From assembly GCF_018390695.1 (NCBI RefSeq), contig NZ_JAHBGF010000010.1:186001-250000 (forward strand): a stretch of DNA of 64,000 bases. Direction: 5' to 3'. A program made the translations under genes and the position numbers. A model generated the notes under the pieces. That model was not told where the DNA came from, searched no databases, and was given only the letters and a program-made list of their open reading frames with translations. The first letter of the stretch is position 1. Each line of letters begins with the position of its first letter. Shown piece by piece: positions 1 through 64,000 of this stretch. Source of the stretch: Ancylobacter sonchi. GTDB taxonomy: Bacteria > Pseudomonadota > Alphaproteobacteria > Rhizobiales > Xanthobacteraceae.

Positions 1-853
1 TCACCGTGTGCGTCTCGCCGAGCAGGATGCCGAAGGGCGATCCTTCGGGAACCAGGAAGGTGTGCGCGGCCGGCGACCAGTTGTGCGTCTCGTAGGGGTT
101 CTGCCGCCACATGAAACGCGGCCGCGACGGATCGGTGAGATCCATCATGCCGAAGCCGCCGCGCCGCCAGGCACAGGTCACGTAGTTCCCGTAAGGCTGG
201 GCTTCGTGGAGGTCGACGCTCTTCGGCGTCAGCAGGTCGAGGTCCCAGGTCGGTTCCTCATGCGCCGCCTCGTTCTGTCCCGGCACCCAGCCTTCGCCGA
301 TCAGCTGCGGGTTGGAGGGATCCTTCATGTCGTGGATCAGCAGCACGCGGCCATTGCAGCCATCCTTGAAGCCGCCGCTGTAGAGCAGCTTGCGCTGGAA
401 GTCGTAGACCGGGCGGTGGATGCCGTTGCCGTCCGTCTCGACATGGCGGATCAGCTTCGGATCGCGCGGATTGCTGATGTCGTAGAGAACCAGGCCGCCC
501 TTGACGTCGGGGTCATCCACGCCCGGCTTCTTGTCGACGTTCATGATCAGCACGTCGTCGACGATCAGCACCTTGTGGCTGCGGGCGCTGGGCGCGTGTT
601 CGAGCTGCTTGACGACCTTGGGCGATGTCGGGTCGGAGACATCGAGCACGGTGAGGCCGAAGGAGCCGTAGAGACCGCCGGCGGCCACGTAGCAGATGCC
701 GTTGCGCACGCGGATCTGGAAGGCGTCGTTCCAGCCGCCGAGATCGGAATGTCCGACGAGGCGCACATTGCGCGCCTCTTCCGGCCGCGGGCCGGTGAGC
801 ACGCTATGCGCTTCGGCCTCGGGCACGGGCTTCAAGAAGTATGGCTTGTTCAT
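1..853 (-). CDS. LVIVD repeat-containing protein (partial)
   Basis: The gene starts at an ATG whose complement is at 851-853 and runs off the left edge, so about 284 residues are visible and the C-terminus is missing. The protein begins MNKPYFLKPVPEAEAHSVL. It carries at least four beta-propeller-like repeats of the form 'L-x-V-x-D-(V/I)-S-(D/N)-P-x-x-P-x-(V/L)': LTVLDVSDPTSPKVV, LVLYDISNPRDPKLI, VLLIHDMKDPSNPQLI and FGMMDLTDPSRPRF. This is the LVIVD repeat signature. No signal peptide is seen. It lies 25 bp after the ABC ATPase gene on the same strand, so it is probably the last or a late gene of that operon. The biochemical role is unknown; a propeller binding domain is inferred only from the repeats. 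Confidence 0.85.
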   Translation of the reverse strand, partial: MNKPYFLKPVPEAEAHSVLTGPRPEEARNVRLVGHSDLGGWNDAFQIRVRNGICYVAAGGLYGSFGLTVLDVSDPTSPKVVKQLEHAPSARSHKVLIVDDVLIMNVDKKPGVDDPDVKGGLVLYDISNPRDPKLIRHVETDGNGIHRPVYDFQRKLLYSGGFKDGCNGRVLLIHDMKDPSNPQLIGEGWVPGQNEAAHEEPTWDLDLLTPKSVDLHEAQPYGNYVTCAWRRGGFGMMDLTDPSRPRFMWRQNPYETHNWSPAAHTFLVPEGSPFGILLGETHTV

Positions 854-878
854 TCGTCAAAATCCCTGTGCAACTGAC

Positions 879-2012
879 TTACGACGCCAACTTGACCGGC
901 ACCGGCTTGCTGGATGCGCCGGCGGAAGGAAGCAGCCGGCAGGCTTCCGGTCGGAACTGCAGCCGGATCAGATCGCCGACCGACACCGGGATGCCGGTCG
1001 CGAGCTTCGTCACGACGGTCTGCTGGCCGGCCTGGATCTGGCACTCGACGGCCTCGCCAAAGAAGACGACCTTCTTGACCCGGCCCTCGATGAGGTTCAC
1101 CCCGTCCGCGCGTTCGGGTCCGGCCACGGTGAGGCTTTCGGGGCGAACGGCGAGCTTGGCCGACATGCCCTTGCTGAAGCCGGCCGGCATGGCGCAGCGC
1201 CAGATCCCGTAGGGCGTCTCGACATGCCCGATACCTTCGCGCGCGCCCTCGACGACGGCGGCATCGAACAGGTTCACCCGGCCGACGAACTGCGCCACGA
1301 AGTCATTGACCGGATTGGTGTAAAGTTCGACCGGCGTCGCCTCCTGGACGATCTTGCCGCCATACATCACCGCGATGCGGTCCGACATGGCGAGCGCTTC
1401 GAACTGGTCGTGCGTGACATAGATCGAGGTGATCCCGAGGTGGCGCGTCAGCTCCTTGATCTCGATGCGCAGATCCTCTCGCAGCTTCGCGTCGAGATTG
1501 CTCAGCGGCTCGTCGAGCAGCAGAACCTCGGAGCTCGACACTAGTGCCCGTGCCAGCGCCACGCGCTGCTGCTGGCCGCCGCTGAGATAGGGGGCGGGCC
1601 GGTCGGCCAGATGCTCCATCTGCATCATGGCGAGTACGTCCATGACGCGGCGCTTGCGCTCCTCGGCAGGCACCTTGCGGTGGCCGTGCTTCAGCGGGAA
1701 GGCGACGTTGTTGAACACGGTCATGTGCGGCCAGATGGCGTAGGACTGGAACACCATCCCGATGGGCCGCTGATAGGGCGGCACGAACACGCCGCGATCC
1801 GCCACCACCATGTTGCCGATGGTGATGCGTCCGCGGTCGGGGGTTTCCAGGCCGGCGATGCAGCGCAGCGTCGTGCTCTTTCCGCAGCCGCTCGGGCCGA
1901 GCAGGGTATAGAACTCGCCGCGCTCGATACGGAAGTTCACATTGTCGAGTGCCGCGACATGACCGCCGAACGAGTCGAAGTCCTTGCCGAGTCCAGTGAT
2001 ATTCACTTCCAT
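879..2012 (-). CDS. ABC transporter ATP-binding protein (Fe/spermidine/thiamine importer type)
   Basis: This 377-residue nucleotide-binding subunit energises import through the permease encoded just upstream. Visible motifs in order: Walker A GPSGCGKST (about residue 39), Q-loop VFQSYAIWPHM, signature LSGGQQQRVALARAL, Walker B LLLDEPLSNLDAKL, and H-loop YVTHDQFEALAMSDR. A C-terminal extension of about 140 residues with the character of a TOBE domain follows, typical of the FbpC/PotA/MalK class. The permease gene ends 11 bp before this start. The partner domains point to Fe3+-, phosphonate- or thiamine-type importers, but the substrate cannot be read from sequence. The surrounding ThDP enzymes make an organic acid or phosphonate-like ligand possible. 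Confidence 0.93.
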   Translation of the reverse strand: MEVNITGLGKDFDSFGGHVAALDNVNFRIERGEFYTLLGPSGCGKSTTLRCIAGLETPDRGRITIGNMVVADRGVFVPPYQRPIGMVFQSYAIWPHMTVFNNVAFPLKHGHRKVPAEERKRRVMDVLAMMQMEHLADRPAPYLSGGQQQRVALARALVSSSEVLLLDEPLSNLDAKLREDLRIEIKELTRHLGITSIYVTHDQFEALAMSDRIAVMYGGKIVQEATPVELYTNPVNDFVAQFVGRVNLFDAAVVEGAREGIGHVETPYGIWRCAMPAGFSKGMSAKLAVRPESLTVAGPERADGVNLIEGRVKKVVFFGEAVECQIQAGQQTVVTKLATGIPVSVGDLIRLQFRPEACRLLPSAGASSKPVPVKLAS

Positions 2013-2023
2013 GTTCTGACTCC

Positions 2024-3796
2024 TCAGCCCTGTTGGCGGCTAAGTTGAGAAATGAAACGGCGGAGAAGAAGCGTAAGCGGAATGAGGAAGATGATCAGGA
2101 CGACGCCCATCGCCGCTGCGTTCGGCGCGTATTGCTCCCAGTTTTCCCAGAGGAAGACCGCGAAGACCTTGTTGTCGCGGCTCGACAGCATGAGCGGGAT
2201 CGCGAAGGCCCGCAGGGTGTGCACCGCGACCCAGATCCAGCCGGCCGCGAAGGCGGGAAACAGCAGGGGCAGGGTGATGCGGATCATCGCCTGGAACACC
2301 GTCGCGCCGCTGACATAGGCGGCCTGCTCCAGTTCCTTGTGGATCTGCACGATGGCGCCGTTCATCAGCCGGGTGCAGAAGGGCAGGTAGGAGATGGCCA
2401 GGCCGAGGGCGACGATCCAGATCGTGCCGTAGATGCCGCTGAAGCTGAGTGGCGGGGTCAGAAACGCGACCATCAGCGCCGTCGCCACGACGATGCCGGG
2501 CACGGCAAGCGGCATGAAGACCATGAAGTCGAGCGCGCCGGTCACGACGGCGCTGCCATGCTTGCGGACGATGAGCCACGAAACCACGAAGGCCAGTGCC
2601 ATCGTCGCCGTCGCGGTGAGCAGCATCAGCACGAGGGTGTTCCACACGGTCTCGGTGAGTTCCGGAGAGCTGAACACCTTGACGAAGTTCTGGAACGACA
2701 CCAGGCCGAGGGCCTCGAGGGAAGGAGCGCGGTAGCTGGGCAGCAGGCTGGTCCAAAGCAGGATGGCAAAGGGCAGGGCGGTGGAGATGAGGAAGTAGAA
2801 GCCGACCGCACCGAGTGCCGCATAGCGCCAGCGCCCGATGGAGATCACGCGCGGGCGGAATCCCTTGCCGGTGACCGTCGTGTACCGCTCCGAATGGCGG
2901 ATCATCCGCCGGTAGACATAGAGCAGCCCGATCATGAGCAGCATGAACAGCACGCCGTAGACGGCCGCCAGGCCGTAATCGATCGGCGCCTGCACGCGGG
3001 TGGTGAAATAGATCATCGTGCTGAGCACGAAGACGCCGCCCGGCAGGCCGACCGCGAGCGCGGCCTCGAAGGATTCCATGCTCAGGATGAACGAATACAT
3101 GCCGGCCGCGAGAATGGCGGGCATCAGTGCCGGCAGCGTAACTTTCATGAATGTCTGGAGACGGCTGGCCTTCGAGACCATGGCGGCCTCTTCGAGCGTC
3201 GGGTCCATCATGCGAAAGCTGCCGACCACCATGAGGAAGATGGTCGTCACGCCGCGTATGCTGTCGAGGAAGATCAGGCCGCTGATCGAGAAGATGTTGA
3301 TCGGCCCGACATTCGACGTATAGCCCAGCGGAGAGAGCACTGCGCGCAAGACAACGTTCAGCGCACCGGAGTTCGGCGACAGCAGCAGGGCCCAGCCCAT
3401 GGCGAACAGAATGCCGGGCATGGCCATCGGAATGATGATGATGGCCCATGCCAGATTGCGCAGCGGCATGTCGGTGCGTTCGACCAGAAACGCCATTCCC
3501 ACAGCCCAGATGAGCGATAGCGCTGTGCCGGCAGCGGCGATCCAGAAGGTCCGCCCGAGCGTCTCGATGAAGTTGGGCTGGCTCAGCGCGTAGCTATAGT
3601 TCTGCAGGGTCCAGCCATCCGGAAATGCCGGATGGCCTTCCTGGAGGCTGGAGATGATCAGGCGTCCGACCGGGACGACAACCATGAATGCGATGATCGC
3701 AGTCACCACGATGAGCAGCATGTTTCTGCTCACCCACCCAACCAGATCGAATTTCTTGGCGGGTAGGACGGTCTGATTAGCTTCGATGGACACCAT
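2024..3796 (-). CDS. ABC transporter permease, fused double transmembrane domain
   Basis: About 590 residues carry two binding-protein-dependent transport (BPD_transp_1) domains in tandem, as in FbpB/AfuB-type permeases. Each half has about six hydrophobic segments and an EAA-type loop (EEAAMVSKASRLQTFMKVTL in the first half, EQAAYVSGATVFQAMIRITL in the second). I start at MVSIEANQ (complement of 3794-3796) because GAGG lies 5 bp upstream. An in-frame ATG 48 bp earlier lacks a ribosome site. It lies between the binding-protein gene (upstream) and the ATPase gene (downstream) and forms the membrane channel of the importer. Confidence 0.92.
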   Translation of the reverse strand: MVSIEANQTVLPAKKFDLVGWVSRNMLLIVVTAIIAFMVVVPVGRLIISSLQEGHPAFPDGWTLQNYSYALSQPNFIETLGRTFWIAAAGTALSLIWAVGMAFLVERTDMPLRNLAWAIIIIPMAMPGILFAMGWALLLSPNSGALNVVLRAVLSPLGYTSNVGPINIFSISGLIFLDSIRGVTTIFLMVVGSFRMMDPTLEEAAMVSKASRLQTFMKVTLPALMPAILAAGMYSFILSMESFEAALAVGLPGGVFVLSTMIYFTTRVQAPIDYGLAAVYGVLFMLLMIGLLYVYRRMIRHSERYTTVTGKGFRPRVISIGRWRYAALGAVGFYFLISTALPFAILLWTSLLPSYRAPSLEALGLVSFQNFVKVFSSPELTETVWNTLVLMLLTATATMALAFVVSWLIVRKHGSAVVTGALDFMVFMPLAVPGIVVATALMVAFLTPPLSFSGIYGTIWIVALGLAISYLPFCTRLMNGAIVQIHKELEQAAYVSGATVFQAMIRITLPLLFPAFAAGWIWVAVHTLRAFAIPLMLSSRDNKVFAVFLWENWEQYAPNAAAMGVVLIIFLIPLTLLLRRFISQLSRQQG

Positions 3797-3999
3797 CTTG
3801 TCCTCACTGGCGTGAATCGGGGGCCACTGCCGAAATCGCGACATGTCCGTGGCAGGAACCGCCGGCGTCGGTGCCGCCTCGCTGTGCTGGCGCCGGTTGC
3901 GGTCCCAGCAGGCGAAGTCATCCGGCGGTCATGCCTGTGGCGGCGGTCGCCGATGGAACGGCACCTTGCGGGTGGAGTTTTCGGCGGCCGCGCGGGAGG

Positions 4000-4016
4000 G
4001 GCCGTTGTCAACGGCC
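4000..4016 (-). promoter_or_regulatory. Intercistronic hairpin after the binding-protein gene
   Basis: GGCCGTT-GTC-AACGGCC is a perfect 7-bp stem overlapping the stop codon of the binding-protein gene. It is not followed by a T-run. Hairpins here often partly terminate transcription or stabilise the upstream mRNA, so that binding protein is made in excess over permease. That role is inferred. Confidence 0.4.
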
Positions 4017-5057
4017 GGTGGGAAAGCCCCAGACCGTGACGACGGCGCGCGTGGCCACGCTTTGCGCCTTGCCGTCGGACTCCCAGCCCGCCCAGAAGGG
4101 TTCGGCGCCGGCCTTCGAGACCATGGCCTGGGCTTCGGTGCCCTCCTTCAGCGGATTGCTCTGTCCGAAGAGGTCGTAATATTTGGCGCCGTCGGTTGCC
4201 ATGAAGCCGGCGAAGAGGATCGCCGAATTCGGCGCCTTGCCGCCCTTCATCACGGCCAGCGCCTCGCCGACCTGATAGGGGTATTCCTTCGGCACGACGA
4301 TCGAGATCGGCGACGAGGGATCATTGTAGAGAATGGTCTTCAGGTGCTGGTAGCCAATGCCGCAGACGATCGAGTACTCGCCGGAGGCAAGCAGGGACGC
4401 GACATTGTTCGGTGACGAGACCCACACCGGCTGGTTGTTCTTCAGCGCCGTATGGTACTCCGTGCTGCGCTCGGGACCCCATTTGATGTAGAGCTGGACG
4501 AAGGCGAGCGGGCGCGAATAGACGCCGACCTTTCCCTTCCATTTGGGGTCGATGCAGTCGGACCAGTTCTTCGGCGCGTCGGCGGCGGAGACCAGCTTGT
4601 TGTTGTAGGCGATGACGAACTGGTTGATGCCGGTTCCCAGGTAATAGCCGTTCGGATTTACCATGGTGGGCGAGATGGCGGGGAAGAGCTTCAGCCAGTC
4701 GACCTTCTGCAGCACGCCGGCGCTGACGAACTTGTCGCGAAGGTCGCCAGACACCGCGACGAGATCGACAGTGACGCGCCCGGTGAGAGCTTCGTTCAGG
4801 ATGCGTTCGCGATCGTCGAGGCCGCTGACGAACTGATGTTCGACGGCGATGCCGTATTTCTCCTGAAAGGCCTTCTTCGTTTCACTGATGATCGGGCCTG
4901 CCCACTGCGTGGCGATCTGCAGCGGCGGCTCCTTCTTCGCCAGTTCGATGACTTTCTCGAGGGTGCTTCCCACCTCGGCGCGCGCGCCCGGCGCGAACAA
5001 GAGAGCGCTGCCGAGGCAGAGTGACGCCGCCACACGCCCCCAACTATGTACGGACAT
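4008..5057 (-). CDS. Extracellular solute-binding protein of ABC transporter
   Basis: I start at MSVHSWGRV (complement of 5055-5057), where GGAGG sits 5 bp upstream. The ORF extends 22 residues further upstream without such a site. A classic Sec signal peptide ends at about FAPGARA/EVG. The mature protein of about 320 residues is of the Fe/phosphonate/thiamine-type binding class (periplasmic cluster with the double permease that follows). It is a close paralogue of the protein at 13035-14093; they share the blocks FVSGLDDRERILNEAL, FLGTGxNQFV, GVYSRPLxFVQxYIKWGPE and YWAGWESDGxAQS nearly word for word. It delivers the ligand to the importer encoded at 879-3796. The ligand is unknown. Confidence 0.92.
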   Translation of the reverse strand: MSVHSWGRVAASLCLGSALLFAPGARAEVGSTLEKVIELAKKEPPLQIATQWAGPIISETKKAFQEKYGIAVEHQFVSGLDDRERILNEALTGRVTVDLVAVSGDLRDKFVSAGVLQKVDWLKLFPAISPTMVNPNGYYLGTGINQFVIAYNNKLVSAADAPKNWSDCIDPKWKGKVGVYSRPLAFVQLYIKWGPERSTEYHTALKNNQPVWVSSPNNVASLLASGEYSIVCGIGYQHLKTILYNDPSSPISIVVPKEYPYQVGEALAVMKGGKAPNSAILFAGFMATDGAKYYDLFGQSNPLKEGTEAQAMVSKAGAEPFWAGWESDGKAQSVATRAVVTVWGFPTGR

Positions 5058-5607
5058 GATTTCCTCCCAATTTATCGGAGCCTGCGACTCCCGCACCGGA
5101 CGTTCCTGCCAGCGCGGTTGCATGAAATCTCATGTCTGGACAAATTGCAATATTAATTCTGCAAGAAGAAACAAAGAATGGCACGTCGATTCTGGAAGTT
5201 CTGCGCCCTCTCGGGAAATTGAAGTCGAATAAATTTGGTATTACAAATACAATACTTCACTCGCCCATGGCGAGTATCGGCCCGGCAATGCAGCCTGCCG
5301 GTCGCAGGTCCAGACCCGTCCTGGGCGACCGGGATGTCCTCGCTGACACTGGCGCGCATTGGTGTCGGCGGCCGGGGATCGTCCCAAGGAACACGTTCCC
5401 GCAAGGTCGTCTCCACCCGCCGCGTCCCGAAAGAATGCCGAGCACCATGATGCCGTCATTGAGTTTGATGCGAAGGGCGTCTTGCTCGATGCCGAGTTTG
5501 CGCGATCTGACGACGGCCTGCGACGCGGGAGGCTCACCTGAGTTCGAGGTTGTGAAACCGCGAGAGGCGAACCCCAACGGCGCGCGCCTGCCGCATAAAG
5601 TCCGGAC
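5058..5607. other. Intergenic region upstream of the ABC operon
   Basis: 550 bp without a gene I can support. The part at 5130-5270 is clearly AT-rich against the GC-rich background and probably holds the promoter of the leftward ABC operon. It includes an inverted repeat TTGCA-N10-TGCAA at 5145-5164. From 5270 to 5600 several short overlapping ORFs exist on both strands, but none has a convincing ribosome site or recognisable protein family, so this may be decayed coding DNA. Confidence 0.4.
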
Positions 5608-5898
5608 TTATGAGTCGGCAAGGTGCCGCGATGCCGCTTCGGGCCGGCGGGGCGTTCGCTGATGCATGGTGCTCAGCAACACCATGGCGGCCTCGCGGCT
5701 GCGCTCCATCCGCTCGAAGCTTCGGGTGTCTATGCAGCCGCCCTTTCGGCCGAAATAGATCGCCCAGGCCTCCTCCGTCACGGCGGTGCCGGGCAGGTCG
5801 GCCTCGACGAAGCGGGAGGCCTCCATGACGTCGTCCAGGGCGAAGCCGGCATGCGGGTCCTGGACATCGTCATCGTAGTCGTCGCAGTCCTCGCACAT
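5608..5898 (-). CDS. Small acidic hypothetical protein
   Basis: A reading frame of about 96 residues starts at MCEDCDDYDDDVQ (complement of 5896-5898). GGAAG lies 4 bp upstream; an earlier ATG at 5913 has no ribosome site. The N-terminus has a C-x-x-C pair and a run of Asp. The middle (EEAWAIYFGRKGGCIDTRSFERMERSREAAMVLL) looks like genuine helical protein, whereas the opposite frames are Arg/Pro-rich as expected of shadows. I do not recognise the family. It lies about 60 bp from the downstream ThDP enzyme gene on the same strand. Coding status is likely but not certain. Confidence 0.45.
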   Translation of the reverse strand: MCEDCDDYDDDVQDPHAGFALDDVMEASRFVEADLPGTAVTEEAWAIYFGRKGGCIDTRSFERMERSREAAMVLLSTMHQRTPRRPEAASRHLADS

Positions 5899-5961
5899 GG
5901 TTCTTCCGCTCATCTGCTTGGTACAGCAAGGTGGGCGCGGCGCGCCACGACGTCAATACGC

Positions 5962-7653
5962 TCATCTCAGGCCGCGCGACACGAGCCGTTGCATGATCGG
6001 CGCGAGCACCCGGTCGGAAATGTGCACGTTCCATATCTCCGCCTCGTCCTGCTTTTCATAGGCGGCGAACAAATCGGCAAGCTGTCCGACGGACGAGACG
6101 GTCTGCCCGCGCAGGCCGAACCCCTTCGCGATGGCGGCGAAATCGGTACGCCCGAAGACGGCCGAGCTTTCATCGATGCCCTCGGCCCGGAGCTTGTGGA
6201 TCTCCGCGCCATAGGCGCCGTCGTTCAGCACGCAGATCAGCATCTTGATGCCCTGGCGCTTGATCGTTTCCAGCTCCTGGATGTGCATGATCAGGCTGCC
6301 ATCGCCTTCGATCAGCACGATGCGGTCGGTCCCCTTGGCGACGGCCACGCCGATCGCCATCGAAAGCCCGTTGCCGATCGCGCCGAACTCGCGAATGACG
6401 TGATAGTTCTCCGGTCGCCGGTGCTTCATCTGCGAGTGGAAATAGGCGCAGTGCCCGGTGCCGCTCACAATGTCCCAGTCCTTGGGCAGGACATCGTCGA
6501 ATTCCGAGATGAAGTCCCGAGGATCCACCGTTCCCGCGACAGCCGGGTAGGTGTCGCGGCGGGTTGAACCCTCCTGGATGCGGGTTGCGACGTCGCCGGT
6601 GCGCGCGCGCGGCTCGCTGGCTGCCGAATTGCTCCGCCGGTCGTCGCGATCGAGCGCGGCGCAGATGGCCGCTATCGCCTCGCGCGCATCGGCGCGGACA
6701 TAGAAGTCGGCGGCGGCCACGCCATCCTTCAGCCCGACGGGGTTCGCGTCGATCTGGACGACGAAGGCATTGGGAAACAGGGATCCCCCATCGGCCGTGT
6801 AGGACGTCAGGCTCGCGCCGATGGCGATGACGAGATCCGCGCGGCCGAACTCTTCGCGCGCCGCCGGGCCGGAGAAGCCGCCGGCGATCCCCAGGTTGAA
6901 GGGATCGTCGTCGAACAGGCCGCGCGCCGGCAATGTCGTGGACAGCAGGGCTCCCGACCGTTCCGCGAGGGTGCGCACCGCGTCGCCGGCATCCGAGGAG
7001 ACCACGCCGCGCCCGGCTATGATGATCGGATGCTGGGAGGAGCGGATGCGGTCCACCACCTCCGCAATGGCTGCGGTGGCCGGGGGGAGGGGATGAAGCC
7101 TCGGAAGGAACTCCGTGGAGGGCCGATAGTCCTGCACCGGCATGCGCTGCTTCTGCAGGTCGAACGGCACCCCGAGAACGACGGGTTTGCGTTCGGTGCG
7201 CGCCTTGTAGAACGCCTCACGCACGCTGGGCAGCAGGCGACCCGCGCTGCGGGCCGAGATGTACTCGGCGCCGGTCGCCAGGGCGAGCGGGGCCTGTTCC
7301 ATTCCCTGATTGTACCATTTGGCGTTTTCGGGATTGACCGGGATTTCCCCGGTGAAGAGCACCATCGGCACATGCGCGCGCGCAGCGGTCGTCAGCGCCG
7401 TCATCGTCTGGGTGAAGCCCGGCCCGAGCGTGACGGAGGCGACGCCGACCTCGCCGGTGGCGATGGCGTAGCCGATCGCCATGCCGCAGGCACAGTGTTC
7501 GTGGCGTGCATGGATGGTCTGCACGCCCTCCCGCTCAGAAAGGGCGATGGCCCAATGCATGTTGCCATCGCCCATGAGCGTGAAATGGGCGCGCACGCCT
7601 TCGGCATAATAGGCTCTGGCCAGTAGTTCGTAGCCGGGGACATCGTTCTTCAT
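5962..7653 (-). CDS. Thiamine pyrophosphate-dependent enzyme (acetolactate-synthase-like) 1
   Basis: About 563 residues, started at MKNDVPGYELL; an ORF extension of 18 residues is unlikely to be protein. It has the three-domain ThDP enzyme layout. The N-terminal Pyr domain has the conserved catalytic Glu in HARHEHCACGMAIGYA, the middle domain has a Rossmann-like PIIIAGRGVV, and the C-terminal PP domain has the ThDP/Mg motif GDGSLIMHIQELETIKRQG ending in LND. The family includes acetolactate synthases, benzoylformate and sulfo/phosphonopyruvate decarboxylases; the substrate is not determinable. It lies downstream of the PanE-like gene and is probably co-transcribed with it. A second, different ThDP enzyme lies at 8876-10552. 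Confidence 0.88.
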   Translation of the reverse strand: MKNDVPGYELLARAYYAEGVRAHFTLMGDGNMHWAIALSEREGVQTIHARHEHCACGMAIGYAIATGEVGVASVTLGPGFTQTMTALTTAARAHVPMVLFTGEIPVNPENAKWYNQGMEQAPLALATGAEYISARSAGRLLPSVREAFYKARTERKPVVLGVPFDLQKQRMPVQDYRPSTEFLPRLHPLPPATAAIAEVVDRIRSSQHPIIIAGRGVVSSDAGDAVRTLAERSGALLSTTLPARGLFDDDPFNLGIAGGFSGPAAREEFGRADLVIAIGASLTSYTADGGSLFPNAFVVQIDANPVGLKDGVAAADFYVRADAREAIAAICAALDRDDRRSNSAASEPRARTGDVATRIQEGSTRRDTYPAVAGTVDPRDFISEFDDVLPKDWDIVSGTGHCAYFHSQMKHRRPENYHVIREFGAIGNGLSMAIGVAVAKGTDRIVLIEGDGSLIMHIQELETIKRQGIKMLICVLNDGAYGAEIHKLRAEGIDESSAVFGRTDFAAIAKGFGLRGQTVSSVGQLADLFAAYEKQDEAEIWNVHISDRVLAPIMQRLVSRGLR

Positions 7654-7719
7654 TGCAGTCCATATCCTTGCGCGAGGGCGATACGGAAGCCGGCCGCCGG
7701 CCGGCACGCAGACGACAGG

Positions 7720-8760
7720 TCACACGGGCGCCGGCACGACTCCCGCGAGTTCCAGCGCGACGCCGAGGTTCGACGGATCGGGCTTGAGCAGCCCGGCATG
7801 GATGCGGTGGGTGACGTCGACCATCGCCCTGTTCGCCGGCGTGGCGATGCCGAACCGCTCGCCCTGCTCGACGACGAGGCCGTTGATCATGTCCACCTCG
7901 CTGAGGCGCCCCTTCATGTGGTCCTGCAGCGTCGTGTTCGGGCCGCGTCCCGGCCCGATGTCGTGGTTGATCTTGTCGATCAGCTTGGTCAGCAGGTTGT
8001 TGCTGCCTTCCATGTCCTGGCGCGTCAGGCCGAAGATCGGCACGATGGCGTGCCCGAGCTTGTCGCCGACCGCGAGCGCCTCCGAGCCGAGCTGCATCAT
8101 CAGCTCGTTCATGCCGGCGGGCTGGGCGTCGGTCAGCTCCCCGCCGGTCATGGCCATCGTGCCCAGCGTCATCGAGTTCAGCACGAGTTTCATGTATTTG
8201 GCCGAGAGAATGTCCTCCACCATCTCGACCTTGCCCGCGTGGCGCAGCACGTCGGCGACGACAGCCTCCCGCCCGACCGTCGCGGGATGGAAGCTGCCCA
8301 GGCCGAACCATGTCCGGTCCGGCGCGGTGTTGCGCTTGATCTCTCCCGGCACGAAGCAGGCCGAGGAGAGCTCCACGGCACAGCCGAGCGTGCGCGATGG
8401 ACCCACGATGTCGGCGATCATCTGCGCCGTCATGCCGTTCTGGGCGCCGATCAGGAAGCCGTCCTCGTTGAGATAGGGCTTGATCAGCTCGGCATGCCAG
8501 CGCGTGTCGTAGATCTTGGTGACCAGGAAGACGACGTCGAAACGCGTGCGCATCGACGCCAGGTCGCACAGGTGGTGCGCGGGCAGTCTCGCCCGGATTT
8601 CTCCCTGCCGCATCGTGACGTGAAGGCCGTTGGCGCGGATGGCCTCCACATGGGCCGGCCATTGATCGATCAGGACCACGTCGAGGCCGGCATTCGCCAG
8701 GTCGGCGGCGAGGCAGCTGCCATTGGCGCCGGAGCCGAGCACCGCGATCTTCGTCGTCAT
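7720..8760 (-). CDS. Ketopantoate reductase family (PanE/ApbA-like) oxidoreductase
   Basis: 346 residues. The N-terminal NAD(P)-binding Rossmann motif VLGSGANGSCLAADLANAG is followed by the family block VVFLVTKIYDTRWHAELIKPYL and IGAQNGMTA, where ketopantoate reductases have TK and QNG. A helical C-terminal ApbA_C-like domain carries KLVLNSMTLGTMA. The true PanE makes pantoate, but this copy sits between two ThDP decarboxylase/synthase-like genes. It is more likely to reduce a 2-oxo acid or oxidise a 2-hydroxy acid in the local catabolic route; that is inference. It is about 40 residues longer than typical PanE proteins. Confidence 0.85.
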   Translation of the reverse strand: MTTKIAVLGSGANGSCLAADLANAGLDVVLIDQWPAHVEAIRANGLHVTMRQGEIRARLPAHHLCDLASMRTRFDVVFLVTKIYDTRWHAELIKPYLNEDGFLIGAQNGMTAQMIADIVGPSRTLGCAVELSSACFVPGEIKRNTAPDRTWFGLGSFHPATVGREAVVADVLRHAGKVEMVEDILSAKYMKLVLNSMTLGTMAMTGGELTDAQPAGMNELMMQLGSEALAVGDKLGHAIVPIFGLTRQDMEGSNNLLTKLIDKINHDIGPGRGPNTTLQDHMKGRLSEVDMINGLVVEQGERFGIATPANRAMVDVTHRIHAGLLKPDPSNLGVALELAGVVPAPV

Positions 8761-8793
8761 CGCTTCCTCCCGCTATTCGTCTGTTTTTGTTTG

Positions 8794-8840
8794 GCGTGCG
8801 AAGTTTTGTCTGCATGCGAAGTTTTGTCTGCGTGCGAAGT
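8794..8840. repeat. 18-bp direct tandem repeat, about 2.6 copies
   Basis: The unit GCGTGCGAAGTTTTGTCT occurs at 8794-8811, again with one change (CGTG to CATG) at 8812-8829, and as a partial copy at 8830-8840. It occupies the 115-bp gap between the two leftward genes, just upstream of the PanE-like start. Confidence 0.9.
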
Positions 8841-8875
8841 CATGGCACAGCTTCGCCCGCCGATGCGACGGCTAA

Positions 8876-10552
8876 TCAGACGATCGCCGCGGGGGCCACG
8901 GCTTCGAGGTCGGTCGCGCAGTCGATGACGACCGGCCGGTTCGCCGCGAGGGCCTTCTCGAGGGCCGGCGCGAAGTCGGCCGGCCTGTCCACCCGCAGGC
9001 CGAGCGCTCCCATGTTGTCCGCCAGCCGCGCGAAGTTCACGTCGGTAAAGGTCCAGAGCTCGCGCGCCTTGTCGGTCTGCTTGCCGCCATAGGCGCGGTC
9101 GAAGCCCCGCATGGACTGGTTGCCGGCGCGGTTATTGTTGACCACGGTGACGCTGTTGATGCCCCAGCGTACCGCCGTCTCGACCTCGGCAATGTGGTAC
9201 CAGAAGCCCGCATCGCCGGTGAACGTCACCACCGGGCGGTCCGGATGCGCGCATTTGGCGCCGAGACCGGCCGGGAAGGCCCATCCAAGGTGGCCGGCGC
9301 TGCGGATATAGCTCTGCCGCGGGCTGCGCAGATCGAACATGCCGCCCATCCACATGCCGCCATGGCCGGTGTCGACCACCACCACGGCGTCGTCCGGCAT
9401 GTGCCGCGTGAGCTCGTCGCAGATGCGTTCGGGACGGATCGGCACCGCATCGGAGGACAGCAAGCCGTCATATTCGGCCCGCCACTCGCCCTTGATCCGG
9501 GCGACATGCGCGAGCCAGTCCTTGCGCCGTGCCGCGGTCCCCGCCTCGGCGAGGTCGAGCAACGCCTGCAGCGCCATCTTCGCATCCGCCAGAACGGACG
9601 CTTGCAGCTTGTAGTTCCGGCCGAGGCTTTCCGGGTTGATGTCGATCTGCACCGCCGGCGTGCCGAACTTCGGCACCTGCCAGAAGGCGGTGGTCATGCT
9701 GCCGGTCTCGCTGCCGATGTAGCAGACGAGGTCCGCCTCCTTGACGACCCGGTTCGCCGAGCCGCGCGAATAGGTTCCGACCACGCCGACGGACAGTTCG
9801 TGCGTGCCGGGGATCGTGTCCTTGCCGTTCAGCGAGGTCGCCACGGGGATGGCGAGCTTGTCGGCGAGCGCGACGAGTTCGGCGCCGGCCCCCGAGGCGC
9901 GCACGCCGCCGCCGGCCACGATCACCGGCCGCTCGGCGGCCTGCAGGACCTGCAGGGCCTGCTTGACGGCTTGCGGATCGGGACGCGGGCGAAACGGCGG
10001 CACGGCCGCGAATTCCGGTTCCACATAGAGATCCGCGTCGAGTTCGTCCTGGTCCACCTGGCCTTCATTGCCGCGAAATTGCAGGTGGACCGGTCCGGGT
10101 GTGCCGCTGACCGCGGCGCGGAAGGCCTGCCGCAGCATGTCGGGAATGCGCCGGGCATCGTCGATGGTGGCGTTGAGCTTGGTGACGGATTCGAAGGAGG
10201 GTATGTCGTCGACCTCCTGGTACACCTTGCGGAACTTGGTCGCCGCATCCCTGCCGCCGGTCATCGCGATGACCGGGGCATGGGCGAGGTAGGCATCGCG
10301 CAGCCCGGCAGCGAGGTTATGAGCGCCGATGACCTGCGCCATGCAGAGGGCGGGGCGGCGCGCCGCGCGCGCATAGCCATCCGCCATGTAGGCCGCCGAG
10401 GCCTCGCCATGAACGTGCAGCCGCTTGATGGAGGTGCGGGATTCGAGCTCGGCCATGGTCCGGCGCAGGATGGCCGGCACCATGAAGATATGGGTGATGC
10501 CGTATCCGTCCAGCATCTGCGCGAGGGCCTGTGCGCCTGTCAGCTTTGCCAT
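8876..10552 (-). CDS. Thiamine pyrophosphate-dependent enzyme (acetolactate-synthase-like) 2
   Basis: 558 residues with the full ThDP-enzyme layout. The Pyr domain has GYGITHIFMVPAI and the catalytic Glu in HVHGEASAAYMADGYARA. The middle domain has PVIVAGGGVRASGAGAEL, and the PP domain has the ThDP/Mg motif GDAGFWYHIAEVETAVRWG ending in VNNN. This is the acetolactate synthase/glyoxylate carboligase superfamily, probably a decarboxylase or carboligase. It is not a duplicate of the gene at 5962-7653: only superfamily motifs are shared. It is divergent from the Gfo/Idh/MocA gene across a 163-bp region with operator-like repeats, so the two may be co-regulated. Confidence 0.9.
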   Translation of the reverse strand: MAKLTGAQALAQMLDGYGITHIFMVPAILRRTMAELESRTSIKRLHVHGEASAAYMADGYARAARRPALCMAQVIGAHNLAAGLRDAYLAHAPVIAMTGGRDAATKFRKVYQEVDDIPSFESVTKLNATIDDARRIPDMLRQAFRAAVSGTPGPVHLQFRGNEGQVDQDELDADLYVEPEFAAVPPFRPRPDPQAVKQALQVLQAAERPVIVAGGGVRASGAGAELVALADKLAIPVATSLNGKDTIPGTHELSVGVVGTYSRGSANRVVKEADLVCYIGSETGSMTTAFWQVPKFGTPAVQIDINPESLGRNYKLQASVLADAKMALQALLDLAEAGTAARRKDWLAHVARIKGEWRAEYDGLLSSDAVPIRPERICDELTRHMPDDAVVVVDTGHGGMWMGGMFDLRSPRQSYIRSAGHLGWAFPAGLGAKCAHPDRPVVTFTGDAGFWYHIAEVETAVRWGINSVTVVNNNRAGNQSMRGFDRAYGGKQTDKARELWTFTDVNFARLADNMGALGLRVDRPADFAPALEKALAANRPVVIDCATDLEAVAPAAIV

Positions 10553-10655
10553 TGGCCGGGCTTCTCCATGCGTTTCCGGGGTGGCGGTGCCCTTCCGATC
10601 TGATGCCGGATCTCAGCTTGCGGTCACCGCATGGCACGGATATAGATCGATCATT

Positions 10656-10688
10656 CGTTCGTTTGCAACGAATATTTCAAACGAATAA
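10656..10688. promoter_or_regulatory. Operator-like inverted repeat in divergent promoter region
   Basis: TTCGTTTG (10658-10665) and CAAACGAA (10678-10685) form a perfect 8-bp inverted repeat 12 bp apart, between the divergent ThDP enzyme and Gfo/Idh/MocA genes. The 9-mer CGTTCGTTT at 10656-10664 recurs exactly at 12888-12896 upstream of the second binding-protein gene. It is a candidate site for the TetR regulator encoded at 11874-12713. Confidence 0.55.
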
Positions 10689-10715
10689 CTCATTTCTGGT
10701 TCGGGAGGAGCCGCC

Positions 10716-11786
10716 ATGCGTCGAAACCAATTGGGTGTGGCCATCGTCGGGGCGGGGCGCATGGGCGCGCTGCGGGCGGGAATGGCGGTGGCTCATCCCG
10801 CTGTCGACTATGTCGCCGTGTCGGACATCAAGGAGGAGCGTGCCCGGACCGTGTGCGGCGGTACCGGCGCGGATCGCGCTTCGACGGACAATTACGACAT
10901 CATTCGGGACGAGCGGGTGAATGCCGTGATCGTGTCGACCAGCGAGCCGGAGCACGCGATCCCCGCGATCCAGGCGCTGGAGCTCGGCAAGCCGGTTCTC
11001 GTCGAGAAGCCCATCGCGCTCACCGTGGCGGACGCCGACCGGATGATCGCCGCCTCGCGGCACAACGGCGCCAGCTTACACGTCGCCTACAGCCTGCGGT
11101 TCAACCGCAGCTATCTCGTGGGCAAGCAGCATGTGCTGGACGGCAAGCTCGGGCGCATCGTCTCCGGCACCAGCCGGCTCTACAACACCAAGGCGCACGG
11201 CATCGAGATCATCAAGCGCTCGGCCGACGCGACCTTCGTCAAGGATGCGCTGACCTACCTGGTCGACCTGTTCGGCTGGTACATGGAAGATACCCAGCCG
11301 GTCGAGGTCGTCGCGCGCGCGCATGGCGTCGCCTATCGCGCGCTCGGCTACGACGCCGACGAATCCACCTGGGCGATCGTCACCTACGCCAATGGGGCCA
11401 TCATCAATTTCGGCGTCGGCTATGCGCTGCCGGCCAACTACCCGACCCATGGCCGGCTGGTCCGGGTCGAGATCCTCGGTGACAAGGGCGTGGCGTTCTT
11501 CGACCAGGATCACCAGGAGAACATCATCCACAGCGAGGAGGGTGTCACCCACGGCTATGTCGGCCACAAGATGGAGCATGGGCTGATGACCAGCAACGCC
11601 TCGGGAAACAAGGCGCTCGGCGGCTTCTGGGGGCCGCTGGGCGAGGAGACGCGTTCCTGGCTCGATCACCTGGCGACCGGTTCGCCGTGCCCGCATTCGA
11701 CGGCCGAGCAGGCGCGCACGACGCTTCGGCTCACCGCCGCGATCGAGGAGGCCGCCCGGACGCGCGACGTGGTGAGCCTCGCCTGA
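10716..11786 (+). CDS. Gfo/Idh/MocA family oxidoreductase
   Basis: 356 residues preceded by a strong GGGAGGAG site. The N-terminal Rossmann fold has VAIVGAGRMGALRAG. The family signature EKP is present in GKPVLVEKPIALTVADADRM, with the catalytic-region helix ALTYLVDLFGWYMEDTQPVEVVARA downstream. Family members oxidise or reduce sugars, inositols or related polyols with NAD(P). Here it is likely one step of the ThDP-enzyme catabolic locus. It is convergent with the TetR gene, with a hairpin between. Confidence 0.92.
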   Translation: MRRNQLGVAIVGAGRMGALRAGMAVAHPAVDYVAVSDIKEERARTVCGGTGADRASTDNYDIIRDERVNAVIVSTSEPEHAIPAIQALELGKPVLVEKPIALTVADADRMIAASRHNGASLHVAYSLRFNRSYLVGKQHVLDGKLGRIVSGTSRLYNTKAHGIEIIKRSADATFVKDALTYLVDLFGWYMEDTQPVEVVARAHGVAYRALGYDADESTWAIVTYANGAIINFGVGYALPANYPTHGRLVRVEILGDKGVAFFDQDHQENIIHSEEGVTHGYVGHKMEHGLMTSNASGNKALGGFWGPLGEETRSWLDHLATGSPCPHSTAEQARTTLRLTAAIEEAARTRDVVSLA

Positions 11787-11815
11787 AGGGAGTGGAGCGG
11801 GCGCCGGACAGGGAT

Positions 11816-11845
11816 CCTGCCGGCGCTTCGCTTCGCGCCGGCGGG
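11816..11845. terminator. Hairpin between convergent genes
   Basis: GCCGGCGC (11819-11826) pairs with GCGCCGGC (11835-11842) around an 8-nt loop. Outer C:G pairs extend it to 11816-11845. No T-tract follows. It lies between the convergent dehydrogenase and TetR genes, so it could terminate in either direction. Confidence 0.45.
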
Positions 11846-11873
11846 AAGGGGCGGTCCTGGCCGGTGATGCGCG

Positions 11874-12713
11874 CTAGGGGGTGCGGGCCGGCCGTCGGGT
11901 CTTGCTCGACTTGGCCTCACCCGACTTGGCCTCACCCGATTTGGTCTCGCTCGGTTTCGCCTCGCTCGGCTTGGCCTTGCGCGGCTTGGCCGGGCTCGGC
12001 TTTCCCGCCGCGTTGATTGCGGCCGTGGGCTCCGGCAGCGCCTGCGGCGCGGCAACCGGTGCCGCGTTACGCCCTTCGCGAAAGACATTGGCGAAGATCG
12101 GTACAAGCCTCGCCAGCACTTCCTCGACATTGCCCGGATCGCATTTGCCGCCGGACAGCGACTGGATGCGACCGGAATCCGCCATCGTGTAGAACATTGA
12201 GCCGATCAGGAAGTGAAACCGCCAGTAGAGTTCCAGCTCGGGCAGGTCGGGCAGGGCCTCGGCGATGGCCGCGAGCACCTCCTGGCTGGATTCGTCGAAC
12301 GTGTCGCGCAGTATCCGCCGCGTCGCCTCGTTCCGCTCCAGTGCGAGGCGGGCCCGCAGCCGAACGAAGGTGGCGTTCTGCCGCCGTCCGGAGGAAAGCG
12401 CCGGGCGCAGGAAGGCCTCGAGCACGTCTTCCAGGACGGGGCGGCCGTCCGGCTCGCGGCGGACCTTGGCGAGGAGTTCCAGGCGCCACTGGACGATCGG
12501 CTGGGAGCTCCGGGCAAACAGCTCGGCGAGCAGGGCTTCCTTCGAGCCGAAATGATAGTGGATCGCCGCGAGATTGACCCCGGCATGGCTGGTCAGCTCG
12601 CGAAGGCTCACCGCCTGCACGCCGTGTTCGGCGAACAGGTCGCGCGCCGCGTCGAGTATCCGCTCGCGTGTCGCCGCGCCGGGGTTGCTTGCCTGCTTGC
12701 GGACCGTTGCCAT
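11874..12713 (-). CDS. TetR/AcrR family transcriptional regulator with basic repeat tail
   Basis: 279 residues. The N-terminal HTH is unmistakable: TRERILDAARDLFAEHGVQA, then SLRELTSHAGVNLAAIHYHFGSKEALLAELF. The ligand-binding domain runs to about residue 220. After that comes a disordered tail rich in Lys, Pro, Ala, Ser and Glu, built of pentads such as KPSEA-KPSET-KSGEA-KSGEA and ending KTRRPARTP. Such tails are unusual in TetR proteins. It probably represses itself and the divergent binding-protein gene through the 19-bp motifs at 12728 and 12878, and perhaps the divergent promoters at 10656. Confidence 0.93.
   Translation of the reverse strand: MATVRKQASNPGAATRERILDAARDLFAEHGVQAVSLRELTSHAGVNLAAIHYHFGSKEALLAELFARSSQPIVQWRLELLAKVRREPDGRPVLEDVLEAFLRPALSSGRRQNATFVRLRARLALERNEATRRILRDTFDESSQEVLAAIAEALPDLPELELYWRFHFLIGSMFYTMADSGRIQSLSGGKCDPGNVEEVLARLVPIFANVFREGRNAAPVAAPQALPEPTAAINAAGKPSPAKPRKAKPSEAKPSETKSGEAKSGEAKSSKTRRPARTP
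11908..11982. repeat. 15-bp coding tandem repeat in TetR gene
   Basis: Five 15-bp units lie end to end. GACTTGGCCTCACCC is repeated exactly at 11908-11922 and 11923-11937, and three diverged copies follow to 11982. They encode the Lys-(Pro/Ser)-x-Glu-x pentads of the TetR C-terminal tail. The unit is a multiple of three, so copy-number change would keep the frame. Confidence 0.85.
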
Positions 12714-12727
12714 CCATCAATCTCTTA

Positions 12728-12746
12728 AAACAAACGTATGAATAAT
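12728..12746. promoter_or_regulatory. TetR operator candidate, copy 1
   Basis: The 19-mer AAACAAACGTATGAATAAT lies 15 bp upstream of the TetR start. It matches the reverse complement of the sequence at 12878-12896 at 16 of 19 positions. A position next to the regulator's own start suggests autorepression. Confidence 0.55.
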
Positions 12747-12877
12747 ACTAACCCGCTCCCGCCACTCGGGTCAATGAGTTCGCGCTGCGCGACCCAAGAC
12801 GTGCACGGCTTCGCGCCTGCGGCAACGTCGAGGAAGCTGCTCGCTTCAAGGCGTTCCCGGCAACGTCCGGACATTTC

Positions 12878-12896
12878 ATTATTTACACGTTCGTTT
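12878..12896. promoter_or_regulatory. TetR operator candidate, copy 2 (opposite orientation)
   Basis: ATTATTTACACGTTCGTTT is the inverted counterpart of the motif at 12728-12746 and lies 139 bp upstream of the binding-protein start. The stretch from 12870 to 12925 is AT-rich and probably contains the rightward promoter. The remaining part of the 321-bp gap between the TetR gene and the binding-protein gene shows nothing else I recognise. Confidence 0.55.
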
Positions 12897-13034
12897 AAAT
12901 CATATACGAGAATAACATCAAGAAAAGGCCACCGGCAGCGCCAAATCCATCGCCTCCGAGCGAGCGCCGGTCAAGGCGGCATCGTGCCCATGTGTCTGTG
13001 GAAGCCGATGTCCGGACATCTTAGGGAGAAATCA

Positions 13035-14093
13035 ATGGGAATCTCTTGTGTCGCGAAGCCCGGCGCCCTGTCGTGCCTGGTCGCGCTCGCCGCCCTCCTG
13101 GGCTCGGTTTCCGGTGGCCAGGCGAAAATCGGCGGGACCGTCGAGGAAATCATCGCCCTGGCGAAGAAGGAGCCGCCGCTTCACATCGCGACGACCTGGC
13201 GCGGTGAGATCGTCGACGACACCAAGCGCGGCTTCAAGGAAAAATACGGCCTCGACTTCGATCTCGAATTCGTCAGCGGCCTCGACGATCGCGAGCGCAT
13301 TCTCAACGAGGCGCTGTCCGGCCGCGTCTCCACCGACCTCGTCAACGTGTCCGGCGAATTGCGTGACAAGTTCATCAATTCCGGCGCGATCGAGGCCGTG
13401 GAGTGGACCCGGCTCTTTCCGCAGATCGATCCCGCGGTGGTCAGTCCCAAAGGCTATTTCCTCGGCACGGGCATGAACCAGTTCGTGCTCGCCTACAACA
13501 AGAAGCTGGTCTCGGAAGCCGAGGCGCCGAAGGATTGGGACGATTGTCTCGATCCCAAATGGAAGAACAAGGTCGGCCTCTATTCCCGCCCGCTGCCCTT
13601 CGTTCAGCAATACATCAAATGGGGCCCCGAGAAGGGCGATGCCTATCACAAGGCACTGAAGGAAAATAACCCGGTGTGGCTGTCGACCACCAACTCGGCG
13701 GTCTCTCTGCTCGCGGCAGGCGAATACTCCATGCTGTGCGGCATCCAGTATCACGCGATCAAGACCATCCTGCGCAGCGATCCCAACGCGCCGCTTGGCG
13801 TCATCGTGCCCAAGCTCTTCCCGTTCCAGGTGGGAGAGGCGTTCGCGGTGCTCAAGGGCGGCAAGTCGCCGAACTCCGCCATCCTGCTTGCCGCCTACAT
13901 GGCGACCGACGGGGCCAAGGCGTATGACGCTTTCGGCCAGAGCAACCCGCTGCAGCCGGGCACCGACGCCTATCAATATGTGAAGGCCGCCGGTGCCGAG
14001 CCCTATTGGGCGGGCTGGGAATCGGACGGTGCCGCGCAAAGCAAGGCGAGCAAGGCCATCGTTACCGATTGGGGCTTCCCCTCGGGCCGGTAG
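13035..14093 (+). CDS. Extracellular solute-binding protein of ABC transporter (orphan paralogue)
   Basis: 352 residues from MGISCVAKPG (ATG at 13035), with GGGAGA 5 bp upstream. A Sec signal peptide ends at about SVSGGQA/KIG. The mature part is a close paralogue of the protein at 4008-5057. Shared blocks include FVSGLDDRERILNEALSGRV, YFLGTGMNQFV, PLPFVQQYIKWGPEKG and YWAGWESDGAAQSKAS. No permease or ATPase adjoins it, so it presumably feeds the importer at 879-3796 under separate control by the adjacent TetR. The ligand is unknown. Confidence 0.92.
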   Translation: MGISCVAKPGALSCLVALAALLGSVSGGQAKIGGTVEEIIALAKKEPPLHIATTWRGEIVDDTKRGFKEKYGLDFDLEFVSGLDDRERILNEALSGRVSTDLVNVSGELRDKFINSGAIEAVEWTRLFPQIDPAVVSPKGYFLGTGMNQFVLAYNKKLVSEAEAPKDWDDCLDPKWKNKVGLYSRPLPFVQQYIKWGPEKGDAYHKALKENNPVWLSTTNSAVSLLAAGEYSMLCGIQYHAIKTILRSDPNAPLGVIVPKLFPFQVGEAFAVLKGGKSPNSAILLAAYMATDGAKAYDAFGQSNPLQPGTDAYQYVKAAGAEPYWAGWESDGAAQSKASKAIVTDWGFPSGR

Positions 14094-14154
14094 CGAGATC
14101 GGCAGTCCCGCCTCAAGCGGGCTGTGCCCGTCGGTAAAAGCTCTTGCCCGGAAC

Positions 14155-14181
14155 GCTCGAAACGTTTCTCCCGTTTCGAGC
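14155..14181. terminator. Hairpin terminator candidate 1
   Basis: GCTCGAAACG (14155-14164) and CGTTTCGAGC (14172-14181) form a perfect 10-bp stem with a 7-nt loop downstream of the binding-protein gene. A T-rich loop but no T-tract is present. Confidence 0.6.
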
Positions 14182-14217
14182 TCTGAGCAGGCCGGATCGC
14201 ATCCGGTGCGTTTAGCC

Positions 14218-14255
14218 GGCGCTTCGGGCCAGGACGAGATCCTGCCCGAAGCGCC
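14218..14255. terminator. Hairpin terminator candidate 2
   Basis: GGCGCTTCGGGC (14218-14229) pairs with GCCCGAAGCGCC (14244-14255). After one bulged C the stem continues as AGGA/TCCT, closing a 5-nt loop. It lies just beyond the stop of the leftward lipase gene, so it probably serves that gene, and with the preceding hairpin it separates two convergent units. Confidence 0.6.
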
Positions 14256-14291
14256 TCATGGCGAGGTCGGCGACTTCGACCGCGCGAACAT

Positions 14292-15389
14292 CTAGGCCCA
14301 GAAGGCGCGTATCTTCGGCGCCTCGATCTTCGACCGCTCATAGCCGGCGTGCAGGGCGGGCTCGATCTGCTTGGGGTCGAGCAGGCTCACGCCGGGCGGC
14401 GTGCCGGCGATGATGAGCATCGCCTTGGTGCCGGTAGCCTCCAGCGCGGCGATTTCCTTATGGATGTCGTGGGGAATGCCGGTGAGCAGGCTGCCCTCAT
14501 AGCCGTTGGTGAGCGTGACGACGATCGCGCGCTTGGAGCCGGCGACGAGGTCGGTGTGGGCCCAGGTCTTGGAGATGCCCCCGTCCATGCAGTAGCGCTG
14601 CCCCAGCAGCGTCGGGCCGATCAGGCCGGGCAGCGACGAACTGGCCGCGGCGGCGTGCGCGAGCGGAATGCCGTTCTTGTTCGCCACGTCCTGGTGCACC
14701 ACCAGCCGCTCGCCGGTGTAGCAGTCGTTGGAGGTGGTGAACATTTTCGGCGTCGGCCAGCCGGTACGGCTGTCGCCGGTGAGCAGCCAGGCCAGGCGCC
14801 CGACGCCGTCGCCGTTGAGATGGTTGTCGGCGGCGAGGGCGGCGTGGCCGATCGTCCGGATGGTGTCCGGGTTGCCATCCTTGACGCGGAAATTGATCTC
14901 CTGCGCCCGCTTCTGGCTGGCATTGGGCGCCGCCACCGGGGCGAGCTTGGCGAAGAGGCCGGGGAAATGGCCGAAAAAGTTGAACTCGGTGCGCATTTGC
15001 AGGAAGCGGCCGGACAGCAGCGAGGAGCCCATATAGGACCCCGCCGAGGTACCGACGACCATGTCCGCGATGGCCGGGTCGACGCCCTGTTCGAGCAGGC
15101 CGTGGAAGAAGCCGCAATACCAGGCGACATAGTATTCGCCGCCGCCGCCGAGCACGAGCGTGCGATCGAGGCCGCTCGCCAGGCTGGAGACGGTCGGCGT
15201 GTCCGGCACCGGCCGGGCGAGGCCGTCGCCATCGAACAGCGCGTCGGAGATGGCGGCCGCCATCTGGGCCGGCTCCGTGGTGGCGACGTCCGCCTCCGCC
15301 GCCGAGGCCTGCCTCGTGGCCGGCAGTGCGGCGGCCGCCGCGATGCCGGTGGCGCCCTTGATGAGATTTCTGCGAGAAAACATCGTCAT
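14292..15389 (-). CDS. Patatin-like phospholipase, Tat-exported
   Basis: I start at MTMFSRRNLIKG (complement of 15387-15389), giving about 365 residues. The longer ORF upstream is low-complexity. A twin-arginine signal SRRNLIKGATGIAAAAALPATRQASA is visible. The patatin core follows: glycine loop LVLGGGGEYYVAWYCGFFHGLL, nucleophile elbow GTSAG in MVVGTSAGSYMGSSLLSG, and the Asp of the catalytic dyad in the DGG motif of YCMDGGISKTW. Family members hydrolyse acyl chains from lipids. It is predicted to be folded in the cytoplasm and exported to the periplasm. It is divergent from the giant autotransporter gene. Confidence 0.88.
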   Translation of the reverse strand: MTMFSRRNLIKGATGIAAAAALPATRQASAAEADVATTEPAQMAAAISDALFDGDGLARPVPDTPTVSSLASGLDRTLVLGGGGEYYVAWYCGFFHGLLEQGVDPAIADMVVGTSAGSYMGSSLLSGRFLQMRTEFNFFGHFPGLFAKLAPVAAPNASQKRAQEINFRVKDGNPDTIRTIGHAALAADNHLNGDGVGRLAWLLTGDSRTGWPTPKMFTTSNDCYTGERLVVHQDVANKNGIPLAHAAAASSSLPGLIGPTLLGQRYCMDGGISKTWAHTDLVAGSKRAIVVTLTNGYEGSLLTGIPHDIHKEIAALEATGTKAMLIIAGTPPGVSLLDPKQIEPALHAGYERSKIEAPKIRAFWA

Positions 15390-15484
15390 ACCGTTGTCTG
15401 GCTGGTGGTGCAGTGCGCGCGGGGCCCGGCCTCGCGAGGTGCGGTGCCGGCCGGGATGCCCATCGCTTCCCGCCCTGTGACGCG

Positions 15485-15508
15485 CCCTATAGTACCTAAG
15501 CAATAGGG
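15485..15508. promoter_or_regulatory. Inverted repeat between lipase and autotransporter genes
   Basis: CCCTAT (15485-15490) and ATAGGG (15503-15508) are separated by 12 bp in the 371-bp divergent gap 15390-15760. It could be a regulator site for either gene. Apart from this and a Gly-codon-like GC stretch, nothing else is recognised in the gap. Confidence 0.3.
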
Positions 15509-15760
15509 AAAGCGGCTTCAATTCGCCGTTGACGGCGCGCCAGCGGGGCGACCCATCGGCGATGAGCCGACAGGGCCGGTTCTGCCGGGAGGGTGGGTCA
15601 GGCCGCGCGGCCTGTCCCCGACGGTACTTTTGCAATTGCGGGGGGCCGCCGCGCCCTTTAGACCTTAGTGAGCGAAGTATCGTGGATCGGCGGGGTCGAT
15701 CCGAACCGCATCGGCGGGTTCCTGCCGCGAGCTCGGCGGGAACGAAGGGGAGCGTTCGCC

Positions 15761-18700
15761 GTGGGACGTGTGCGCTTTGGGGCCGTGCGCGCGAGCGGGC
15801 CCTGTCTTGCCCTGGTGCTGCCCGCCGCCACCCTGCTGGCTTCCCCGACGCCCGGCCATGCCCAGGTCATCCAGTCCGTGACGTGTCTCGTGGAGGGCAG
15901 CGCCCGCTACGGCATCAATACCGAAGGGATCACGGTCACCTCCGGTACCGCCGCCAGCGATGCGAACGCGACGGTGTATGCGCAGTCCCTTGGCGCCAAT
16001 GGCGGGGTGCAGGGCGGGAATGCCGGCGCGGTGACCATCACCGCCGACGGCACGATTTCCGCGCCGGCCGCCGGTACGGCCGCGGTGCAGGGCCCGGGCG
16101 GGCTCGCCGTGCCGCAGAGCGCGGCGGTCTGGGCGCAGTCGCTGGGCGGCTGCGGCAATGTCGCGCCCGGCAACGCCGCCGGCGCCGGCGGCACGGCGGG
16201 GGCGGTCACCGTCACCGCCAATGCGGACACGGTGATCGATCTCGGCCCGAACGTCGCGGGCATCTACGCCCTCAGCGCCGGCGGGCAGGGCGCCGGCTAC
16301 ACCTATGACGCCACCCACGATCTCGGGCCGGGTGGCGATGCGGGGACCGTGACCGTCAACTTCGCCGGCACGATCAACGGGCAGGGCGCCGACAACGCCT
16401 ATGGCATCTACGCGCTGTCGGCCGGCGGCGCGTCGGGGGCGACCGACAGCAAATATTCGGTGTCGGGCGGCGATGCCGGCAATGTCTATGTGACGCTCTC
16501 TTCGGGCGCGCGGATTGACGTGTCCGGCGACGCGTCGATCGGGGTTTTCGCGGCGAGCGTCGGCGGCCTGTCCTGGTACGCCGACAACGGCACCTACGGC
16601 GGCCACCAGAACGGCGACGGCGCCGACGTCACCGTCACCACCCAATCCGACGTCACGATCAACACATCGGGCGAGCTGGGCATCGGCATCCTCGCCTTGA
16701 GCACCGGCGGCAATTCGACGACCTCCCAGCAGCCGCCGGACAGCCTCCAGGAAAACGGCGAGAACGCCAAACCCACCGACTACGCCCCGCCCGGCAATGC
16801 CGGCGACGTGCAGGTGAACAACCAGGCGACCATCACCACGGCGGGCGACGTCTCGGTCGGCATCGCCGCGATCAGCGCGACGGGCGGGCGCGGTGCCGGA
16901 CAGGTCATGCTGGTGGACGGCACCTATGTGATCGACCAGGTGGGGCAGGTCGGTCCGGGAGCGGGCTCGCCGGGAACAGTGACCGTCACCAACTCCGCGA
17001 CGATCACCACCAGCGGCATAGGTGCCATCGGCATACTCGGCCTCAGCCTTGGCGGCGCGGGCGGGGTGATGGACAGCGGCCCCGGACTGCTCAGCCTGCT
17101 CGGCGGCACCGCCGCCGGCACCGGCGCCGCCGGCAATACGGTGGAGATCACCGACACCGGCACCATCGTCACCACCGGCACCGCCGCCATCGGCATACTC
17201 GCCGAGAGCGTCGGCGGCGGCGGCGGCACGGCGACGGGCACTCATGGCGTGGTCGCCGTCGGCACCAATGGCGGCGCCGGCGGCAATGGCGGCCAGGTCG
17301 AGGTCGAGAAGCTCGGCGGCTCCATCGGCACCTCGGGCGACGGCGCCTTCGGCATCCTCGCCCAGAGCATCGGCGGCGGCGGCGGCAATGGTGCCAATGC
17401 GTCCGGCCTGTGGGCCGCGGTCGGCGGCGCCGGCGGCGCGTCAGGCGACGGCGGCGAGGTGGACGTCACCCTGCAATCCTCCACCGTGCAGACCGCCGGC
17501 GATTTCGCGGCAGGCGTCGGTGCCCAGTCGGTCGGCGGCGGTGGTGGCAATGGCGGCTACGCCAAGAGCTATTCGCTCGTCGCGCCGGTGAGCACGGCCA
17601 TTGGCGGCACTGGCAGTGGCGGCGGGGCGGGCGGCGTGATCGACATCACGGTCACCGACAGCTCGATCGGCACCTCCGGCGCCCATGCGCCGGCCCTGCT
17701 GGCGCAGTCTGTCGGCGGGGGCGGAGGCACCGGCGGCGCGGCGGCGGTCTATTCGACCGGTGTCAGCCTGGTTGTCACCACCGCCATCGGCGGCGACGCG
17801 AGCAATGGCGGCGCCGGCGGCGCGGTCACCGTCACCGGAACCCAGGCGACCTATGCGACCACCGGGCTCGATTCCGTCGGCATCCTCGCCCAGAGCGTCG
17901 GTGGCGGCGGCGGCAATGGCGGTTCGGCCCTGTCGCGCTCGGAAGCGCTGCCGGCCTCCGATCTGCCGACCGTCTCCATCGACACCAGCGTCGGCGGCAC
18001 CGGCGGTGCCGGCGGGGCGGGCGGCGCCGCCACGGTGAGCAATATCGGCAAGGTTTCCACCCAGGGCGACGGCTCCATCGGCATTCTCGCCCAGAGCGTC
18101 GGCGGTGGCGGCGGCAATGGCGCCGATGCCAGTGCCTTCGCGCGCTCGATCGAAGGGGCGCTTCCCAACGTCAAGATCAGCGTCGCGGTCGGCGGCAAGG
18201 GCGGTGCCGGCGGCGACGGCGCGGCGGTCAGCGTGACCAATGGCAACCCGAACGATCCGTGCGGCGCGCGTTGCGCCGGCACGGTCACGACCGAAGGCGA
18301 CAACGCGGCCGGCATCCTCGCCCAGTCGATCGGCGGCGGCGGCGGCAATGGCGGCGCCGGCAATGGCAGCGTCAGCAGCCCCAATCTCGGTGGCGACACC
18401 GGCACCGCGATCGACGCGACCATCGGGGTGGGCGGCACCGGCGGCGACGGCGGCACCGGCGGGACGGTGGCGGTCGAGAACACCGCCGGCAGCCTCGTCC
18501 AGACCTACGGCTCGGGCTCGCAGGGCATCCTCGCCCAGTCGATCGGCGGCGGCGGCGGCAATGCGGGCGGCGGTACGGCGGCGGGCAGCGGCGACAACGT
18601 CGTGATGAACGTGTCGGTCGGCGGGGCGGGCGGCACCGGCGCCTATGCCCAGACGGTCACCGTGACCAATGAGGGCACCATCGCCACCGGCCAGCTGGTC

Positions 18701-21700
18701 GAGGGCAATGGCGGCGCCTACACCACCGGCGGCGACGCGGTGGGCATCCTCGCCCAGTCCATCGGTGGCGGCGGTGGCGCTGCCGGCTCCTCGGACGCCG
18801 CGGCCACTATCTCGACGCTGTTCCAGATCGAGGATCTGCTAAACGCGCCGAGCAACAGCTACATCGGCTCCGTCACGATCGGCGGCACGGGCGGCACGGG
18901 CGGCGACGGCGGCACCGTGCAGGTCACCAATACCGGCGGCATCACCACCCTCGGCGAACGCGCCTACGGCATCCTCGCCCAGAGCATCGGCGGCGGCGGC
19001 GGCACCGGCGGCGCGGCGACGTCGGCGGCGAACTCGGTGGCCGGCGGGCCGGACGGCGGCAAGTCCGGCACCTATTCGGCGATCGTGTCGGTCGGCGGCA
19101 GCGGCGGCGCGGCCGGGCAGGGCGGCACGGTGACGGTCCAGGGTTTCGGCACCGTGCTCACCGCCGGCTACGGCGCCGTCGGCATCCTCGCCCAGTCCGT
19201 CGGCGGCGGAGGCGGCGTGGGCGCGGAAGGCAGCGTCAACAATACCACCACCCTCGGCATCGGCGGCGACTGGAACGGCAAAGGTTCGGCCGGGGGCGAC
19301 GGCAGCGCCGTCACCGTCAGCACCGGCCCGGTGACGACGCTCGGCGACGACGCGCACGGCATCGTCGCGCAATCGGTCGGCGGCGGCGGCGGCCTCGGCA
19401 GCGCCGGCTGCACCAATTCCACCGAGGCCTCGGCAGGGGGCATCGCGACCACCCTGTGCTACGGCAACACCGCCGGCCTCACCGGCAGCTTCGCGCCGTG
19501 GAACGACGCCTCTTCCTACACCATCCAGATGGGCGGCGGCGCCGGGGCCAGCGGCGCGGGCGGCGACGTTATCGTGACCGTCGACGAGGCGCTGTCCACC
19601 AGCGGTGCCCGCAGCATGGGCGTGATCGCGCAGAGCATCGGCGGTGGCGGCGGTCTCGTCACCGTGCCGGCCGGGAACACCGCGTCGGTGCAGCTGCAGG
19701 CGGCACCGGGCGCCAATGGCGGGGCGTCCGGGACGGTCACCGTCACCGAGACCGCCACCGGTGCCATTGCCACCACCGGCGCCGGCGCCTGGGGCATCCT
19801 CGCCCAAAGCCTTTATGGCGGCGGCGGCTTCGCCGGCGATCCTTCGCTGCCGGCGCAGGCGCTCGTCTCCAACACGCTGACCACGTCCGGCAGCGTGGGC
19901 ACGGCCGGCGCCGTCACCGTCAATGTCGCCGGCGGCATCGCCACTACCGGCGCCAATGCCCATGGCGTCGTGGCGCAATCGGTGGGCGGCGGTGGTGGCA
20001 TCGCCAATTCCGCGGCGAATGACAGCCTCGTCTTCGGCAACAGCGCGCAGATCTACGGCATCTCGGAGGGCGAGCACGCGGCAACCGGCGGCGCGGTGAC
20101 CGTCACCGTCGCGGCCGGCGGGTCGATCAAGGCCACCGGCGCCGGTTCCATCGGCATCCTCGCCCAGAGCACCGGCGTCGCCTCCAGCCAGAACGGCTAT
20201 CAGACGCCACCCATCGACATCACCATCGACGGCACCGTGCTCGGCGGCACCCTGACCGGCGCCACCGCTTTTCAGCCGGTCGCCGGGCTCGTGCTTTCCG
20301 GCGGCGGCTACGCTTCGGCCGACTGGAGCGCCGCCAATCAGGTGACGATCGGCGCCGGCGGTTCGCTCGGCACGGTCGACGGGGCGAATGGCTGGGCCAT
20401 CGTCGGCTCGGACGGCTATACCAGCGTCACCAACTACGGAACCGTCACCGGCGGCATCAATCTCGGCGCGTCCTTCGGCATCGTCACCAATTACGGCCTG
20501 CTGAATACCGGGACGCAGATGAACCTGGCGTCGCTCGTCAATGACGGGACGGTCAATGTCGCCGGCAAGGGGGCGGTGGGTACCACGCAGGTCGTCGGCT
20601 CCTACACGCAGGGGGCGTCCGGCACGCTGGCCGCGGACATCGACGCCCTCGCCGTGCAGCAGGCCGACCTGCTGACCGTCGACGGCAAGGCCGAGCTGCT
20701 GGGCACCATCGTCCCCAACGCGAAGAACCTGCTGTACGGTTCCTATCAGGTCCTCGGCGCTGGCTCGCTCGACGCGCATGTCAGCGCGCCGTCCTCGCTG
20801 CTGTTCGACTGGGGCGTGGCCGTCTACGACAACCAGATCTGGCTGGAGCCCATCGCCGATTTCACCCCGGCCGGCGTGACGCTGAGCCCTGCCGAAGCGT
20901 CCCTTGCCGACTATCTCGGCGATGGCTGGAACGGCATCGGCTCGCCGACCTTCTTCGCCCCGCTGTTCGGTGCCCTCTCGAAGATCGGCGACGGCAGCTC
21001 CTATGTCGCGGCGCTCAAGGCGCTCTCCCCGGAGGCGTCGCAGGCGCAGGCCACCGCGCTTCTGAGCAATGCCGGCACGGTGCTGGGGGCGGCGCTGAGC
21101 TGCCCGGTCTTCGTCACCTCCGGGACGCTGCTCGGCGAGGACGAATGCGCCTGGGCCAAGGTGACCGGCAGCTGGTTCAGCCAGTCGCAGACCCGCGACA
21201 CTCAGGGTTTCGACGTTTCGCAGGTGACCTACCGGCTCGGCGCCCAGAAGGAGCTGTCGCCCGGCTGGTATCTCGGCGGCTCGTTCGGCGCCGGTCCGAC
21301 CTCGTCCTCCTCCGACAACGGTTCCAGCGGCGACGGCTACACCGTCGACGGCAGCGTCTCGGTCAAGCATGTGGCGGGGCCCTGGCTGTTCGCCGGCTCG
21401 CTCGCGGTCGCCCATGGCAGCTACGACAATAGCCGGCTCGTCGAACTGACCGTCGACGGCATGGCGCCGGCGGTGCTCGACAGCGACAGCAGCATGACCC
21501 TCGTCGCCGGCCGGCTGCGGGCGGGCTACGAATTCACCTTCCCGGACTGGTACATCCGGCCCTATGCCGATCTCGACTTCGTCTATGCCAATGCGCCGGG
21601 CTACCGGGAGCAGGGCGCCTCGCTCTACGCACTCGATGTGCAGGGCGGCGACTACACCAGCGTGGTCTTATCGCCCATGCTGGAGATCGGCGGCCGCTTC

Positions 21701-21976
21701 GCACTGGATGACGCGATCCTGCGCCCCTATCTGAGCGCCGGGGTGAGCTTCAATTCGAACGACACTCGCGTGGTGAGCGCGCGCTTCGCCGGGGCGTCGG
21801 CCGAGACCGGCAGCTTCGAGACCTATCTGAACATGCCGGCCGTCATCGGCACCGTCATGGCGGGCCTTACCCTCTACAAGGCCGGCGGCTTCGAGGCGAG
21901 GGCGGAATACGCCTTCTCAGCCGGCGATTCCTTCCAGGCGCAGAGCGGCAGCCTGCGCCTCGCCTATCATTTCTGA
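15761..21976 (+). CDS. Giant autotransporter with glycine-rich passenger repeats
   Basis: About 2071 residues from the GTG at 15761, which has GGGGAG 8 bp upstream. The frame is open back to a GTG at 15668, which would give a 66-residue signal region. The signal sequence has LALVLPAATLLASPTPGHAQ. The passenger (to about residue 1640) is made of roughly two dozen imperfect repeats centred on GILAQS(V/I)GGGGGxGG, each followed by a stretch like V-T-V-T-x-x-G-x-I-x-T-x-G, the pattern of a beta-helix. The C-terminal part, about 280 residues (from about CAWAKVTGSWFSQSQTRD), is the autotransporter beta-barrel and ends in Phe (RLAYHF). It is a type Va secreted surface protein, possibly an adhesin. 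No protease catalytic motif was recognised in the passenger. Confidence 0.93.
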   Translation: MGRVRFGAVRASGPCLALVLPAATLLASPTPGHAQVIQSVTCLVEGSARYGINTEGITVTSGTAASDANATVYAQSLGANGGVQGGNAGAVTITADGTISAPAAGTAAVQGPGGLAVPQSAAVWAQSLGGCGNVAPGNAAGAGGTAGAVTVTANADTVIDLGPNVAGIYALSAGGQGAGYTYDATHDLGPGGDAGTVTVNFAGTINGQGADNAYGIYALSAGGASGATDSKYSVSGGDAGNVYVTLSSGARIDVSGDASIGVFAASVGGLSWYADNGTYGGHQNGDGADVTVTTQSDVTINTSGELGIGILALSTGGNSTTSQQPPDSLQENGENAKPTDYAPPGNAGDVQVNNQATITTAGDVSVGIAAISATGGRGAGQVMLVDGTYVIDQVGQVGPGAGSPGTVTVTNSATITTSGIGAIGILGLSLGGAGGVMDSGPGLLSLLGGTAAGTGAAGNTVEITDTGTIVTTGTAAIGILAESVGGGGGTATGTHGVVAVGTNGGAGGNGGQVEVEKLGGSIGTSGDGAFGILAQSIGGGGGNGANASGLWAAVGGAGGASGDGGEVDVTLQSSTVQTAGDFAAGVGAQSVGGGGGNGGYAKSYSLVAPVSTAIGGTGSGGGAGGVIDITVTDSSIGTSGAHAPALLAQSVGGGGGTGGAAAVYSTGVSLVVTTAIGGDASNGGAGGAVTVTGTQATYATTGLDSVGILAQSVGGGGGNGGSALSRSEALPASDLPTVSIDTSVGGTGGAGGAGGAATVSNIGKVSTQGDGSIGILAQSVGGGGGNGADASAFARSIEGALPNVKISVAVGGKGGAGGDGAAVSVTNGNPNDPCGARCAGTVTTEGDNAAGILAQSIGGGGGNGGAGNGSVSSPNLGGDTGTAIDATIGVGGTGGDGGTGGTVAVENTAGSLVQTYGSGSQGILAQSIGGGGGNAGGGTAAGSGDNVVMNVSVGGAGGTGAYAQTVTVTNEGTIATGQLVEGNGGAYTTGGDAVGILAQSIGGGGGAAGSSDAAATISTLFQIEDLLNAPSNSYIGSVTIGGTGGTGGDGGTVQVTNTGGITTLGERAYGILAQSIGGGGGTGGAATSAANSVAGGPDGGKSGTYSAIVSVGGSGGAAGQGGTVTVQGFGTVLTAGYGAVGILAQSVGGGGGVGAEGSVNNTTTLGIGGDWNGKGSAGGDGSAVTVSTGPVTTLGDDAHGIVAQSVGGGGGLGSAGCTNSTEASAGGIATTLCYGNTAGLTGSFAPWNDASSYTIQMGGGAGASGAGGDVIVTVDEALSTSGARSMGVIAQSIGGGGGLVTVPAGNTASVQLQAAPGANGGASGTVTVTETATGAIATTGAGAWGILAQSLYGGGGFAGDPSLPAQALVSNTLTTSGSVGTAGAVTVNVAGGIATTGANAHGVVAQSVGGGGGIANSAANDSLVFGNSAQIYGISEGEHAATGGAVTVTVAAGGSIKATGAGSIGILAQSTGVASSQNGYQTPPIDITIDGTVLGGTLTGATAFQPVAGLVLSGGGYASADWSAANQVTIGAGGSLGTVDGANGWAIVGSDGYTSVTNYGTVTGGINLGASFGIVTNYGLLNTGTQMNLASLVNDGTVNVAGKGAVGTTQVVGSYTQGASGTLAADIDALAVQQADLLTVDGKAELLGTIVPNAKNLLYGSYQVLGAGSLDAHVSAPSSLLFDWGVAVYDNQIWLEPIADFTPAGVTLSPAEASLADYLGDGWNGIGSPTFFAPLFGALSKIGDGSSYVAALKALSPEASQAQATALLSNAGTVLGAALSCPVFVTSGTLLGEDECAWAKVTGSWFSQSQTRDTQGFDVSQVTYRLGAQKELSPGWYLGGSFGAGPTSSSSDNGSSGDGYTVDGSVSVKHVAGPWLFAGSLAVAHGSYDNSRLVELTVDGMAPAVLDSDSSMTLVAGRLRAGYEFTFPDWYIRPYADLDFVYANAPGYREQGASLYALDVQGGDYTSVVLSPMLEIGGRFALDDAILRPYLSAGVSFNSNDTRVVSARFAGASAETGSFETYLNMPAVIGTVMAGLTLYKAGGFEARAEYAFSAGDSFQAQSGSLRLAYHF

Positions 21977-22319
21977 GCGCGGGAGGGGGCCTGCGCTGTC
22001 GGTCACGCGGTGCGGCGGGCGCGGGTATCGGGAGACCGTGGATATATTCCGCAGCGTAATTCGATATGCGGACTATTCGGTGCTGTCCATGACGCTGCGC
22101 AGGACGATAATGCGCGTCGAACAATCCTGTCGCTCTTGAAGACCTTGTCATTCCGTCACTTAATCGATCAGTTAATTGGTCTAGCTTCGCGGCAGGAAGG
22201 TTTCCCCTCGCGTTGTAGGTGCCTGATGGCGGGCAACACCGAGATGACGCGGGTCGGAACGGGCATGCCAAGGCGCGAAACGGCGCCGGGGGCGCATTGA
22301 TGCGGTTCGGGGGAGTGCA
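21977..22319. other. Intergenic region between autotransporter and RTX genes
   Basis: 343 bp. The section from about 22030 to 22200 is less GC-rich than the flanks and probably contains the promoter of the RTX gene. No clear terminator hairpin with a T-run was found after the autotransporter stop, and no gene is supported. Confidence 0.4.
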
Positions 22320-24884
22320 ATGGCAGTCAAGGTCGCTACCAGCAACAATGAAATCGTGAACGGCACCGAAGACGCCGACGAGCTGTACTCGGGCGGTTTC
22401 AACAATGTCACGCTGAATGGACTTGGCGAGGATGACAGAATCTACGCCAATGACGGGATCGGCGGCGAGTTCAATGGCGGCGGCGGCAACGATTTTCTGT
22501 CTGGATTTCCCCTCGATCCCGACCGATTTCCGAATGTCGGGGGTGTTTTCAATGGTGGCGACGGCGACGATATCGTGACCGGCACCAGTGGCACCTTCAA
22601 TGGTGGCAACGGCAACGACGACATCGGCACATCGTCGACCACGACCGCTATTCTGAACGGAGATGATGGTGACGACCAATTAGACGTGTCCTCGGAAAGC
22701 GGCACCTTCCAGATTAATGGCGGGAGTGGCTATGATGTTTTAAACATTTCTGAGGTGAATTTTCAGAAGCTTGATATAGTACGGTATGGTGATCAAGTTT
22801 TTCTGTCTTATTATGGCTATAAGGCGACGATTACCGGCGTTGAATATTTCAGATTTTACGACGTGGACGCTGAAGGGAGTAAGTGGAAAGAATTTACGCT
22901 GGAGACCCTCGGTTCCCATCCCGATCGGGTCGCTGCGGTCGCGGCCACCGGCGATGATTATATTGATGGGCTGATCGACGGCGAGAAGTGGATAGGTGGA
23001 ATAACCTACAGCTTCGGAATTTATGTAGACGATCAGCAGCGCGTCCTTGCCAGCGCCCTGCTGCGTGGCCCGCTTGTTCGGGAATATTATGATCAGACTG
23101 AGGTGAATTACGGTGTTTATGGAAGCGTAACCAGTCTTGTCGCCGCCAGTATAACGCGCTCGCCGTCGGTCGGTCATGATGAAGACGCGAACTTCTATGC
23201 GAATGACGGCGACATAAAGTTCCAGAATGCCAGCGGCTTCGAGCCGTCCTATGTCGCCTATCCGCCGAGCATCGGCAGCATCACGTTCAACTCGTCGCTG
23301 AACGGCACCGATGACGATCTGCGTTATCCCAGCGTCGGCAGCTACGCCTACCTCGTCTACCTGCAGGGAGTCGGCCGCGCGCTGGGCTTGAAATCGGCCA
23401 GCGAGGCCGGCGGGGTCGCCGATGTCGCGGTGCCGGCGGACAAGGATTCGCTCGAATACACGGTGATGAGCGCGCGCTCCTATCCCGGCGGGCCGGCCGG
23501 CGACTACACGAATGGCGAGTGGGACTTTCCGCAGACCTTCATGGCGCTGGACATCCAGGCGCTGCAAAAGCTTTACGGCGTGGATTACACCACCAACGCG
23601 ATCAACACCACCTACAAATGGGACTCGACGGGGGCGATGTTCGTCAACGGCGTCAGGGTGATGGCCGCCGGCCAGTATGTGGATCAGCACTTGAGGGCTT
23701 CGATCCACCCGGGCGCGGACACGATCTTCCTGACGGTGTGGGACGGCGGTGGTCACGACACCTATGACTTCTCGAACTACACCGACAACATGACCATTGA
23801 CCTATCGCCGGGTGGGGCGAGCCTGTTCTCGCAGGCGCAGCGCGCCTCGCTCGGCGACGGCGTCATGGCGCGCGGCAACGTCTACAATTCCTATCTGTAC
23901 AACGATAATCCCCGCGCGCTGATCGAGAACGCCATCGGCGGCAGCGGCAACGACACGCTGCGCGGCAACATCGCCAACAATGTGCTGAACGGCAGTGCCG
24001 GCGCCGATACCATGACCGGCCTTGCCGGCAATGACAGCTATGTGGTCGACAATCTCGGCGATGTCGTCGTCGAGGCGGCCGGCGAGGGCACGGATCTCGT
24101 CTATGTCCGGGTGAGCGGCTATGTGCTGACCGCCAATGTCGAGAACGCCCAGGCCGAGGATGGCTACGGCAAGATCGAGATACGGGGCAATGCGCTGGCC
24201 AATATCATGACCGGCAATCAGGATAAAAACGCGCTCTACGGCAATGCCGGGGCCGACACGCTGTATGGCAATGCCGGCAATGATCACCTCGACGGCGGCA
24301 CCGGGGCGGACGCCATGGTCGGTGGCTCCGGCTACGACACCTACATCGTCGATAATTATTCCGACGTGGTCTACGAAAAGCCGGGCGAGGGCATCGATAC
24401 GCTGTGGACCTCGGTGAGCCGCGGGCTCGACGCCGATTTCGAGAACATCGTGCTGTTCGGCACCGCCACCGATGCCGGCGGCAACGGCAAGGATAACACT
24501 GTCGCCGGCAATGAACTGAACAACAACCTCTATGGCGGCGGCGGGTCGGACAGCCTGTACGGCCACGTCGGCAGCGACCGGCTGTTCGGCGAGGACGGCA
24601 ACGACTACATGACCGGCGGCACCGGCCGGGACGCCTATTATGGCGGCGCCGGCTACGATTACGCGATCCTGGAGAAGGGCGGCGGGGTCGACTATTTCGT
24701 CGACTGGAAGGTGTCGGAGGACCGTGTGGTGTTCGACAGCGACATCTTCCCGTCGATCGGGGCGGTGCTGACGGCGGCGTTCCAGAACGGCACCGATGTG
24801 GTGATCTGGGACGGCCATGACGGCATCGTGCTGCAGAACGCCAAGCTCACCGAGCTGACCACGAGCAACTTCCTGTTCACCTGA
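22320..24884 (+). CDS. RTX protein, serralysin-like with degenerate zinc site
   Basis: 854 residues without an N-terminal signal peptide, as expected of type I secretion. The first 120 residues have Ca-binding RTX-like runs (NGGGGNDFLSG, NGGDGDDIVTG). Residues about 180-420 resemble the M10/serralysin protease domain: the zinc helix position reads YLQGVGRALGLKS (residues 347-359) and the Met-turn YTVMS (Met383) is kept, followed by DIQALQKLYGVDYTTN. But the HExxHxxGxxH ligands are replaced (Q349, G350, R353, S359), so it should not be an active zinc protease. The C-terminal part carries many GGxGxDxUx repeats (GGSGNDTLRGN, GNAGNDHLDGGTGADAM, GEDGNDYMTGGTGRD) and ends in a hydrophobic LFT-type secretion tail. 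No secretion genes lie nearby. Confidence 0.88.
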   Translation: MAVKVATSNNEIVNGTEDADELYSGGFNNVTLNGLGEDDRIYANDGIGGEFNGGGGNDFLSGFPLDPDRFPNVGGVFNGGDGDDIVTGTSGTFNGGNGNDDIGTSSTTTAILNGDDGDDQLDVSSESGTFQINGGSGYDVLNISEVNFQKLDIVRYGDQVFLSYYGYKATITGVEYFRFYDVDAEGSKWKEFTLETLGSHPDRVAAVAATGDDYIDGLIDGEKWIGGITYSFGIYVDDQQRVLASALLRGPLVREYYDQTEVNYGVYGSVTSLVAASITRSPSVGHDEDANFYANDGDIKFQNASGFEPSYVAYPPSIGSITFNSSLNGTDDDLRYPSVGSYAYLVYLQGVGRALGLKSASEAGGVADVAVPADKDSLEYTVMSARSYPGGPAGDYTNGEWDFPQTFMALDIQALQKLYGVDYTTNAINTTYKWDSTGAMFVNGVRVMAAGQYVDQHLRASIHPGADTIFLTVWDGGGHDTYDFSNYTDNMTIDLSPGGASLFSQAQRASLGDGVMARGNVYNSYLYNDNPRALIENAIGGSGNDTLRGNIANNVLNGSAGADTMTGLAGNDSYVVDNLGDVVVEAAGEGTDLVYVRVSGYVLTANVENAQAEDGYGKIEIRGNALANIMTGNQDKNALYGNAGADTLYGNAGNDHLDGGTGADAMVGGSGYDTYIVDNYSDVVYEKPGEGIDTLWTSVSRGLDADFENIVLFGTATDAGGNGKDNTVAGNELNNNLYGGGGSDSLYGHVGSDRLFGEDGNDYMTGGTGRDAYYGGAGYDYAILEKGGGVDYFVDWKVSEDRVVFDSDIFPSIGAVLTAAFQNGTDVVIWDGHDGIVLQNAKLTELTTSNFLFT

Positions 24885-24897
24885 GGTTGCCGAGCCG

Positions 24898-24930
24898 CCC
24901 TGCCGTCGTCGGTCGCCGACGACGGCAGGG
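24898..24930. terminator. Bidirectional terminator hairpin
   Basis: CCCTGCCGTCGTCGG and CCGACGACGGCAGGG form a perfect 15-bp stem around a TCG loop between the convergent RTX and LysR genes. There is no T-tract, but the stem is very stable. Confidence 0.75.
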
Positions 24931-24942
24931 CCGGACTCGCCC

Positions 24943-25833
24943 CTAGGCATCGAGCATGGCGTGGATCGAGGCGATGAAGCGCTCGACGGCCTTGCGGGCG
25001 ATGCGTCGCCCCCCCAGCGCCATCACCAAAGAGACGCCGAGCTCCGGTTCGAAGGGGCGGACGGCCAGCCCCTCCCGGTCGGCACCGATCATGGTGAACT
25101 CGTCGACCAGCGTGATGCCCATCCCCTGACGGACGAGGTGGATCGCGATGGAGTAGCGGTTAGTTTCGGTCGCCGACTGCCGGCGATGGAGGAAGTCGGG
25201 AATGCCCGCCGCGAGCAGCATCACCAGCCGGGCGTCGGTGGTGATGTAGATCAGTTCGGCGGGGTCCATCTGTTCCCACTGCACACCTGACTGGCCTGAC
25301 TGTCCGGCCAGCGGATGCGTCGCCGGCAGCACGCAGACGATCCGTCCGCGGCGGATGACCGACAGCCCCTCCCGCTCGTCGGCGGTCGGGATTACCGCCA
25401 GGCCGACATCGTACTGCCCGCGCTCGACAAGGCCGGGGATCTCGTGGTTGAGGTGCATGTCGAGCGCCAGGCCGTAATCCGGCAATTCCCGGCGCATCGC
25501 CCTGGCGACGGGCGGCAGCAGGTTGAGGGCGAGGGCGGGCGTCGCCGCCACGCGCAGCTGACCGGTCCGTAAATGCCGGACATCGTTGAGATAGCGGTCG
25601 AAGCGGGAGAGCTCCTCCTCGATCCGCATGGCCTCCTCCAGCACCAGCGCCGCCTCCGCCGTCGGCATCAGCCGGCCGCGCACCCGTTCGAACAGGCGGA
25701 AGCCGAGGCGATGCTCCATCAGCGCGATCGACTTGCTCACCGAGGGCTGGGCCATGCCGAGCGCGGTGGCGGCCGCGGTCACCGAGCCAAGCCGCATCAC
25801 CGTGGTGAAGATTGTCATTTCCCGCCGGTCCAT
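24943..25833 (-). CDS. LysR family transcriptional regulator
   Basis: 296 residues with the standard LysR HTH at the N-terminus: FTTVMRLGSVTAAATALGMAQPSVSKSIALMEHRLGFRLFERVRGRLMPT. The C-terminal part is the periplasmic-binding-protein-like effector domain. It is divergent from the amino-acid-type ABC operon that starts at 25979. LysR proteins usually control the divergent unit with a co-inducer, so this one likely activates uptake of the ligand of that importer. A dyad at 25849-25871 fits a LysR site. Confidence 0.93.
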   Translation of the reverse strand: MDRREMTIFTTVMRLGSVTAAATALGMAQPSVSKSIALMEHRLGFRLFERVRGRLMPTAEAALVLEEAMRIEEELSRFDRYLNDVRHLRTGQLRVAATPALALNLLPPVARAMRRELPDYGLALDMHLNHEIPGLVERGQYDVGLAVIPTADEREGLSVIRRGRIVCVLPATHPLAGQSGQSGVQWEQMDPAELIYITTDARLVMLLAAGIPDFLHRRQSATETNRYSIAIHLVRQGMGITLVDEFTMIGADREGLAVRPFEPELGVSLVMALGGRRIARKAVERFIASIHAMLDA

Positions 25834-25848
25834 GGCATTTCCTTAGGC

Positions 25849-25871
25849 TATGGATTTCTAAAAAATCGCTA
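25849..25871. promoter_or_regulatory. LysR binding-site candidate
   Basis: TA-N2-GATTT-N5-AAATC-N2-TA is a dyad centred at about 25860, 16 bp upstream of the LysR start and 108 bp upstream of the binding-protein start. It has the size and AT content of a LysR box, lying in an AT-rich patch of the divergent promoter region. Confidence 0.45.
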
Positions 25872-25978
25872 TTGGACAGAATGGATATCGCTCGCCACCC
25901 TTGCGCCACAAGCCAAAAGGCATGCTCGGCGGAAGGCGTCGTTCCACCGGGCCGATCCAGACCAGAGGACGAACAGAG

Positions 25979-26788
25979 ATGCAGATCATGCGAAGCTTCA
26001 TGCGTCGGCTGCGGCCGGCCGTTCTGGCGGTGGCGGCCTCCGCCGCCCTCATGGGCCACGGCGCGGTGGCGCAGGAGAGCAACGAATATCAGAAGATCCT
26101 CGACGCCAAGCTGGTGCGCGTTGGCGCGGTGCAGGCGCCGCCGTGGTACGAGAAGGACCTCGCCACCGGCGCCTGGGGTGGACTGGTGCCCGACGTCATG
26201 GAGACGATCTTCTCCAAGATCGGCGTGAAGATCGACTATGTCGAAACCCAGTGGGGCACGGCGGTCGCCGGCCTGCAGTCCAACCGCTTCGACCTGCTCG
26301 GCGCCTATAACGCAACGCCGGAGCGCGAGAAGGCCATCGACTTCACCAAGCCGATGGGCGAGCTCAAATTCGCCATCCTGACGCTGAAGGGGCCCGCCGA
26401 CGCCTACGCCAGCTGGGAGAAGATCGACACCCCCTCGATCCGTCTGGCGGCGGTGGACGGCGCCGGCGCGACCCGCGCCTTGCAGCCGCTGATGCCGAAG
26501 ACCAATTGGTCGATCGTGCAGTCCAGCGACAACATGTATCTCGAGCTGCAGAGCGGCCGCGCCGACGCCCTCGTCACCAGCGACGTGCAGATCGGTCAGT
26601 ACCTCAAGGCCCGCAGCAACGGCACCATGGTCATCCCGACCCCGGTCCGTGCCCAGCCGACCAATATCGGGCTGCGCAAGAGTGAGGACCGCAAGCTGCG
26701 CGACTGGCTCGACGGCCAGCTGGATGCGTTGCGGGCGGACGGCACGCTCGACAAGATATGGGCGAAGTACGTCCCCGGCTCCAAGTGA
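25979..26788 (+). CDS. Amino-acid-type (family 3) substrate-binding protein
   Basis: About 269 residues from MQIMRSFMRRLRP. GAGGA lies 9 bp upstream; an in-frame ATG at 25988 is an alternative start, and the ORF upstream of 25979 is not protein-like. The signal peptide ends at about MGHGAVA/QES. The mature part is an SBP_bac_3 domain: LVRVGAVQAPPWYEKDLATGAWGGLVPDVMETI, then FDLLGAYNATPEREKAIDFTKP and the C-terminal ADGTLDKIWAKY. It presents a polar amino acid, or a related small acid, to the permease at 27635. Confidence 0.92.
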   Translation: MQIMRSFMRRLRPAVLAVAASAALMGHGAVAQESNEYQKILDAKLVRVGAVQAPPWYEKDLATGAWGGLVPDVMETIFSKIGVKIDYVETQWGTAVAGLQSNRFDLLGAYNATPEREKAIDFTKPMGELKFAILTLKGPADAYASWEKIDTPSIRLAAVDGAGATRALQPLMPKTNWSIVQSSDNMYLELQSGRADALVTSDVQIGQYLKARSNGTMVIPTPVRAQPTNIGLRKSEDRKLRDWLDGQLDALRADGTLDKIWAKYVPGSK

Positions 26789-26825
26789 GCGTCGGGGCGT
26801 GAGCGTGGGAAACGAGGCATCCGCG

Positions 26826-27638
26826 ATGGCCGCTGCCGACACCGCCGCGAGCGCACCGCTGCTCGTCGTGGAGAATCTGCGCAAGTCCTTCGGCACGCAT
26901 GAGGTGCTCAAGGGCGTGTCGCTGTCGGTGAAGCCGTCGCAGGTCGTCGGCCTCCTCGGACGCAGCGGCTCGGGAAAATCGACGCTGCTGCGCTGCCTGA
27001 ACATGCTGGAGGTCCCCACCGCCGGCCGCATCCTGCTCGAAGGCGAGGAAATCGGCTTCGAGACCGTGTCCGGCGGACGTCGCCGGCCACTGCCGGCGGC
27101 GCAGCTCGCCCGCCAGCGCGCCGCCATGTCGATGGTGTTCCAGCACTTCAACCTGTGGCCGCACCGCACGGTGCTCGGCAATGTGGTCGAGGGTCCGATC
27201 CAGGTGCTGGGCATGGCGCGGGACGAGGCCGAGGCGCGCGGGCTCGACCTGCTCGAACGGGTCGGGCTGCGCGACAAGGCCGGCAGCTACCCGATCCGCC
27301 TGTCCGGCGGCCAGCAGCAGCGTGTGGCGATCGCCCGCGCGCTCGCCATGCGGCCGAAGATCATGCTGTTCGACGAACCGACCTCGGCACTCGACCCCGA
27401 ACTGGTCGGCGAGGTGCTGCAGGTCATGCTGGACCTCGCGAAAAGCGGGACCACCATGGTGGTGGTTACCCATGAGATGAGCTTCGCCCGCAATGCCTGC
27501 GACGAGGTGGTGCTGCTGGAAGGCGGCGACATCGTCGAGCGCGGGACGCCCGATTTCGTGATGAGTCGGTCGGAAAATCCACGCGCGCGACAGTTCTTCG
27601 CCCATCACCGGCAGGAAAAGACCGGAGGTCCGGCGTGA
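26826..27638 (+). CDS. Polar amino acid ABC transporter ATP-binding protein
   Basis: 270 residues from the ATG at 26826, with GAGG 8 bp upstream. An in-frame GTG just upstream is possible. Motifs: Walker A GRSGSGKST, Q-loop VFQHFNLWPH, signature LSGGQQQRVAIARAL, Walker B IMLFDEPTSALDPE, H-loop VVVTHEMSFARNAC. This is the GlnQ/HisP class. Its stop overlaps the permease start by 4 bp, indicating translational coupling. Confidence 0.93.
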   Translation: MAAADTAASAPLLVVENLRKSFGTHEVLKGVSLSVKPSQVVGLLGRSGSGKSTLLRCLNMLEVPTAGRILLEGEEIGFETVSGGRRRPLPAAQLARQRAAMSMVFQHFNLWPHRTVLGNVVEGPIQVLGMARDEAEARGLDLLERVGLRDKAGSYPIRLSGGQQQRVAIARALAMRPKIMLFDEPTSALDPELVGEVLQVMLDLAKSGTTMVVVTHEMSFARNACDEVVLLEGGDIVERGTPDFVMSRSENPRARQFFAHHRQEKTGGPA

Positions 27639-28309
27639 ACTACGAATGGGACTTCTCGATCCTCCTCCAGTATCGCGGTCTGCTCGGCAGCGCGGCACTG
27701 GTGACGCTTCAGCTGGTGGTGCTGTCGGTAGTGCTGGGCATTGCGGTGGGCCTCGTGCTGGCGCCGTTCCGCATGGCCGAGCGCCGGCTGCTGCGCTATC
27801 CGGCCACCGCCATCATCGAGGTGGTGCGCTCGGTGCCGCCGCTGGTGCTGGTGGTGTGGTGCTATTACTGCCTGCCGATCCTGACCGGGCTCGCCCTGCC
27901 GGCGTTCTGGACCTGCGTCTTCGCCATCGCGCTGTATTCCGGCGTGTTCTATGCCGAGATCTTCCGCGCCGGCGTGCAGGCGGTGGATCGTGGCCTGATC
28001 GAAGCGGGGATGTCGGTCGGTATGCGCCCGGCGACGGTGATGCTGCGCGTCACCGGTCCGCTCGCCTTCCTGCGCGTGCTGCCGCCCTTCACCAGCCAAT
28101 GCGTCATGGCGATCAAGAACTCGGTGCTGGGCAGCTACATCGCGGTCGGCGAGATCCTCTATGAGGGACAGCGGCTGTCGATCGCCACCTTCCGCCCGCT
28201 GGAGGTGCTCACGCTCGTCGCGGCCTTCTTCGTCGTGGTGATCTTGCCGCTGACGCTGACCGCCGGCGCGATCGAACGGCGCGTCTTCCTCAAATATTTC
28301 CGCCGCTGA
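27635..28309 (+). CDS. Polar amino acid ABC transporter permease
   Basis: 224 residues starting with GTG inside the end of the ATPase gene. It has about five hydrophobic segments and the EAA loop region EAGMSVGMRPATVMLRVTGPLAFLRVLPPF, as in HisM/GlnP-type permeases. Only one permease gene is present, so the channel is probably a homodimer. Its N-terminus (MNYEWDFSILLQYRGLL) resembles that of the permease at 34704 (MHYQWDFSVIGDNAGLL), showing common ancestry of the two importers. Confidence 0.92.
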   Translation: MNYEWDFSILLQYRGLLGSAALVTLQLVVLSVVLGIAVGLVLAPFRMAERRLLRYPATAIIEVVRSVPPLVLVVWCYYCLPILTGLALPAFWTCVFAIALYSGVFYAEIFRAGVQAVDRGLIEAGMSVGMRPATVMLRVTGPLAFLRVLPPFTSQCVMAIKNSVLGSYIAVGEILYEGQRLSIATFRPLEVLTLVAAFFVVVILPLTLTAGAIERRVFLKYFRR

Positions 28310-28339
28310 GCCGGTGCGGTTCGAGTTCGGATATCCGAC

Positions 28340-29797
28340 ATGACCATGGCAAAGCAGTCGGCACCGCGTGATGCCGATGTCGACCTGTCGGCCAATTCCG
28401 GCCGGGAGGGGGGCGACATAACCGGGCGCGTCGCGGCGTTCGCCGCGCAGCTCCGCTACGAGGCCATTCCCGCGCCGGTACTCCACCGCGTCAAGCTGCA
28501 TCTCCTCGACACCATCGGCTGCGCGCTGGCGGGATCCGATCTCGACATCGCCCGCAGTGCCCGGGCGGTGGCCCGCCGCATGGGGCCAGGGGGCGCGTGC
28601 CGCGTCTTCGGTACGGCGGAGGGCTTCACCCCCATCGCCGCGGCCTTCGCCAATAGTGTCATCGCCAACGCGCTCGACTATGACGACGGCGTCGAGGTGA
28701 ACGGCAAGGGCCTCGGGCACCCCAGCGCGAGCCTCGTGCCGGCGGCACTTGCCGCCCTAGGCGACCGCCCGGTGTCCGGCCGCGACTTCCTCGCCGCGCT
28801 CGCCGCGGCCTATGAGATCAATAATCGCCTGATCCTCGCCATGCAGCCGAGCGCGCAGCGCTTCCGGTTGGTCTATGGCATCGGCCAGCATCAGGCGATC
28901 GGTGCGGCGGTGGCGTTCGGCAAGCTGTCCGGCTTCGACGAAACGGCGCTGCGAAACGCGCTCGGGCTGGCGGGCGCGCTCACCCCGCTGCCGAGCCTGC
29001 ACAAATACAATTGGCAGACGCGCCCGATCATCTCGCTGAAGGACGGTGTCGCGCCGGCGGCGCAGGCCGGCGTGCAGGCGGCGGTGATGGGCGAGGAAGG
29101 CTTCGTCGGCAGCGCCGACGTTCTCGACGGGCCGCAGGGCTACTGGCGGATGATCGGATCGGACCGGTTCGACGCCTCCATCGTCACCGGCGATCTCGGC
29201 GAGCAATGGCTGGCCAGCAAGGGCAGCTTCAAGACCTATCCGGCCTGCCGGTGGCTGGCGCCGGCGATCGAAGCGTTCGAGACCGCTTACCAGGATGCCG
29301 GCGTGACGGCGTCAGAGATTGCCATGATCCGCATCGCCAGCTTCGGCGTGGTGGCGGACAAGTTGATGGAGCGTCGCCCGGTCAACCCGATCGACGCCCA
29401 GTTCAGCCTGCCCTTCATCATCGGCGCCATCGCGACGGGCCGTCCCGCCGGGGCCGGCTGGTTCACCGGCGAGGCCCTTGCCGACCCGGTCCTGCACGGC
29501 GTGGCCGACCGGCTGGAGGTCGTCGTCGATCCGGCGATGGACCAGCTGATGAGCGGGCGCCGGCGCCGGCCTTCGGCGGCCGCGACGGTGGTGACGCGGG
29601 ACGGCCGGGAGTTCTCCAGCCATGTCGAGGCACCGCTGGGCGGCGCGCTGCGCCCGGTCGACGACGACGTCGTGATCGGCAAGGCGACCGCTAACATGGA
29701 GAGCGTCGGGGCCGATGCGGCCGGTATCCTTGCGTCCATCCTCGACCTCGACCGCTGCACCGATGTCGCCGCCCTGTCCGATCGTTGGTTCGCGTGA
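28340..29797 (+). CDS. MmgE/PrpD family protein
   Basis: 485 residues that match the MmgE/PrpD layout: an N-terminal helical domain with LHLLDTIGCALAGSD and IANALDYDDG, GHPSASLVPAALA, and a smaller C-terminal domain with NPIDAQFSLPFIIGAIA. Family members include 2-methylcitrate dehydratase, cis-aconitate decarboxylase and iminodisuccinate epimerase; the catalytic type cannot be fixed from sequence. It follows the amino-acid-type importer by 30 bp, so it probably acts on the imported compound. An iminodisuccinate-like amino acid would fit, but this is speculation. Confidence 0.88.
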   Translation: MTMAKQSAPRDADVDLSANSGREGGDITGRVAAFAAQLRYEAIPAPVLHRVKLHLLDTIGCALAGSDLDIARSARAVARRMGPGGACRVFGTAEGFTPIAAAFANSVIANALDYDDGVEVNGKGLGHPSASLVPAALAALGDRPVSGRDFLAALAAAYEINNRLILAMQPSAQRFRLVYGIGQHQAIGAAVAFGKLSGFDETALRNALGLAGALTPLPSLHKYNWQTRPIISLKDGVAPAAQAGVQAAVMGEEGFVGSADVLDGPQGYWRMIGSDRFDASIVTGDLGEQWLASKGSFKTYPACRWLAPAIEAFETAYQDAGVTASEIAMIRIASFGVVADKLMERRPVNPIDAQFSLPFIIGAIATGRPAGAGWFTGEALADPVLHGVADRLEVVVDPAMDQLMSGRRRRPSAAATVVTRDGREFSSHVEAPLGGALRPVDDDVVIGKATANMESVGADAAGILASILDLDRCTDVAALSDRWFA

Positions 29798-30195
29798 AAC
29801 CGTTGGCGCCGGAGCTGGCTGATGCTCGCACGTCCCGTCGGGGCGCGTCGACGAAATGGTGGCACGCCGGTACGCGGCCGGACTACCGCTTCTCGCTCGC
29901 CAATGAACGGACGTTCCTGGCCTGGATCCGCACCGCGCTGGCCCTGATCGCCGGCGCCATCGGCATCGACCAGTTCGCCTCGCATCTGGCGACGCCGCCT
30001 CTGCGCCTCGCGCTGTCTCTGTGCCTGCTCGCCGTGGGTGGCCTGCTCGGCGGGCTGGCCTATCGGCGCTGGGCGGGGGCCGAACGGGCAATGCGCCACG
30101 ACGAGGATCTGCCGCGAAGCCTGCTGCTGCCGCTAATGGCGCTGGTCGTCACCCTGATCGCCGTCGTGCTGGCCGGCTTCGTCATCAGCGGGTGA
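29794..30195 (+). CDS. DUF202 (YidH-type) membrane protein
   Basis: About 133 residues, starting with a GTG that overlaps the preceding stop codon; a TTG at 29785 is an alternative. After a polar N-terminus it has the DUF202 signature RFSLANERTFLAWIRTALALIAGAIGID and three hydrophobic segments (about residues 40-60, 75-95 and 110-130). It is an inner membrane protein of unknown function, translationally coupled to the MmgE/PrpD gene. A second DUF202 protein follows. Confidence 0.85.
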   Translation: MKPLAPELADARTSRRGASTKWWHAGTRPDYRFSLANERTFLAWIRTALALIAGAIGIDQFASHLATPPLRLALSLCLLAVGGLLGGLAYRRWAGAERAMRHDEDLPRSLLLPLMALVVTLIAVVLAGFVISG

Positions 30196-30204
30196 CGGCG
30201 CACG

Positions 30205-30561
30205 ATGGAGAGCGATAATCCGGCAAGGGCGGCCGCGCACAGGAAAGATCGCGGGCTTCAGTTCGAGCGCACCGGACTTGCCTGGCTGCGTTCCGGCGTT
30301 CTCGCCATGTTGCTCGCGGCCGTGGAGGCGCGCAGGGCGGTAGCCACGGAAAGCGCGCTTCACCTGGTTTCGGCCGCGCTACTTGGCGTCCTCGCCGGCT
30401 TTCTCTTCTTTATTGGTCGTCAAAGGGGACATTATCCGACCGAACGCGGCGCTTATGCGGTGCGGGAGCTCCGGCAAGCACCTCACTGTACGAGCCTGCT
30501 CGTGATTGTCATCGCAACGGTGGAATCGGCCATCGTTCTCGGTCGGCTGTTCCATCATTGA
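30205..30561 (+). CDS. DUF202 (YidG-type) membrane protein
   Basis: 118 residues. The DUF202 signature appears as RGLQFERTGLAWLRSGVLAMLLAAVEARR, with two further hydrophobic segments (ALHLVSAALLGVLAGFLFFIG and TSLLVIVIATVESAIVLG). The family is usually found as a YidG/YidH pair, as here, 9 bp after its partner. Function is unknown. Confidence 0.82.
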   Translation: MESDNPARAAAHRKDRGLQFERTGLAWLRSGVLAMLLAAVEARRAVATESALHLVSAALLGVLAGFLFFIGRQRGHYPTERGAYAVRELRQAPHCTSLLVIVIATVESAIVLGRLFHH

Positions 30562-30652
30562 ACGGCCAAAGGTGTACTGCGCATCTGCCACCGGAAGGCC
30601 TGTCGGGGTTGGTTTCCGATGGTCCCGCTTGGGGCGGCGGCTCGACGGAGCG

Positions 30653-31342
30653 CTATTTCTTCGTTCCGTCCGTGTCGCTGACATAGGATAGCGCCAGCGC
30701 TGCGGCACGCTCGACATGCGCCTGCGAGGCCGAATAGGCGGCCTCGCCGTCCTGGGCGCGGATCGCCTCGACGATGCGGCGCATCTCATTCGGGCCGTCC
30801 ACCGAACGGCCCTTGCTGCTCACCGTGATCGCCCGCAAATGGTTGATCCGCGCGGTCAGTGCCCGCAGCATGTCCCAGGCGATGCTCTTTCCGGCAGCAA
30901 GGAACAGCACCTCGTAGAAGCGCGAGGTGGCTTCCAGCACCTTGTTGATGTTGGCTTCGTCATAGCCGACGCGGATCGTCTCGAGGCACGCGTCGAGCTG
31001 GACAATATCGGCCGGTGTGGCCCGGAGCGCCGCATCGCGTGCCGCCATCGCCTCCAGAAGCGCCCGCAATTCATAGATCTGCGCCACCTTCTCCGGCTCG
31101 GCACGGGCGACGATCGGGCCGTGATGGGGAACGATCTCGACCAGCCCCTCCGATTCCAGATGGCGGATGACCTCCCGCACCACGGTGCGGCTGACGCCGA
31201 GAACCTCGACGAGCGTGCGTTCGACGAGGCGTTCCCCCGGCTTGAAATGGAAGCTGAGAATGCCGTCGCGCATTTTCTCCAGCGAGAGCTGGCGCAAGGT
31301 CTTGGTCGTTCGATCGACCTTCAGGTTCAGCGTGTCGGCCAT
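30653..31342 (-). CDS. GntR family transcriptional regulator (FCD type)
   Basis: About 229 residues from MADTLNLKVDRTTK; GGGGG lies a few bases upstream. It has a winged HTH (ILSFHFKPGERLVERTLVEVLGVSRTVVREVIRHLESEGLVEI) and an all-helical FCD effector domain with the metal-binding-type pattern. It is divergent from the DUF1185 gene and likely binds the palindrome at 31399-31424. It is the probable regulator of the whole downstream island (31450-38717), with a small acid as effector. Confidence 0.93.
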   Translation of the reverse strand: MADTLNLKVDRTTKTLRQLSLEKMRDGILSFHFKPGERLVERTLVEVLGVSRTVVREVIRHLESEGLVEIVPHHGPIVARAEPEKVAQIYELRALLEAMAARDAALRATPADIVQLDACLETIRVGYDEANINKVLEATSRFYEVLFLAAGKSIAWDMLRALTARINHLRAITVSSKGRSVDGPNEMRRIVEAIRAQDGEAAYSASQAHVERAAALALSYVSDTDGTKK

Positions 31343-31398
31343 GTTTCCCCCTGCCTCACTCATTCCGCGCTTCGCTGCCGCGAGTCAACGTTGACATC

Positions 31399-31424
31399 TG
31401 ATATTATGGTATACCATGATATCA
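31399..31424. promoter_or_regulatory. GntR operator palindrome
   Basis: A 26-bp palindrome with 12 of 13 matching base pairs, centred on ATGGTATACCAT. The TGGTATACCA core is the type of site bound by FCD-class GntR proteins. It lies between the GntR gene and its divergent operon, next to a TTGACA -35-like hexamer at 31391-31396, so binding would block the rightward promoter. Confidence 0.8.
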
Positions 31425-31449
31425 TCCTATCAACGCCGAGAGGAAGACG

Positions 31450-32037
31450 ATGGTGGCCGCCCTGCGAAAGCTCGTGACTTATGTCGAGGACACGCGGATC
31501 GAGGGAGGCAAGGCTGTCGGCTCGCCGTTCAAGCTGATCGGCGCCGCGGCGGTGCTGAAGAATCCCTGGGCCGGCCGCGGCTTCGTCGAGGATCTGCGCC
31601 CGGAGATCCATGCCATTGCCGGCGAGCTCGGCGCGCTGCTGACCGAGGCCGTCTGCGACCTCGCCGGCGGCGGAGAGGCGGTCGAAGGCTATGGCAAGGC
31701 CGCCATCGTCGGCCTCGCCGGCGAGGTCGAGCACGCCTCCGCGCTCATCCATACGCTTCGCTTCGGCAACCACTACCGCAAGGCGGTGGGCGCAAAGTCC
31801 TATCTCAGCTTCACCAATGTCCGCGCCGGCGCCGGCGCCGCCATCGTGATCCCGCTGATGCACAAGCTCGACGAGGGCATGCGCTCGCATTACCTGACCG
31901 TGAATTTCTCGATCCCCGATGCGCCGGCCGCCGACGAGATCGTCGTCGCCCTCGGCGCCTCGATCGGCGGCCGGCCGCACCATCGGATCGGCGACCGCTA
32001 TCAGGATCTGAAGGAACTCGGGCCGCTGGAGCTCTGA
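31450..32037 (+). CDS. Amino acid synthesis family protein (DUF1185)
   Basis: 195 residues that look like the AA_synth/DUF1185 family: MVAALRKLVTYVEDTRIEGGK, KNPWAGRGFVEDLRP, YGKAAIVGLAGEVEHASALIHTLRFGNHYRKAV and IVIPLMHKLDEGMRSHY. The family name is historical and its catalytic role is unknown to me. It is the first gene of the GntR-controlled operon, directly before two alpha/beta hydrolases, so a role in degrading the imported compound is inferred. Confidence 0.87.
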   Translation: MVAALRKLVTYVEDTRIEGGKAVGSPFKLIGAAAVLKNPWAGRGFVEDLRPEIHAIAGELGALLTEAVCDLAGGGEAVEGYGKAAIVGLAGEVEHASALIHTLRFGNHYRKAVGAKSYLSFTNVRAGAGAAIVIPLMHKLDEGMRSHYLTVNFSIPDAPAADEIVVALGASIGGRPHHRIGDRYQDLKELGPLEL

Positions 32038-32038
32038 C

Positions 32039-32887
32039 GTGAAGCCGCTCCTGCGCCACCACACGCCCGACGGCACCGCCTATCTGCGCCACGGACAGGG
32101 CGAGCCGCTCGTCCTCGTCCATGGCGTCGGGCTCAATGCCGAGATCTGGGCGCCGCAATTCACCGATTTCGCCGCTACCTACGACGTGATCGCCCTCGAC
32201 ATGCTCAATCACGGCGCCTCCGCCGGCACTGCCGGGCCGGCGGACACGCTCGATCTCTACATCCGCCAGATCGAGGCGCTGCTCGATCATCTCGGCATCG
32301 AGCGCGCGCATCTGGTGGGGCACTCTATGGGCGCCCTCGTCTCCATGGCCTTTGCCGCCACGCATCCGGCGCGGGTGCGCAGCCTCGTGGCGCTCAACGC
32401 GGTCTGGTGCCGCAGCCCGGCGCAGTCGGAAGCGGTCATCCGCCGGGCCGACGACATCACGGCGCTTGGGCTCGGCGACAGTTTCGAGGTCGCCATCGGG
32501 CGCTGGTTCGGCTCGCCGGTGCCTGGGGAGCTGGCGGACGCCGAGAAGGCGGTCCGGCGCCACCTCGCCACCATCGATCCCGCCGGATATGGACGCAGCT
32601 ACGCGCTGTTCGCCCGTTCCGACCGCGCGCTCGTCGGCAGGATGGCCGGCATCACCATGCCGGCGCTGTTCATGACCGGAGAGCTCGACCCCAATTCGAC
32701 GCCGGCCATGTCGGAAGCCATGGCGCGCGAGGTGCCGCATGGCGAGGCGCAGATCCTCACGGCCGAACGGCACATGATGGCGTTCGTCTCGCCGCAGCGG
32801 ATCGACGAACGGCTGCGGGATTTCTGGCGGCGTGCGAGCGCGGCCGAATCCCGGCAGGCCGTGAGCGCGGCGGAGGCCCGCCCATGA
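32039..32887 (+). CDS. Alpha/beta hydrolase 1
   Basis: 282 residues starting with GTG; GGAG lies 7 bp upstream. Oxyanion region HGVGLNAEIW, nucleophile elbow VGHSMGA (Ser96), acid in TGELDPNSTP and catalytic His in TAERHMMAFV are all present, so it should be an active esterase, amidase or C-C hydrolase. Its stop overlaps the start of hydrolase 2 by 4 bp. Resembles enol-lactonase/PcaD-like hydrolases in size and layout. Confidence 0.9.
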   Translation: MKPLLRHHTPDGTAYLRHGQGEPLVLVHGVGLNAEIWAPQFTDFAATYDVIALDMLNHGASAGTAGPADTLDLYIRQIEALLDHLGIERAHLVGHSMGALVSMAFAATHPARVRSLVALNAVWCRSPAQSEAVIRRADDITALGLGDSFEVAIGRWFGSPVPGELADAEKAVRRHLATIDPAGYGRSYALFARSDRALVGRMAGITMPALFMTGELDPNSTPAMSEAMAREVPHGEAQILTAERHMMAFVSPQRIDERLRDFWRRASAAESRQAVSAAEARP

Positions 32888-33684
32888 CCGGCGCCTCCCT
32901 CACCGAGCGGATCTCCGTCGGCGGCACGGGGCCTGCCATCGTGCTCATCCACGGCGTCGGGCTGTCCCGCTGGGTGTGGGAACAGCCGGCTGCCGCGCTG
33001 GCACCGCATGCCAGGGTGGTCAGCTACGATCTGCCCGGCCATGGCTGCGACGACCGCGCTTTCGAGACGGGATCGCTCGACGCCTATGTCGAGGATCTTG
33101 CCGCCGTGCTGGACATGGCCGACGTCGAGCGGGCGGTGTTCGTCGGCGCCGCCTTCGGCAGCTTCATCGCCCGGCGTTTCGTCCGCCTGCACCCGGAACG
33201 GGTCGAGGGGCTGGTCCTCGTCTCCCCGCTGGGGCGCCGGACACCGGAACAGTCGACCGCCGTCGGCGTGCGGTTCCGCGAGACGCAGGCCGAAGGCGTC
33301 GCCGCGACGCTGGAGGCCTCGATCGAGCGCTGGCTGTCGCCCGGATTCCGCGCTGAACGGCCGGATGTCGAGGCGCGGCTGCGCGCGGTTCTGCTCGCCA
33401 CGCCGTTTGCCAGCTTTCTTTCCGCCTACCGGGTCTTCGCCACCGTCGACGGGGCGATCGCCGATGAGGCTGCGTCGATCACCGCTCCGGTCCTCGTGAT
33501 CACCGGCGGCGACGATGCCAATGCGACGCCGCAAATGGCGCGTCAGGTCGGCGAGGCGCTGAACGACGCCACGCTGACGGTCCTGCCCGGCATCCGGCAC
33601 CTCGTGTCGCTCGAAGCCGGCGCGCTGCTCGGCGAGGCCATCCTTTGCTTCGCCCGTGAGAGGACCACCCACGCCTATCGATAG
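32884..33684 (+). CDS. Alpha/beta hydrolase 2, nucleophile serine replaced
   Basis: 266 residues from MTGASLTERISVGG, with the ATG inside the stop region of hydrolase 1. The HGVGLSRWVW oxyanion region, the acid (GGDDANATP) and the His (GIRHLVSLEAG) are present. But the nucleophile elbow reads GAAFG (residues 88-92): the Gly-x-Ser-x-Gly serine is Ala90. It is either a pseudo-enzyme partner of hydrolase 1 or a hydrolase-fold enzyme using other chemistry. The two genes are homologous and probably arose by duplication. Confidence 0.87.
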   Translation: MTGASLTERISVGGTGPAIVLIHGVGLSRWVWEQPAAALAPHARVVSYDLPGHGCDDRAFETGSLDAYVEDLAAVLDMADVERAVFVGAAFGSFIARRFVRLHPERVEGLVLVSPLGRRTPEQSTAVGVRFRETQAEGVAATLEASIERWLSPGFRAERPDVEARLRAVLLATPFASFLSAYRVFATVDGAIADEAASITAPVLVITGGDDANATPQMARQVGEALNDATLTVLPGIRHLVSLEAGALLGEAILCFARERTTHAYR

Positions 33685-33720
33685 CCTGGCTCATGCAAAC
33701 TCAAAAAAGGGGAACGTGTC

Positions 33721-34587
33721 ATGCATGAACTGTCGCAGCGCATCTGGAGTCGATTGAAATACGCCGCCCTGGCCCTCGGTGTCGCCGCCGGTCTCGCCGG
33801 CACCGCCGATCGCGCCTCGGCGCAGGCCAGCACATGGGACAAGATTCAGTCCGACAAGGTGATCAAGGTCGGCGTCGCCCAGGCGGAGCCGTGGTTCTTC
33901 AAGGATCCCGCCACCGGCCAGTGGACCGGCATCGGCCCCTCCTATGCCGCCGCGCTCGCCGAGGCGATGGGCGTGAAGCTCGAGCTCGTCGAGGTGACCT
34001 GGGGTACCGCCATCGCGGCGCTGCAGTCGAGCAAGATCGATCTGATGCCGCTCTTGAACATCACCCCCAAGCGGGCGCTCACCGTCGATTACGGCAATGC
34101 GCCGCTCGCCTATTCCGGTCTCGCGCTGCTGCAGCGCGACGGGCTGAACATCAAGACCTGGGACCAGGCCAACGATCCTGCCCTGACCATCGCCGTGCCG
34201 CATGGCGCCTCGGAAGACCAGTTCGTTACCACCTATCTGTCGAAGGCGAAGGTGCTACGCTTCCCCTCCTATGCCGAGCAGCTCACCGCCTTCCAGAACG
34301 GCAATGCCGACGCGGTGCTGCTCTATCACCCGACGCTGGCGGTGATGCATGGCCGGGTCGGCAAGGGCACCATCACCATCCCCACGCCGTTCCATATCGA
34401 CTCGTCCGACGTCGCCATCCGGCGCGAGCCGGACAAGACCTTCCGCGACTTCCTCGCGGTGGCCGACGGCTATTTCTACAACACCGGCAAGACCCAGGAA
34501 TGGTACGAAGCGTTCCTGAAGAGCCGCGGCATGGATCCGAGCGCCGTGCCCGGCATCCAGCGCGAGGCCTGGACCGGCGTGAAATAG
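33721..34587 (+). CDS. Amino-acid-type (family 3) substrate-binding protein
   Basis: 288 residues after an AAGGGG site. A signal peptide ends at about TADRASA/QAST. The SBP_bac_3 domain shows VIKVGVAQAEPWFFKDPATGQWTGIGPSYAAALAEAMG, and FNITPKRALTVDYG-like text in the hinge. It is the binding protein of the importer encoded in the next three genes. It shares layout (AQAEPWFFKDPATG vs VQAPPWYEKDLATG) with the protein at 25979. Confidence 0.92.
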   Translation: MHELSQRIWSRLKYAALALGVAAGLAGTADRASAQASTWDKIQSDKVIKVGVAQAEPWFFKDPATGQWTGIGPSYAAALAEAMGVKLELVEVTWGTAIAALQSSKIDLMPLLNITPKRALTVDYGNAPLAYSGLALLQRDGLNIKTWDQANDPALTIAVPHGASEDQFVTTYLSKAKVLRFPSYAEQLTAFQNGNADAVLLYHPTLAVMHGRVGKGTITIPTPFHIDSSDVAIRREPDKTFRDFLAVADGYFYNTGKTQEWYEAFLKSRGMDPSAVPGIQREAWTGVK

Positions 34588-34703
34588 CGCGCAGGAGAGC
34601 GGGACGGTCGACACGCGCCGTCCCGCCGCCTGGCCGCACCCGTGCCGCCGGGCGGATCGTCCGCTCTTCGACCGCGACGCCGGGAGGCGATCAAGGATAG
34701 GCA

Positions 34704-35384
34704 ATGCACTATCAATGGGACTTCTCCGTCATCGGCGACAATGCCGGGCTGCTGCTCTGGGGCCTCGGCAATACGCTGCTGCTGACGCTGATCGCCATCC
34801 TCATCGGCACGCCGCTCGGTCTCGCCGTCGCGCTGATGCGCCTGTCGTCGCGGCGCTGGCTGGTGTGGCCGGCGACCGTCTATGTGGAGGTGTTCCGCGC
34901 CGCGCCGGCGCTGGTGCAGCTCTACTGGCTGTATTTCGCACTACCCCGCCTCACCGGCCTCCGGCTCGGCGGCTTCGAGGCAGCCGCCATCGCGCTGTCG
35001 ATCCTGTCGAGCGCCTTCCTCTCGGAAGTGTTTCGCGGCGGCATCGCCTCGATCGGCAAAGGACAGTGGGACGCCGCGCGCGGCATCGGGCTCAGCTATC
35101 CCCGCATGCTGCGCACCATCATCCTGCCCCAGGCGATCCGGCGCATGCTGCCGGTGTTCCTGGAGCGCTATATCGAGCTGCTCAAGACCTCGACCATCGC
35201 CGCGACAGTGTCGTTCGGCGACCTGCTGTTCGTCGCGCAGGACATCTCCTACCGCACCTACCGGACGCTGGAGATTTTCTCCGCGATCGCGGTGATGTTC
35301 TTCCTCGTCATCCTGTTGTGCAGCCAGCTCACCCGGCTGGTTGAGCACCGGCTCGCCCGCAGCGGCGAATTCACCGCACGCTGA
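34704..35384 (+). CDS. Polar amino acid ABC transporter permease A
   Basis: 226 residues with about five membrane segments. The EAA-type loop reads WDAARGIGLSYPRMLRTIILPQAIRRMLPVFLERYIELLKTSTIA. It pairs with permease B, which starts 12 bp after its stop, so the channel is a heterodimer of the HisQ/HisM kind. Confidence 0.92.
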   Translation: MHYQWDFSVIGDNAGLLLWGLGNTLLLTLIAILIGTPLGLAVALMRLSSRRWLVWPATVYVEVFRAAPALVQLYWLYFALPRLTGLRLGGFEAAAIALSILSSAFLSEVFRGGIASIGKGQWDAARGIGLSYPRMLRTIILPQAIRRMLPVFLERYIELLKTSTIAATVSFGDLLFVAQDISYRTYRTLEIFSAIAVMFFLVILLCSQLTRLVEHRLARSGEFTAR

Positions 35385-35396
35385 GGAGGCGACGCG

Positions 35397-36062
35397 ATGG
35401 ATGCCTTCCTCTCGCCCAGCCTCGCGATCAGCCTGCCGGCGCTCGCGCGCGGGCTCGTGCACACGCTGGAGCTTGCCGTCGTCTGTCTGGTGGCGAGCCT
35501 GTTGCTCGGGCTGGTCTTTGGCGTGATGCGCTATGCCGGCGGCCGCGTGCTGCACGCCCTCGCCATCGCCTATGTCGAGGTGTTCCGCAACACGCCGGTG
35601 CTGGTGCAGATCCTGTGGTTCTTCTTCGCGCTGCCGATCCTCGTGCAGTTCGAGATCAGCGCCTTCACCGCCGCCGCGCTCGGCCTGTCGCTGAACTCCG
35701 GCGCCTTCTCGGCGGAGATTTTCCGCGCCGGCATGCAGGCGGTGCCGAAAGGCCAGTGGGAGGCGGCCAACGCGCTCGGCATGAGCCGGACCCGCGTCAT
35801 GTTCCGCATCGTGCTGCCGCAAGCGGTCCGCCACATGATCCCGGCCTTCACCAATCGCTGGATCGAGCTGTTCAAGCTGACCTCGCTCGCCTCGGTCATC
35901 GCCTATCCCGAGCTGGTCTATTCGGCGCAGCAGATCTCCAACAGCTACTTCAACCCGGTCGAGGTGTTCACCCTGGTGGCGGTGATCTTCATCGCCCTGG
36001 TGATCCCGGCCTCCTATCTCCTCCGCCGCCTCGAAGCCCGTCTACGCAGGAGCGCTCCGTGA
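35397..36062 (+). CDS. Polar amino acid ABC transporter permease B
   Basis: 221 residues preceded by GAGGAGG. Visible membrane segments include LELAVVCLVASLLLGLVFGV. The EAA loop is WEAANALGMSRTRVMFRIVLPQAVRHMIPAFTNRWIELFKLTSLA. Its stop overlaps the GTG of the ATPase gene by 4 bp. Confidence 0.92.
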   Translation: MDAFLSPSLAISLPALARGLVHTLELAVVCLVASLLLGLVFGVMRYAGGRVLHALAIAYVEVFRNTPVLVQILWFFFALPILVQFEISAFTAAALGLSLNSGAFSAEIFRAGMQAVPKGQWEAANALGMSRTRVMFRIVLPQAVRHMIPAFTNRWIELFKLTSLASVIAYPELVYSAQQISNSYFNPVEVFTLVAVIFIALVIPASYLLRRLEARLRRSAP

Positions 36063-36850
36063 CCACCGACAATGTCATCGAAATCTCGGGCTTGCGGAAA
36101 AGCTTCGGCGCGCATGAGGTGCTGAAGGGCATCGACCTCGTGATACCGAAGGGCAAGACGGTGGTGCTGCTCGGCGCCAGCGGCTCGGGCAAGAGCACGC
36201 TGCTGCGCTGCGTGAACTTCCTGGAGACGCCGACCGCCGGCACCGTCGCCTTCAACGGCAAGCCGGTTGGCACGCCCAAGGGGACCGGCGGCGAGCGCAG
36301 CTATTCCGACCGCGAGCTGAGGGCGCTGCGCGCCCACATCGGCATCGTCTTCCAGCAGTTCAACCTGTTCCCGCACATGACGGCGCTGGAGAACATCATG
36401 GAAGGCCAGCGCGCCGTGCTCGGGCGCAGCCGCGAGGAGGCGGCGGCGCGAGCCGAGGCATTACTCGCCCGGGTCGGCCTCGCAGGACGCGGCGGTGCCT
36501 ATCCCTCGCACCTGTCCGGCGGCCAGCAGCAGCGCGTCGCCATCTGCCGGGCGCTCGCCATGGACCCGGACGTTATGCTGTTCGACGAGGCGACCTCCGC
36601 GCTCGACCCGGAGCTCGTCGGCGAGGTGCTGCGCACCATGAAGGCGCTGCGCGAGGACGGCATGACCATGCTCATCGTCACCCATGAACTCGGCTTCGCC
36701 TACCACATCGCCGACGAGGTGGTGTTCCTCAGCGAGGGGCGCATCTACGAGCAGGCGCCGCCGCACGAGGTCATGCTGCACCCAAAGGGCGAGCGCACCC
36801 GCCAGTTCATGCTCGGCCACAGCGAATTCCGCCTCCCGCATCTCGACTGA
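36059..36850 (+). CDS. Polar amino acid ABC transporter ATP-binding protein
   Basis: 263 residues from a GTG at 36059 overlapping the permease stop. Motifs: Walker A GASGSGKST, Q-loop VFQQFNLFPHM, signature LSGGQQQRVAICRAL, Walker B VMLFDEATSALDPE (Ala instead of the usual Pro after Glu), H-loop IVTHELGFAYHIAD. GlnQ/HisP class. It completes the importer that serves the GntR-controlled island. Confidence 0.93.
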   Translation: MTTDNVIEISGLRKSFGAHEVLKGIDLVIPKGKTVVLLGASGSGKSTLLRCVNFLETPTAGTVAFNGKPVGTPKGTGGERSYSDRELRALRAHIGIVFQQFNLFPHMTALENIMEGQRAVLGRSREEAAARAEALLARVGLAGRGGAYPSHLSGGQQQRVAICRALAMDPDVMLFDEATSALDPELVGEVLRTMKALREDGMTMLIVTHELGFAYHIADEVVFLSEGRIYEQAPPHEVMLHPKGERTRQFMLGHSEFRLPHLD

Positions 36851-36885
36851 CGCCGCGGCCTACCCCTCACAGTTGGAACACGCAG

Positions 36886-37596
36886 ATGAAGATTACCTGG
36901 TTCGGCCATTCCGCCTTCCGCGTCGAGATCCCCGGCGCCGTGCTGCTGATCGATCCGTTCCTGAAGTATCATCCGGCCTATGCCGGCAATTTCGACGAGA
37001 TGATCGCCGGCACCACCCATGTCCTGCTCACTCACGGCCATGAGGACCATGTCGGCGACACTGTCGAGATCTGCGCCGCGACCGGCGCCGAGCTGGTCAG
37101 CTCGCCGGAAGTGTGCGGCTGGCTGGCGCTTCAGGGCGTGGCGAGGATCAATCCCGGCAATATCGGCGGCACCATCGATTGCGGGGCGTTCAAGGTGTCG
37201 TTCACCGATGCGACGCATTCCTCCTCGATGATCGTCGCCGGCAAGATGATCTATCTCGGCCCGGCAATGGGGCTGGTGATCCGCGCCGAGAACGAGCCGA
37301 CGCTCTATCATATGGGCGATACCGGCCTGTTCGGCGACATGGCGCTGATCGACGAACTGTACCGCCCGGAGATCGGCATCGTGCCGATCGGCGACCGCTT
37401 CACCATGGATGCCAGGCAGGCCGCCATCGCCTGCAAGCGGTTCTTCCATTTCGATACGGTGATCCCCGCGCATTACGCGACCTTCCCGCTGCTCGCCGCC
37501 TCTGCCGACGAGCTGGTGCGCGACCTTGCCGGCACCGACAGCAAGGTGCAGGTGCTCGCCTATGGCGCGGGCGCCGAATTCACAGGGGCGCGGTGA
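36886..37596 (+). CDS. UPF0173-type metal-dependent hydrolase (metallo-beta-lactamase fold)
   Basis: 236 residues. The metal site is clear: THGHEDHVGD (HxHxDH), then ATHSSSM, HMGDTGLFGDM and HYATFPLL, the pattern of the UPF0173/UlaG-like group. Such enzymes hydrolyse phospho- or carboxylic lactones and similar esters. Its last base is shared with the start of the next gene (TGATG), so the two proteins are translated together. The substrate is unknown; a ring-opening role would suit the adjoining monooxygenase. Confidence 0.9.
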   Translation: MKITWFGHSAFRVEIPGAVLLIDPFLKYHPAYAGNFDEMIAGTTHVLLTHGHEDHVGDTVEICAATGAELVSSPEVCGWLALQGVARINPGNIGGTIDCGAFKVSFTDATHSSSMIVAGKMIYLGPAMGLVIRAENEPTLYHMGDTGLFGDMALIDELYRPEIGIVPIGDRFTMDARQAAIACKRFFHFDTVIPAHYATFPLLAASADELVRDLAGTDSKVQVLAYGAGAEFTGAR

Positions 37597-38717
37597 TGGG
37601 CGAGCGCATAGCGGAGATCGCCGGCGGCGGCATTGCCGGCCTCGCCTGCGGCTGGGCGCTTGCCCTGCGCGGCTGGAAGGTGCGGGTGCATGAGCGCAGC
37701 CCGGAGATCCGCGAGGTCGGTGCCGGCATCTACCTGATGCGCAACACCGTCTCGCTGTTCGAGCATCACGGCATCGCCGGCACGATCCTGCGCAACAGCG
37801 TGACCCTGACCGGCACCGAGCGGCGCGACGCGCAGGGCCGGCTGATCCAGCACCGCAGCTTCGATCCCGCCGAGCCATGGTACGTGCTCCCGCGCGCCGA
37901 TCTCGTGCTCGGCCTCGCCGAGGCCGCACGAAGCGCCGGCGTCGAGATCGTCACCGATTCGATGATCACCGACATGCAGCCCGACGGTACGGTTGTCACG
38001 GCGGCCGGCGAGCGTCGCCGCGTCGACCTCGCCGTCGCGGCCAACGGCTTCCGCTCGCGCCTGCGCGACGGTCTCGGCCTCACCGGCTTTGTCGAGGAAC
38101 GGGCCGCCGGCGCCACGCGGCTGCTCATTCCGCGCGGCGCGGCGGAGGAGGACCTGGTGATGCGCGAATACTGGTCCGGCAGACGCCGGATCGGCATCAC
38201 GCCGTCCTCGCCGACCCTGACCTATGCCTATCTCAGCTGCCCGAACGACGATGCGCGCGGCGTCGCGCTGCCGCTCGACAAGGCGTCGTGGAAGCAGGCC
38301 TTCCCGGCGCTGGGCGGCTTCTTCGACCGCATCCCCGACGACACCGCGCTGGTGCGCCATGCCTATCCGCTGGCGAAGGCCAAGGCCTGGTCGAACGGTC
38401 GCGCCGCGATCGTCGGCGACGCGGCGACGGCGCTGCCGCCGACGCTGGCGCAGGGGGCGGGCCTCGCCATCACCAACGCCTATTCGCTGGCGAAGACGCT
38501 GGACCAGCACCGCGACGTTGCGGTCGGCCTAAAGGCCTGGGAGGCCGAGTATCGCTGGATTTCCGATCAGACGCAGAACTGGTCGGCGCGGCTCGACAGC
38601 ATGACCACCCACTGGCCACCGGCGCTGGCGCCGCTGCGGCGCGGCGTGATCTGGGCCATCGGTGCGGTACTCAACGATCGCGTACGGGTCGCTGACCGGG
38701 TGCGGCTCGCGCCCTGA
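37596..38717 (+). CDS. FAD-dependent monooxygenase
   Basis: 373 residues. The dinucleotide fold starts IAGGGIAGLACGWALALRGWKVRVHERS, and the second FAD motif is AIVGDAATALPPTLAQGAG. It belongs to the p-hydroxybenzoate/salicylate/nicotinate hydroxylase class. It is the last gene of the island and starts in the stop codon of the UPF0173 gene. Together with uptake, hydrolases and DUF1185 it suggests degradation of an aromatic or N-heterocyclic acid (inference). Confidence 0.9.
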   Translation: MGERIAEIAGGGIAGLACGWALALRGWKVRVHERSPEIREVGAGIYLMRNTVSLFEHHGIAGTILRNSVTLTGTERRDAQGRLIQHRSFDPAEPWYVLPRADLVLGLAEAARSAGVEIVTDSMITDMQPDGTVVTAAGERRRVDLAVAANGFRSRLRDGLGLTGFVEERAAGATRLLIPRGAAEEDLVMREYWSGRRRIGITPSSPTLTYAYLSCPNDDARGVALPLDKASWKQAFPALGGFFDRIPDDTALVRHAYPLAKAKAWSNGRAAIVGDAATALPPTLAQGAGLAITNAYSLAKTLDQHRDVAVGLKAWEAEYRWISDQTQNWSARLDSMTTHWPPALAPLRRGVIWAIGAVLNDRVRVADRVRLAP

Positions 38718-39075
38718 CGACACGGGCATCCGATCGCCAAGCGCATATGCCGGCAGAGGCCATCCCGCATGGCTTTGCGAGATCCGTCTTGCGAAGCCAT
38801 CCTTGCGCGCGGTCCCCCGACGCGGGAGGCGTTTCATTCCGGGCCGATTGATGCGCCCGGCATGGCGGTCGGTTTCCTTGCCGCGTTGGCTTCGACGATC
38901 TGCTCGTGTCCTTCGAATGGAGAGGGGCTGAACGAGTTTCGAGCATTGGTTCATAAAATCAGTCTCGGTCACCTATGGACACGGCCATGATCCTTGCTTG
39001 ATTGGGATAGTAGCGACGTGCATTTCCATGGAGTTTACCCCTTCCATGCGGACGGAAGAAGCTAAGATACTTTCA

Positions 39076-39236
39076 TCCGTTGCGTTGATCGACATCGTAA
39101 TTTCTTGATTTATAAGAAAATAACACTCCATTTGGTTCGATTAAGTGAGTAAATCTATCCTTCCGTTGCGTTGTTGTATTGTTGCTGATGTCAATAATAT
39201 TGACTCTTGCAAATGGCCAATAATACAATTCCGTTG
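39076..39236. repeat. Three TCCGTTG direct repeats
   Basis: TCCGTTGCGTTG occurs exactly at 39076-39087 and 39162-39173, and the shorter TCCGTTG recurs at 39230-39236. Copies 1 and 3 are each soon followed by TGATCGA. Spacing is 86 and 68 bp, near whole helical turns for the first pair. Confidence 0.6.
39190..39204. promoter_or_regulatory. 15-bp palindrome upstream of glycosyltransferase
   Basis: GTCAATA-A-TATTGAC is a perfect odd-length palindrome 226 bp before the GTG start at 39430. It is a possible regulator site; no regulator gene is adjacent. Confidence 0.5.
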
Positions 39237-39429
39237 TGATCGAAGCCTGCGGAAGCGGGTTGAGGAGCAGGCGCTGCATGGATGCCGTGGAGGTCAGCCG
39301 GGACACTGCGAGGGGAGGGCCGGTCTACGTGCCGACAGGCTGCGACGGGTTCTCGCCGCTCCGGTGGGGCTCGATGTGTGCCGACACTTCCTGGCGTGAA
39401 CGAACCATGGTCTGGAGGGCGACGTTCCC

Positions 39430-40812
39430 GTGACGCTTCCACGCCTGCCGCTGGTCAGCTTTGTCGTCGTCAACCACAATTACGGTCGCTTCCTGCCGGA
39501 GTTGGTGAACGCGATCCGGGCGCAGAGCTATCCGGAGATCGAGTGCATCCTTGTCGATGACGCCTCGACCGACGACAGCATTCAGGTGATCACGCGCCTC
39601 ATTGCGGAGGATCCCGCGTTACGGCTGGTGGCGCTCCGGCACAATGTCGGCCAGAGCTTGGCGAGCATGGCTGGTTGGGAGGCGGCGCGCGGCGCCTATG
39701 TCGCCTTTCTCGACGCGGATGACCTGATCTTGCCGGACTACGCAGCAACGCATGTCTATGTCCACATGTCGTCGCGCCGCCACGTGGCATTGACCTCGTG
39801 CGACATGTTCCAGGCGCTGGACGGTCGTGCGGTGGTGGCGACCGGTGAGGCACTCAATGGCTATTTCGCCGCGCACGGGTCGGCGGGAGCGGAGTGGTTC
39901 CGTCCGGTCGACGTGACCGGAGGCCTGTGGCCCCTTGGCCTGCCGGGTGACGACGTGCTGCGGCACGTCGCCTATGTTCCGCCGTCCCACAGCCGCTGGT
40001 GCTGGTCGCCGACGTCCGGTAACGTCTACCGGCGCGATGCGCTGGAGGTGCTCGTCGGCATGGCCGGGCTGGACCATTTGCGCATGACCACCGACGTGCT
40101 GTTCTGTGCCGGAACCAATTGCATTTCGGGCAGCCTGCTTATCGATCGGCCGCTTGCGGTCTATCGACTGCACGGCGACAATCTCGCCACCGTACGGTCG
40201 CAGCTCGACAATGTGCGGGTGATGCGCGCCGGCAGTGAATGTTCGCAGCAAGCCTTGCGGCTGCTGATCGCCCATTTCCTGTCCGAGGCCGAGCGCATCG
40301 TGCCGCGGTTCTGGCATGCCGCCAGCTATGTCGAAGCCGTCGAGAGCCTCGGTCGCACGTTGGGGGAGGGCGGCGATCCGAATTTTCTGCCTGCGGCGAT
40401 CCTTCAATATGGCGAGGCGCTCACAGCCGCGATGGGGCAAGATACCCTCAGCGCCTGGATGCGGCGGCACGAGTTGATCGTGGAAGCGAAGCCCGAGCCC
40501 GTGCTGTCGGCCCTGTCCGAGCCGTCCGGTACGCCCACCGATTCAGTGCCTTACGTGTCGACCGAGCTTGCGTCCCTCCCGGAGCTGCCGGCGCAGCCGG
40601 AAGCCTCGGAGCCGATGGCGCTGACGGTGGCGTCGGCACATCCAGATGTGTCCGACCCCGCGATTCCATCCGCATTGTCGACGGAGCAGAAGTCGTCGGT
40701 CGCAAGGCACGAAAACCACGGAGTCTTGCACCGGTTCGCCGAGCAAATACGGCGGCTCGTCGGATCGAGATCATCTTATGCCGCCAAGACAATCGAGGAT
40801 GTCGTCCGTTAA
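39430..40812 (+). CDS. Family 2 glycosyltransferase with C-terminal extension
   Basis: 460 residues from a GTG; GGAGGG lies about 10 bp upstream. The N-terminal GT-A fold has VSFVVVNHNYGRFLPELVNAIRAQSYPEIECILVDDASTDDS and the metal-binding AFLDADDLILPDY. The domain ends at about residue 280. The following ~180 residues have a helical part and then a Pro/Ser/Glu-rich stretch (AKPEPVLSALSEPSG...) ending in a basic segment HRFAEQIRRLVGSRSSYAAK. The acceptor and sugar are unknown. The radical SAM gene follows after 16 bp, implying one transcript. Confidence 0.88.
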   Translation: MTLPRLPLVSFVVVNHNYGRFLPELVNAIRAQSYPEIECILVDDASTDDSIQVITRLIAEDPALRLVALRHNVGQSLASMAGWEAARGAYVAFLDADDLILPDYAATHVYVHMSSRRHVALTSCDMFQALDGRAVVATGEALNGYFAAHGSAGAEWFRPVDVTGGLWPLGLPGDDVLRHVAYVPPSHSRWCWSPTSGNVYRRDALEVLVGMAGLDHLRMTTDVLFCAGTNCISGSLLIDRPLAVYRLHGDNLATVRSQLDNVRVMRAGSECSQQALRLLIAHFLSEAERIVPRFWHAASYVEAVESLGRTLGEGGDPNFLPAAILQYGEALTAAMGQDTLSAWMRRHELIVEAKPEPVLSALSEPSGTPTDSVPYVSTELASLPELPAQPEASEPMALTVASAHPDVSDPAIPSALSTEQKSSVARHENHGVLHRFAEQIRRLVGSRSSYAAKTIEDVVR

Positions 40813-40828
40813 CGGCTGGAGGGGGACC

Positions 40829-42037
40829 ATGGGAATTCTCGATGCGATCCGGCGCCTGCTTCCACTGGAAGACGTGGCGCTTGTTCCCGACGCGCCGCCC
40901 GGCGTTCCCCGCTTCCTCTTCCTGCAGGTGAACAAGCGCTGCAACCTGCGTTGCCTGCATTGCTCCTTCTGGCACGAGAAGGACACCGATCGCGCCAATT
41001 ATCTGGACGCCGCCGGCAAGCAACGGCTGATGGGCGAGTTTCATGCGTTGAACCCGCGTGGCGCCGTGGTGATCTGCGGCGGGGAGAGCATGCTCGATCT
41101 CGAAGACTATTTCGGCATCTCGAAGGAATGTCGGAGTCTCGGGCTCACCTGCGTGTCCGTCATCAATGGCACCCGTGTGCGCAACGCGGAGATGGCAGAC
41201 CGGCTGCTACGAGAAGGGCCGCATGAGATATCGGTTTCCCTCAACAGTCACCGTCCGTCGTTGCACGATGAGACGCGCGGGGTGAGAGGCTCCTTCGACA
41301 AGGCGGTACAGGCGCTCCGTCTCCTGCTGGACGCGCGTGCTCGACAGGCCGCCGCCGGAATGGACGCGCCAAAGACCCGCATCTACGTGATGGGCCTGAT
41401 ATTCAACGACAACTACAGAGAGCTGGAAGATTTCTACGATTTCGTACTGAACGACGTCGGCGCCGACAAGCTCAAGCTGAATTTTCTGCAGCCGAGCTTC
41501 GGGGATACGGAAGTGGATCATTTTTTCGCCGAGCGTCATCGGATGGAGCCGAACGAACTCGTCTCCGCCATCCGCCGCTGCGATGCACGCTTTGGTCTCG
41601 GCCTGACCGAGGCCTGGATCGGCAATGTGCGCATGTATGTGGAATCGCTTCAGGGGGCGAACGATCTCGTGCGAGGCTGGGGCGCCGATACGCGTACCCG
41701 GGATCACATCTGCAATACGTACGAACGCAATATCATGGTGGATCACTACGGCGTCGCCCGGCTGTGCTTCTCCACCGAGTTCCGGGGCGTCAAACTCGAG
41801 CAGAGCGGCGATCTCGCGCGCTTCTGGAGAGAAACGGATGACGTGCGCGAGCAGATGCGCCAATGCAATCGCTTCTGCGGCATCAGTCACAGCGTGCGTC
41901 GCGTCAGCGCGACCACCACACCCGCGGCCTACAGCCTGCCGGAGCGTTCGCCGACCCCGACAGGAGTGTCCGCAGGGCGCCGAATTCTCTTGAGCTTGTC
42001 GCAAGGGAGGTGGACCTCCCGGCTGGCAGGCAACTAG
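40829..42037 (+). CDS. Radical SAM protein with C-terminal cysteine cluster
   Basis: 402 residues from the ATG at 40829, preceded by GGAGGGGG. The radical SAM cluster motif CNLRCLHC is at residues 38-45, followed by a GGES motif (CGGESMLDL) for SAM binding. The C-terminal region has HICNTYERN, ARLCFSTEF and QCNRFCGIS, Cys spacing like an auxiliary-cluster SPASM/Twitch domain. It resembles the heme/PQQ/sactipeptide-type peptide- or sugar-modifying radical SAM enzymes, but no peptide precursor gene is seen nearby. Its pairing with a glycosyltransferase suggests it alters a sugar or a glycoconjugate, or works on a surface polymer. Confidence 0.88.
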   Translation: MGILDAIRRLLPLEDVALVPDAPPGVPRFLFLQVNKRCNLRCLHCSFWHEKDTDRANYLDAAGKQRLMGEFHALNPRGAVVICGGESMLDLEDYFGISKECRSLGLTCVSVINGTRVRNAEMADRLLREGPHEISVSLNSHRPSLHDETRGVRGSFDKAVQALRLLLDARARQAAAGMDAPKTRIYVMGLIFNDNYRELEDFYDFVLNDVGADKLKLNFLQPSFGDTEVDHFFAERHRMEPNELVSAIRRCDARFGLGLTEAWIGNVRMYVESLQGANDLVRGWGADTRTRDHICNTYERNIMVDHYGVARLCFSTEFRGVKLEQSGDLARFWRETDDVREQMRQCNRFCGISHSVRRVSATTTPAAYSLPERSPTPTGVSAGRRILLSLSQGRWTSRLAGN

Positions 42038-42183
42038 ACGCCATCGCGGTTCACCAAGAGCGATCCTGGATCGAGGTCGTCCGCCGCGCTCAAGCGGCAG
42101 GTCGTCATCGTCTGTCGCTGCTCGCGGCGAGGGAAACCATGCGAAAACGCCAGCCCGAACGTTCCGGTTCCCCGGAGACGAGA

Positions 42184-42852
42184 TCAGGCCTGACCGGTCG
42201 GCGGCTTCGTGCCGTAGGCAGCGAGGAACACCCGCACGGCCATATCCACCATCGTCTCGATCTGCGCCGGAGCCGGCTGGGTGAGTTCGCCGAACAAGAG
42301 CGCCTTGACCTGCTTGCCTTGGCACATGTTGAGGAACATGTGCGCTGCCGCCACTTCATCGTCGAGTTCCAGCCGGCCGAGAGTGGCCTGCTGGCGCAGA
42401 ATGTCGGCAAGTCGACGCCCGCCATGGCAGGGGCCCGCCTCGAAGAAGATCTGGCCGATATGCGGCAGCTTCTCGGCGGCGCCGATCACCATGCGGATCA
42501 GCCGAATATGGTCGGGGTGCACCATCATGGTCATGAAGGAGATGCCGATGCGGCGCAGCAGCCCGGCAACGTCGTCAACCGAGGGATCGACCACGAACAG
42601 GTGTTCGGCCGAGCGGGCCCGGTCGTTGAGGACCAGGGCTTCGAACAGGTCTTCCTTCCCGCCGAAATAGACGTAGATCGTCGCCTTGGAGACGCCGGCC
42701 GCCTTGGCGACCTCGTCCATGGTCGCCCCATCATAGCCCTTCTCGAAAAAGACCCGCCGGGCGCCGTCGATGATCTCGCGGCGCTTCGACGATTCCTGAT
42801 CCGTGCGCGGGTTGGCGCGCCCGTTGGGCTTCTCCGTGACGATCTCGTTCAT
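42184..42852 (-). CDS. TetR family regulator of EmrAB-type efflux
   Basis: 222 residues. The HTH reads REIIDGARRVFFEKGYDGATMDEVAKAAGVSKATIYVYFGGKEDLFEAL. The C-terminal domain is of the TetR_C type seen in efflux regulators (MCQGKQVKALLFGE). It is divergent from the EmrA-like gene, with two identical 15-bp palindromes in the gap, so it probably represses both directions and is released by a toxic compound. Confidence 0.93.
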   Translation of the reverse strand: MNEIVTEKPNGRANPRTDQESSKRREIIDGARRVFFEKGYDGATMDEVAKAAGVSKATIYVYFGGKEDLFEALVLNDRARSAEHLFVVDPSVDDVAGLLRRIGISFMTMMVHPDHIRLIRMVIGAAEKLPHIGQIFFEAGPCHGGRRLADILRQQATLGRLELDDEVAAAHMFLNMCQGKQVKALLFGELTQPAPAQIETMVDMAVRVFLAAYGTKPPTGQA

Positions 42853-42910
42853 GCTTGCCTCCGGCCTTGCTGACAGAGGACGCCACAGGCTTCCGTGTCA
42901 AGCCTATTGA

Positions 42911-42925
42911 CTAAACGGTTTAGTT
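42911..42925. promoter_or_regulatory. TetR operator, copy 1
   Basis: ACTAAAC-G-GTTTAGT is a perfect 15-bp palindrome. It overlaps a TTGACT -35-like hexamer at 42909-42914. Bound repressor would occlude the promoter of the efflux genes and probably its own. Confidence 0.9.
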
Positions 42926-42948
42926 TGATATGTAAAGCATCGATTGAA

Positions 42949-42963
42949 CTAAACGGTTTAGTC
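42949..42963. promoter_or_regulatory. TetR operator, copy 2
   Basis: An identical 15-bp palindrome, 38 bp (centre to centre) from copy 1, 32 bp upstream of the EmrA start. Exact identity of the pair makes it strong evidence for a functional double operator. Confidence 0.9.
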
Positions 42964-42995
42964 GTGACCGGCGTGGCCGCGACCCGGAGGCGAAG

Positions 42996-44177
42996 ATGGC
43001 TCAAATCGAACGTAAGTCGGCGCAGGTTGCCGAGGTGGAGCGCCCAAGCGGTGCCGAGCCGGTGCCTCTCACCTCGCGCAAGCCGGGGGTGGATGCTCCT
43101 GTCGCGGGCGGCGTGGCCGATGCCGCGCCCGCGCGGCCGAAGCGTTCGCGCAAGCGACTCTTGCTCGGGGCGGTGCTGGTGGCCGTGGTCGCCGGCGGTG
43201 GCTATTACGGGCTCGACTGGTGGCGGGTCGGCCGCTTCCTGGTCTCGACCGACGACGCCTATGTCGGCGCCGACACCTCGGTGCTCGCCGCCAAGGTGAG
43301 CGGCCACATCACACATGTCGAAGTGGACACCAACCAGCCGGTCAAGGCCGGCGACGTCATCGCCCGCATCGACGATGGCGACTACCGCCTGGCCGTCCAG
43401 GCGGCGGAGAACAAGATCGCCACCCAGCAGGCTACCATCAACCGCTACGGTCAGCAGATCGACGCGGCAAAGGCGAGTGTCGACCAGGCCAAGGCCCAGC
43501 TCGTCGCCGATCAGGCCGAACTCAACCGCACTCAACTCGAATTCGACCGCCAGTCTGAACTGGTGAAGTCGCAATACTCCAGCCGGGCGACGCTCGACAA
43601 TGCCCGCGCCGACCGTGACAAGGCTCAGGCGGCCGTCGATGCCGCCACGGCGGCGGTCACCTCGGCGCAGGCCAATATCGCCGTGCTCGACGCCCAGCGC
43701 ACCGAGGCGATGCGGACGCTCGACGAATACCGCACCGCGCGCGACCAGGCGCGGCGCGATCTCGACTTCACGGTGGTCCGCGCGCCTTTCGACGGCATCG
43801 TCGGCAACCGCGCGGTGCAGGTGGGCCAGCTGGTGCAGGCCGGTACGCGGCTCGCCGCGCTGGTGCCGATCAGCGAGGTCTATGTCGACGCCAACTTCAA
43901 GGAGACGCAGCTTGGCCGCCTGCATCCCGGCCAGCAGGTCGACATCGCCGTCGATGCCTATCCGGACGAGGCGTTCCATGGCCGGGTGGTGAGCGTCGCG
44001 CCGGCCTCGGGCTCTGTGTTCAGCCTGCTGCCGCCGGAGAACGCCACCGGCAATTTCACCAAGATCGTCCAGCGCGTGCCGGTGCGCGTCGAGCTCGACG
44101 CCGCCGCCCGTGCCAAGGCGGAGCTGCGTCCGGGCATGTCGGTGATCGCCACCGTCCACACCCGCACCGACGGCTGA
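42996..44177 (+). CDS. emrA: EmrA/HlyD family efflux periplasmic adaptor
   Basis: 393 residues: cytoplasmic N-terminus, one membrane anchor (KRLLLGAVLVAVVAGGGYYGLDWW, about residues 48-71), barrel-sandwich/lipoyl part (DDAYVGADTSVLAAKVSGHITHVEVDTNQPVKAGDVI), a long coiled coil (about 130-250), and VVRAPFDGIVGNRAVQVGQLVQAGTRLAALVP. It links the MFS pump to an outer-membrane channel. The gene symbol is by family; the drug is unknown. Under TetR control. Confidence 0.9.
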   Translation: MAQIERKSAQVAEVERPSGAEPVPLTSRKPGVDAPVAGGVADAAPARPKRSRKRLLLGAVLVAVVAGGGYYGLDWWRVGRFLVSTDDAYVGADTSVLAAKVSGHITHVEVDTNQPVKAGDVIARIDDGDYRLAVQAAENKIATQQATINRYGQQIDAAKASVDQAKAQLVADQAELNRTQLEFDRQSELVKSQYSSRATLDNARADRDKAQAAVDAATAAVTSAQANIAVLDAQRTEAMRTLDEYRTARDQARRDLDFTVVRAPFDGIVGNRAVQVGQLVQAGTRLAALVPISEVYVDANFKETQLGRLHPGQQVDIAVDAYPDEAFHGRVVSVAPASGSVFSLLPPENATGNFTKIVQRVPVRVELDAAARAKAELRPGMSVIATVHTRTDG

Positions 44178-44208
44178 GCCGGCGCGACATCTCTTTCAGG
44201 AGGCCGCG

Positions 44209-45783
44209 ATGGCGGACACTCTGAGCCTCGGTGCTGCACGCGAGCGACCCGCCTCCTCGGAAGGAAGGCGGATGTTCGCCTTCCTGTGCATGGTGTTCGG
44301 CATGTTCATGGCGATCCTGGACATCCAGATCGTCTCCGCATCGCTGTCCGAGATCCAGGCCGGCCTCGCCGCCAGCGCCGACGAGATCTCCTGGGTGCAG
44401 ACCAGCTACCTCATCGCTGAAGTGGTGATGATCCCGCTGTCGGGCTTCCTGTCACGCGCGCTGTCGACGCGCTGGCTGTTCGTCGCCTCGGCCGCCGGCT
44501 TCACCGTGATGAGCTTCCTGTGCGCGACGGCGACCAGCATCGAGCAGATGATCGTCTACCGGGCGCTTCAGGGCTTTCTCGGCGGCGGCATGATCCCGAC
44601 CGTCTTCGCCGCCGCCTATTCGATCTTCCCGCGCGAGAAGCAGCCCATTGTCACGCCGATGATCGGCCTCGTCGCCACCCTCGCGCCGACCATCGGCCCG
44701 ACGATCGGCGGCTATCTCACCGACCTGTTCTCCTGGCACTGGCTGTTCCTCATCAACATCGTGCCCGGCCTGTTCGTGGTCTTCGCCACCGCCATTCTGG
44801 TCGACTTCGACGAGCCCGACTTCGCCCTGCTGGACCGTTTCGACTGGTGGGGGCTCATCTTCATGGCCGGCTTTCTCGGCAGCCTTGAATTCGTGCTGGA
44901 GGAGGGGCCGACCAATGACTGGTTCGAGGACGAGGCGATCTTCATCTTCGCCATCGTCGGCGCGGTCTCGTCGGTGGCCTTCTTCGCCCGCGTGTTGATG
45001 GCGAAGGAGCCGGTGGTGGACCTCAAGGCGTTCTCCAACCGCAATTTCTCGGTCGGCTCGGCCTTCAGCTTCGTTCTCGGCATCGGCCTTTATGGCCTGA
45101 CCTATCTCTACCCGCTCTATCTGGCGCGGGTACGCGGCTATTCGGCTTTGATGATCGGCGAGACGATGTTCGTCTCCGGCCTCGCCATGTTCCTCACCGC
45201 CCCGCTGGCCGGTCGCCTGGTGGCCAAGATCGATCCTCGGCTGATGATCGGCTTCGGCTTCACCGCCTTCGCCGTGGGAACCTGGCAGGTGACCGGCCTC
45301 ACCAAGGATTGGGATTTCTGGGAGCTGCTGGTGCCGCAGATCCTGCGCGGCGTCGGGCTGATGATGGCGATGATCCCCATCAACAACATCTCGCTCGGTA
45401 CCCTGCCGCCGGCACAGCTGAAGAACGCCTCGGGCCTCTTCAACCTGATGCGCAATCTCGGCGGCGCCGTGGGGCTCGCGCTCATCAACACGGTGCTGAA
45501 CGACCGCTGGGACCTGCACCTCGCCCGCCTGCACGAGAATGTGCAATGGGCCAGCACGGCGGCGGTCGAGCGGCTGGATTCCATGACCAAGGCGCTCGGC
45601 GCGCTGGGCTCGGATGCCGATGTCGCGGCGCTGAAGAAGCTCACCGGGCAGGTTCGTATCCAGGCGGAGGTGATGGCGTTCTCCGACGTGTTCCTGGTTC
45701 TGACGGTGCTGTTCTGCCTGCTGGTCGTCGCGGCTCCGCTGATGCGTCGCCCGGTGCACAAGGGCGGCGGTGGCGGCCACTAG
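44209..45783 (+). CDS. emrB: EmrB/QacA family (DHA2) multidrug MFS transporter
   Basis: 524 residues with about 14 membrane segments, the DHA2 class. The N-terminal motif FGMFMAILDIQIVSASLSEIQAGL and ISWVQTSYLIAEVVMIPLSGFLSRAL are typical of EmrB. It uses the proton gradient to push hydrophobic compounds through the EmrA-type adaptor made by the gene 31 bp upstream. No outer-membrane TolC gene is adjacent. Confidence 0.92.
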   Translation: MADTLSLGAARERPASSEGRRMFAFLCMVFGMFMAILDIQIVSASLSEIQAGLAASADEISWVQTSYLIAEVVMIPLSGFLSRALSTRWLFVASAAGFTVMSFLCATATSIEQMIVYRALQGFLGGGMIPTVFAAAYSIFPREKQPIVTPMIGLVATLAPTIGPTIGGYLTDLFSWHWLFLINIVPGLFVVFATAILVDFDEPDFALLDRFDWWGLIFMAGFLGSLEFVLEEGPTNDWFEDEAIFIFAIVGAVSSVAFFARVLMAKEPVVDLKAFSNRNFSVGSAFSFVLGIGLYGLTYLYPLYLARVRGYSALMIGETMFVSGLAMFLTAPLAGRLVAKIDPRLMIGFGFTAFAVGTWQVTGLTKDWDFWELLVPQILRGVGLMMAMIPINNISLGTLPPAQLKNASGLFNLMRNLGGAVGLALINTVLNDRWDLHLARLHENVQWASTAAVERLDSMTKALGALGSDADVAALKKLTGQVRIQAEVMAFSDVFLVLTVLFCLLVVAAPLMRRPVHKGGGGGH

Positions 45784-45813
45784 CGCCACCCGTCCGCGTG
45801 GGTGACCCCGGGC

Positions 45814-46866
45814 CTAATGGGTCGGCAGTGGCGAGAACCGCACGCTGATCGAGGTGCCGCGCTCGCGGGGACGTAGTTGGAACTCTCCGCCGAGCGTGCC
45901 GACCATCGAGCGCACGATGCGGCTGCCGAGCCCGGTCCCCTTCGGGATGCCGGTGCCGTCCCAGCCGACGCCGTCATCCTCGACCACCAGTTCCGCCGAT
46001 CCGTCATCCGCCTGCGTGCGCAGGGAAACTCGCACCTCGCCGCCCTGGCCTTCCTGATAGGCATATTTGAACGCGTTGGTGACCAGCTCGGTCACCAGCA
46101 CGCCGACGGCGACGGCGCGATCGGTGGGCAATGTGAGCGGCTGGGTCTCGATCAGCAGATGCACATGATGGCCGGCCAACCGGGTCGAGGATTTCAGGTC
46201 CTCCACCAGCCCCTGCAAATACTCGTCGACGGCGACGAAGCGCACATCCGACGAGGTGTAGAGCCGCCGATGCACGCCGGCGATCGCCATGATGCGTGCC
46301 TGCGTCTCCGCCAAGGCGGCCTGGCAGGCCTTGTCCTCGATGGTGTTCGACTGCAGGCGCACCAGCGAGACGACCATGGCGAGGCTGTTGGCGACGCGGT
46401 GGTTCACCTCCGCCAGCAGGGCCTCCGCGCGGTCGCGCGCCTCGCGCACTTCCTGCTCGGCGCGCTCCTTCGCCCGGCGCAGCCGGGCGGTCTCGATCGC
46501 CTGGTCGATGGCGTTGGTGAGAAGCTCGATGAACTCGGCCTCGATGGTCTTGGGTACATAGTCGATGGCGCCGGCCTTCAGCGCCTCTACCGCGACCGTC
46601 GTCTCCGCCGAGGCCGTCACATAGACGACGGGCGGCGCGTCGGCTCGCTGGCGCAGCGCGGCGAGCACGTCGATGCCGGTTCCGGTCGGCAGGAAGTGGT
46701 CGAGCGCCACCACATGCACTTCGTCTTCGTCGATGAGCCTGAGCCCGCCGGCCGCGTCCCCGGCGAGCATGACCTCATAGCCACGTCGCGTCAGGGCCTT
46801 CTGAACCAGGCGCGCCATGCCCGGATCGTCATCAATGTAAAGGACGCGGCGAATGCTGGCTGGCAT
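45814..46866 (-). CDS. Receiver domain fused to HWE/HisKA_2 sensor histidine kinase
   Basis: 350 residues. A receiver domain is at about 1-125: acidic cluster IDDD (residues 11-13), acceptor Asp in VVALDHFLP, switch Lys in VPKT. A coiled coil then leads to a HisKA_2-type kinase with the phospho-acceptor His in EVNHRVANSLAMV and an ATPase domain with VVEDDGVGWDGTG and GTGLGSRIVRSMVG. Such hybrid kinases take signal by phosphotransfer rather than from a membrane sensor. It begins 3 bp after the receiver gene ends. Confidence 0.9.
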   Translation of the reverse strand: MPASIRRVLYIDDDPGMARLVQKALTRRGYEVMLAGDAAGGLRLIDEDEVHVVALDHFLPTGTGIDVLAALRQRADAPPVVYVTASAETTVAVEALKAGAIDYVPKTIEAEFIELLTNAIDQAIETARLRRAKERAEQEVREARDRAEALLAEVNHRVANSLAMVVSLVRLQSNTIEDKACQAALAETQARIMAIAGVHRRLYTSSDVRFVAVDEYLQGLVEDLKSSTRLAGHHVHLLIETQPLTLPTDRAVAVGVLVTELVTNAFKYAYQEGQGGEVRVSLRTQADDGSAELVVEDDGVGWDGTGIPKGTGLGSRIVRSMVGTLGGEFQLRPRERGTSISVRFSPLPTH

Positions 46867-46869
46867 GAA

Positions 46870-47316
46870 TCAGGCGGTCTCGGGAACTTGCATAACGGAG
46901 AAGAACAACCCGAGCTGACGGATCGCGTTGGCGAATCCTTCATAGTTGACTGGCTTGGTAATGTATACATTGGCGCCAAGATCGTAACAGCGCTGAATTT
47001 CGCGCGTATCGTCCGTCGTGGTCAATACCACTACCGGGGTGCGGCGCGTGTGCGGATTGGCCTTTACCTTCTCGAGTATTTCAATGCCGGTCATGTCCGG
47101 AAGATTGAGATCGAGCAGGATCAGCAGCGAGCGCCCGGCGCTGATATCGCCCGATCCGTCCGGGCCGAACAGGAAGGTCAGCGCTTCGGTGCCGCTCGCG
47201 AAGGGAACGATCTCGTTGTTCACGCCGGCGCGCCGGATGTTCTTCTCGATGAGGCGCGCATGGCCCTCATCGTCCTCGATCATGATGATTGTTACAGACT
47301 TCGCGTTCTCACTCAT
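46870..47316 (-). CDS. Single-domain response regulator (CheY/Rcp1-like)
   Basis: 148 residues, only a receiver domain: MIEDDEGHARLIEKNI, acceptor Asp in LLILLDLNLPDMTG, Thr in VVVLTTTDD, Lys in VYITKPVNYEGF. The style is that of Rcp1-like regulators paired with bacterial phytochrome- or CHASE3-type kinases. Start overlaps the kinase stop by 4 bp. It probably shuttles phosphate from the CHASE3 kinase to the next protein. Confidence 0.92.
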   Translation of the reverse strand: MSENAKSVTIIMIEDDEGHARLIEKNIRRAGVNNEIVPFASGTEALTFLFGPDGSGDISAGRSLLILLDLNLPDMTGIEILEKVKANPHTRRTPVVVLTTTDDTREIQRCYDLGANVYITKPVNYEGFANAIRQLGLFFSVMQVPETA

Positions 47317-48809
47317 GCCGCCATGCTCCGTGTCGTGGCCCGAAGTTGAGCGGGCACGGTCAGAGTGAATATGCTGCCTTCCCCAAAGGTTGAGTTAAGC
47401 GTGATGTCGCCGCCGAGGTTCCGTGCCATCGCGCGGACATGGGCGAGCCCGATCCCTTCGCCGGGCTGGTCCTGCTGACCGGAGCGCCGGAACAGCTCGA
47501 AGACGCGCTCGTGATCCCGGACGTCGATGCCGCGGCCATTGTCCTCGATGGAGATGTTCACCAGTCCCCCCGGCCGTGCGACCGCCTGAACCCTAATGCG
47601 CAGGGGAATGTCGCGGCGTCGGTATTTCACCGCATTGTCGAGCAGATTGCCGATAATCTGTTCGAGCGAGAGCCGGTCGCCGACGAGAGCCGGCACCTTT
47701 ACGTTGAGCGCGACCTCGCCCTCCGCCTCCGACACCTGATGCGCGATGGCCGCCACCGCGTTCTCGATCAGCCCCGGCAGTTCGATGCGCTCGGGCTTCA
47801 GCGCGCGTCTGCCCTCGCGCGACAGCTTGAGGATGGCGTTGATCAGGCCATCCATCTTGCGGGTCGATGAGCGAATGAAGCCAAGCGCCTCCGGCAGGTC
47901 TTCCTGTGCGGCGAGCTTCGCCGCCTCATAGTCCGGCCCGGCCACGCGCTCGCCGGCGTAGGACACGAAGCTCTGCAGCGTCGCAACGCCCTGCTCGAGC
48001 TCGGCGGTGAAGCCCATGATGTTCACCAGCGGTGCCCGCAGGTCATGGGTCACGATGTAGGCGAAGCGCTGGATCTCTTCGTTGGCGCGGCCGAGTTCGG
48101 CGGTGCGCTCGCGTACGCGCTCCTCGAGATTGACGTTCAGCGCGTCGACCTCCTGCCGTGTCGCCGCGAGCTGGCGCAGATAGCTGAGGATGGTGAGGAG
48201 GCCGATGAGGGTGATGAACACCACGAAGAGGCCGCCCAGAACCGACACCCACCAGAGCGCGTTGGCGCTCTCTCCCTGCGCGACGCCGAGCCGGCCGAGG
48301 TCGTCTTCCGCCTCAGAGACGATGTTCTGAAGGATGGTGCGCGCCTGATCCATCAACTCCTTGCCGCGGTCCTCGCGCACGATGTCGATCGCCGCCTGCC
48401 GCTGGCCCTGCCGGGCGAGGTCGACGGTCTGGCGCAGTTCGCCGAGGCGGGCATCGATGGTGAGCGCGAGCTGGTCCACCTGCGGACGAAGATCGGGCCT
48501 CACCTCCGCCGCCTTGCGCAAGCGGTCCATGTAGGAGCCGAGATTGGCGAGGGCGTCGTCATAGGGTTGCAGATAGGCCGGGTCGTCGGTGATCAGGAAC
48601 CCGCGCTGTCCGGTCTCCGCATCCTGCAACCGCGAGCGCAGGTCGACGCCGGCCGCCCTCAGGCGCCGAAGCTGCGTGACCTCGGTGACATAGTCCTGGG
48701 TCCGCTGCACCAGCCACACATTGGTGACGACCACGCTGGCAAGAGCCACAAGCCCCAGCAGCAGCAGGATGAGCGTGCGGAGGAGGAAGGAACTGCGGGA
48801 GAGCGACAT
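47313..48809 (-). CDS. CHASE3-domain sensor histidine kinase
   Basis: 498 residues from MSLSRSSFLLRTLILL; the ORF extends 48 residues upstream in Arg/Pro-rich non-protein text. Two membrane segments (LILLLLGLVALASVVVTNVW and WWVSVLGGLFVVFITLIGLLTIL, about residue 195) bracket a periplasmic CHASE3-like four-helix region with DLRSRLQDAETGQRGFLIT. The kinase core has H in FAYIVTHDLRAPLVNIMGF, N-box IIGNLLDNAVKYR, and G-boxes IEDNGRGIDV and GEGIGLAHV. It is the membrane input of the three-gene relay. Confidence 0.92.
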   Translation of the reverse strand: MSLSRSSFLLRTLILLLLGLVALASVVVTNVWLVQRTQDYVTEVTQLRRLRAAGVDLRSRLQDAETGQRGFLITDDPAYLQPYDDALANLGSYMDRLRKAAEVRPDLRPQVDQLALTIDARLGELRQTVDLARQGQRQAAIDIVREDRGKELMDQARTILQNIVSEAEDDLGRLGVAQGESANALWWVSVLGGLFVVFITLIGLLTILSYLRQLAATRQEVDALNVNLEERVRERTAELGRANEEIQRFAYIVTHDLRAPLVNIMGFTAELEQGVATLQSFVSYAGERVAGPDYEAAKLAAQEDLPEALGFIRSSTRKMDGLINAILKLSREGRRALKPERIELPGLIENAVAAIAHQVSEAEGEVALNVKVPALVGDRLSLEQIIGNLLDNAVKYRRRDIPLRIRVQAVARPGGLVNISIEDNGRGIDVRDHERVFELFRRSGQQDQPGEGIGLAHVRAMARNLGGDITLNSTFGEGSIFTLTVPAQLRATTRSMAA

Positions 48810-49099
48810 GTAGATTCCGGCGCGGGCGATCTGGGGCGGGCGTCGACGATAGGCGAGCAGATTAACGGGAGCCAGCGATGTTGGTTCCCACGTCGGTGAA
48901 CCGCCGGAAAAAAGACGGTCTGGCGCCGAGCGGCGAGGTGCCACCGAGCGCACGCGGTGGGTGGTGTCGCGGACGGTGCGAACCGATCAGGGTTCGGCAG
49001 CGGAACCGGACGATTCTGCCGCCGTTTCCTTCCCAGAGTGCCCGTCGTCGTGCCTGCAGTCCTTTCGCCGACGGGTCTGTCCATCGCCGGAGCTTCCCC

Positions 49100-50746
49100 A
49101 TGACACTCACCGTCATCCAGCACGTCCTCACCCGGTTGCAGGAGATCGGCATCGCCGACGTGTTCGGCGTGCCGGGCGATTTCGCCTTTCCGGTCAATGA
49201 CGCGATCTGTCGGCAGTCCGGGATGCGCTGGGTCGGCTGTGCCAACGAACTTAACGCGGCCTATGCCGCCGACGGCTACGCCCGCATCAAGGGCGTGGCA
49301 GCGCTCAGCACCACCTATGGCGTCGGCGAGCTGAGCGCGCTGGCCGGCGTGGCGGGGGCCTATGCCGAGCATCTGCCGATCTTCCATCTGGTCGGCACGC
49401 CGCGCATGGCGGTGCAGCGGGCCCGTGCCATCGTGCATCACACATTGGGCACCGGCGAATATGATCTGTTTCGCCGAATGAGCGAGCCGGTGGTGTGCGC
49501 CCATGCGGTGATGACGCCGCAGAATGTCGCCTATGAGACCGAGCGGTTGATCGCCGAGGCGCTCTATCATTTGCGGCCGGTCTACATGGCATTCCCCGCC
49601 GACCTCGCCAACCAGCCGGTGGTGAGCAGCGCGGCGGCGATCCCGGCGCCGCAGAGCGACCCCGCCCAGCTGGCGGCTGCCACCAAGGCTGTGGCGGCGG
49701 CGCTGGAGCAGGCGCAGACCGCCTGCCTGCTGCCGGGGCTGCTGGTCGCCCGTCGCAGGCTGGGCGACAGGTTGCAGCGGCTGGTCGACGCGTCGGGCCT
49801 GCCCTTCGCCACCATGTTCCACGACAAGACCGTGCTCGACGAGCAGCAGCCGGCCTATGCCGGCATGTATGATGGCGCGCTGATGAACCGCGAGGTGCAG
49901 GCCTTCGTCGAGGGCCGCGACCGCATCGTCACCGTCGGCACGCTGATGACCGATTTCAACACCGGCTCCTTCACCGCCAATCTCGATCCGAAGCGCACCA
50001 TCGTGATCGACCACCACAGCGTCAGCGTCGATGGTCGCACCTATTCCAGCGTCGAGCTCGGCGACGTCCTCGAGGCACTGACGCGGATGCTGCCGATGCG
50101 CGACTGGCCGCGTCTCACCGCCGGTTCGCTCGGGGCGGTGGAGGGCGCCGGCGACGATCCGATCACTGCCGAGGCGCTCTATCCGCGCTGGGCCGAGTTC
50201 ATCCGCCCCGGCGATATCGTGGTGGCGGAGACCGGCACCGCCTCGATGGGGCTCGGCTTCGCCCGCATGCCGTCGGGTGCCAATTTCTACAACCAGACGC
50301 TCTGGGGAGCGATCGGCTGGGCGACGCCGGCGGCGGTCGGCGCGGCGCTGGCCGATCCCTCGCGGCGCACCGTGCTGATCACCGGCGAGGGCTCGCACCA
50401 GCTCACCGTGCAGGAACTGGGGCTGTTCGGGCAGCTGGACCTGAAACCCGTCGTCTTCGTGCTGAACAATGACGGCTATCTGATCGAGCGGCTGCTCTGC
50501 AAGGATCCCGAGATCAGCTACAACGACATCGCACCCTGGCGGTACACCGAGCTGCCACATGCCTTCGGCTGCGAGGGCTGGACGGTCTCCCGCGTCACCA
50601 CCTGCGCCGAGTTCGACGCCGCGCTCCAAGCCGCCGGCGAGGCGAATTCCGGTGTCTATGTCGAGGTCGTCACCGGGCGCTACGAGGCATCGCCGCTGTC
50701 GCTGAAGCTCAGCGAGAAGATGAAGCAGGCGGCGGCGGAGAGCTGA
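49100..50746 (+). CDS. Pyruvate/indolepyruvate decarboxylase family ThDP enzyme
   Basis: 548 residues from the ATG at 49100 (GGAG 7 bp upstream). Family marks: VFGVPGDFAF, catalytic Glu in CANELNAAYAADGYARIKG (Glu50), the His-His pair of the decarboxylase active site in IVHHTLGTGEYDLF (113-114), and the ThDP/Mg motif GEGSHQLTVQELGLFGQLDLK ending in NNDGY. Members decarboxylate 2-oxo acids to aldehydes: pyruvate to acetaldehyde, or indolepyruvate to indole-acetaldehyde in auxin synthesis. Which one cannot be decided. Transcribed away from the CHASE3 kinase. Confidence 0.9.
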   Translation: MTLTVIQHVLTRLQEIGIADVFGVPGDFAFPVNDAICRQSGMRWVGCANELNAAYAADGYARIKGVAALSTTYGVGELSALAGVAGAYAEHLPIFHLVGTPRMAVQRARAIVHHTLGTGEYDLFRRMSEPVVCAHAVMTPQNVAYETERLIAEALYHLRPVYMAFPADLANQPVVSSAAAIPAPQSDPAQLAAATKAVAAALEQAQTACLLPGLLVARRRLGDRLQRLVDASGLPFATMFHDKTVLDEQQPAYAGMYDGALMNREVQAFVEGRDRIVTVGTLMTDFNTGSFTANLDPKRTIVIDHHSVSVDGRTYSSVELGDVLEALTRMLPMRDWPRLTAGSLGAVEGAGDDPITAEALYPRWAEFIRPGDIVVAETGTASMGLGFARMPSGANFYNQTLWGAIGWATPAAVGAALADPSRRTVLITGEGSHQLTVQELGLFGQLDLKPVVFVLNNDGYLIERLLCKDPEISYNDIAPWRYTELPHAFGCEGWTVSRVTTCAEFDAALQAAGEANSGVYVEVVTGRYEASPLSLKLSEKMKQAAAES

Positions 50747-50762
50747 ACACGGGCGAACAGAT

Positions 50763-50780
50763 GCAGCGGGGCGCCGCTGC
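50763..50780 (+). terminator. Hairpin after decarboxylase gene
   Basis: GCAGCGG-GGCG-CCGCTGC, a 7-bp perfect stem 17 bp after the stop, followed by TCCTGTCCTTT. The short, pyrimidine-rich tail makes it a plausible intrinsic terminator. Confidence 0.5.
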
Positions 50781-50869
50781 TCCTGTCCTTTCGTGCGGTC
50801 CCCGATCCATTGTGTCGAAAGCCCCGCCGGACCACCGATAATGAGCTGGTCCGGCGGGTAGGCCTGCCT

Positions 50870-51292
50870 GCCACCTCGATGAGGGCCTTGGCCGGCGCGG
50901 TCAGCGCCACCTTGCCGAGCGCTAGCGCATAGCTTCGAAGTGCTTCCTGAACTCCTCGGCGACTTGAACTCCTCGGCGCCGCCCTGACCGAAGGCGTTGT
51001 TCATCGCGAGGATGGCGGCGTTCTTCCAACCATTGCCGGGCACGTCCCGGGTGGCGAGTTCCGTCGAGACATTGTCGAGGCCGGCCATGGAAGGGGAGGT
51101 CACGCCGATTTTCGGCGCGAGCCCGGACGTCGACGCCGGATTGATGTCCGGGATGCCTTGCTGCACCAGATACTGGCCGAGCGGAAGGGTGATGCCCGAG
51201 CTGTACTCGCCGATCACCAGCGGGACCTTGTCGACCGAGGGCAGCTTATCGGCGGCGTCGATCGCGATCTGCCGGTGCCGTCGATACAGCAC
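50870..51292 (-). pseudogene. Decayed branched-chain-amino-acid-type binding-protein gene
   Basis: The leftward translation contains VPLVIGEYSSGITLPLGQYLVQQGIPDINPASTSGLAPKIG, then GWKNAAILAMNNAFGQGGAEEFK, which is the core of a Peripla_BP_6 (leucine/branched-chain type) receptor. There is no start region or signal peptide, and the reading frame is lost at about 50940, where a 13-bp piece GCCGAGGAGTTCA is present twice in a near-tandem arrangement. Only about a third of a normal ~400-residue protein is recognisable, and no transporter partner remains. Boundaries are approximate. Confidence 0.75.
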
Positions 51293-51345
51293 TGTCGAGG
51301 GGCGGTGCGGCAGCCGGTGTTGATGGTCCGTCGTGGTGCGTAGTC

Positions 51346-51376
51346 GGCTCTCGCGGCAAGACGTGCCGCGAGAGCC
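51346..51376 (-). terminator. Terminator hairpin after proline iminopeptidase gene
   Basis: GGCTCTCGCGGCA and TGCCGCGAGAGCC pair in a perfect 13-bp stem with a 5-nt loop, 37 bp beyond the stop of the leftward gene. No long T-tract is seen. Confidence 0.65.
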
Positions 51377-51413
51377 AGATGCATCGGTTGCTTTCAGGCG
51401 CCGCCGCGCGTGG

Positions 51414-53466
<2,053 letters not shown>

Positions 53467-53991
53467 CGACGACTCCTCAAGTGCGGGCCTCATAAAGACC
53501 GCTTGGAGGTATCGAGGCAAGATAGAGCCCCCCCTGTGGCGTGGGGAGGGTTGCCGGGCGGCGTCGGCCGCCGGACCCGCAGAGTGTTCGGAGCGAGCGG
53601 GAGATGCCGCGGTCGCGTCGATACGGTTTTGCGGTGATTTTCTGCTGTCATGGGCGGTATTTGGTGGTCGATGCAGCTTTTGGATACGGTCGGCGGCGTT
53701 GTCGCGGTCGTGTAGCGTTCCGCAGATCCTACTTTATTGCCGAGTTTCCATTTTGTTGTATCGTGGACTTACGCTCGATATGGGGGAGCGTCTACGATCA
53801 ACGAGAACGACCGTCTAGAATAGAATATTCGAAGCAATTTCGAATTTAACCTATTTCGGATGGGTGGAGGAAGACGACTTGCCGAACGAGGGTTGCGGTT
53901 GGCAGGCCGGGAGTGCGTTCGCTTCTAGGCTCCACATGTTGGTTGGAACTGGTGGACCCCACCGTCATTCATCTGTCGATAAGGGGCAAAC
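53467..53991. other. Intergenic region before the Hint gene
   Basis: 525 bp. The first 240 bp are GC-rich and show nothing recognised. From about 53730 the DNA is AT-rich and likely holds the Hint gene promoter, with a 19-bp inverted repeat (annotated separately). Confidence 0.4.
53827..53845. promoter_or_regulatory. Operator-like inverted repeat before Hint gene
   Basis: ATTCGAA-GCAAT-TTCGAAT: perfect 7-bp arms, 5-bp spacer, 146 bp before the start of the Hint gene. No neighbouring regulator gene. Confidence 0.45.
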
Positions 53992-54879
53992 ATGGCTACT
54001 ACATATACTTACACTTATTACTATGGCGTGAGTGGCGAGCACGGGACAAATATCAACACCAATAATGAAGGGCCTGTATCATTCGCCATCGAAGATGGCG
54101 ATACGCTCAATGTTGGTGAAGCTATCACGCTTACGGTGGGTTCTGACGCCGTTGAAGGAGTCTATCAGGGTATTTCGGAGGCCGGAGATCCTTATTTCAC
54201 CGTTGAGGGGCAGTATTATTTCGGCTCCAGCACGGAATATACGAACGGCGCCAACAACGCTCCTGCCTATACGGCAGAGACGTTCTGCTTCCTCACCGGC
54301 ACGCTCGTCGCGACGCCGGCCGGTCTGGTTGCGGTCGAGGATCTCGCCATCGGCGACCTGGTGCTGACCAGCGATGGCCGCACCGTTCCGGTGAAGTGGA
54401 TGGGCCGGCAGGCTTTCATGCCGGCGTTCGGCATGCCGGAAGCCCGCCGTCCGGTGATCATCGTCGCCGGTGCGCTGGGTGAGAACCTGCCCGCGCGCGA
54501 TCTGCGCGTGACCTCCGACCACGCACTCCTGCTCGACGGCACGCTGGTGCAGGCCGGCGCGCTGGTCAACGGCACGACGATCCGCCGCATGACCGCCGCG
54601 GAGCTCGGCGAGCGCTTCGTCGTCTACCACATCGAGCTCGAGAACCACGAACTCGTGGTCGCCGAGGGCGTGGCCGCCGAGACCTTCGTGGACAACGTCT
54701 CGCGCCGACACTTCGACAACTATGCCGAGTTCGAGGCGCTGTTCGGCACTTCGCCAGCCTCGATCGCCGAGATCGACCTGCCGCGCGTGAAGAGCGCCCG
54801 CCAGCTGCCGGCCTCGATCCGCGCCCGGGTGCAGGATGCGGCCGAGCGTCTGGTCCCGGCTCAGGGCGTCGCGGCCTGA
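53992..54879 (+). CDS. Hint-domain protein (Hint_2 type)
   Basis: 295 residues. An N-terminal part of about 95 residues is rich in Tyr, Thr, Asn and Gly with no known domain. A Hint domain follows, starting at the splice-type nucleophile Cys99: ETFCFLTGTLVATPAGLVAVEDLAIGDLVLTSDGRTVPVKWMGRQ. The block-B-like His is in LRVTSDHALLLDG (His177), and the domain ends near VAAETFVDN. The hydrophilic N-terminus without a signal peptide is like RTX-type exported proteins. Hint domains cleave or splice peptide bonds after Cys. A terminator follows directly. Confidence 0.88.
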   Translation: MATTYTYTYYYGVSGEHGTNINTNNEGPVSFAIEDGDTLNVGEAITLTVGSDAVEGVYQGISEAGDPYFTVEGQYYFGSSTEYTNGANNAPAYTAETFCFLTGTLVATPAGLVAVEDLAIGDLVLTSDGRTVPVKWMGRQAFMPAFGMPEARRPVIIVAGALGENLPARDLRVTSDHALLLDGTLVQAGALVNGTTIRRMTAAELGERFVVYHIELENHELVVAEGVAAETFVDNVSRRHFDNYAEFEALFGTSPASIAEIDLPRVKSARQLPASIRARVQDAAERLVPAQGVAA

Positions 54880-54980
54880 GCGGACCGGGTCACATGGGCG
54901 GCGGAGCGTCACGGCGCCGCCGCGCCAGTGCCGGGGAGGGCCGCTGCCTGAGCGGCCGTCCTTGAGATGACCAAAACGAC

Positions 54981-55027
54981 AAAAGCCCGGCGAGGATGAC
55001 GCGATGTCTTCCCTTCGCCGGGCTTTT
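54981..55027 (+). terminator. Intrinsic terminator
   Basis: AAAAGCCCGGCGA (54981-54993) pairs with TCGCCGGGCTTTT (55015-55027): 13 bp with A-tract and T-tract flanks, a textbook bidirectional terminator 102 bp after the Hint gene stop. Confidence 0.92.
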
Positions 55028-55458
55028 GCTTTCGAATTCGTCGCTGCGTCGGCTAAATGGCTGGCGTCTTGCGCGCTTCTTGCCAGCCGGAGCCGATAGC
55101 CGGAGGCTCCCTTGGCGGCGGGAGCGACGGGCGCACCTTGCCACGCGAGGCGATCCTGCGGCCCTTTCGCCGGCCTGACGCCCTGCGAATACAATTGCAT
55201 AGTCCGGACCTTAGAGCCGGATCGTTTCGTCCGCGATCCGCTCCACCCGGTACCGGGACTGAACACCTAGCCTTGGCTTCCTATGCTGCCGGCGAGTTTC
55301 ATGCCTCCGGCGTGAGCACGGTTCATCCCCGGAACGGACGGTGGCAGGCGTGATTTCGCCCCGGCGCGATCTCTCCTTTAGGTGCCGGGCCGGCGCGCGG
55401 GCCTCATCAACTCGCCCAGGAAGGCTCAGCACGAGGTAACCGGGCCGACTGGCCGGAA
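55028..55458. other. Intergenic region without recognised gene
   Basis: 431 bp between two terminators. Short ORFs on both strands are low-complexity or Arg-rich and have no ribosome sites. I see no RNA gene or mobile element; possibly decayed DNA. Confidence 0.35.
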
Positions 55459-55484
55459 GGAGCGCCCCCGAATGGGAGCGCTCC
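55459..55484 (-). terminator. Terminator of the carbohydrate operon
   Basis: GGAGCGC (55459-55465) and GCGCTCC (55478-55484) with an inner CCC/GGG extension and a GAAT loop, just beyond the stop of the last leftward gene at 55492. Confidence 0.65.
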
Positions 55485-55491
55485 GCTCCTT

Positions 55492-56487
55492 TCAGAGCGC
55501 CAGCTCGCGCCGCAGTATCTCCAGCCGCTCCATGGCGACGACGCCGTCGGCGATGGTCGGCGCCGCCGTCTCGATGCCGGCCAGCGCCGGCACCACATCG
55601 GCCAGCAGTGCGTGATAGCCCTTCGGATCCTCATTCGCCGCGGCGGTGAAGTTCGGCTTCCAGGTGAGGGAATCCACGTCGTCGGCGAGGGTGGCGGCGG
55701 GGTCGGCGACCTTGAAGGGCGGGTTTCGGTGCCAGCGGATCTCGATGACGTCCTCGACCTCGATGCGCTGATGGTCGCCCATCAGCTCGATCCGCTCCAC
55801 CGGGGTGCCGCGCGACTGGATGGTACCCATGGCGATGTTGCCGATCGCCCCGCATTCGAACTCGAAGCCGACATGGAACAGCACCCGGCCCGGAACCTTC
55901 TCGATCTTGCGCGCGGAAATCGTCTTCACCGGCGAGACCAGGAAGGAGACGAGATCCATGTAATGCACGCAGTGATGCAGGAAGAAGCCGGTATAGTCGA
56001 CGTTGCCGACGAAGTATCCCGGCGCGGTCATGTAGTAGCCGGTGATGCCCAGCACGTCGCCGAAGCGGCCGGAGCGCACGATGTTCGCGGCCATCTTGTT
56101 GCCGACCGAGTAGCGCTTCATGAAGCCGACCAGCAGCGGCTTCTTCGCCTTCTCCGAGGCGGCGAGCAGTTCGCGCGCGCCGGCGGCGGTGCCGGCCGGC
56201 GGCTTCTCCATGAACACGCCGAGCCCGCGCTCCAGCGCCTTCTTGCCGAAGGCGAGGTGCTGGTCGGGGCCGACCGCCATGCCCACCGCGTCGAGGCCGG
56301 GGGTGGCCAGCAGCGTCTCGACATCGCTGGTGAGGTTCGTCACGCCGAACTGCCGGCCGGCATCGGCGAGGCGGGCGCCGTCGATGTCGCACAGCGCGGT
56401 GAGCTTCACGTCATGGCGGACGAGTTGCGGCAGCAGCATCTGGGTGGCGTGGATGCCGCAGCCGATCCAACCGATATTGAGGGTCAT
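55492..56487 (-). CDS. Gfo/Idh/MocA family oxidoreductase
   Basis: 331 residues. IGWIGCGIHATQMLLPQLVRHDVKL is the Rossmann start, and GLGVFMEKPPAGTAAGAREL the EKP signature. The C-terminal part has the HHCVHYMDLVSFL stretch typical for substrate-binding residues. It is the last gene of the leftward carbohydrate operon and overlaps the epimerase by 4 bp. It likely oxidises the sugar or polyol taken up by the ABC system. It is only distantly related to the one at 10716. Confidence 0.92.
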   Translation of the reverse strand: MTLNIGWIGCGIHATQMLLPQLVRHDVKLTALCDIDGARLADAGRQFGVTNLTSDVETLLATPGLDAVGMAVGPDQHLAFGKKALERGLGVFMEKPPAGTAAGARELLAASEKAKKPLLVGFMKRYSVGNKMAANIVRSGRFGDVLGITGYYMTAPGYFVGNVDYTGFFLHHCVHYMDLVSFLVSPVKTISARKIEKVPGRVLFHVGFEFECGAIGNIAMGTIQSRGTPVERIELMGDHQRIEVEDVIEIRWHRNPPFKVADPAATLADDVDSLTWKPNFTAAANEDPKGYHALLADVVPALAGIETAAPTIADGVVAMERLEILRRELAL

Positions 56488-57365
56488 CGACGGTATTCCG
56501 TGAGGGTGATGTGGGACTTCATGAAGGCGACGCTGGCCGAGAGACGGTCGCTCTCGTCCTCATGCGGGGCGCGCCACTGCGCGAAGGGAACGCCGAAGCG
56601 GTCGTCGCGGCGGCGGAACGGCTCCAGCGAGATCGGGCCGGCATAGCCGATCTCGTGCAGCGCACGGCACACCGCCACCCAGTCGGTAGCGCCGGTGCCG
56701 GGGAAGCCGCGATGGTTCTCGTTGGCCTGGAAATGCACCACGCGGCCGGCGGCGAGGCGCATCGCCTCCGGGATCGAGCTCTCTTCCATGTGCATGTGGA
56801 AGGTGTCGAGCATCAGCTGGATGGCGGGGTGATCGACGGCATCCAGCAACTCGATCGCCTGCTGGGTGGTGCACAGCACGTCGCTTTCGAAGCGGTTCAG
56901 CGGTTCGACGGCGAGCAGGATGCCGTGCTTCGCCGCGTAGTCACCGGCCTCGCGCAGGCCGTCGACGCAGCGCTGCTTGCGGGCGAGGCGCTCCTCCTCC
57001 GCCACCGGCTGCGGCGGCCGGCCGGCGAACACCAGCGGGTTGCCGGTGAGCGGCCCACCGACGATCTTCGCACCGAGCGCCACCGCCTGGTCGACGGTGT
57101 ATTTCAGATAGTCGATGCCGGCCCGGTGCGCGTCCGCCTCGGCGGAGGAAAGGTTGCGCTGGAGATTGACGCGCGCGGCGAGCACCACGTCGAGCCCGGC
57201 CTCGTCGAGCGCCTTCCGGGCCACCTTGGCATCGATCTCGCCGACCTCGGGCACCAGCAGCTCGACGAAATCGTAGCCGTGCTCGCGCATGCGGGCGAAG
57301 AGCGGGAAATGCTCGGCCGTGAAGGGCCGGGCATATTGCATGGAGATCAACCCAATCGGGTTCAT
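56484..57365 (-). CDS. Sugar phosphate isomerase/epimerase (TIM-barrel AP_endonuc_2 fold)
   Basis: 293 residues from MNPIGLISMQYARPF, with GAGGA 8 bp upstream. The TIM-barrel metal site of D-psicose/tagatose 3-epimerases is visible: Glu in VEPLNRFESDV, Asp and His in MLDTFHMHMEE, HFQANENHRGFPG and Glu in SLEPFRRR. It would epimerise a ketose or similar at C3, before the dehydrogenase step. Confidence 0.88.
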   Translation of the reverse strand: MNPIGLISMQYARPFTAEHFPLFARMREHGYDFVELLVPEVGEIDAKVARKALDEAGLDVVLAARVNLQRNLSSAEADAHRAGIDYLKYTVDQAVALGAKIVGGPLTGNPLVFAGRPPQPVAEEERLARKQRCVDGLREAGDYAAKHGILLAVEPLNRFESDVLCTTQQAIELLDAVDHPAIQLMLDTFHMHMEESSIPEAMRLAAGRVVHFQANENHRGFPGTGATDWVAVCRALHEIGYAGPISLEPFRRRDDRFGVPFAQWRAPHEDESDRLSASVAFMKSHITLTEYRR

Positions 57366-57421
57366 TGCAGACGTCCTCGGTCGAGCCCGCGTCGCGAGAT
57401 TGCGGCGGCGGGGGTGTTGCG

Positions 57422-58255
57422 TCAGCCCTTCACGGCGCCCTGGGTCATGCCGCCGATGAGGTGGCGCTGGACGAAGAGGAAGAGCAAGGTGGCGGGGAGG
57501 GCGCCGACCACCGCGCCGGCGGCGAGCAGGCCCCATTCGATCTGGTACTCACCGATCAGCGTCTGGATCGCCACGGTGACCGGGCGCACGTTCCGCCCGC
57601 CCAGTGTGAGCGCGTAGAGATATTCGTTCCAGGCGGTGATGAAGATGTAGATGCCGGTGGAGATGATGCCTGGCACCATCAGCGGCAGCACGATCCGGCG
57701 CAGCGTGGTGAGCCGCGAGCAGCCATCGGTCATCGCCGCCTCGTCGAGGCTCTTGGGGATGGCGCCGACGTAGCTGGTCAGCATCCACACCGCGAAGGGA
57801 ATGGCGACGGTGGAATTGGCGAGGATCAGCGCGAAATGGGTGTCGAGCAGCCCGAAGCGCCGCATCAGCACGAAGAGCGGCAGGATCAGCAGCACCACCG
57901 GGAACATGTTGATGAGCAGGAATTGCAGCATCAGCAGCCGCCGGCCGGGGAAGCGGAAGCGCGAGAAGGAGTAGGCGGCGGTCACCGCGACCACGAGACC
58001 GAGCGCCATGGTGCCGGTGGCGATGATCAGGCTGTGCAGCATGTTGGTCAGGAAGGAGGTCTGCCCCAGCAGTCGCCAGTAATTGTCGAGGCTCCAGCCG
58101 GCCGGCGACAGCGAGACGCCGCTGGAGGCGATCTGCGCCGAGGGAGTCAGCGAGGTCAGGACCATCCACGCAAAGGGCGCCATGGCGAACAGCACGATCA
58201 GCGCCACCGGCAGGTCGGTGGTGAGGATGCGACGCAGGGTGGAGGGCTTGTTCAT
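57422..58255 (-). CDS. Carbohydrate ABC transporter permease 2 (MalG-type)
   Basis: 277 residues from MNKPSTLRRILTTDLPV. About six membrane segments and the EAA motif EAAMTDGCSRLTTLRRIVLPLMVPGI. It ends with a MalG-like RHLIGGMTQGAVKG tail (the CUT1 class G-A-V-K-G end). Starts in a 4-bp overlap with permease 1. Confidence 0.93.
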   Translation of the reverse strand: MNKPSTLRRILTTDLPVALIVLFAMAPFAWMVLTSLTPSAQIASSGVSLSPAGWSLDNYWRLLGQTSFLTNMLHSLIIATGTMALGLVVAVTAAYSFSRFRFPGRRLLMLQFLLINMFPVVLLILPLFVLMRRFGLLDTHFALILANSTVAIPFAVWMLTSYVGAIPKSLDEAAMTDGCSRLTTLRRIVLPLMVPGIISTGIYIFITAWNEYLYALTLGGRNVRPVTVAIQTLIGEYQIEWGLLAAGAVVGALPATLLFLFVQRHLIGGMTQGAVKG

Positions 58256-59175
58256 TTCTCCACCTCGCGCATGGTGCGGGCCAGATAGACGGCGACGAAG
58301 CTGCCGAGCAGGATGGTGAAGGTGACGGCGATGGCGGTGCCGTAGCCGAAATCGAGGTTCTGCCGGGCCTTGATGAAGGCGTAGAGCGGCAGCGTGTGGG
58401 TGGAGTAGCCGGGGCCGCCGCCGGTCATCACGAAGATGACGTCCATCGAGTTCGCCACCCAGATCACCCGGAGCAGGCCGGCGGTGGCGAGCACCGGCAT
58501 GATGCCGGGCAGGGTGATGTGCAGGAATTGCCGCCAGGACGAGGCGCCGTCGAGCGAGGCGGCTTCGTACTGGCTCTTGGGGATGCCCTGCAGGCCGGCG
58601 AGGATCATCACCGCGAAGAAGGGGAAGCCCTGCCAGGTGAGCGTGGCGATCACCGCATAGAGCGCGAGATGCGGGTCGGCCAGCCACGGCACCGCGCCCT
58701 GCACCACCGAGAGATAGATCAGCAGGTCGTTGAGCACGCCGGTATTGGGATCGTAGATCCAGCGCCACATCAGCGCGATCACCACGCTGGGTAGCGCCCA
58801 GGGAATGATGATCAGCGCGCGGGCAACGCTGCGCCAGGGGAATTCGCGGTTCAGCAGGATGGCGGTGACGAGGCCGAGCCCCATCTGCAGCGGCACGGTG
58901 AGGCCGATCCAGATCACAGTGTTCCACAGTGCGGTCCAGAACACCGGGTCGCTGAACAGCTTGATGTAGTTGCCGAACCCCACGAAGCGGCTGGCATTCG
59001 GCCGGAACAGGATCAGGTCGTAGAAGCTGGTGATCACGGCCTGCGCCATCGGCAGGAAGACGATGACGGCTGTCACCACCACGGCCGGCGCCAGCAGCCA
59101 ATAGGGGGTGAGATGCGCCCGGCGCCAGAAGGGGCCGGGGCTTTCGGCGGCGCGTGTGGGGGTGACGATCGACAT
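58252..59175 (-). CDS. Carbohydrate ABC transporter permease 1 (MalF-type)
   Basis: 307 residues from MSIVTPTRAAESPG, about six membrane segments, EAA motif EAASLDGASSWRQFLHITLPGIMPVLATA. CUT1-class permease, pairing with permease 2. The ORF extends 22 residues upstream without a ribosome site. Confidence 0.92.
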   Translation of the reverse strand: MSIVTPTRAAESPGPFWRRAHLTPYWLLAPAVVVTAVIVFLPMAQAVITSFYDLILFRPNASRFVGFGNYIKLFSDPVFWTALWNTVIWIGLTVPLQMGLGLVTAILLNREFPWRSVARALIIIPWALPSVVIALMWRWIYDPNTGVLNDLLIYLSVVQGAVPWLADPHLALYAVIATLTWQGFPFFAVMILAGLQGIPKSQYEAASLDGASSWRQFLHITLPGIMPVLATAGLLRVIWVANSMDVIFVMTGGGPGYSTHTLPLYAFIKARQNLDFGYGTAIAVTFTILLGSFVAVYLARTMREVEK

Positions 59176-59272
59176 ACTGAATTCCGTGGCTGTCGCGCGT
59201 GGAGAGAGGTTCCGGCCACCGGCCGGAACCTGATGCGTCACGGGGCGTCGGCGCGGGGCCGGACCCGAGGGA

Positions 59273-60484
59273 TCACTGCGCGACGAGTGCGTTCAGCTCT
59301 TCCATCATCTGCTGCGAGGAGATCTGCCCGGTCAGGGCCCGCTGCATGGCGGTCTGCCAGGCGGTGTTCACGAACTCCGAGGTGGCGGCGTTCTGCGGCA
59401 GCACATGCGCGAAGGGCAGGGACTCCACCGTGGCGTCGACGAAGCGGCGCTCATGCAGCTTCCAGTCCTTGGCGCCGCTCTTGGTCACCGTCATCTGGCC
59501 GGTGGCGCTGTTGAAGGCGACGTTGTTCTGCCCTTCGGCAAGGAAGGAGATCCACTTCCACGCCGCGTCCTTGTGCGGCGAGGCGGAGAACACCGCCAGC
59601 GATTCATCGCCATAGGAAGTCCAGCGACCATCGCCGCATTTCGGCACCGGCACCGCCGACACCTTGTCGCCGAGCGCCGCCACGAGGTCCCTGGACGAGC
59701 CGATATGGTGGATGGTCATCGCGGTCTTGCCGGCCTTGAAGGCGCCGATGATCTCCTGGAAGCCGTCATTCGGCGCCGAGGGCGGGATCACCTTGTCCTT
59801 GCGGAACAGGTCGATCACCCACTGATTGGCGGCGACCGCCTGCGGGTTGGTCAGCCCGCCCGGCTTGAGCGCGCCGCCCTGCGAGAACACGAAGGCGCCC
59901 CACTGGTCCCAACCGCCCTTGCCGCCGCGCAGGCCGAAGCCATAGACATCGGGCGCCTTGGTCAGCTTGATCGCCGCGTCGCGGAAATCCTCGCAGGTCG
60001 CCGGCGGCTTGAGGCCGGCGGCGGCCAACATGTCGGTGCGGTAGTAGAGGTACAGGACGACATACTGGATCGGCAGATAGTACTGCGTGCCGTCCGGACC
60101 CTTGTTCAGCTCCAACAGGTTGTCGAGCAGGTCGGCCTTGCCGGGCCACGCATTGATGCGATCGCCGAGCGGCTCGAGCGCGCCCATCTCGACGAGGCGC
60201 GGCTGCGCGAACAGCTTCACCATCGCCGCATCGGGAGCGTTGCCGCCGATCAGCGCGGTATAGAGATTGTCGTAATAGCTGTTCCAGGGAACGTTCTCGG
60301 CCTCGACCTTGATCCCCGGATTGGCCTTCTCGAACTTCGCCACCAGCTCCGACATCGGATTGGCCGGGTTGTCGAAGTGGTACCAGAAGCGAACCGTCTC
60401 AGCGTTGGCCGAGCCGGTCGCCATCGCGGCGGCGAATGTGGCGGCGACGGCGAGGCCGGCCGCAAATTTTCTCAAGAGTCCCAT
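59273..60484 (-). CDS. Carbohydrate ABC transporter substrate-binding protein (family 1)
   Basis: 403 residues, GGAGG upstream. Signal peptide ends at ATGSANA/ETVRFWYHF. SBP_bac_1 domain: MSELVAKFEKANPGIKVEAENVPWNSYYDNLYTAL, GGNAPDAAMVKL and FKAGKTAMTIHHIGS. UgpB/MalE-like, sugar or glycerol-phosphate receptor in the periplasm. Confidence 0.93.
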   Translation of the reverse strand: MGLLRKFAAGLAVAATFAAAMATGSANAETVRFWYHFDNPANPMSELVAKFEKANPGIKVEAENVPWNSYYDNLYTALIGGNAPDAAMVKLFAQPRLVEMGALEPLGDRINAWPGKADLLDNLLELNKGPDGTQYYLPIQYVVLYLYYRTDMLAAAGLKPPATCEDFRDAAIKLTKAPDVYGFGLRGGKGGWDQWGAFVFSQGGALKPGGLTNPQAVAANQWVIDLFRKDKVIPPSAPNDGFQEIIGAFKAGKTAMTIHHIGSSRDLVAALGDKVSAVPVPKCGDGRWTSYGDESLAVFSASPHKDAAWKWISFLAEGQNNVAFNSATGQMTVTKSGAKDWKLHERRFVDATVESLPFAHVLPQNAATSEFVNTAWQTAMQRALTGQISSQQMMEELNALVAQ

Positions 60485-60504
60485 GACGCGTTTCCTCCAT
60501 TGGT

Positions 60505-61479
60505 TCAGGCTTTTGTTTGGTTCTTGATTGTTGTTGCGACCTCGCCCGCCACCTTCAGCGCCTCACGCGCCGCAGCGAGTTCGTTCGTGTTCTGCAGGAA
60601 TCCGTGGGTGACGCCGGGCACGACGTCGAAACGGTCGGTGCGCCCCAGTGCCTTCAGCCGGGCATCGAGCGCCACCGTGTCGGAAAACAGCGGGTCGACG
60701 CCGGCCGCCATCAGATAGAGCGGTGGCAGCGCGGCGAGCGCGGCGTCCGTAGCGGCGAGCGGGCAGGCGAGGGGATCGCCGACGAGATCGCGCCCGGCGA
60801 CATACCAGTCCCAGTAGCGGCCCATCCGCGCGGTGGTGAGGCCGGGCCCGTTCTCGAAGCGGCGATAGGACGAGCCGGTGAGATCGGTCGTGTAGTTGCC
60901 ATAGAACAGCAGGGCGCCGTCCGGCAGATCCCGCCCGGCGGCCTGCTCGTGCAGCATGGCGGCGAGGGCGAGATTGGCGCCGGCGGAGTCTCCGGAAACC
61001 AACACCGGCCCTTCCAGTCCCTCGACGGCGCCGGCGAGCACCGCCCGCAGCGTCGCCACGGTGTCGAAGAGGCCGGCCGGATAGGGGTGCTCCGGCGCGA
61101 GGCGGTAGTCCGGCAGCACGACGCGCATGCGGGCCGCGTTCGCCAGCACCCGCGCGCAGCGCTCATGCGTCTCCGGCGAGCAAAAGGCGAAACCGCCGCC
61201 ATGCACGAACAGGATGGTGCCGAGCCCGGCCTCATGCGGCGTCAGGATGCGCAGACGAACCTCGGCCGAGCCGAGCGCCGCGTCGGCGGGAAGCATCGCC
61301 TCGCGATCATCAGCCATCTCTGGCAGGTTGACGTTCCAGCGCCGGTTGTTCCGCGCGGCGAGGGCGCGTCCCTCGGCGGCCGGTAGCAGCGTCGCGTCGG
61401 GCTGCGGACCGGTCTCGGCGGCGACCTTGTCGATGAGGGCGCGCATCTCAGCCGAGAGGATGCCGGGATCGACGGTCAT
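60505..61479 (-). CDS. Alpha/beta hydrolase (HSL family)
   Basis: 324 residues. The hormone-sensitive-lipase-type oxyanion motif HGGGFAF, the nucleophile elbow GDSAGAN, and His in GVTHGFLQN are present. It presumably de-esterifies or de-lactonises the imported compound in the cytoplasm. Its start overlaps the GntR stop by 4 bp, and it is followed after 20 bp by the binding-protein gene. Confidence 0.92.
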   Translation of the reverse strand: MTVDPGILSAEMRALIDKVAAETGPQPDATLLPAAEGRALAARNNRRWNVNLPEMADDREAMLPADAALGSAEVRLRILTPHEAGLGTILFVHGGGFAFCSPETHERCARVLANAARMRVVLPDYRLAPEHPYPAGLFDTVATLRAVLAGAVEGLEGPVLVSGDSAGANLALAAMLHEQAAGRDLPDGALLFYGNYTTDLTGSSYRRFENGPGLTTARMGRYWDWYVAGRDLVGDPLACPLAATDAALAALPPLYLMAAGVDPLFSDTVALDARLKALGRTDRFDVVPGVTHGFLQNTNELAAAREALKVAGEVATTIKNQTKA

Positions 61480-62162
61480 TGCTGGGTTTCCGGGAAAACG
61501 TCGGGGCCGAAGTCGACGATGGTGGCGATGTGGCGGCGCATGGCGGTGGTGGCGCTGGCGATGTCGCCGCTGGCGATGGCGTCGATCAGGCTGCGATGGC
61601 GCTGGGCGGTCGCCAGCAGGTCGCGCACGCCGCGGCTGCGGGAGATCTTGAAGCGGTGATTGTGCACCAGGCAGCGGTGCAGGATCGGGTCGAGGGCCGG
61701 CAGGCGGGCATCCTGGAGGATGCGCCGGTGGAAGTCGCGATCGATGGAGGCGAGCAGCAACTCGTCATCCGCATCGGCGGCCTGAAGCATCTGCGCCATC
61801 ATGGCGTTGAGATCGTCGATGAGCGACGGGCTCGGCGAGCGGACGACGCGCGGCAGGCCGGCGCATTCGATGTGGTCGCGCAGGCGGAACATCTCGACCG
61901 CCTCATCCTCGGTGCAGTCGGACACCTGCGTGCCGCGATGCCCCTGACGGCGCACCAGCCCCTCCTCCTGCAATTGCAGCAGGGCCTCGCGCACCGTGCC
62001 CTGGCTGCACTGGAAGTGGGCGGCGAGGTCAAGCTCGGTGAGGCCGGTGCCGGCCGGCAGCGTGCCGAGCATGATGTCGCGCTTCAGCGCATTGAACGCC
62101 GCGCTGGCCTTGGGTGGCCTGCTGGCGCCTCTGCTCGGGGATTTGGTGGAAAAATACACCAT
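61476..62162 (-). CDS. GntR family transcriptional regulator (FCD type)
   Basis: 228 residues with a GntR wHTH (IMLGTLPAGTGLTELDLAAHFQCSQGTVREALLQLQEEGLVRR) and FCD effector domain. First gene of the leftward carbohydrate operon, so it controls its own transport genes; the palindrome at 62198 is the likely site. The alternative start is a GTG immediately after the ATG. Confidence 0.93.
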   Translation of the reverse strand: MVYFSTKSPSRGASRPPKASAAFNALKRDIMLGTLPAGTGLTELDLAAHFQCSQGTVREALLQLQEEGLVRRQGHRGTQVSDCTEDEAVEMFRLRDHIECAGLPRVVRSPSPSLIDDLNAMMAQMLQAADADDELLLASIDRDFHRRILQDARLPALDPILHRCLVHNHRFKISRSRGVRDLLATAQRHRSLIDAIASGDIASATTAMRRHIATIVDFGPDVFPETQQ

Positions 62163-62197
62163 CGGGCGTGCCGGTTCCGTGTTGCCTCATGGGCAGA

Positions 62198-62219
62198 TTA
62201 TCATTATCGATAATGATAA
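62198..62219. promoter_or_regulatory. GntR operator palindrome (22 bp)
   Basis: A perfect 22-bp palindrome with half-site TTATCATTATC, in the 102-bp gap between the GntR gene and the divergent ATPase gene. A further GATAAT lies directly to its right (62221-62226). It is well placed to repress both directions. Confidence 0.82.
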
Positions 62220-62264
62220 CGATAATTCAGTCAAGCCCGAAACGGCAAGTCGAGGAGGAAAACG

Positions 62265-63341
62265 ATGTCGGCCATAGCCCTGAAGGGTGTGCGCAAGTCC
62301 TATGGCGACGTGCAGGTCATCCGCAGCATCGACATCGAGATCGAGAGCGGCGAGTTCCTGGTGCTGGTGGGGCCGTCCGGCTGCGGCAAGTCGACCCTGC
62401 TGCGCATGATCGCCGGTCTCGAGGAGATCACCGGCGGCGATCTGGTCATCGCCGGCACGCGGGTGAACGCGCTGCCGCCGGCCCAGCGGGACATCGCCAT
62501 GGTGTTCCAGGACTACGCGCTCTATCCGCATATGAGCGTGGAGGACAACATGTCCTTCGGCCTCAAGATGCGCGGCGCCAATGAGAACGAGGTCGGCCGG
62601 CGCGTCGAGCAGGCGGCCGACATCCTCAAGCTGCGCGACTATCTCAAGCGGCGTCCCTCGCAGCTCTCCGGCGGCCAGCGCCAGCGCGTCGCCATGGGCC
62701 GCGCCATCGTGCGCGAGCCGGCGGCCTTCCTGTTCGACGAGCCGCTGTCCAATCTCGACGCGGCGCTGCGGGTGGAGATGCGGCTGGAGATCGCCAAGCT
62801 GCACAGCCGCATGAAGGCGACCACCGTGTATGTCACCCATGACCAGGTGGAGGCGATGACGCTCGCCGACCGCATCGTGGTGATGAATGCCGGCCATGTG
62901 GAGCAGATCGGCGCGCCGTTGCAGCTCTATCACAAGCCGGCGACGCTGTTCGTCGCGCGCTTCATCGGCAGCCCGACCATGAACACGCTGCCGGGCGTGG
63001 CGGCGGTGTCGCCGGGCGGCACGGCACTGAAGGTGTTGCAGGGCACGATCGCGCTCCAGCAGGAGGCGTCGATTCGCGACGACCAGCCGATCGTGCTCGG
63101 CGTGCGGCCGGAGGATCTTTCGCTCTGCGGCGAAGGCGAGGCGTGGTTTGCCGGCGAGATCGCCGTCGCCGAGCGGCTGGGCAGCCAGACCTACGCCTAT
63201 GTCGATATCGGCCACACCCGCATGCTGACCATCGAATGCCCGCGCGACGCCGAGATCCATGTCGGCGACAAGGTGAATGTGCGCGGCAACGCGGCCAAGC
63301 TGCACATCTTCGACGAGGCGACCGGCCAGCGGCTGAACTGA
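62265..63341 (+). CDS. Carbohydrate ABC transporter ATP-binding protein (UgpC/MsmK-like)
   Basis: 358 residues preceded by GAGGAGG. Motifs: Walker A GPSGCGKST, Q-loop VFQDYALYPHMSV, signature LSGGQRQRVAMGRAI, Walker B FLFDEPLSNLDAAL, H-loop VTHDQVEAMTLADR; C-terminal TOBE region (VLGVRPEDL). CUT1-class ATPase for the permeases at 57422-59175, transcribed in the opposite direction from the rest of the system. Confidence 0.93.
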   Translation: MSAIALKGVRKSYGDVQVIRSIDIEIESGEFLVLVGPSGCGKSTLLRMIAGLEEITGGDLVIAGTRVNALPPAQRDIAMVFQDYALYPHMSVEDNMSFGLKMRGANENEVGRRVEQAADILKLRDYLKRRPSQLSGGQRQRVAMGRAIVREPAAFLFDEPLSNLDAALRVEMRLEIAKLHSRMKATTVYVTHDQVEAMTLADRIVVMNAGHVEQIGAPLQLYHKPATLFVARFIGSPTMNTLPGVAAVSPGGTALKVLQGTIALQQEASIRDDQPIVLGVRPEDLSLCGEGEAWFAGEIAVAERLGSQTYAYVDIGHTRMLTIECPRDAEIHVGDKVNVRGNAAKLHIFDEATGQRLN

Positions 63342-63426
63342 GCGCCGACGCGGCCCGCCCTTGCGGTGGGCCGCCCTTCAGACGCGAATCGAAGAAACCG
63401 AATCAAGCATCTGAGATACAAAAGAA

Positions 63427-63450
63427 AAGGGCGCCTTGCGGCGCCCTTTG
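63427..63450. terminator. Bidirectional intrinsic terminator
   Basis: AAAGGGCGCC-TTGC-GGCGCCCTTT: perfect 10-bp stem with A/T flanks between the convergent ATPase gene and rpmG. Serves both. Confidence 0.9.
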
Positions 63451-63473
63451 TCATTTCCGCCGAAGCGGCAGGA

Positions 63474-63641
63474 TCACTTGATCTTGCCTTCGCGGAATTC
63501 GACGTGCTTCTTCGCGACCGGGTCGTACTTCTTCACGACCAGCTTGTCGGTCATGGTACGGGAGTTCTTCTTCGTCACGTAGAAGAAGCCGGTGTCGGCG
63601 CTCGAATTGAGCCTGATCTTGATGGTCGTTGCCTTGGCCAT
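63474..63641 (-). CDS. rpmG: 50S ribosomal protein L33
   Basis: 55 residues: [20 protein letters not shown], then [29 protein letters not shown] and REGKIK. It is the classic bacterial L33 and part of the large ribosomal subunit. It has no Cys, so it is the zinc-independent form. GGAGG lies just upstream (complement of 63645-63652). Confidence 0.97.
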
Positions 63642-63758
63642 GACCGGCCTCCTGAAAGTGGCACGCGACCCAATGTCGGGATCGCGTCGAAATCATCGGG
63701 GTCGCGCGGCAGCGATGCCGCTCGTTGAGCGTCCGTATCCTTGATCGGCGCCCAATTG

Positions 63759-64000
63759 TCAAGGAAGGCGTGCGGTGGAACGGTCGCGGACCAGCTGGAT
63801 CGCGACCACCAGCACGTAGAAGGCCAACATGGCCGCGAGCGTGAACGCAAAGCCGTCCGGTCCCATGACGCCCATGCCGGCGCCCACGGTCACAGGGCCG
63901 GCGATGAGGCCGATGGAATACAGCATCACGAAGGCCGCATTGGCGGTGGCGAGGGCGCCACCATGGAATCGCTCCCCCAGCAGCGCCAGGCCGACCGTGT
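63759..64000 (-). CDS. MFS transporter (C-terminal part)
   Basis: The gene runs off the right edge; the last ~80 residues are visible, ending in LVRDRSTARLP and a TGA. They contain GERFHGGALATANAAFVMLYSIGLIAGPVTVGAGMGVMGPDGFAFTLAAMLAFYVLVV, that is the last two membrane segments of a YcaD-like major facilitator. Its transported compound cannot be told. It is on the same strand as rpmG, 117 bp upstream of it. Confidence 0.75.
   Translation of the reverse strand, partial: TVGLALLGERFHGGALATANAAFVMLYSIGLIAGPVTVGAGMGVMGPDGFAFTLAAMLAFYVLVVAIQLVRDRSTARLP

Follow-up and report, generated by a model that had tools for sequence, protein, structure and literature searches.

What do a glycosyltransferase and a radical SAM (rSAM) enzyme make together when their genes form a pair, and did Ancylobacter sonchi acquire such a pair? 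We analyzed a stretch of 64,000 nucleotides (hereafter the window), in which the two genes lie on the same strand and are separated by 16 bp (Table 1). The initial annotation had described a tight pair of a GT2 glycosyltransferase and an rSAM enzyme, and both the coordinates and the Pfam scores agree: on sequence, the GT2 and rSAM genes form one tight two-gene unit. It had also regarded this unit as self-contained, perhaps acquired, and tightly controlled. The first two of these views found support, but the third did not. We lean toward the pair being a mobile two-enzyme cassette for glycan tailoring.

Table 1. Features of the locus (positions in the window)
Feature	Position	Strand	Description
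Segment with no match in the regions retrieved from two related genomes	38718..42201	.	3,484 bp; blastn
AT-rich leader	38990..39245	+	39.5% GC; window, 66.3%
12-mer repeat TCCGTTGCGTTG, copy 1	39076..39087	+	contains first TCCGTTG (at 39076)
12-mer repeat TCCGTTGCGTTG, copy 2	39162..39173	+	contains second TCCGTTG (at 39162)
Inverted repeat	39174..39228	.	arms 39174-39184 and 39218-39228, 91% complementary
15-bp palindrome GTCAATA-A-TATTGAC	39190..39204	.	overlaps -35-like hexamer
Promoter-like site TTGACT-18-TACAAT	39200..39229	+	consensus match only; overlaps palindrome
Third TCCGTTG	39230..39236	+	outside the 12-mer copies
GT2 glycosyltransferase	39430..40812	+	GTG start, 460 aa; PF00535, 85.8 bits, E 4.1e-24, cut-off 23.3
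GT2 Pro/Ser-rich tail, residues 367-428	40528..40713	+	AlphaFold2 pLDDT <50, modeled as disordered
rSAM enzyme, twitch-type C terminus	40829..42037	+	402 aa; PF04055, 62.8 bits, cut-off 29.5
rSAM [4Fe-4S] cluster motif CX3CX2C (C38, C42, C45)	40940..40963	+	reads CNLRCLHC; invariant in 86-member alignment
First half of auxiliary-cluster motif, C295-X12-G308-X4-C313	41711..41767	+	invariant in 86-member alignment and in 13 sequences including phage
C346-X3-C350, start of family signature CGISHSVRR	41864..41878	+	Cys invariant in 86-member alignment and in 13 sequences including phage

Probable acquisition of the module

The segment carrying the pair starts after the stop codon of an FAD monooxygenase gene, and its right edge reaches 18 bp into the 3' end of a TetR gene. 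According to blastn against the related genomes G902 and G062, the left flank matches G902 C11 (positions 30658-38717, 95%) and G062 C11 (30652-38720, 87%), and the right flank matches G902 C27 (42202-45784, 94%), with nothing matched between them, placing the segment at a synteny junction. The module was present in 1 of the 30 genomes of the genus, the host alone, and in 9 of the 391 genomes of the family, host included; in these wide searches the best few candidates per genome were scored. A sole carrier in its genus, with an unmatched segment between syntenic flanks, supports the suspicion that the unit was acquired. The window contains no tRNA gene as an integration site, and the longest word shared by the segment boundaries (8 bp) is not notable as a direct repeat. 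The rarity of the module and its position at a mosaic junction would also suit two acquired genes that are unrelated and form an operon by chance. This explanation is scarcely credible, since it fails already for the family-wide pairing and is contradicted by the fusions and the repeated pairing relative to controls, which are described below.

Leader of the unit

The three copies of TCCGTTG, the 15-bp palindrome, the inverted repeat, and the AT-richness that had been noted upstream of the pair are all present. When the window is scanned in 200-bp stretches at 20-base steps, the lowest GC contents fall inside the leader, and TCCGTTG has no further copies on either strand of the 64 kb. We shuffled 490 bp 1,000 times with dinucleotides preserved: 83 shuffles had a 7-mer present at least three times, 30 had a 7+1+7 palindrome, and 7 had a repeated 12-mer, so that the 12-mer repeat alone is clearly unusual; the leader repeats are statistically weak for the most part. 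A single promoter-like site was found in the scanned region, where 0.8 would be expected by chance. TCCGTTG was missing from the leaders of 9 other modules examined, for which reason we dropped repeat-based control as a feature of the family, and none of these leaders had a 200-bp stretch below 50% GC. The idea of tight control is thus not borne out, given that neither the repeats nor the low GC are shared and that most of the repeats are weak against the shuffles. No Rfam family matched the window at gathering scores.

Features of the two enzymes

The PF00535 score places the upstream protein in GT2, and the matches of its fold (Foldseek) include TarS, TarP, and chondroitin polymerase. Its long Pro/Ser-rich and basic tail, also pointed out in the initial annotation, appears in the AlphaFold2 model as a disordered stretch followed by a helix (residues 430 to 447) that is basic by sequence. 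The protein is not an arsenosugar glycosyltransferase according to TIGR04283 (23.7 versus a cut-off of 182).

The downstream protein belongs to the radical SAM superfamily, as it exceeds the PF04055 cut-off and carries CX3CX2C. The CNLRCLHC motif and the three C-terminal Cys groups previously recognized were recovered, the latter as C295, C313, and C346/C350. According to PMC6231123, the first half of the SPASM motif is CX9-15GX4C, and the SPASM/twitch rSAM enzymes include RiPP maturases. The enzyme has this half motif and enough cysteines for one predicted auxiliary cluster, which is a twitch-type arrangement. A SPASM enzyme with two auxiliary clusters was rejected: the seven-Cys motif CX9-15GX4C-gap-CX2CX5CX3C-gap-C is missing, and only four Cys follow residue 290. 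The family comprised 666 database proteins at E ≤0.001, and the 120 listed ones were 57 to 100% identical. The core and auxiliary motifs were found in 118 of these 120 homologs (exceptions, P0095 and P0107) and CGISHSVR in 116, as well as in each of the cluster's 38 full-length phage proteins.

In the AlphaFold model of the rSAM enzyme (pLDDT 89.5), the C-terminal region is folded and aligns with auxiliary-cluster enzymes, so that a model lacking such a fold, which the initial annotation had named as refuting its view, did not arise. The two best solved folds are those of BlsE and DesII, both sugar-modifying, and SuiB and SkfB are also close. BlsE, the cytosylglucuronate decarboxylase of the blasticidin S pathway (PDB 7vob), is the best solved match in both sequence and fold, and it likewise has an rSAM core and a C-terminal domain. 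Nevertheless, the two share only about 18 to 20% identity, and TIGR04466 does not identify our enzyme as BlsE (26.9 bits versus a cut-off of 400). The glucuronyl sugar on which BlsE acts is attached to cytosine, and its authors proposed CxCxxC for its second cluster (PMC3715490), which differs from CX12GX4C...CX3C in our enzyme. DesII, of the TDP-desosamine pathway, is 17% identical, and BtrN had a lower fold score than BlsE. DesII works in a single-substrate antibiotic pathway; BtrN is a twitch rSAM enzyme that dehydrogenates an aminocyclitol (butirosin), and we know of no glycosyltransferase (GT) partner for it. The enzyme scored far under each NCBIfam cut-off shown, the best match being a sactipeptide maturase, and it matched pVip with 29.2 bits over residues 32 to 151 (no cut-off given). 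In a search of BFVD folds, the 50 matches listed were remote phage rSAM proteins whose identity did not exceed 19%.

Association with glycosyltransferases in bacteria and phages

Relatives of the rSAM enzyme retain a GT partner, adjacent or fused, whose class varies (GT2, GT25, GT7, GT10, or phage-type). In bacteria, a GT was found within 2.5 kb of the rSAM gene in 11 of 14 loci versus none of 75 control rSAM loci; these loci themselves, together with phages, had contributed to the GT profiles, and the controls, rSAM genes among the matches listed in one pattern scan, are unmatched for taxonomy because they come largely from other phyla. A fused locus (L006) was omitted from the 14, its contig ending inside the rSAM part (68 residues at 51%). 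Of 60 viral loci, we set aside 16 that are distant (L144-L159) and a further 5 that start inside the rSAM gene (L138-L142); in the 39 left, a GT was always directly upstream. The two genes overlap or are at most 11 nt apart in all 37 phage loci measured. The phage GT classes were checked on cluster members (PHROGs, 3 of a 31-locus cluster; Pfam, 3 of 31; GT7, 1 of 6), and those of L136 and L137, used in building one comparison profile, were assigned to GT2 by eye. Searches of the plasmid and annotated-phage collections (E 1e-30 and 1e-10) were negative, which leaves IMG/VR contigs, judged viral from gene content alone, as the basis of the phage link. Fusions such as P0031, listed between about 380 and 1220 aa by a length limit, put both domains in one chain. 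The family tree has an arbitrary root and weak nodes, and L002 is labeled in it by a gene on the opposite strand.

The coupling of GT and rSAM is well supported, and its recurrence as a pair or a fusion in bacteria and phages strongly favors a self-contained unit. We found no description of such a pair or fusion in the literature searched, of which few subscription papers were part. In the accessible part of PMC7029224, pelagimyophages have a hypervariable host-recognition region that contains radical SAM cassettes as well as several glycosyltransferases, and rSAM genes are absent from the freshwater members studied; a fixed GT-rSAM pair is not described there.

The recurring immediate neighbors of the bacterial homologs are GTs. 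Other families common to genera (ABC ATPase, hydrolase, sensor kinase, and decarboxylase-like) are general and at least 1.6 kb from the module. The neighbors came from a rough picker of ORFs of at least 80 aa, which missed some genes, for example upstream GTs later found by tblastn. In the loci inspected with these rough calls, where most neighbors are unannotated, no homolog was seen inside a known polysaccharide or RiPP cluster, the other finding that the initial annotation had named as refuting its view.

These associations bear on a viperin-like role, in which the rSAM enzyme would make an antiviral or signaling nucleotide and the GT would be unrelated cargo. Such a role is very improbable: the GT association far exceeds the control, fusions hold both domains in one chain, phages carry the pair, and BlsE is well above viperin (24.7) in fold score. 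A defense role (PADLOC) was ranked low.

Possible substrates and reaction

The recurrence of the pairing in different bacteria and bacterial viruses suggests a shared alteration of surface sugars. For the substrate and the reaction of the rSAM enzyme, we infer the following. The transferase would select the donor and the acceptor on a glycan or glycoprotein of the cell surface or virion, the acceptor in the host probably being a surface glycan whose synthesis genes lie elsewhere in the genome. The 5'-deoxyadenosyl radical of the rSAM enzyme would abstract hydrogen at a carbon of the sugar, whether in the nucleotide-sugar donor or in the sugar just transferred. Speculatively, the predicted four-Cys auxiliary cluster would then take an electron, as in BtrN, with net oxidation of a sugar hydroxyl; another change (epimerization, deoxygenation, or a BlsE-like decarboxylation) seems about equally likely.

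Alternatively, the rSAM enzyme could act on the side chains of a protein that is secreted or part of the virion, or create the attachment site, and the GT could glycosylate the same protein. We consider this rather unlikely, even if several loci fit it. In Variovorax beijingensis, the rSAM gene directly follows genes for TpsB and a 1845-aa adhesin with a TPS domain. Genes of a single cluster precede the GT in 14 phage loci, at a distance of 20 to 39 nt in 9 of them and of 598 nt in the other 5; of 4 cluster members tested, 3 match a virion structural PHROG, the exception being L122. The gene that follows in L136 and L137 overlaps the end of the rSAM gene by 1 to 4 nt and resembles a beta-helix virion protein by eye (Pfam below cut-off in L136, none in L137). 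TPR repeats in L006 and P0243 and the close folds of SuiB and SkfB point the same way. On the other hand, among the loci inspected, neither that of the host nor the alphaproteobacterial ones showed a recurrent surface-protein gene beside the module (rough ORF calls), and the rSAM enzyme is constant while the GT family changes.

The substrate could also be a small peptide, crosslinked or epimerized by the rSAM enzyme and then glycosylated by the GT. The RiPP maturases among SPASM/twitch enzymes and the sub-threshold sactipeptide maturase match would agree with this, as would mycofactocin, whose cluster contains the rSAM/SPASM enzyme MftC, acting on a peptide, and the GT2 enzyme MftF. The scores of our pair for these two are far lower than their cut-offs (MftC, 44.8 versus 265; MftF, 43 versus 280) and do not identify it as a mycofactocin system. 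The overlap or short gaps in phages and the 16 bp in our locus are too tight for a peptide gene to fit between the two genes, and no shared small or precursor-peptide gene was seen among bacterial neighbor ORFs of at least 80 aa (rough calls), which makes this RiPP-type explanation improbable.

Returning to glycan tailoring, the sugar-acting rSAM enzymes known to us each belong to a single antibiotic pathway, whereas this family travels with five kinds of GT and occurs on viral contigs. A possible but doubtful extension is that a constant rSAM enzyme with an interchangeable GT forms a general cassette for radical glycan editing that moves between bacteria and phages. The GT would set the site and the rSAM enzyme would always make one same, so far unseen, change on the sugars of cell and virion surfaces, perhaps altering phage adsorption or recognition. 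Editing of glycans by the rSAM enzyme, if true, would make radical chemistry at surface sugars a widespread process, and the fusions, with both enzymes on one polypeptide, would be simple systems in which to identify the reaction.

Gene pair and leader

The glycosyltransferase (GT2) and radical SAM (rSAM) genes of the window, separated by 16 bp with the rSAM gene downstream, represent one instance of an interchangeable GT-rSAM cassette, which occurs both in bacteria and on viral contigs. Coordinates, Pfam scores, GC content and repeats all bore out the initial annotation of a tight pair behind an AT-rich, repeat-bearing leader. This leader has a GC content of 39.5% (versus 66.3% for the window), contains the 200-bp stretches with the lowest GC in the whole window and carries the window's only three copies of TCCGTTG, a 15-bp palindrome and a second inverted repeat. 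The tight control previously read from these elements found little support. A repeated 12-mer (7 of 1,000 shuffles) was the only clearly unusual element; the triple 7-mer (83 of 1,000) and the palindrome (30 of 1,000) were both weak, and the TCCGTTG repeat was absent from nine other module leaders examined. The promoter-like site over the palindrome resembles an operator arrangement, but about one such site would arise by chance.

Features of the window and of two related bacterial loci
Feature	Location	Coordinates	Description
854-aa ORF	Window	22320-24884	
Second AT-rich low	Window	~22621-22940	Inside the 854-aa ORF
Transporter block	Window	30658-38717	8.06 kb; transporter genes, hydrolase, FAD monooxygenase
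Leader	Window	38990-39245	
Promoter-like site	Window	39200-39229	Single; overlaps the 15-bp palindrome
GT2 gene	Window	39430-40812	GTG start, 460 aa; PF00535, 85.8 bits (above cut-off)
rSAM gene	Window	40829-42037	402 aa; PF04055, 62.8 bits (above cut-off)
TetR/HlyD/MFS block	Window	42202-45784	
rSAM homologue	L005, Blastochloris bin	9980-11100	Broken across two frames
Fusion protein	L006, Nitrosomonadales bin	369-5429	At least 1,687 aa; sulfotransferase, TPR, GT2, rSAM start at contig end

Fusions and neighbors in bacteria

PF04055 and PF00535 occur in one protein in 5 of the 120 listed homologues. When the rSAM portion of one homologue, P0031, served as query, 69 proteins were listed, 20 of them with a precomputed GT domain (17 PF00535, 8 of these also with PF02709, and 3 of the GT10 fucosyltransferase type); PF04055 was present in 19 of these 20. 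In four fusions the N-terminal domain is unclassified but looks GT-like by eye; the two of them that were scanned gave no Pfam match there. A TPR-rSAM fusion (P0243) had no GT match.

Separate genes showed the same association. The rSAM gene is preceded by two GT2 genes in one relative (L088), lies in the order GT25-rSAM-GT25 in five genomes of one genus and GT25-rSAM in two of another, and is followed by GT25 in L093, with Pfam confirming GT25 for a single gene from each of L089 and L093. In Variovorax (L002), where TpsB and a TPS adhesin precede rSAM, a reading frame coding for a GT2 (PF00535, 24.6 bits; cut-off 23.3) begins about 1 bp past the rSAM stop if its start is correctly placed, and an opposite-strand gene without a Pfam match resembles the phage GT (E 1.5e-7 by profile). 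With profiles for the observed GT classes, a GT was found within 2.5 kb in 11 of 14 family loci versus none of 75 other rSAM loci; the three exceptions were two Erythrobacter loci and one Blastochloris bin. The split homologue of L005 could reflect either pseudogenization or faulty assembly. Seven GT2 matches, the window's own included, each have an rSAM match with an equally long longest contig.

Viral loci

Scanning IMG/VR with the family alignment revealed 44 loci with family members (43 to 60% identity), along with 16 remote loci. Wherever the contig has DNA before rSAM (39 of 39 loci), the gene immediately upstream is of the GT type. At the 37 junctions measured, 29 pairs overlap by 1 to 4 nt and 8 are spaced by 8 to 11 nt; the remaining two also overlap. 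These GTs form one cluster of 31, a GT7 cluster of 6 (class from one member tested) and 2 GT2, called by eye, of the kind found in bacterial fusions. In the largest cluster, the three members tested against PHROGs matched phrog_1574 (function unknown) and, more weakly, a glycosyltransferase PHROG; PF00535 scored below its cut-off in three tested. The pair also occurs on very large contigs (L128, 335 kb; L124, 200 kb; L117, 104 kb).

In 14 viral loci, one gene cluster sits 20 to 598 nt before the GT, and three of four members tested matched a virion structural PHROG. Downstream proteins read by eye as T4-like gp32 and UvsX in many loci, and the protein after rSAM looks beta-helical by eye in L136 and L137. 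The host-recognition region of pelagimyophages contains GTs and rSAM cassettes (PMC7029224); the available part of that account does not describe the GT-rSAM pair as such. Likewise, literature searches aimed at such a pair or fusion returned, in the text available, no description of the cassette.

Proposed function

The constancy of rSAM while the GT varies suggests that the GT would set where, and the rSAM what. Radical modification of a sugar is favored because both best solved folds, BlsE and DesII, act on sugars. The pairing itself is established; the rSAM substrate is probably a sugar. The main rival is that the acceptor is instead a protein, as the virion and adhesin gene contexts suggest. 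If the substrate is a sugar, rSAM would modify by radical chemistry either the donor or the sugar already transferred, and the predicted auxiliary cluster might accept the electron; what kind of reaction this would be is speculative.

Evolution and genomic surroundings

In a tree of 48 sequences, the window rSAM groups with Rhodoplanes (support 0.87), near a TPR fusion and a GT2-fusion group including a Methylocystis protein, and phage proteins form separate branches. The class of the partner GT mostly tracks clades, with several switches. The rSAM family is rare, yet its neighbors are consistent: own genome included, it was found in 1 of 30 genomes at the genus level, 9 of 391 at the family level (a previous draw gave 6 of 149), 2 of 397 at the order level and 1 of 398 at the phylum level. 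In the family to which the order member G422 belongs, 1 of 15 genomes has it.

Alignments show the genome to be mosaic around the module. The transporter block matches a single place in each of two relatives, G902 (95%) and G062 (87%), and the TetR/HlyD/MFS block lies elsewhere in G902, on a different contig (94% identity). The 3,484 bp between them had no match in the fetched stretches of either genome. Across the genus, homologues of the right-flank TetR gene occur in 30 of 30 genomes and those of the left-flank monooxygenase in 3 of 30, own included, at E 1e-40. Mosaic flanks around an unmatched segment are how acquisition would look; no tRNA gene was found in the window and no long repeat at the segment boundaries. 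The transporter block itself behaves as if it moved as a unit, since it has the same endpoint in three genomes and nothing aligned among them beyond it in the fetched stretches. Elsewhere in the window, the translated 854-aa ORF with the second AT-rich low reads by eye like a secreted protein of the RTX type, with calcium repeats and a portion resembling a metalloprotease.
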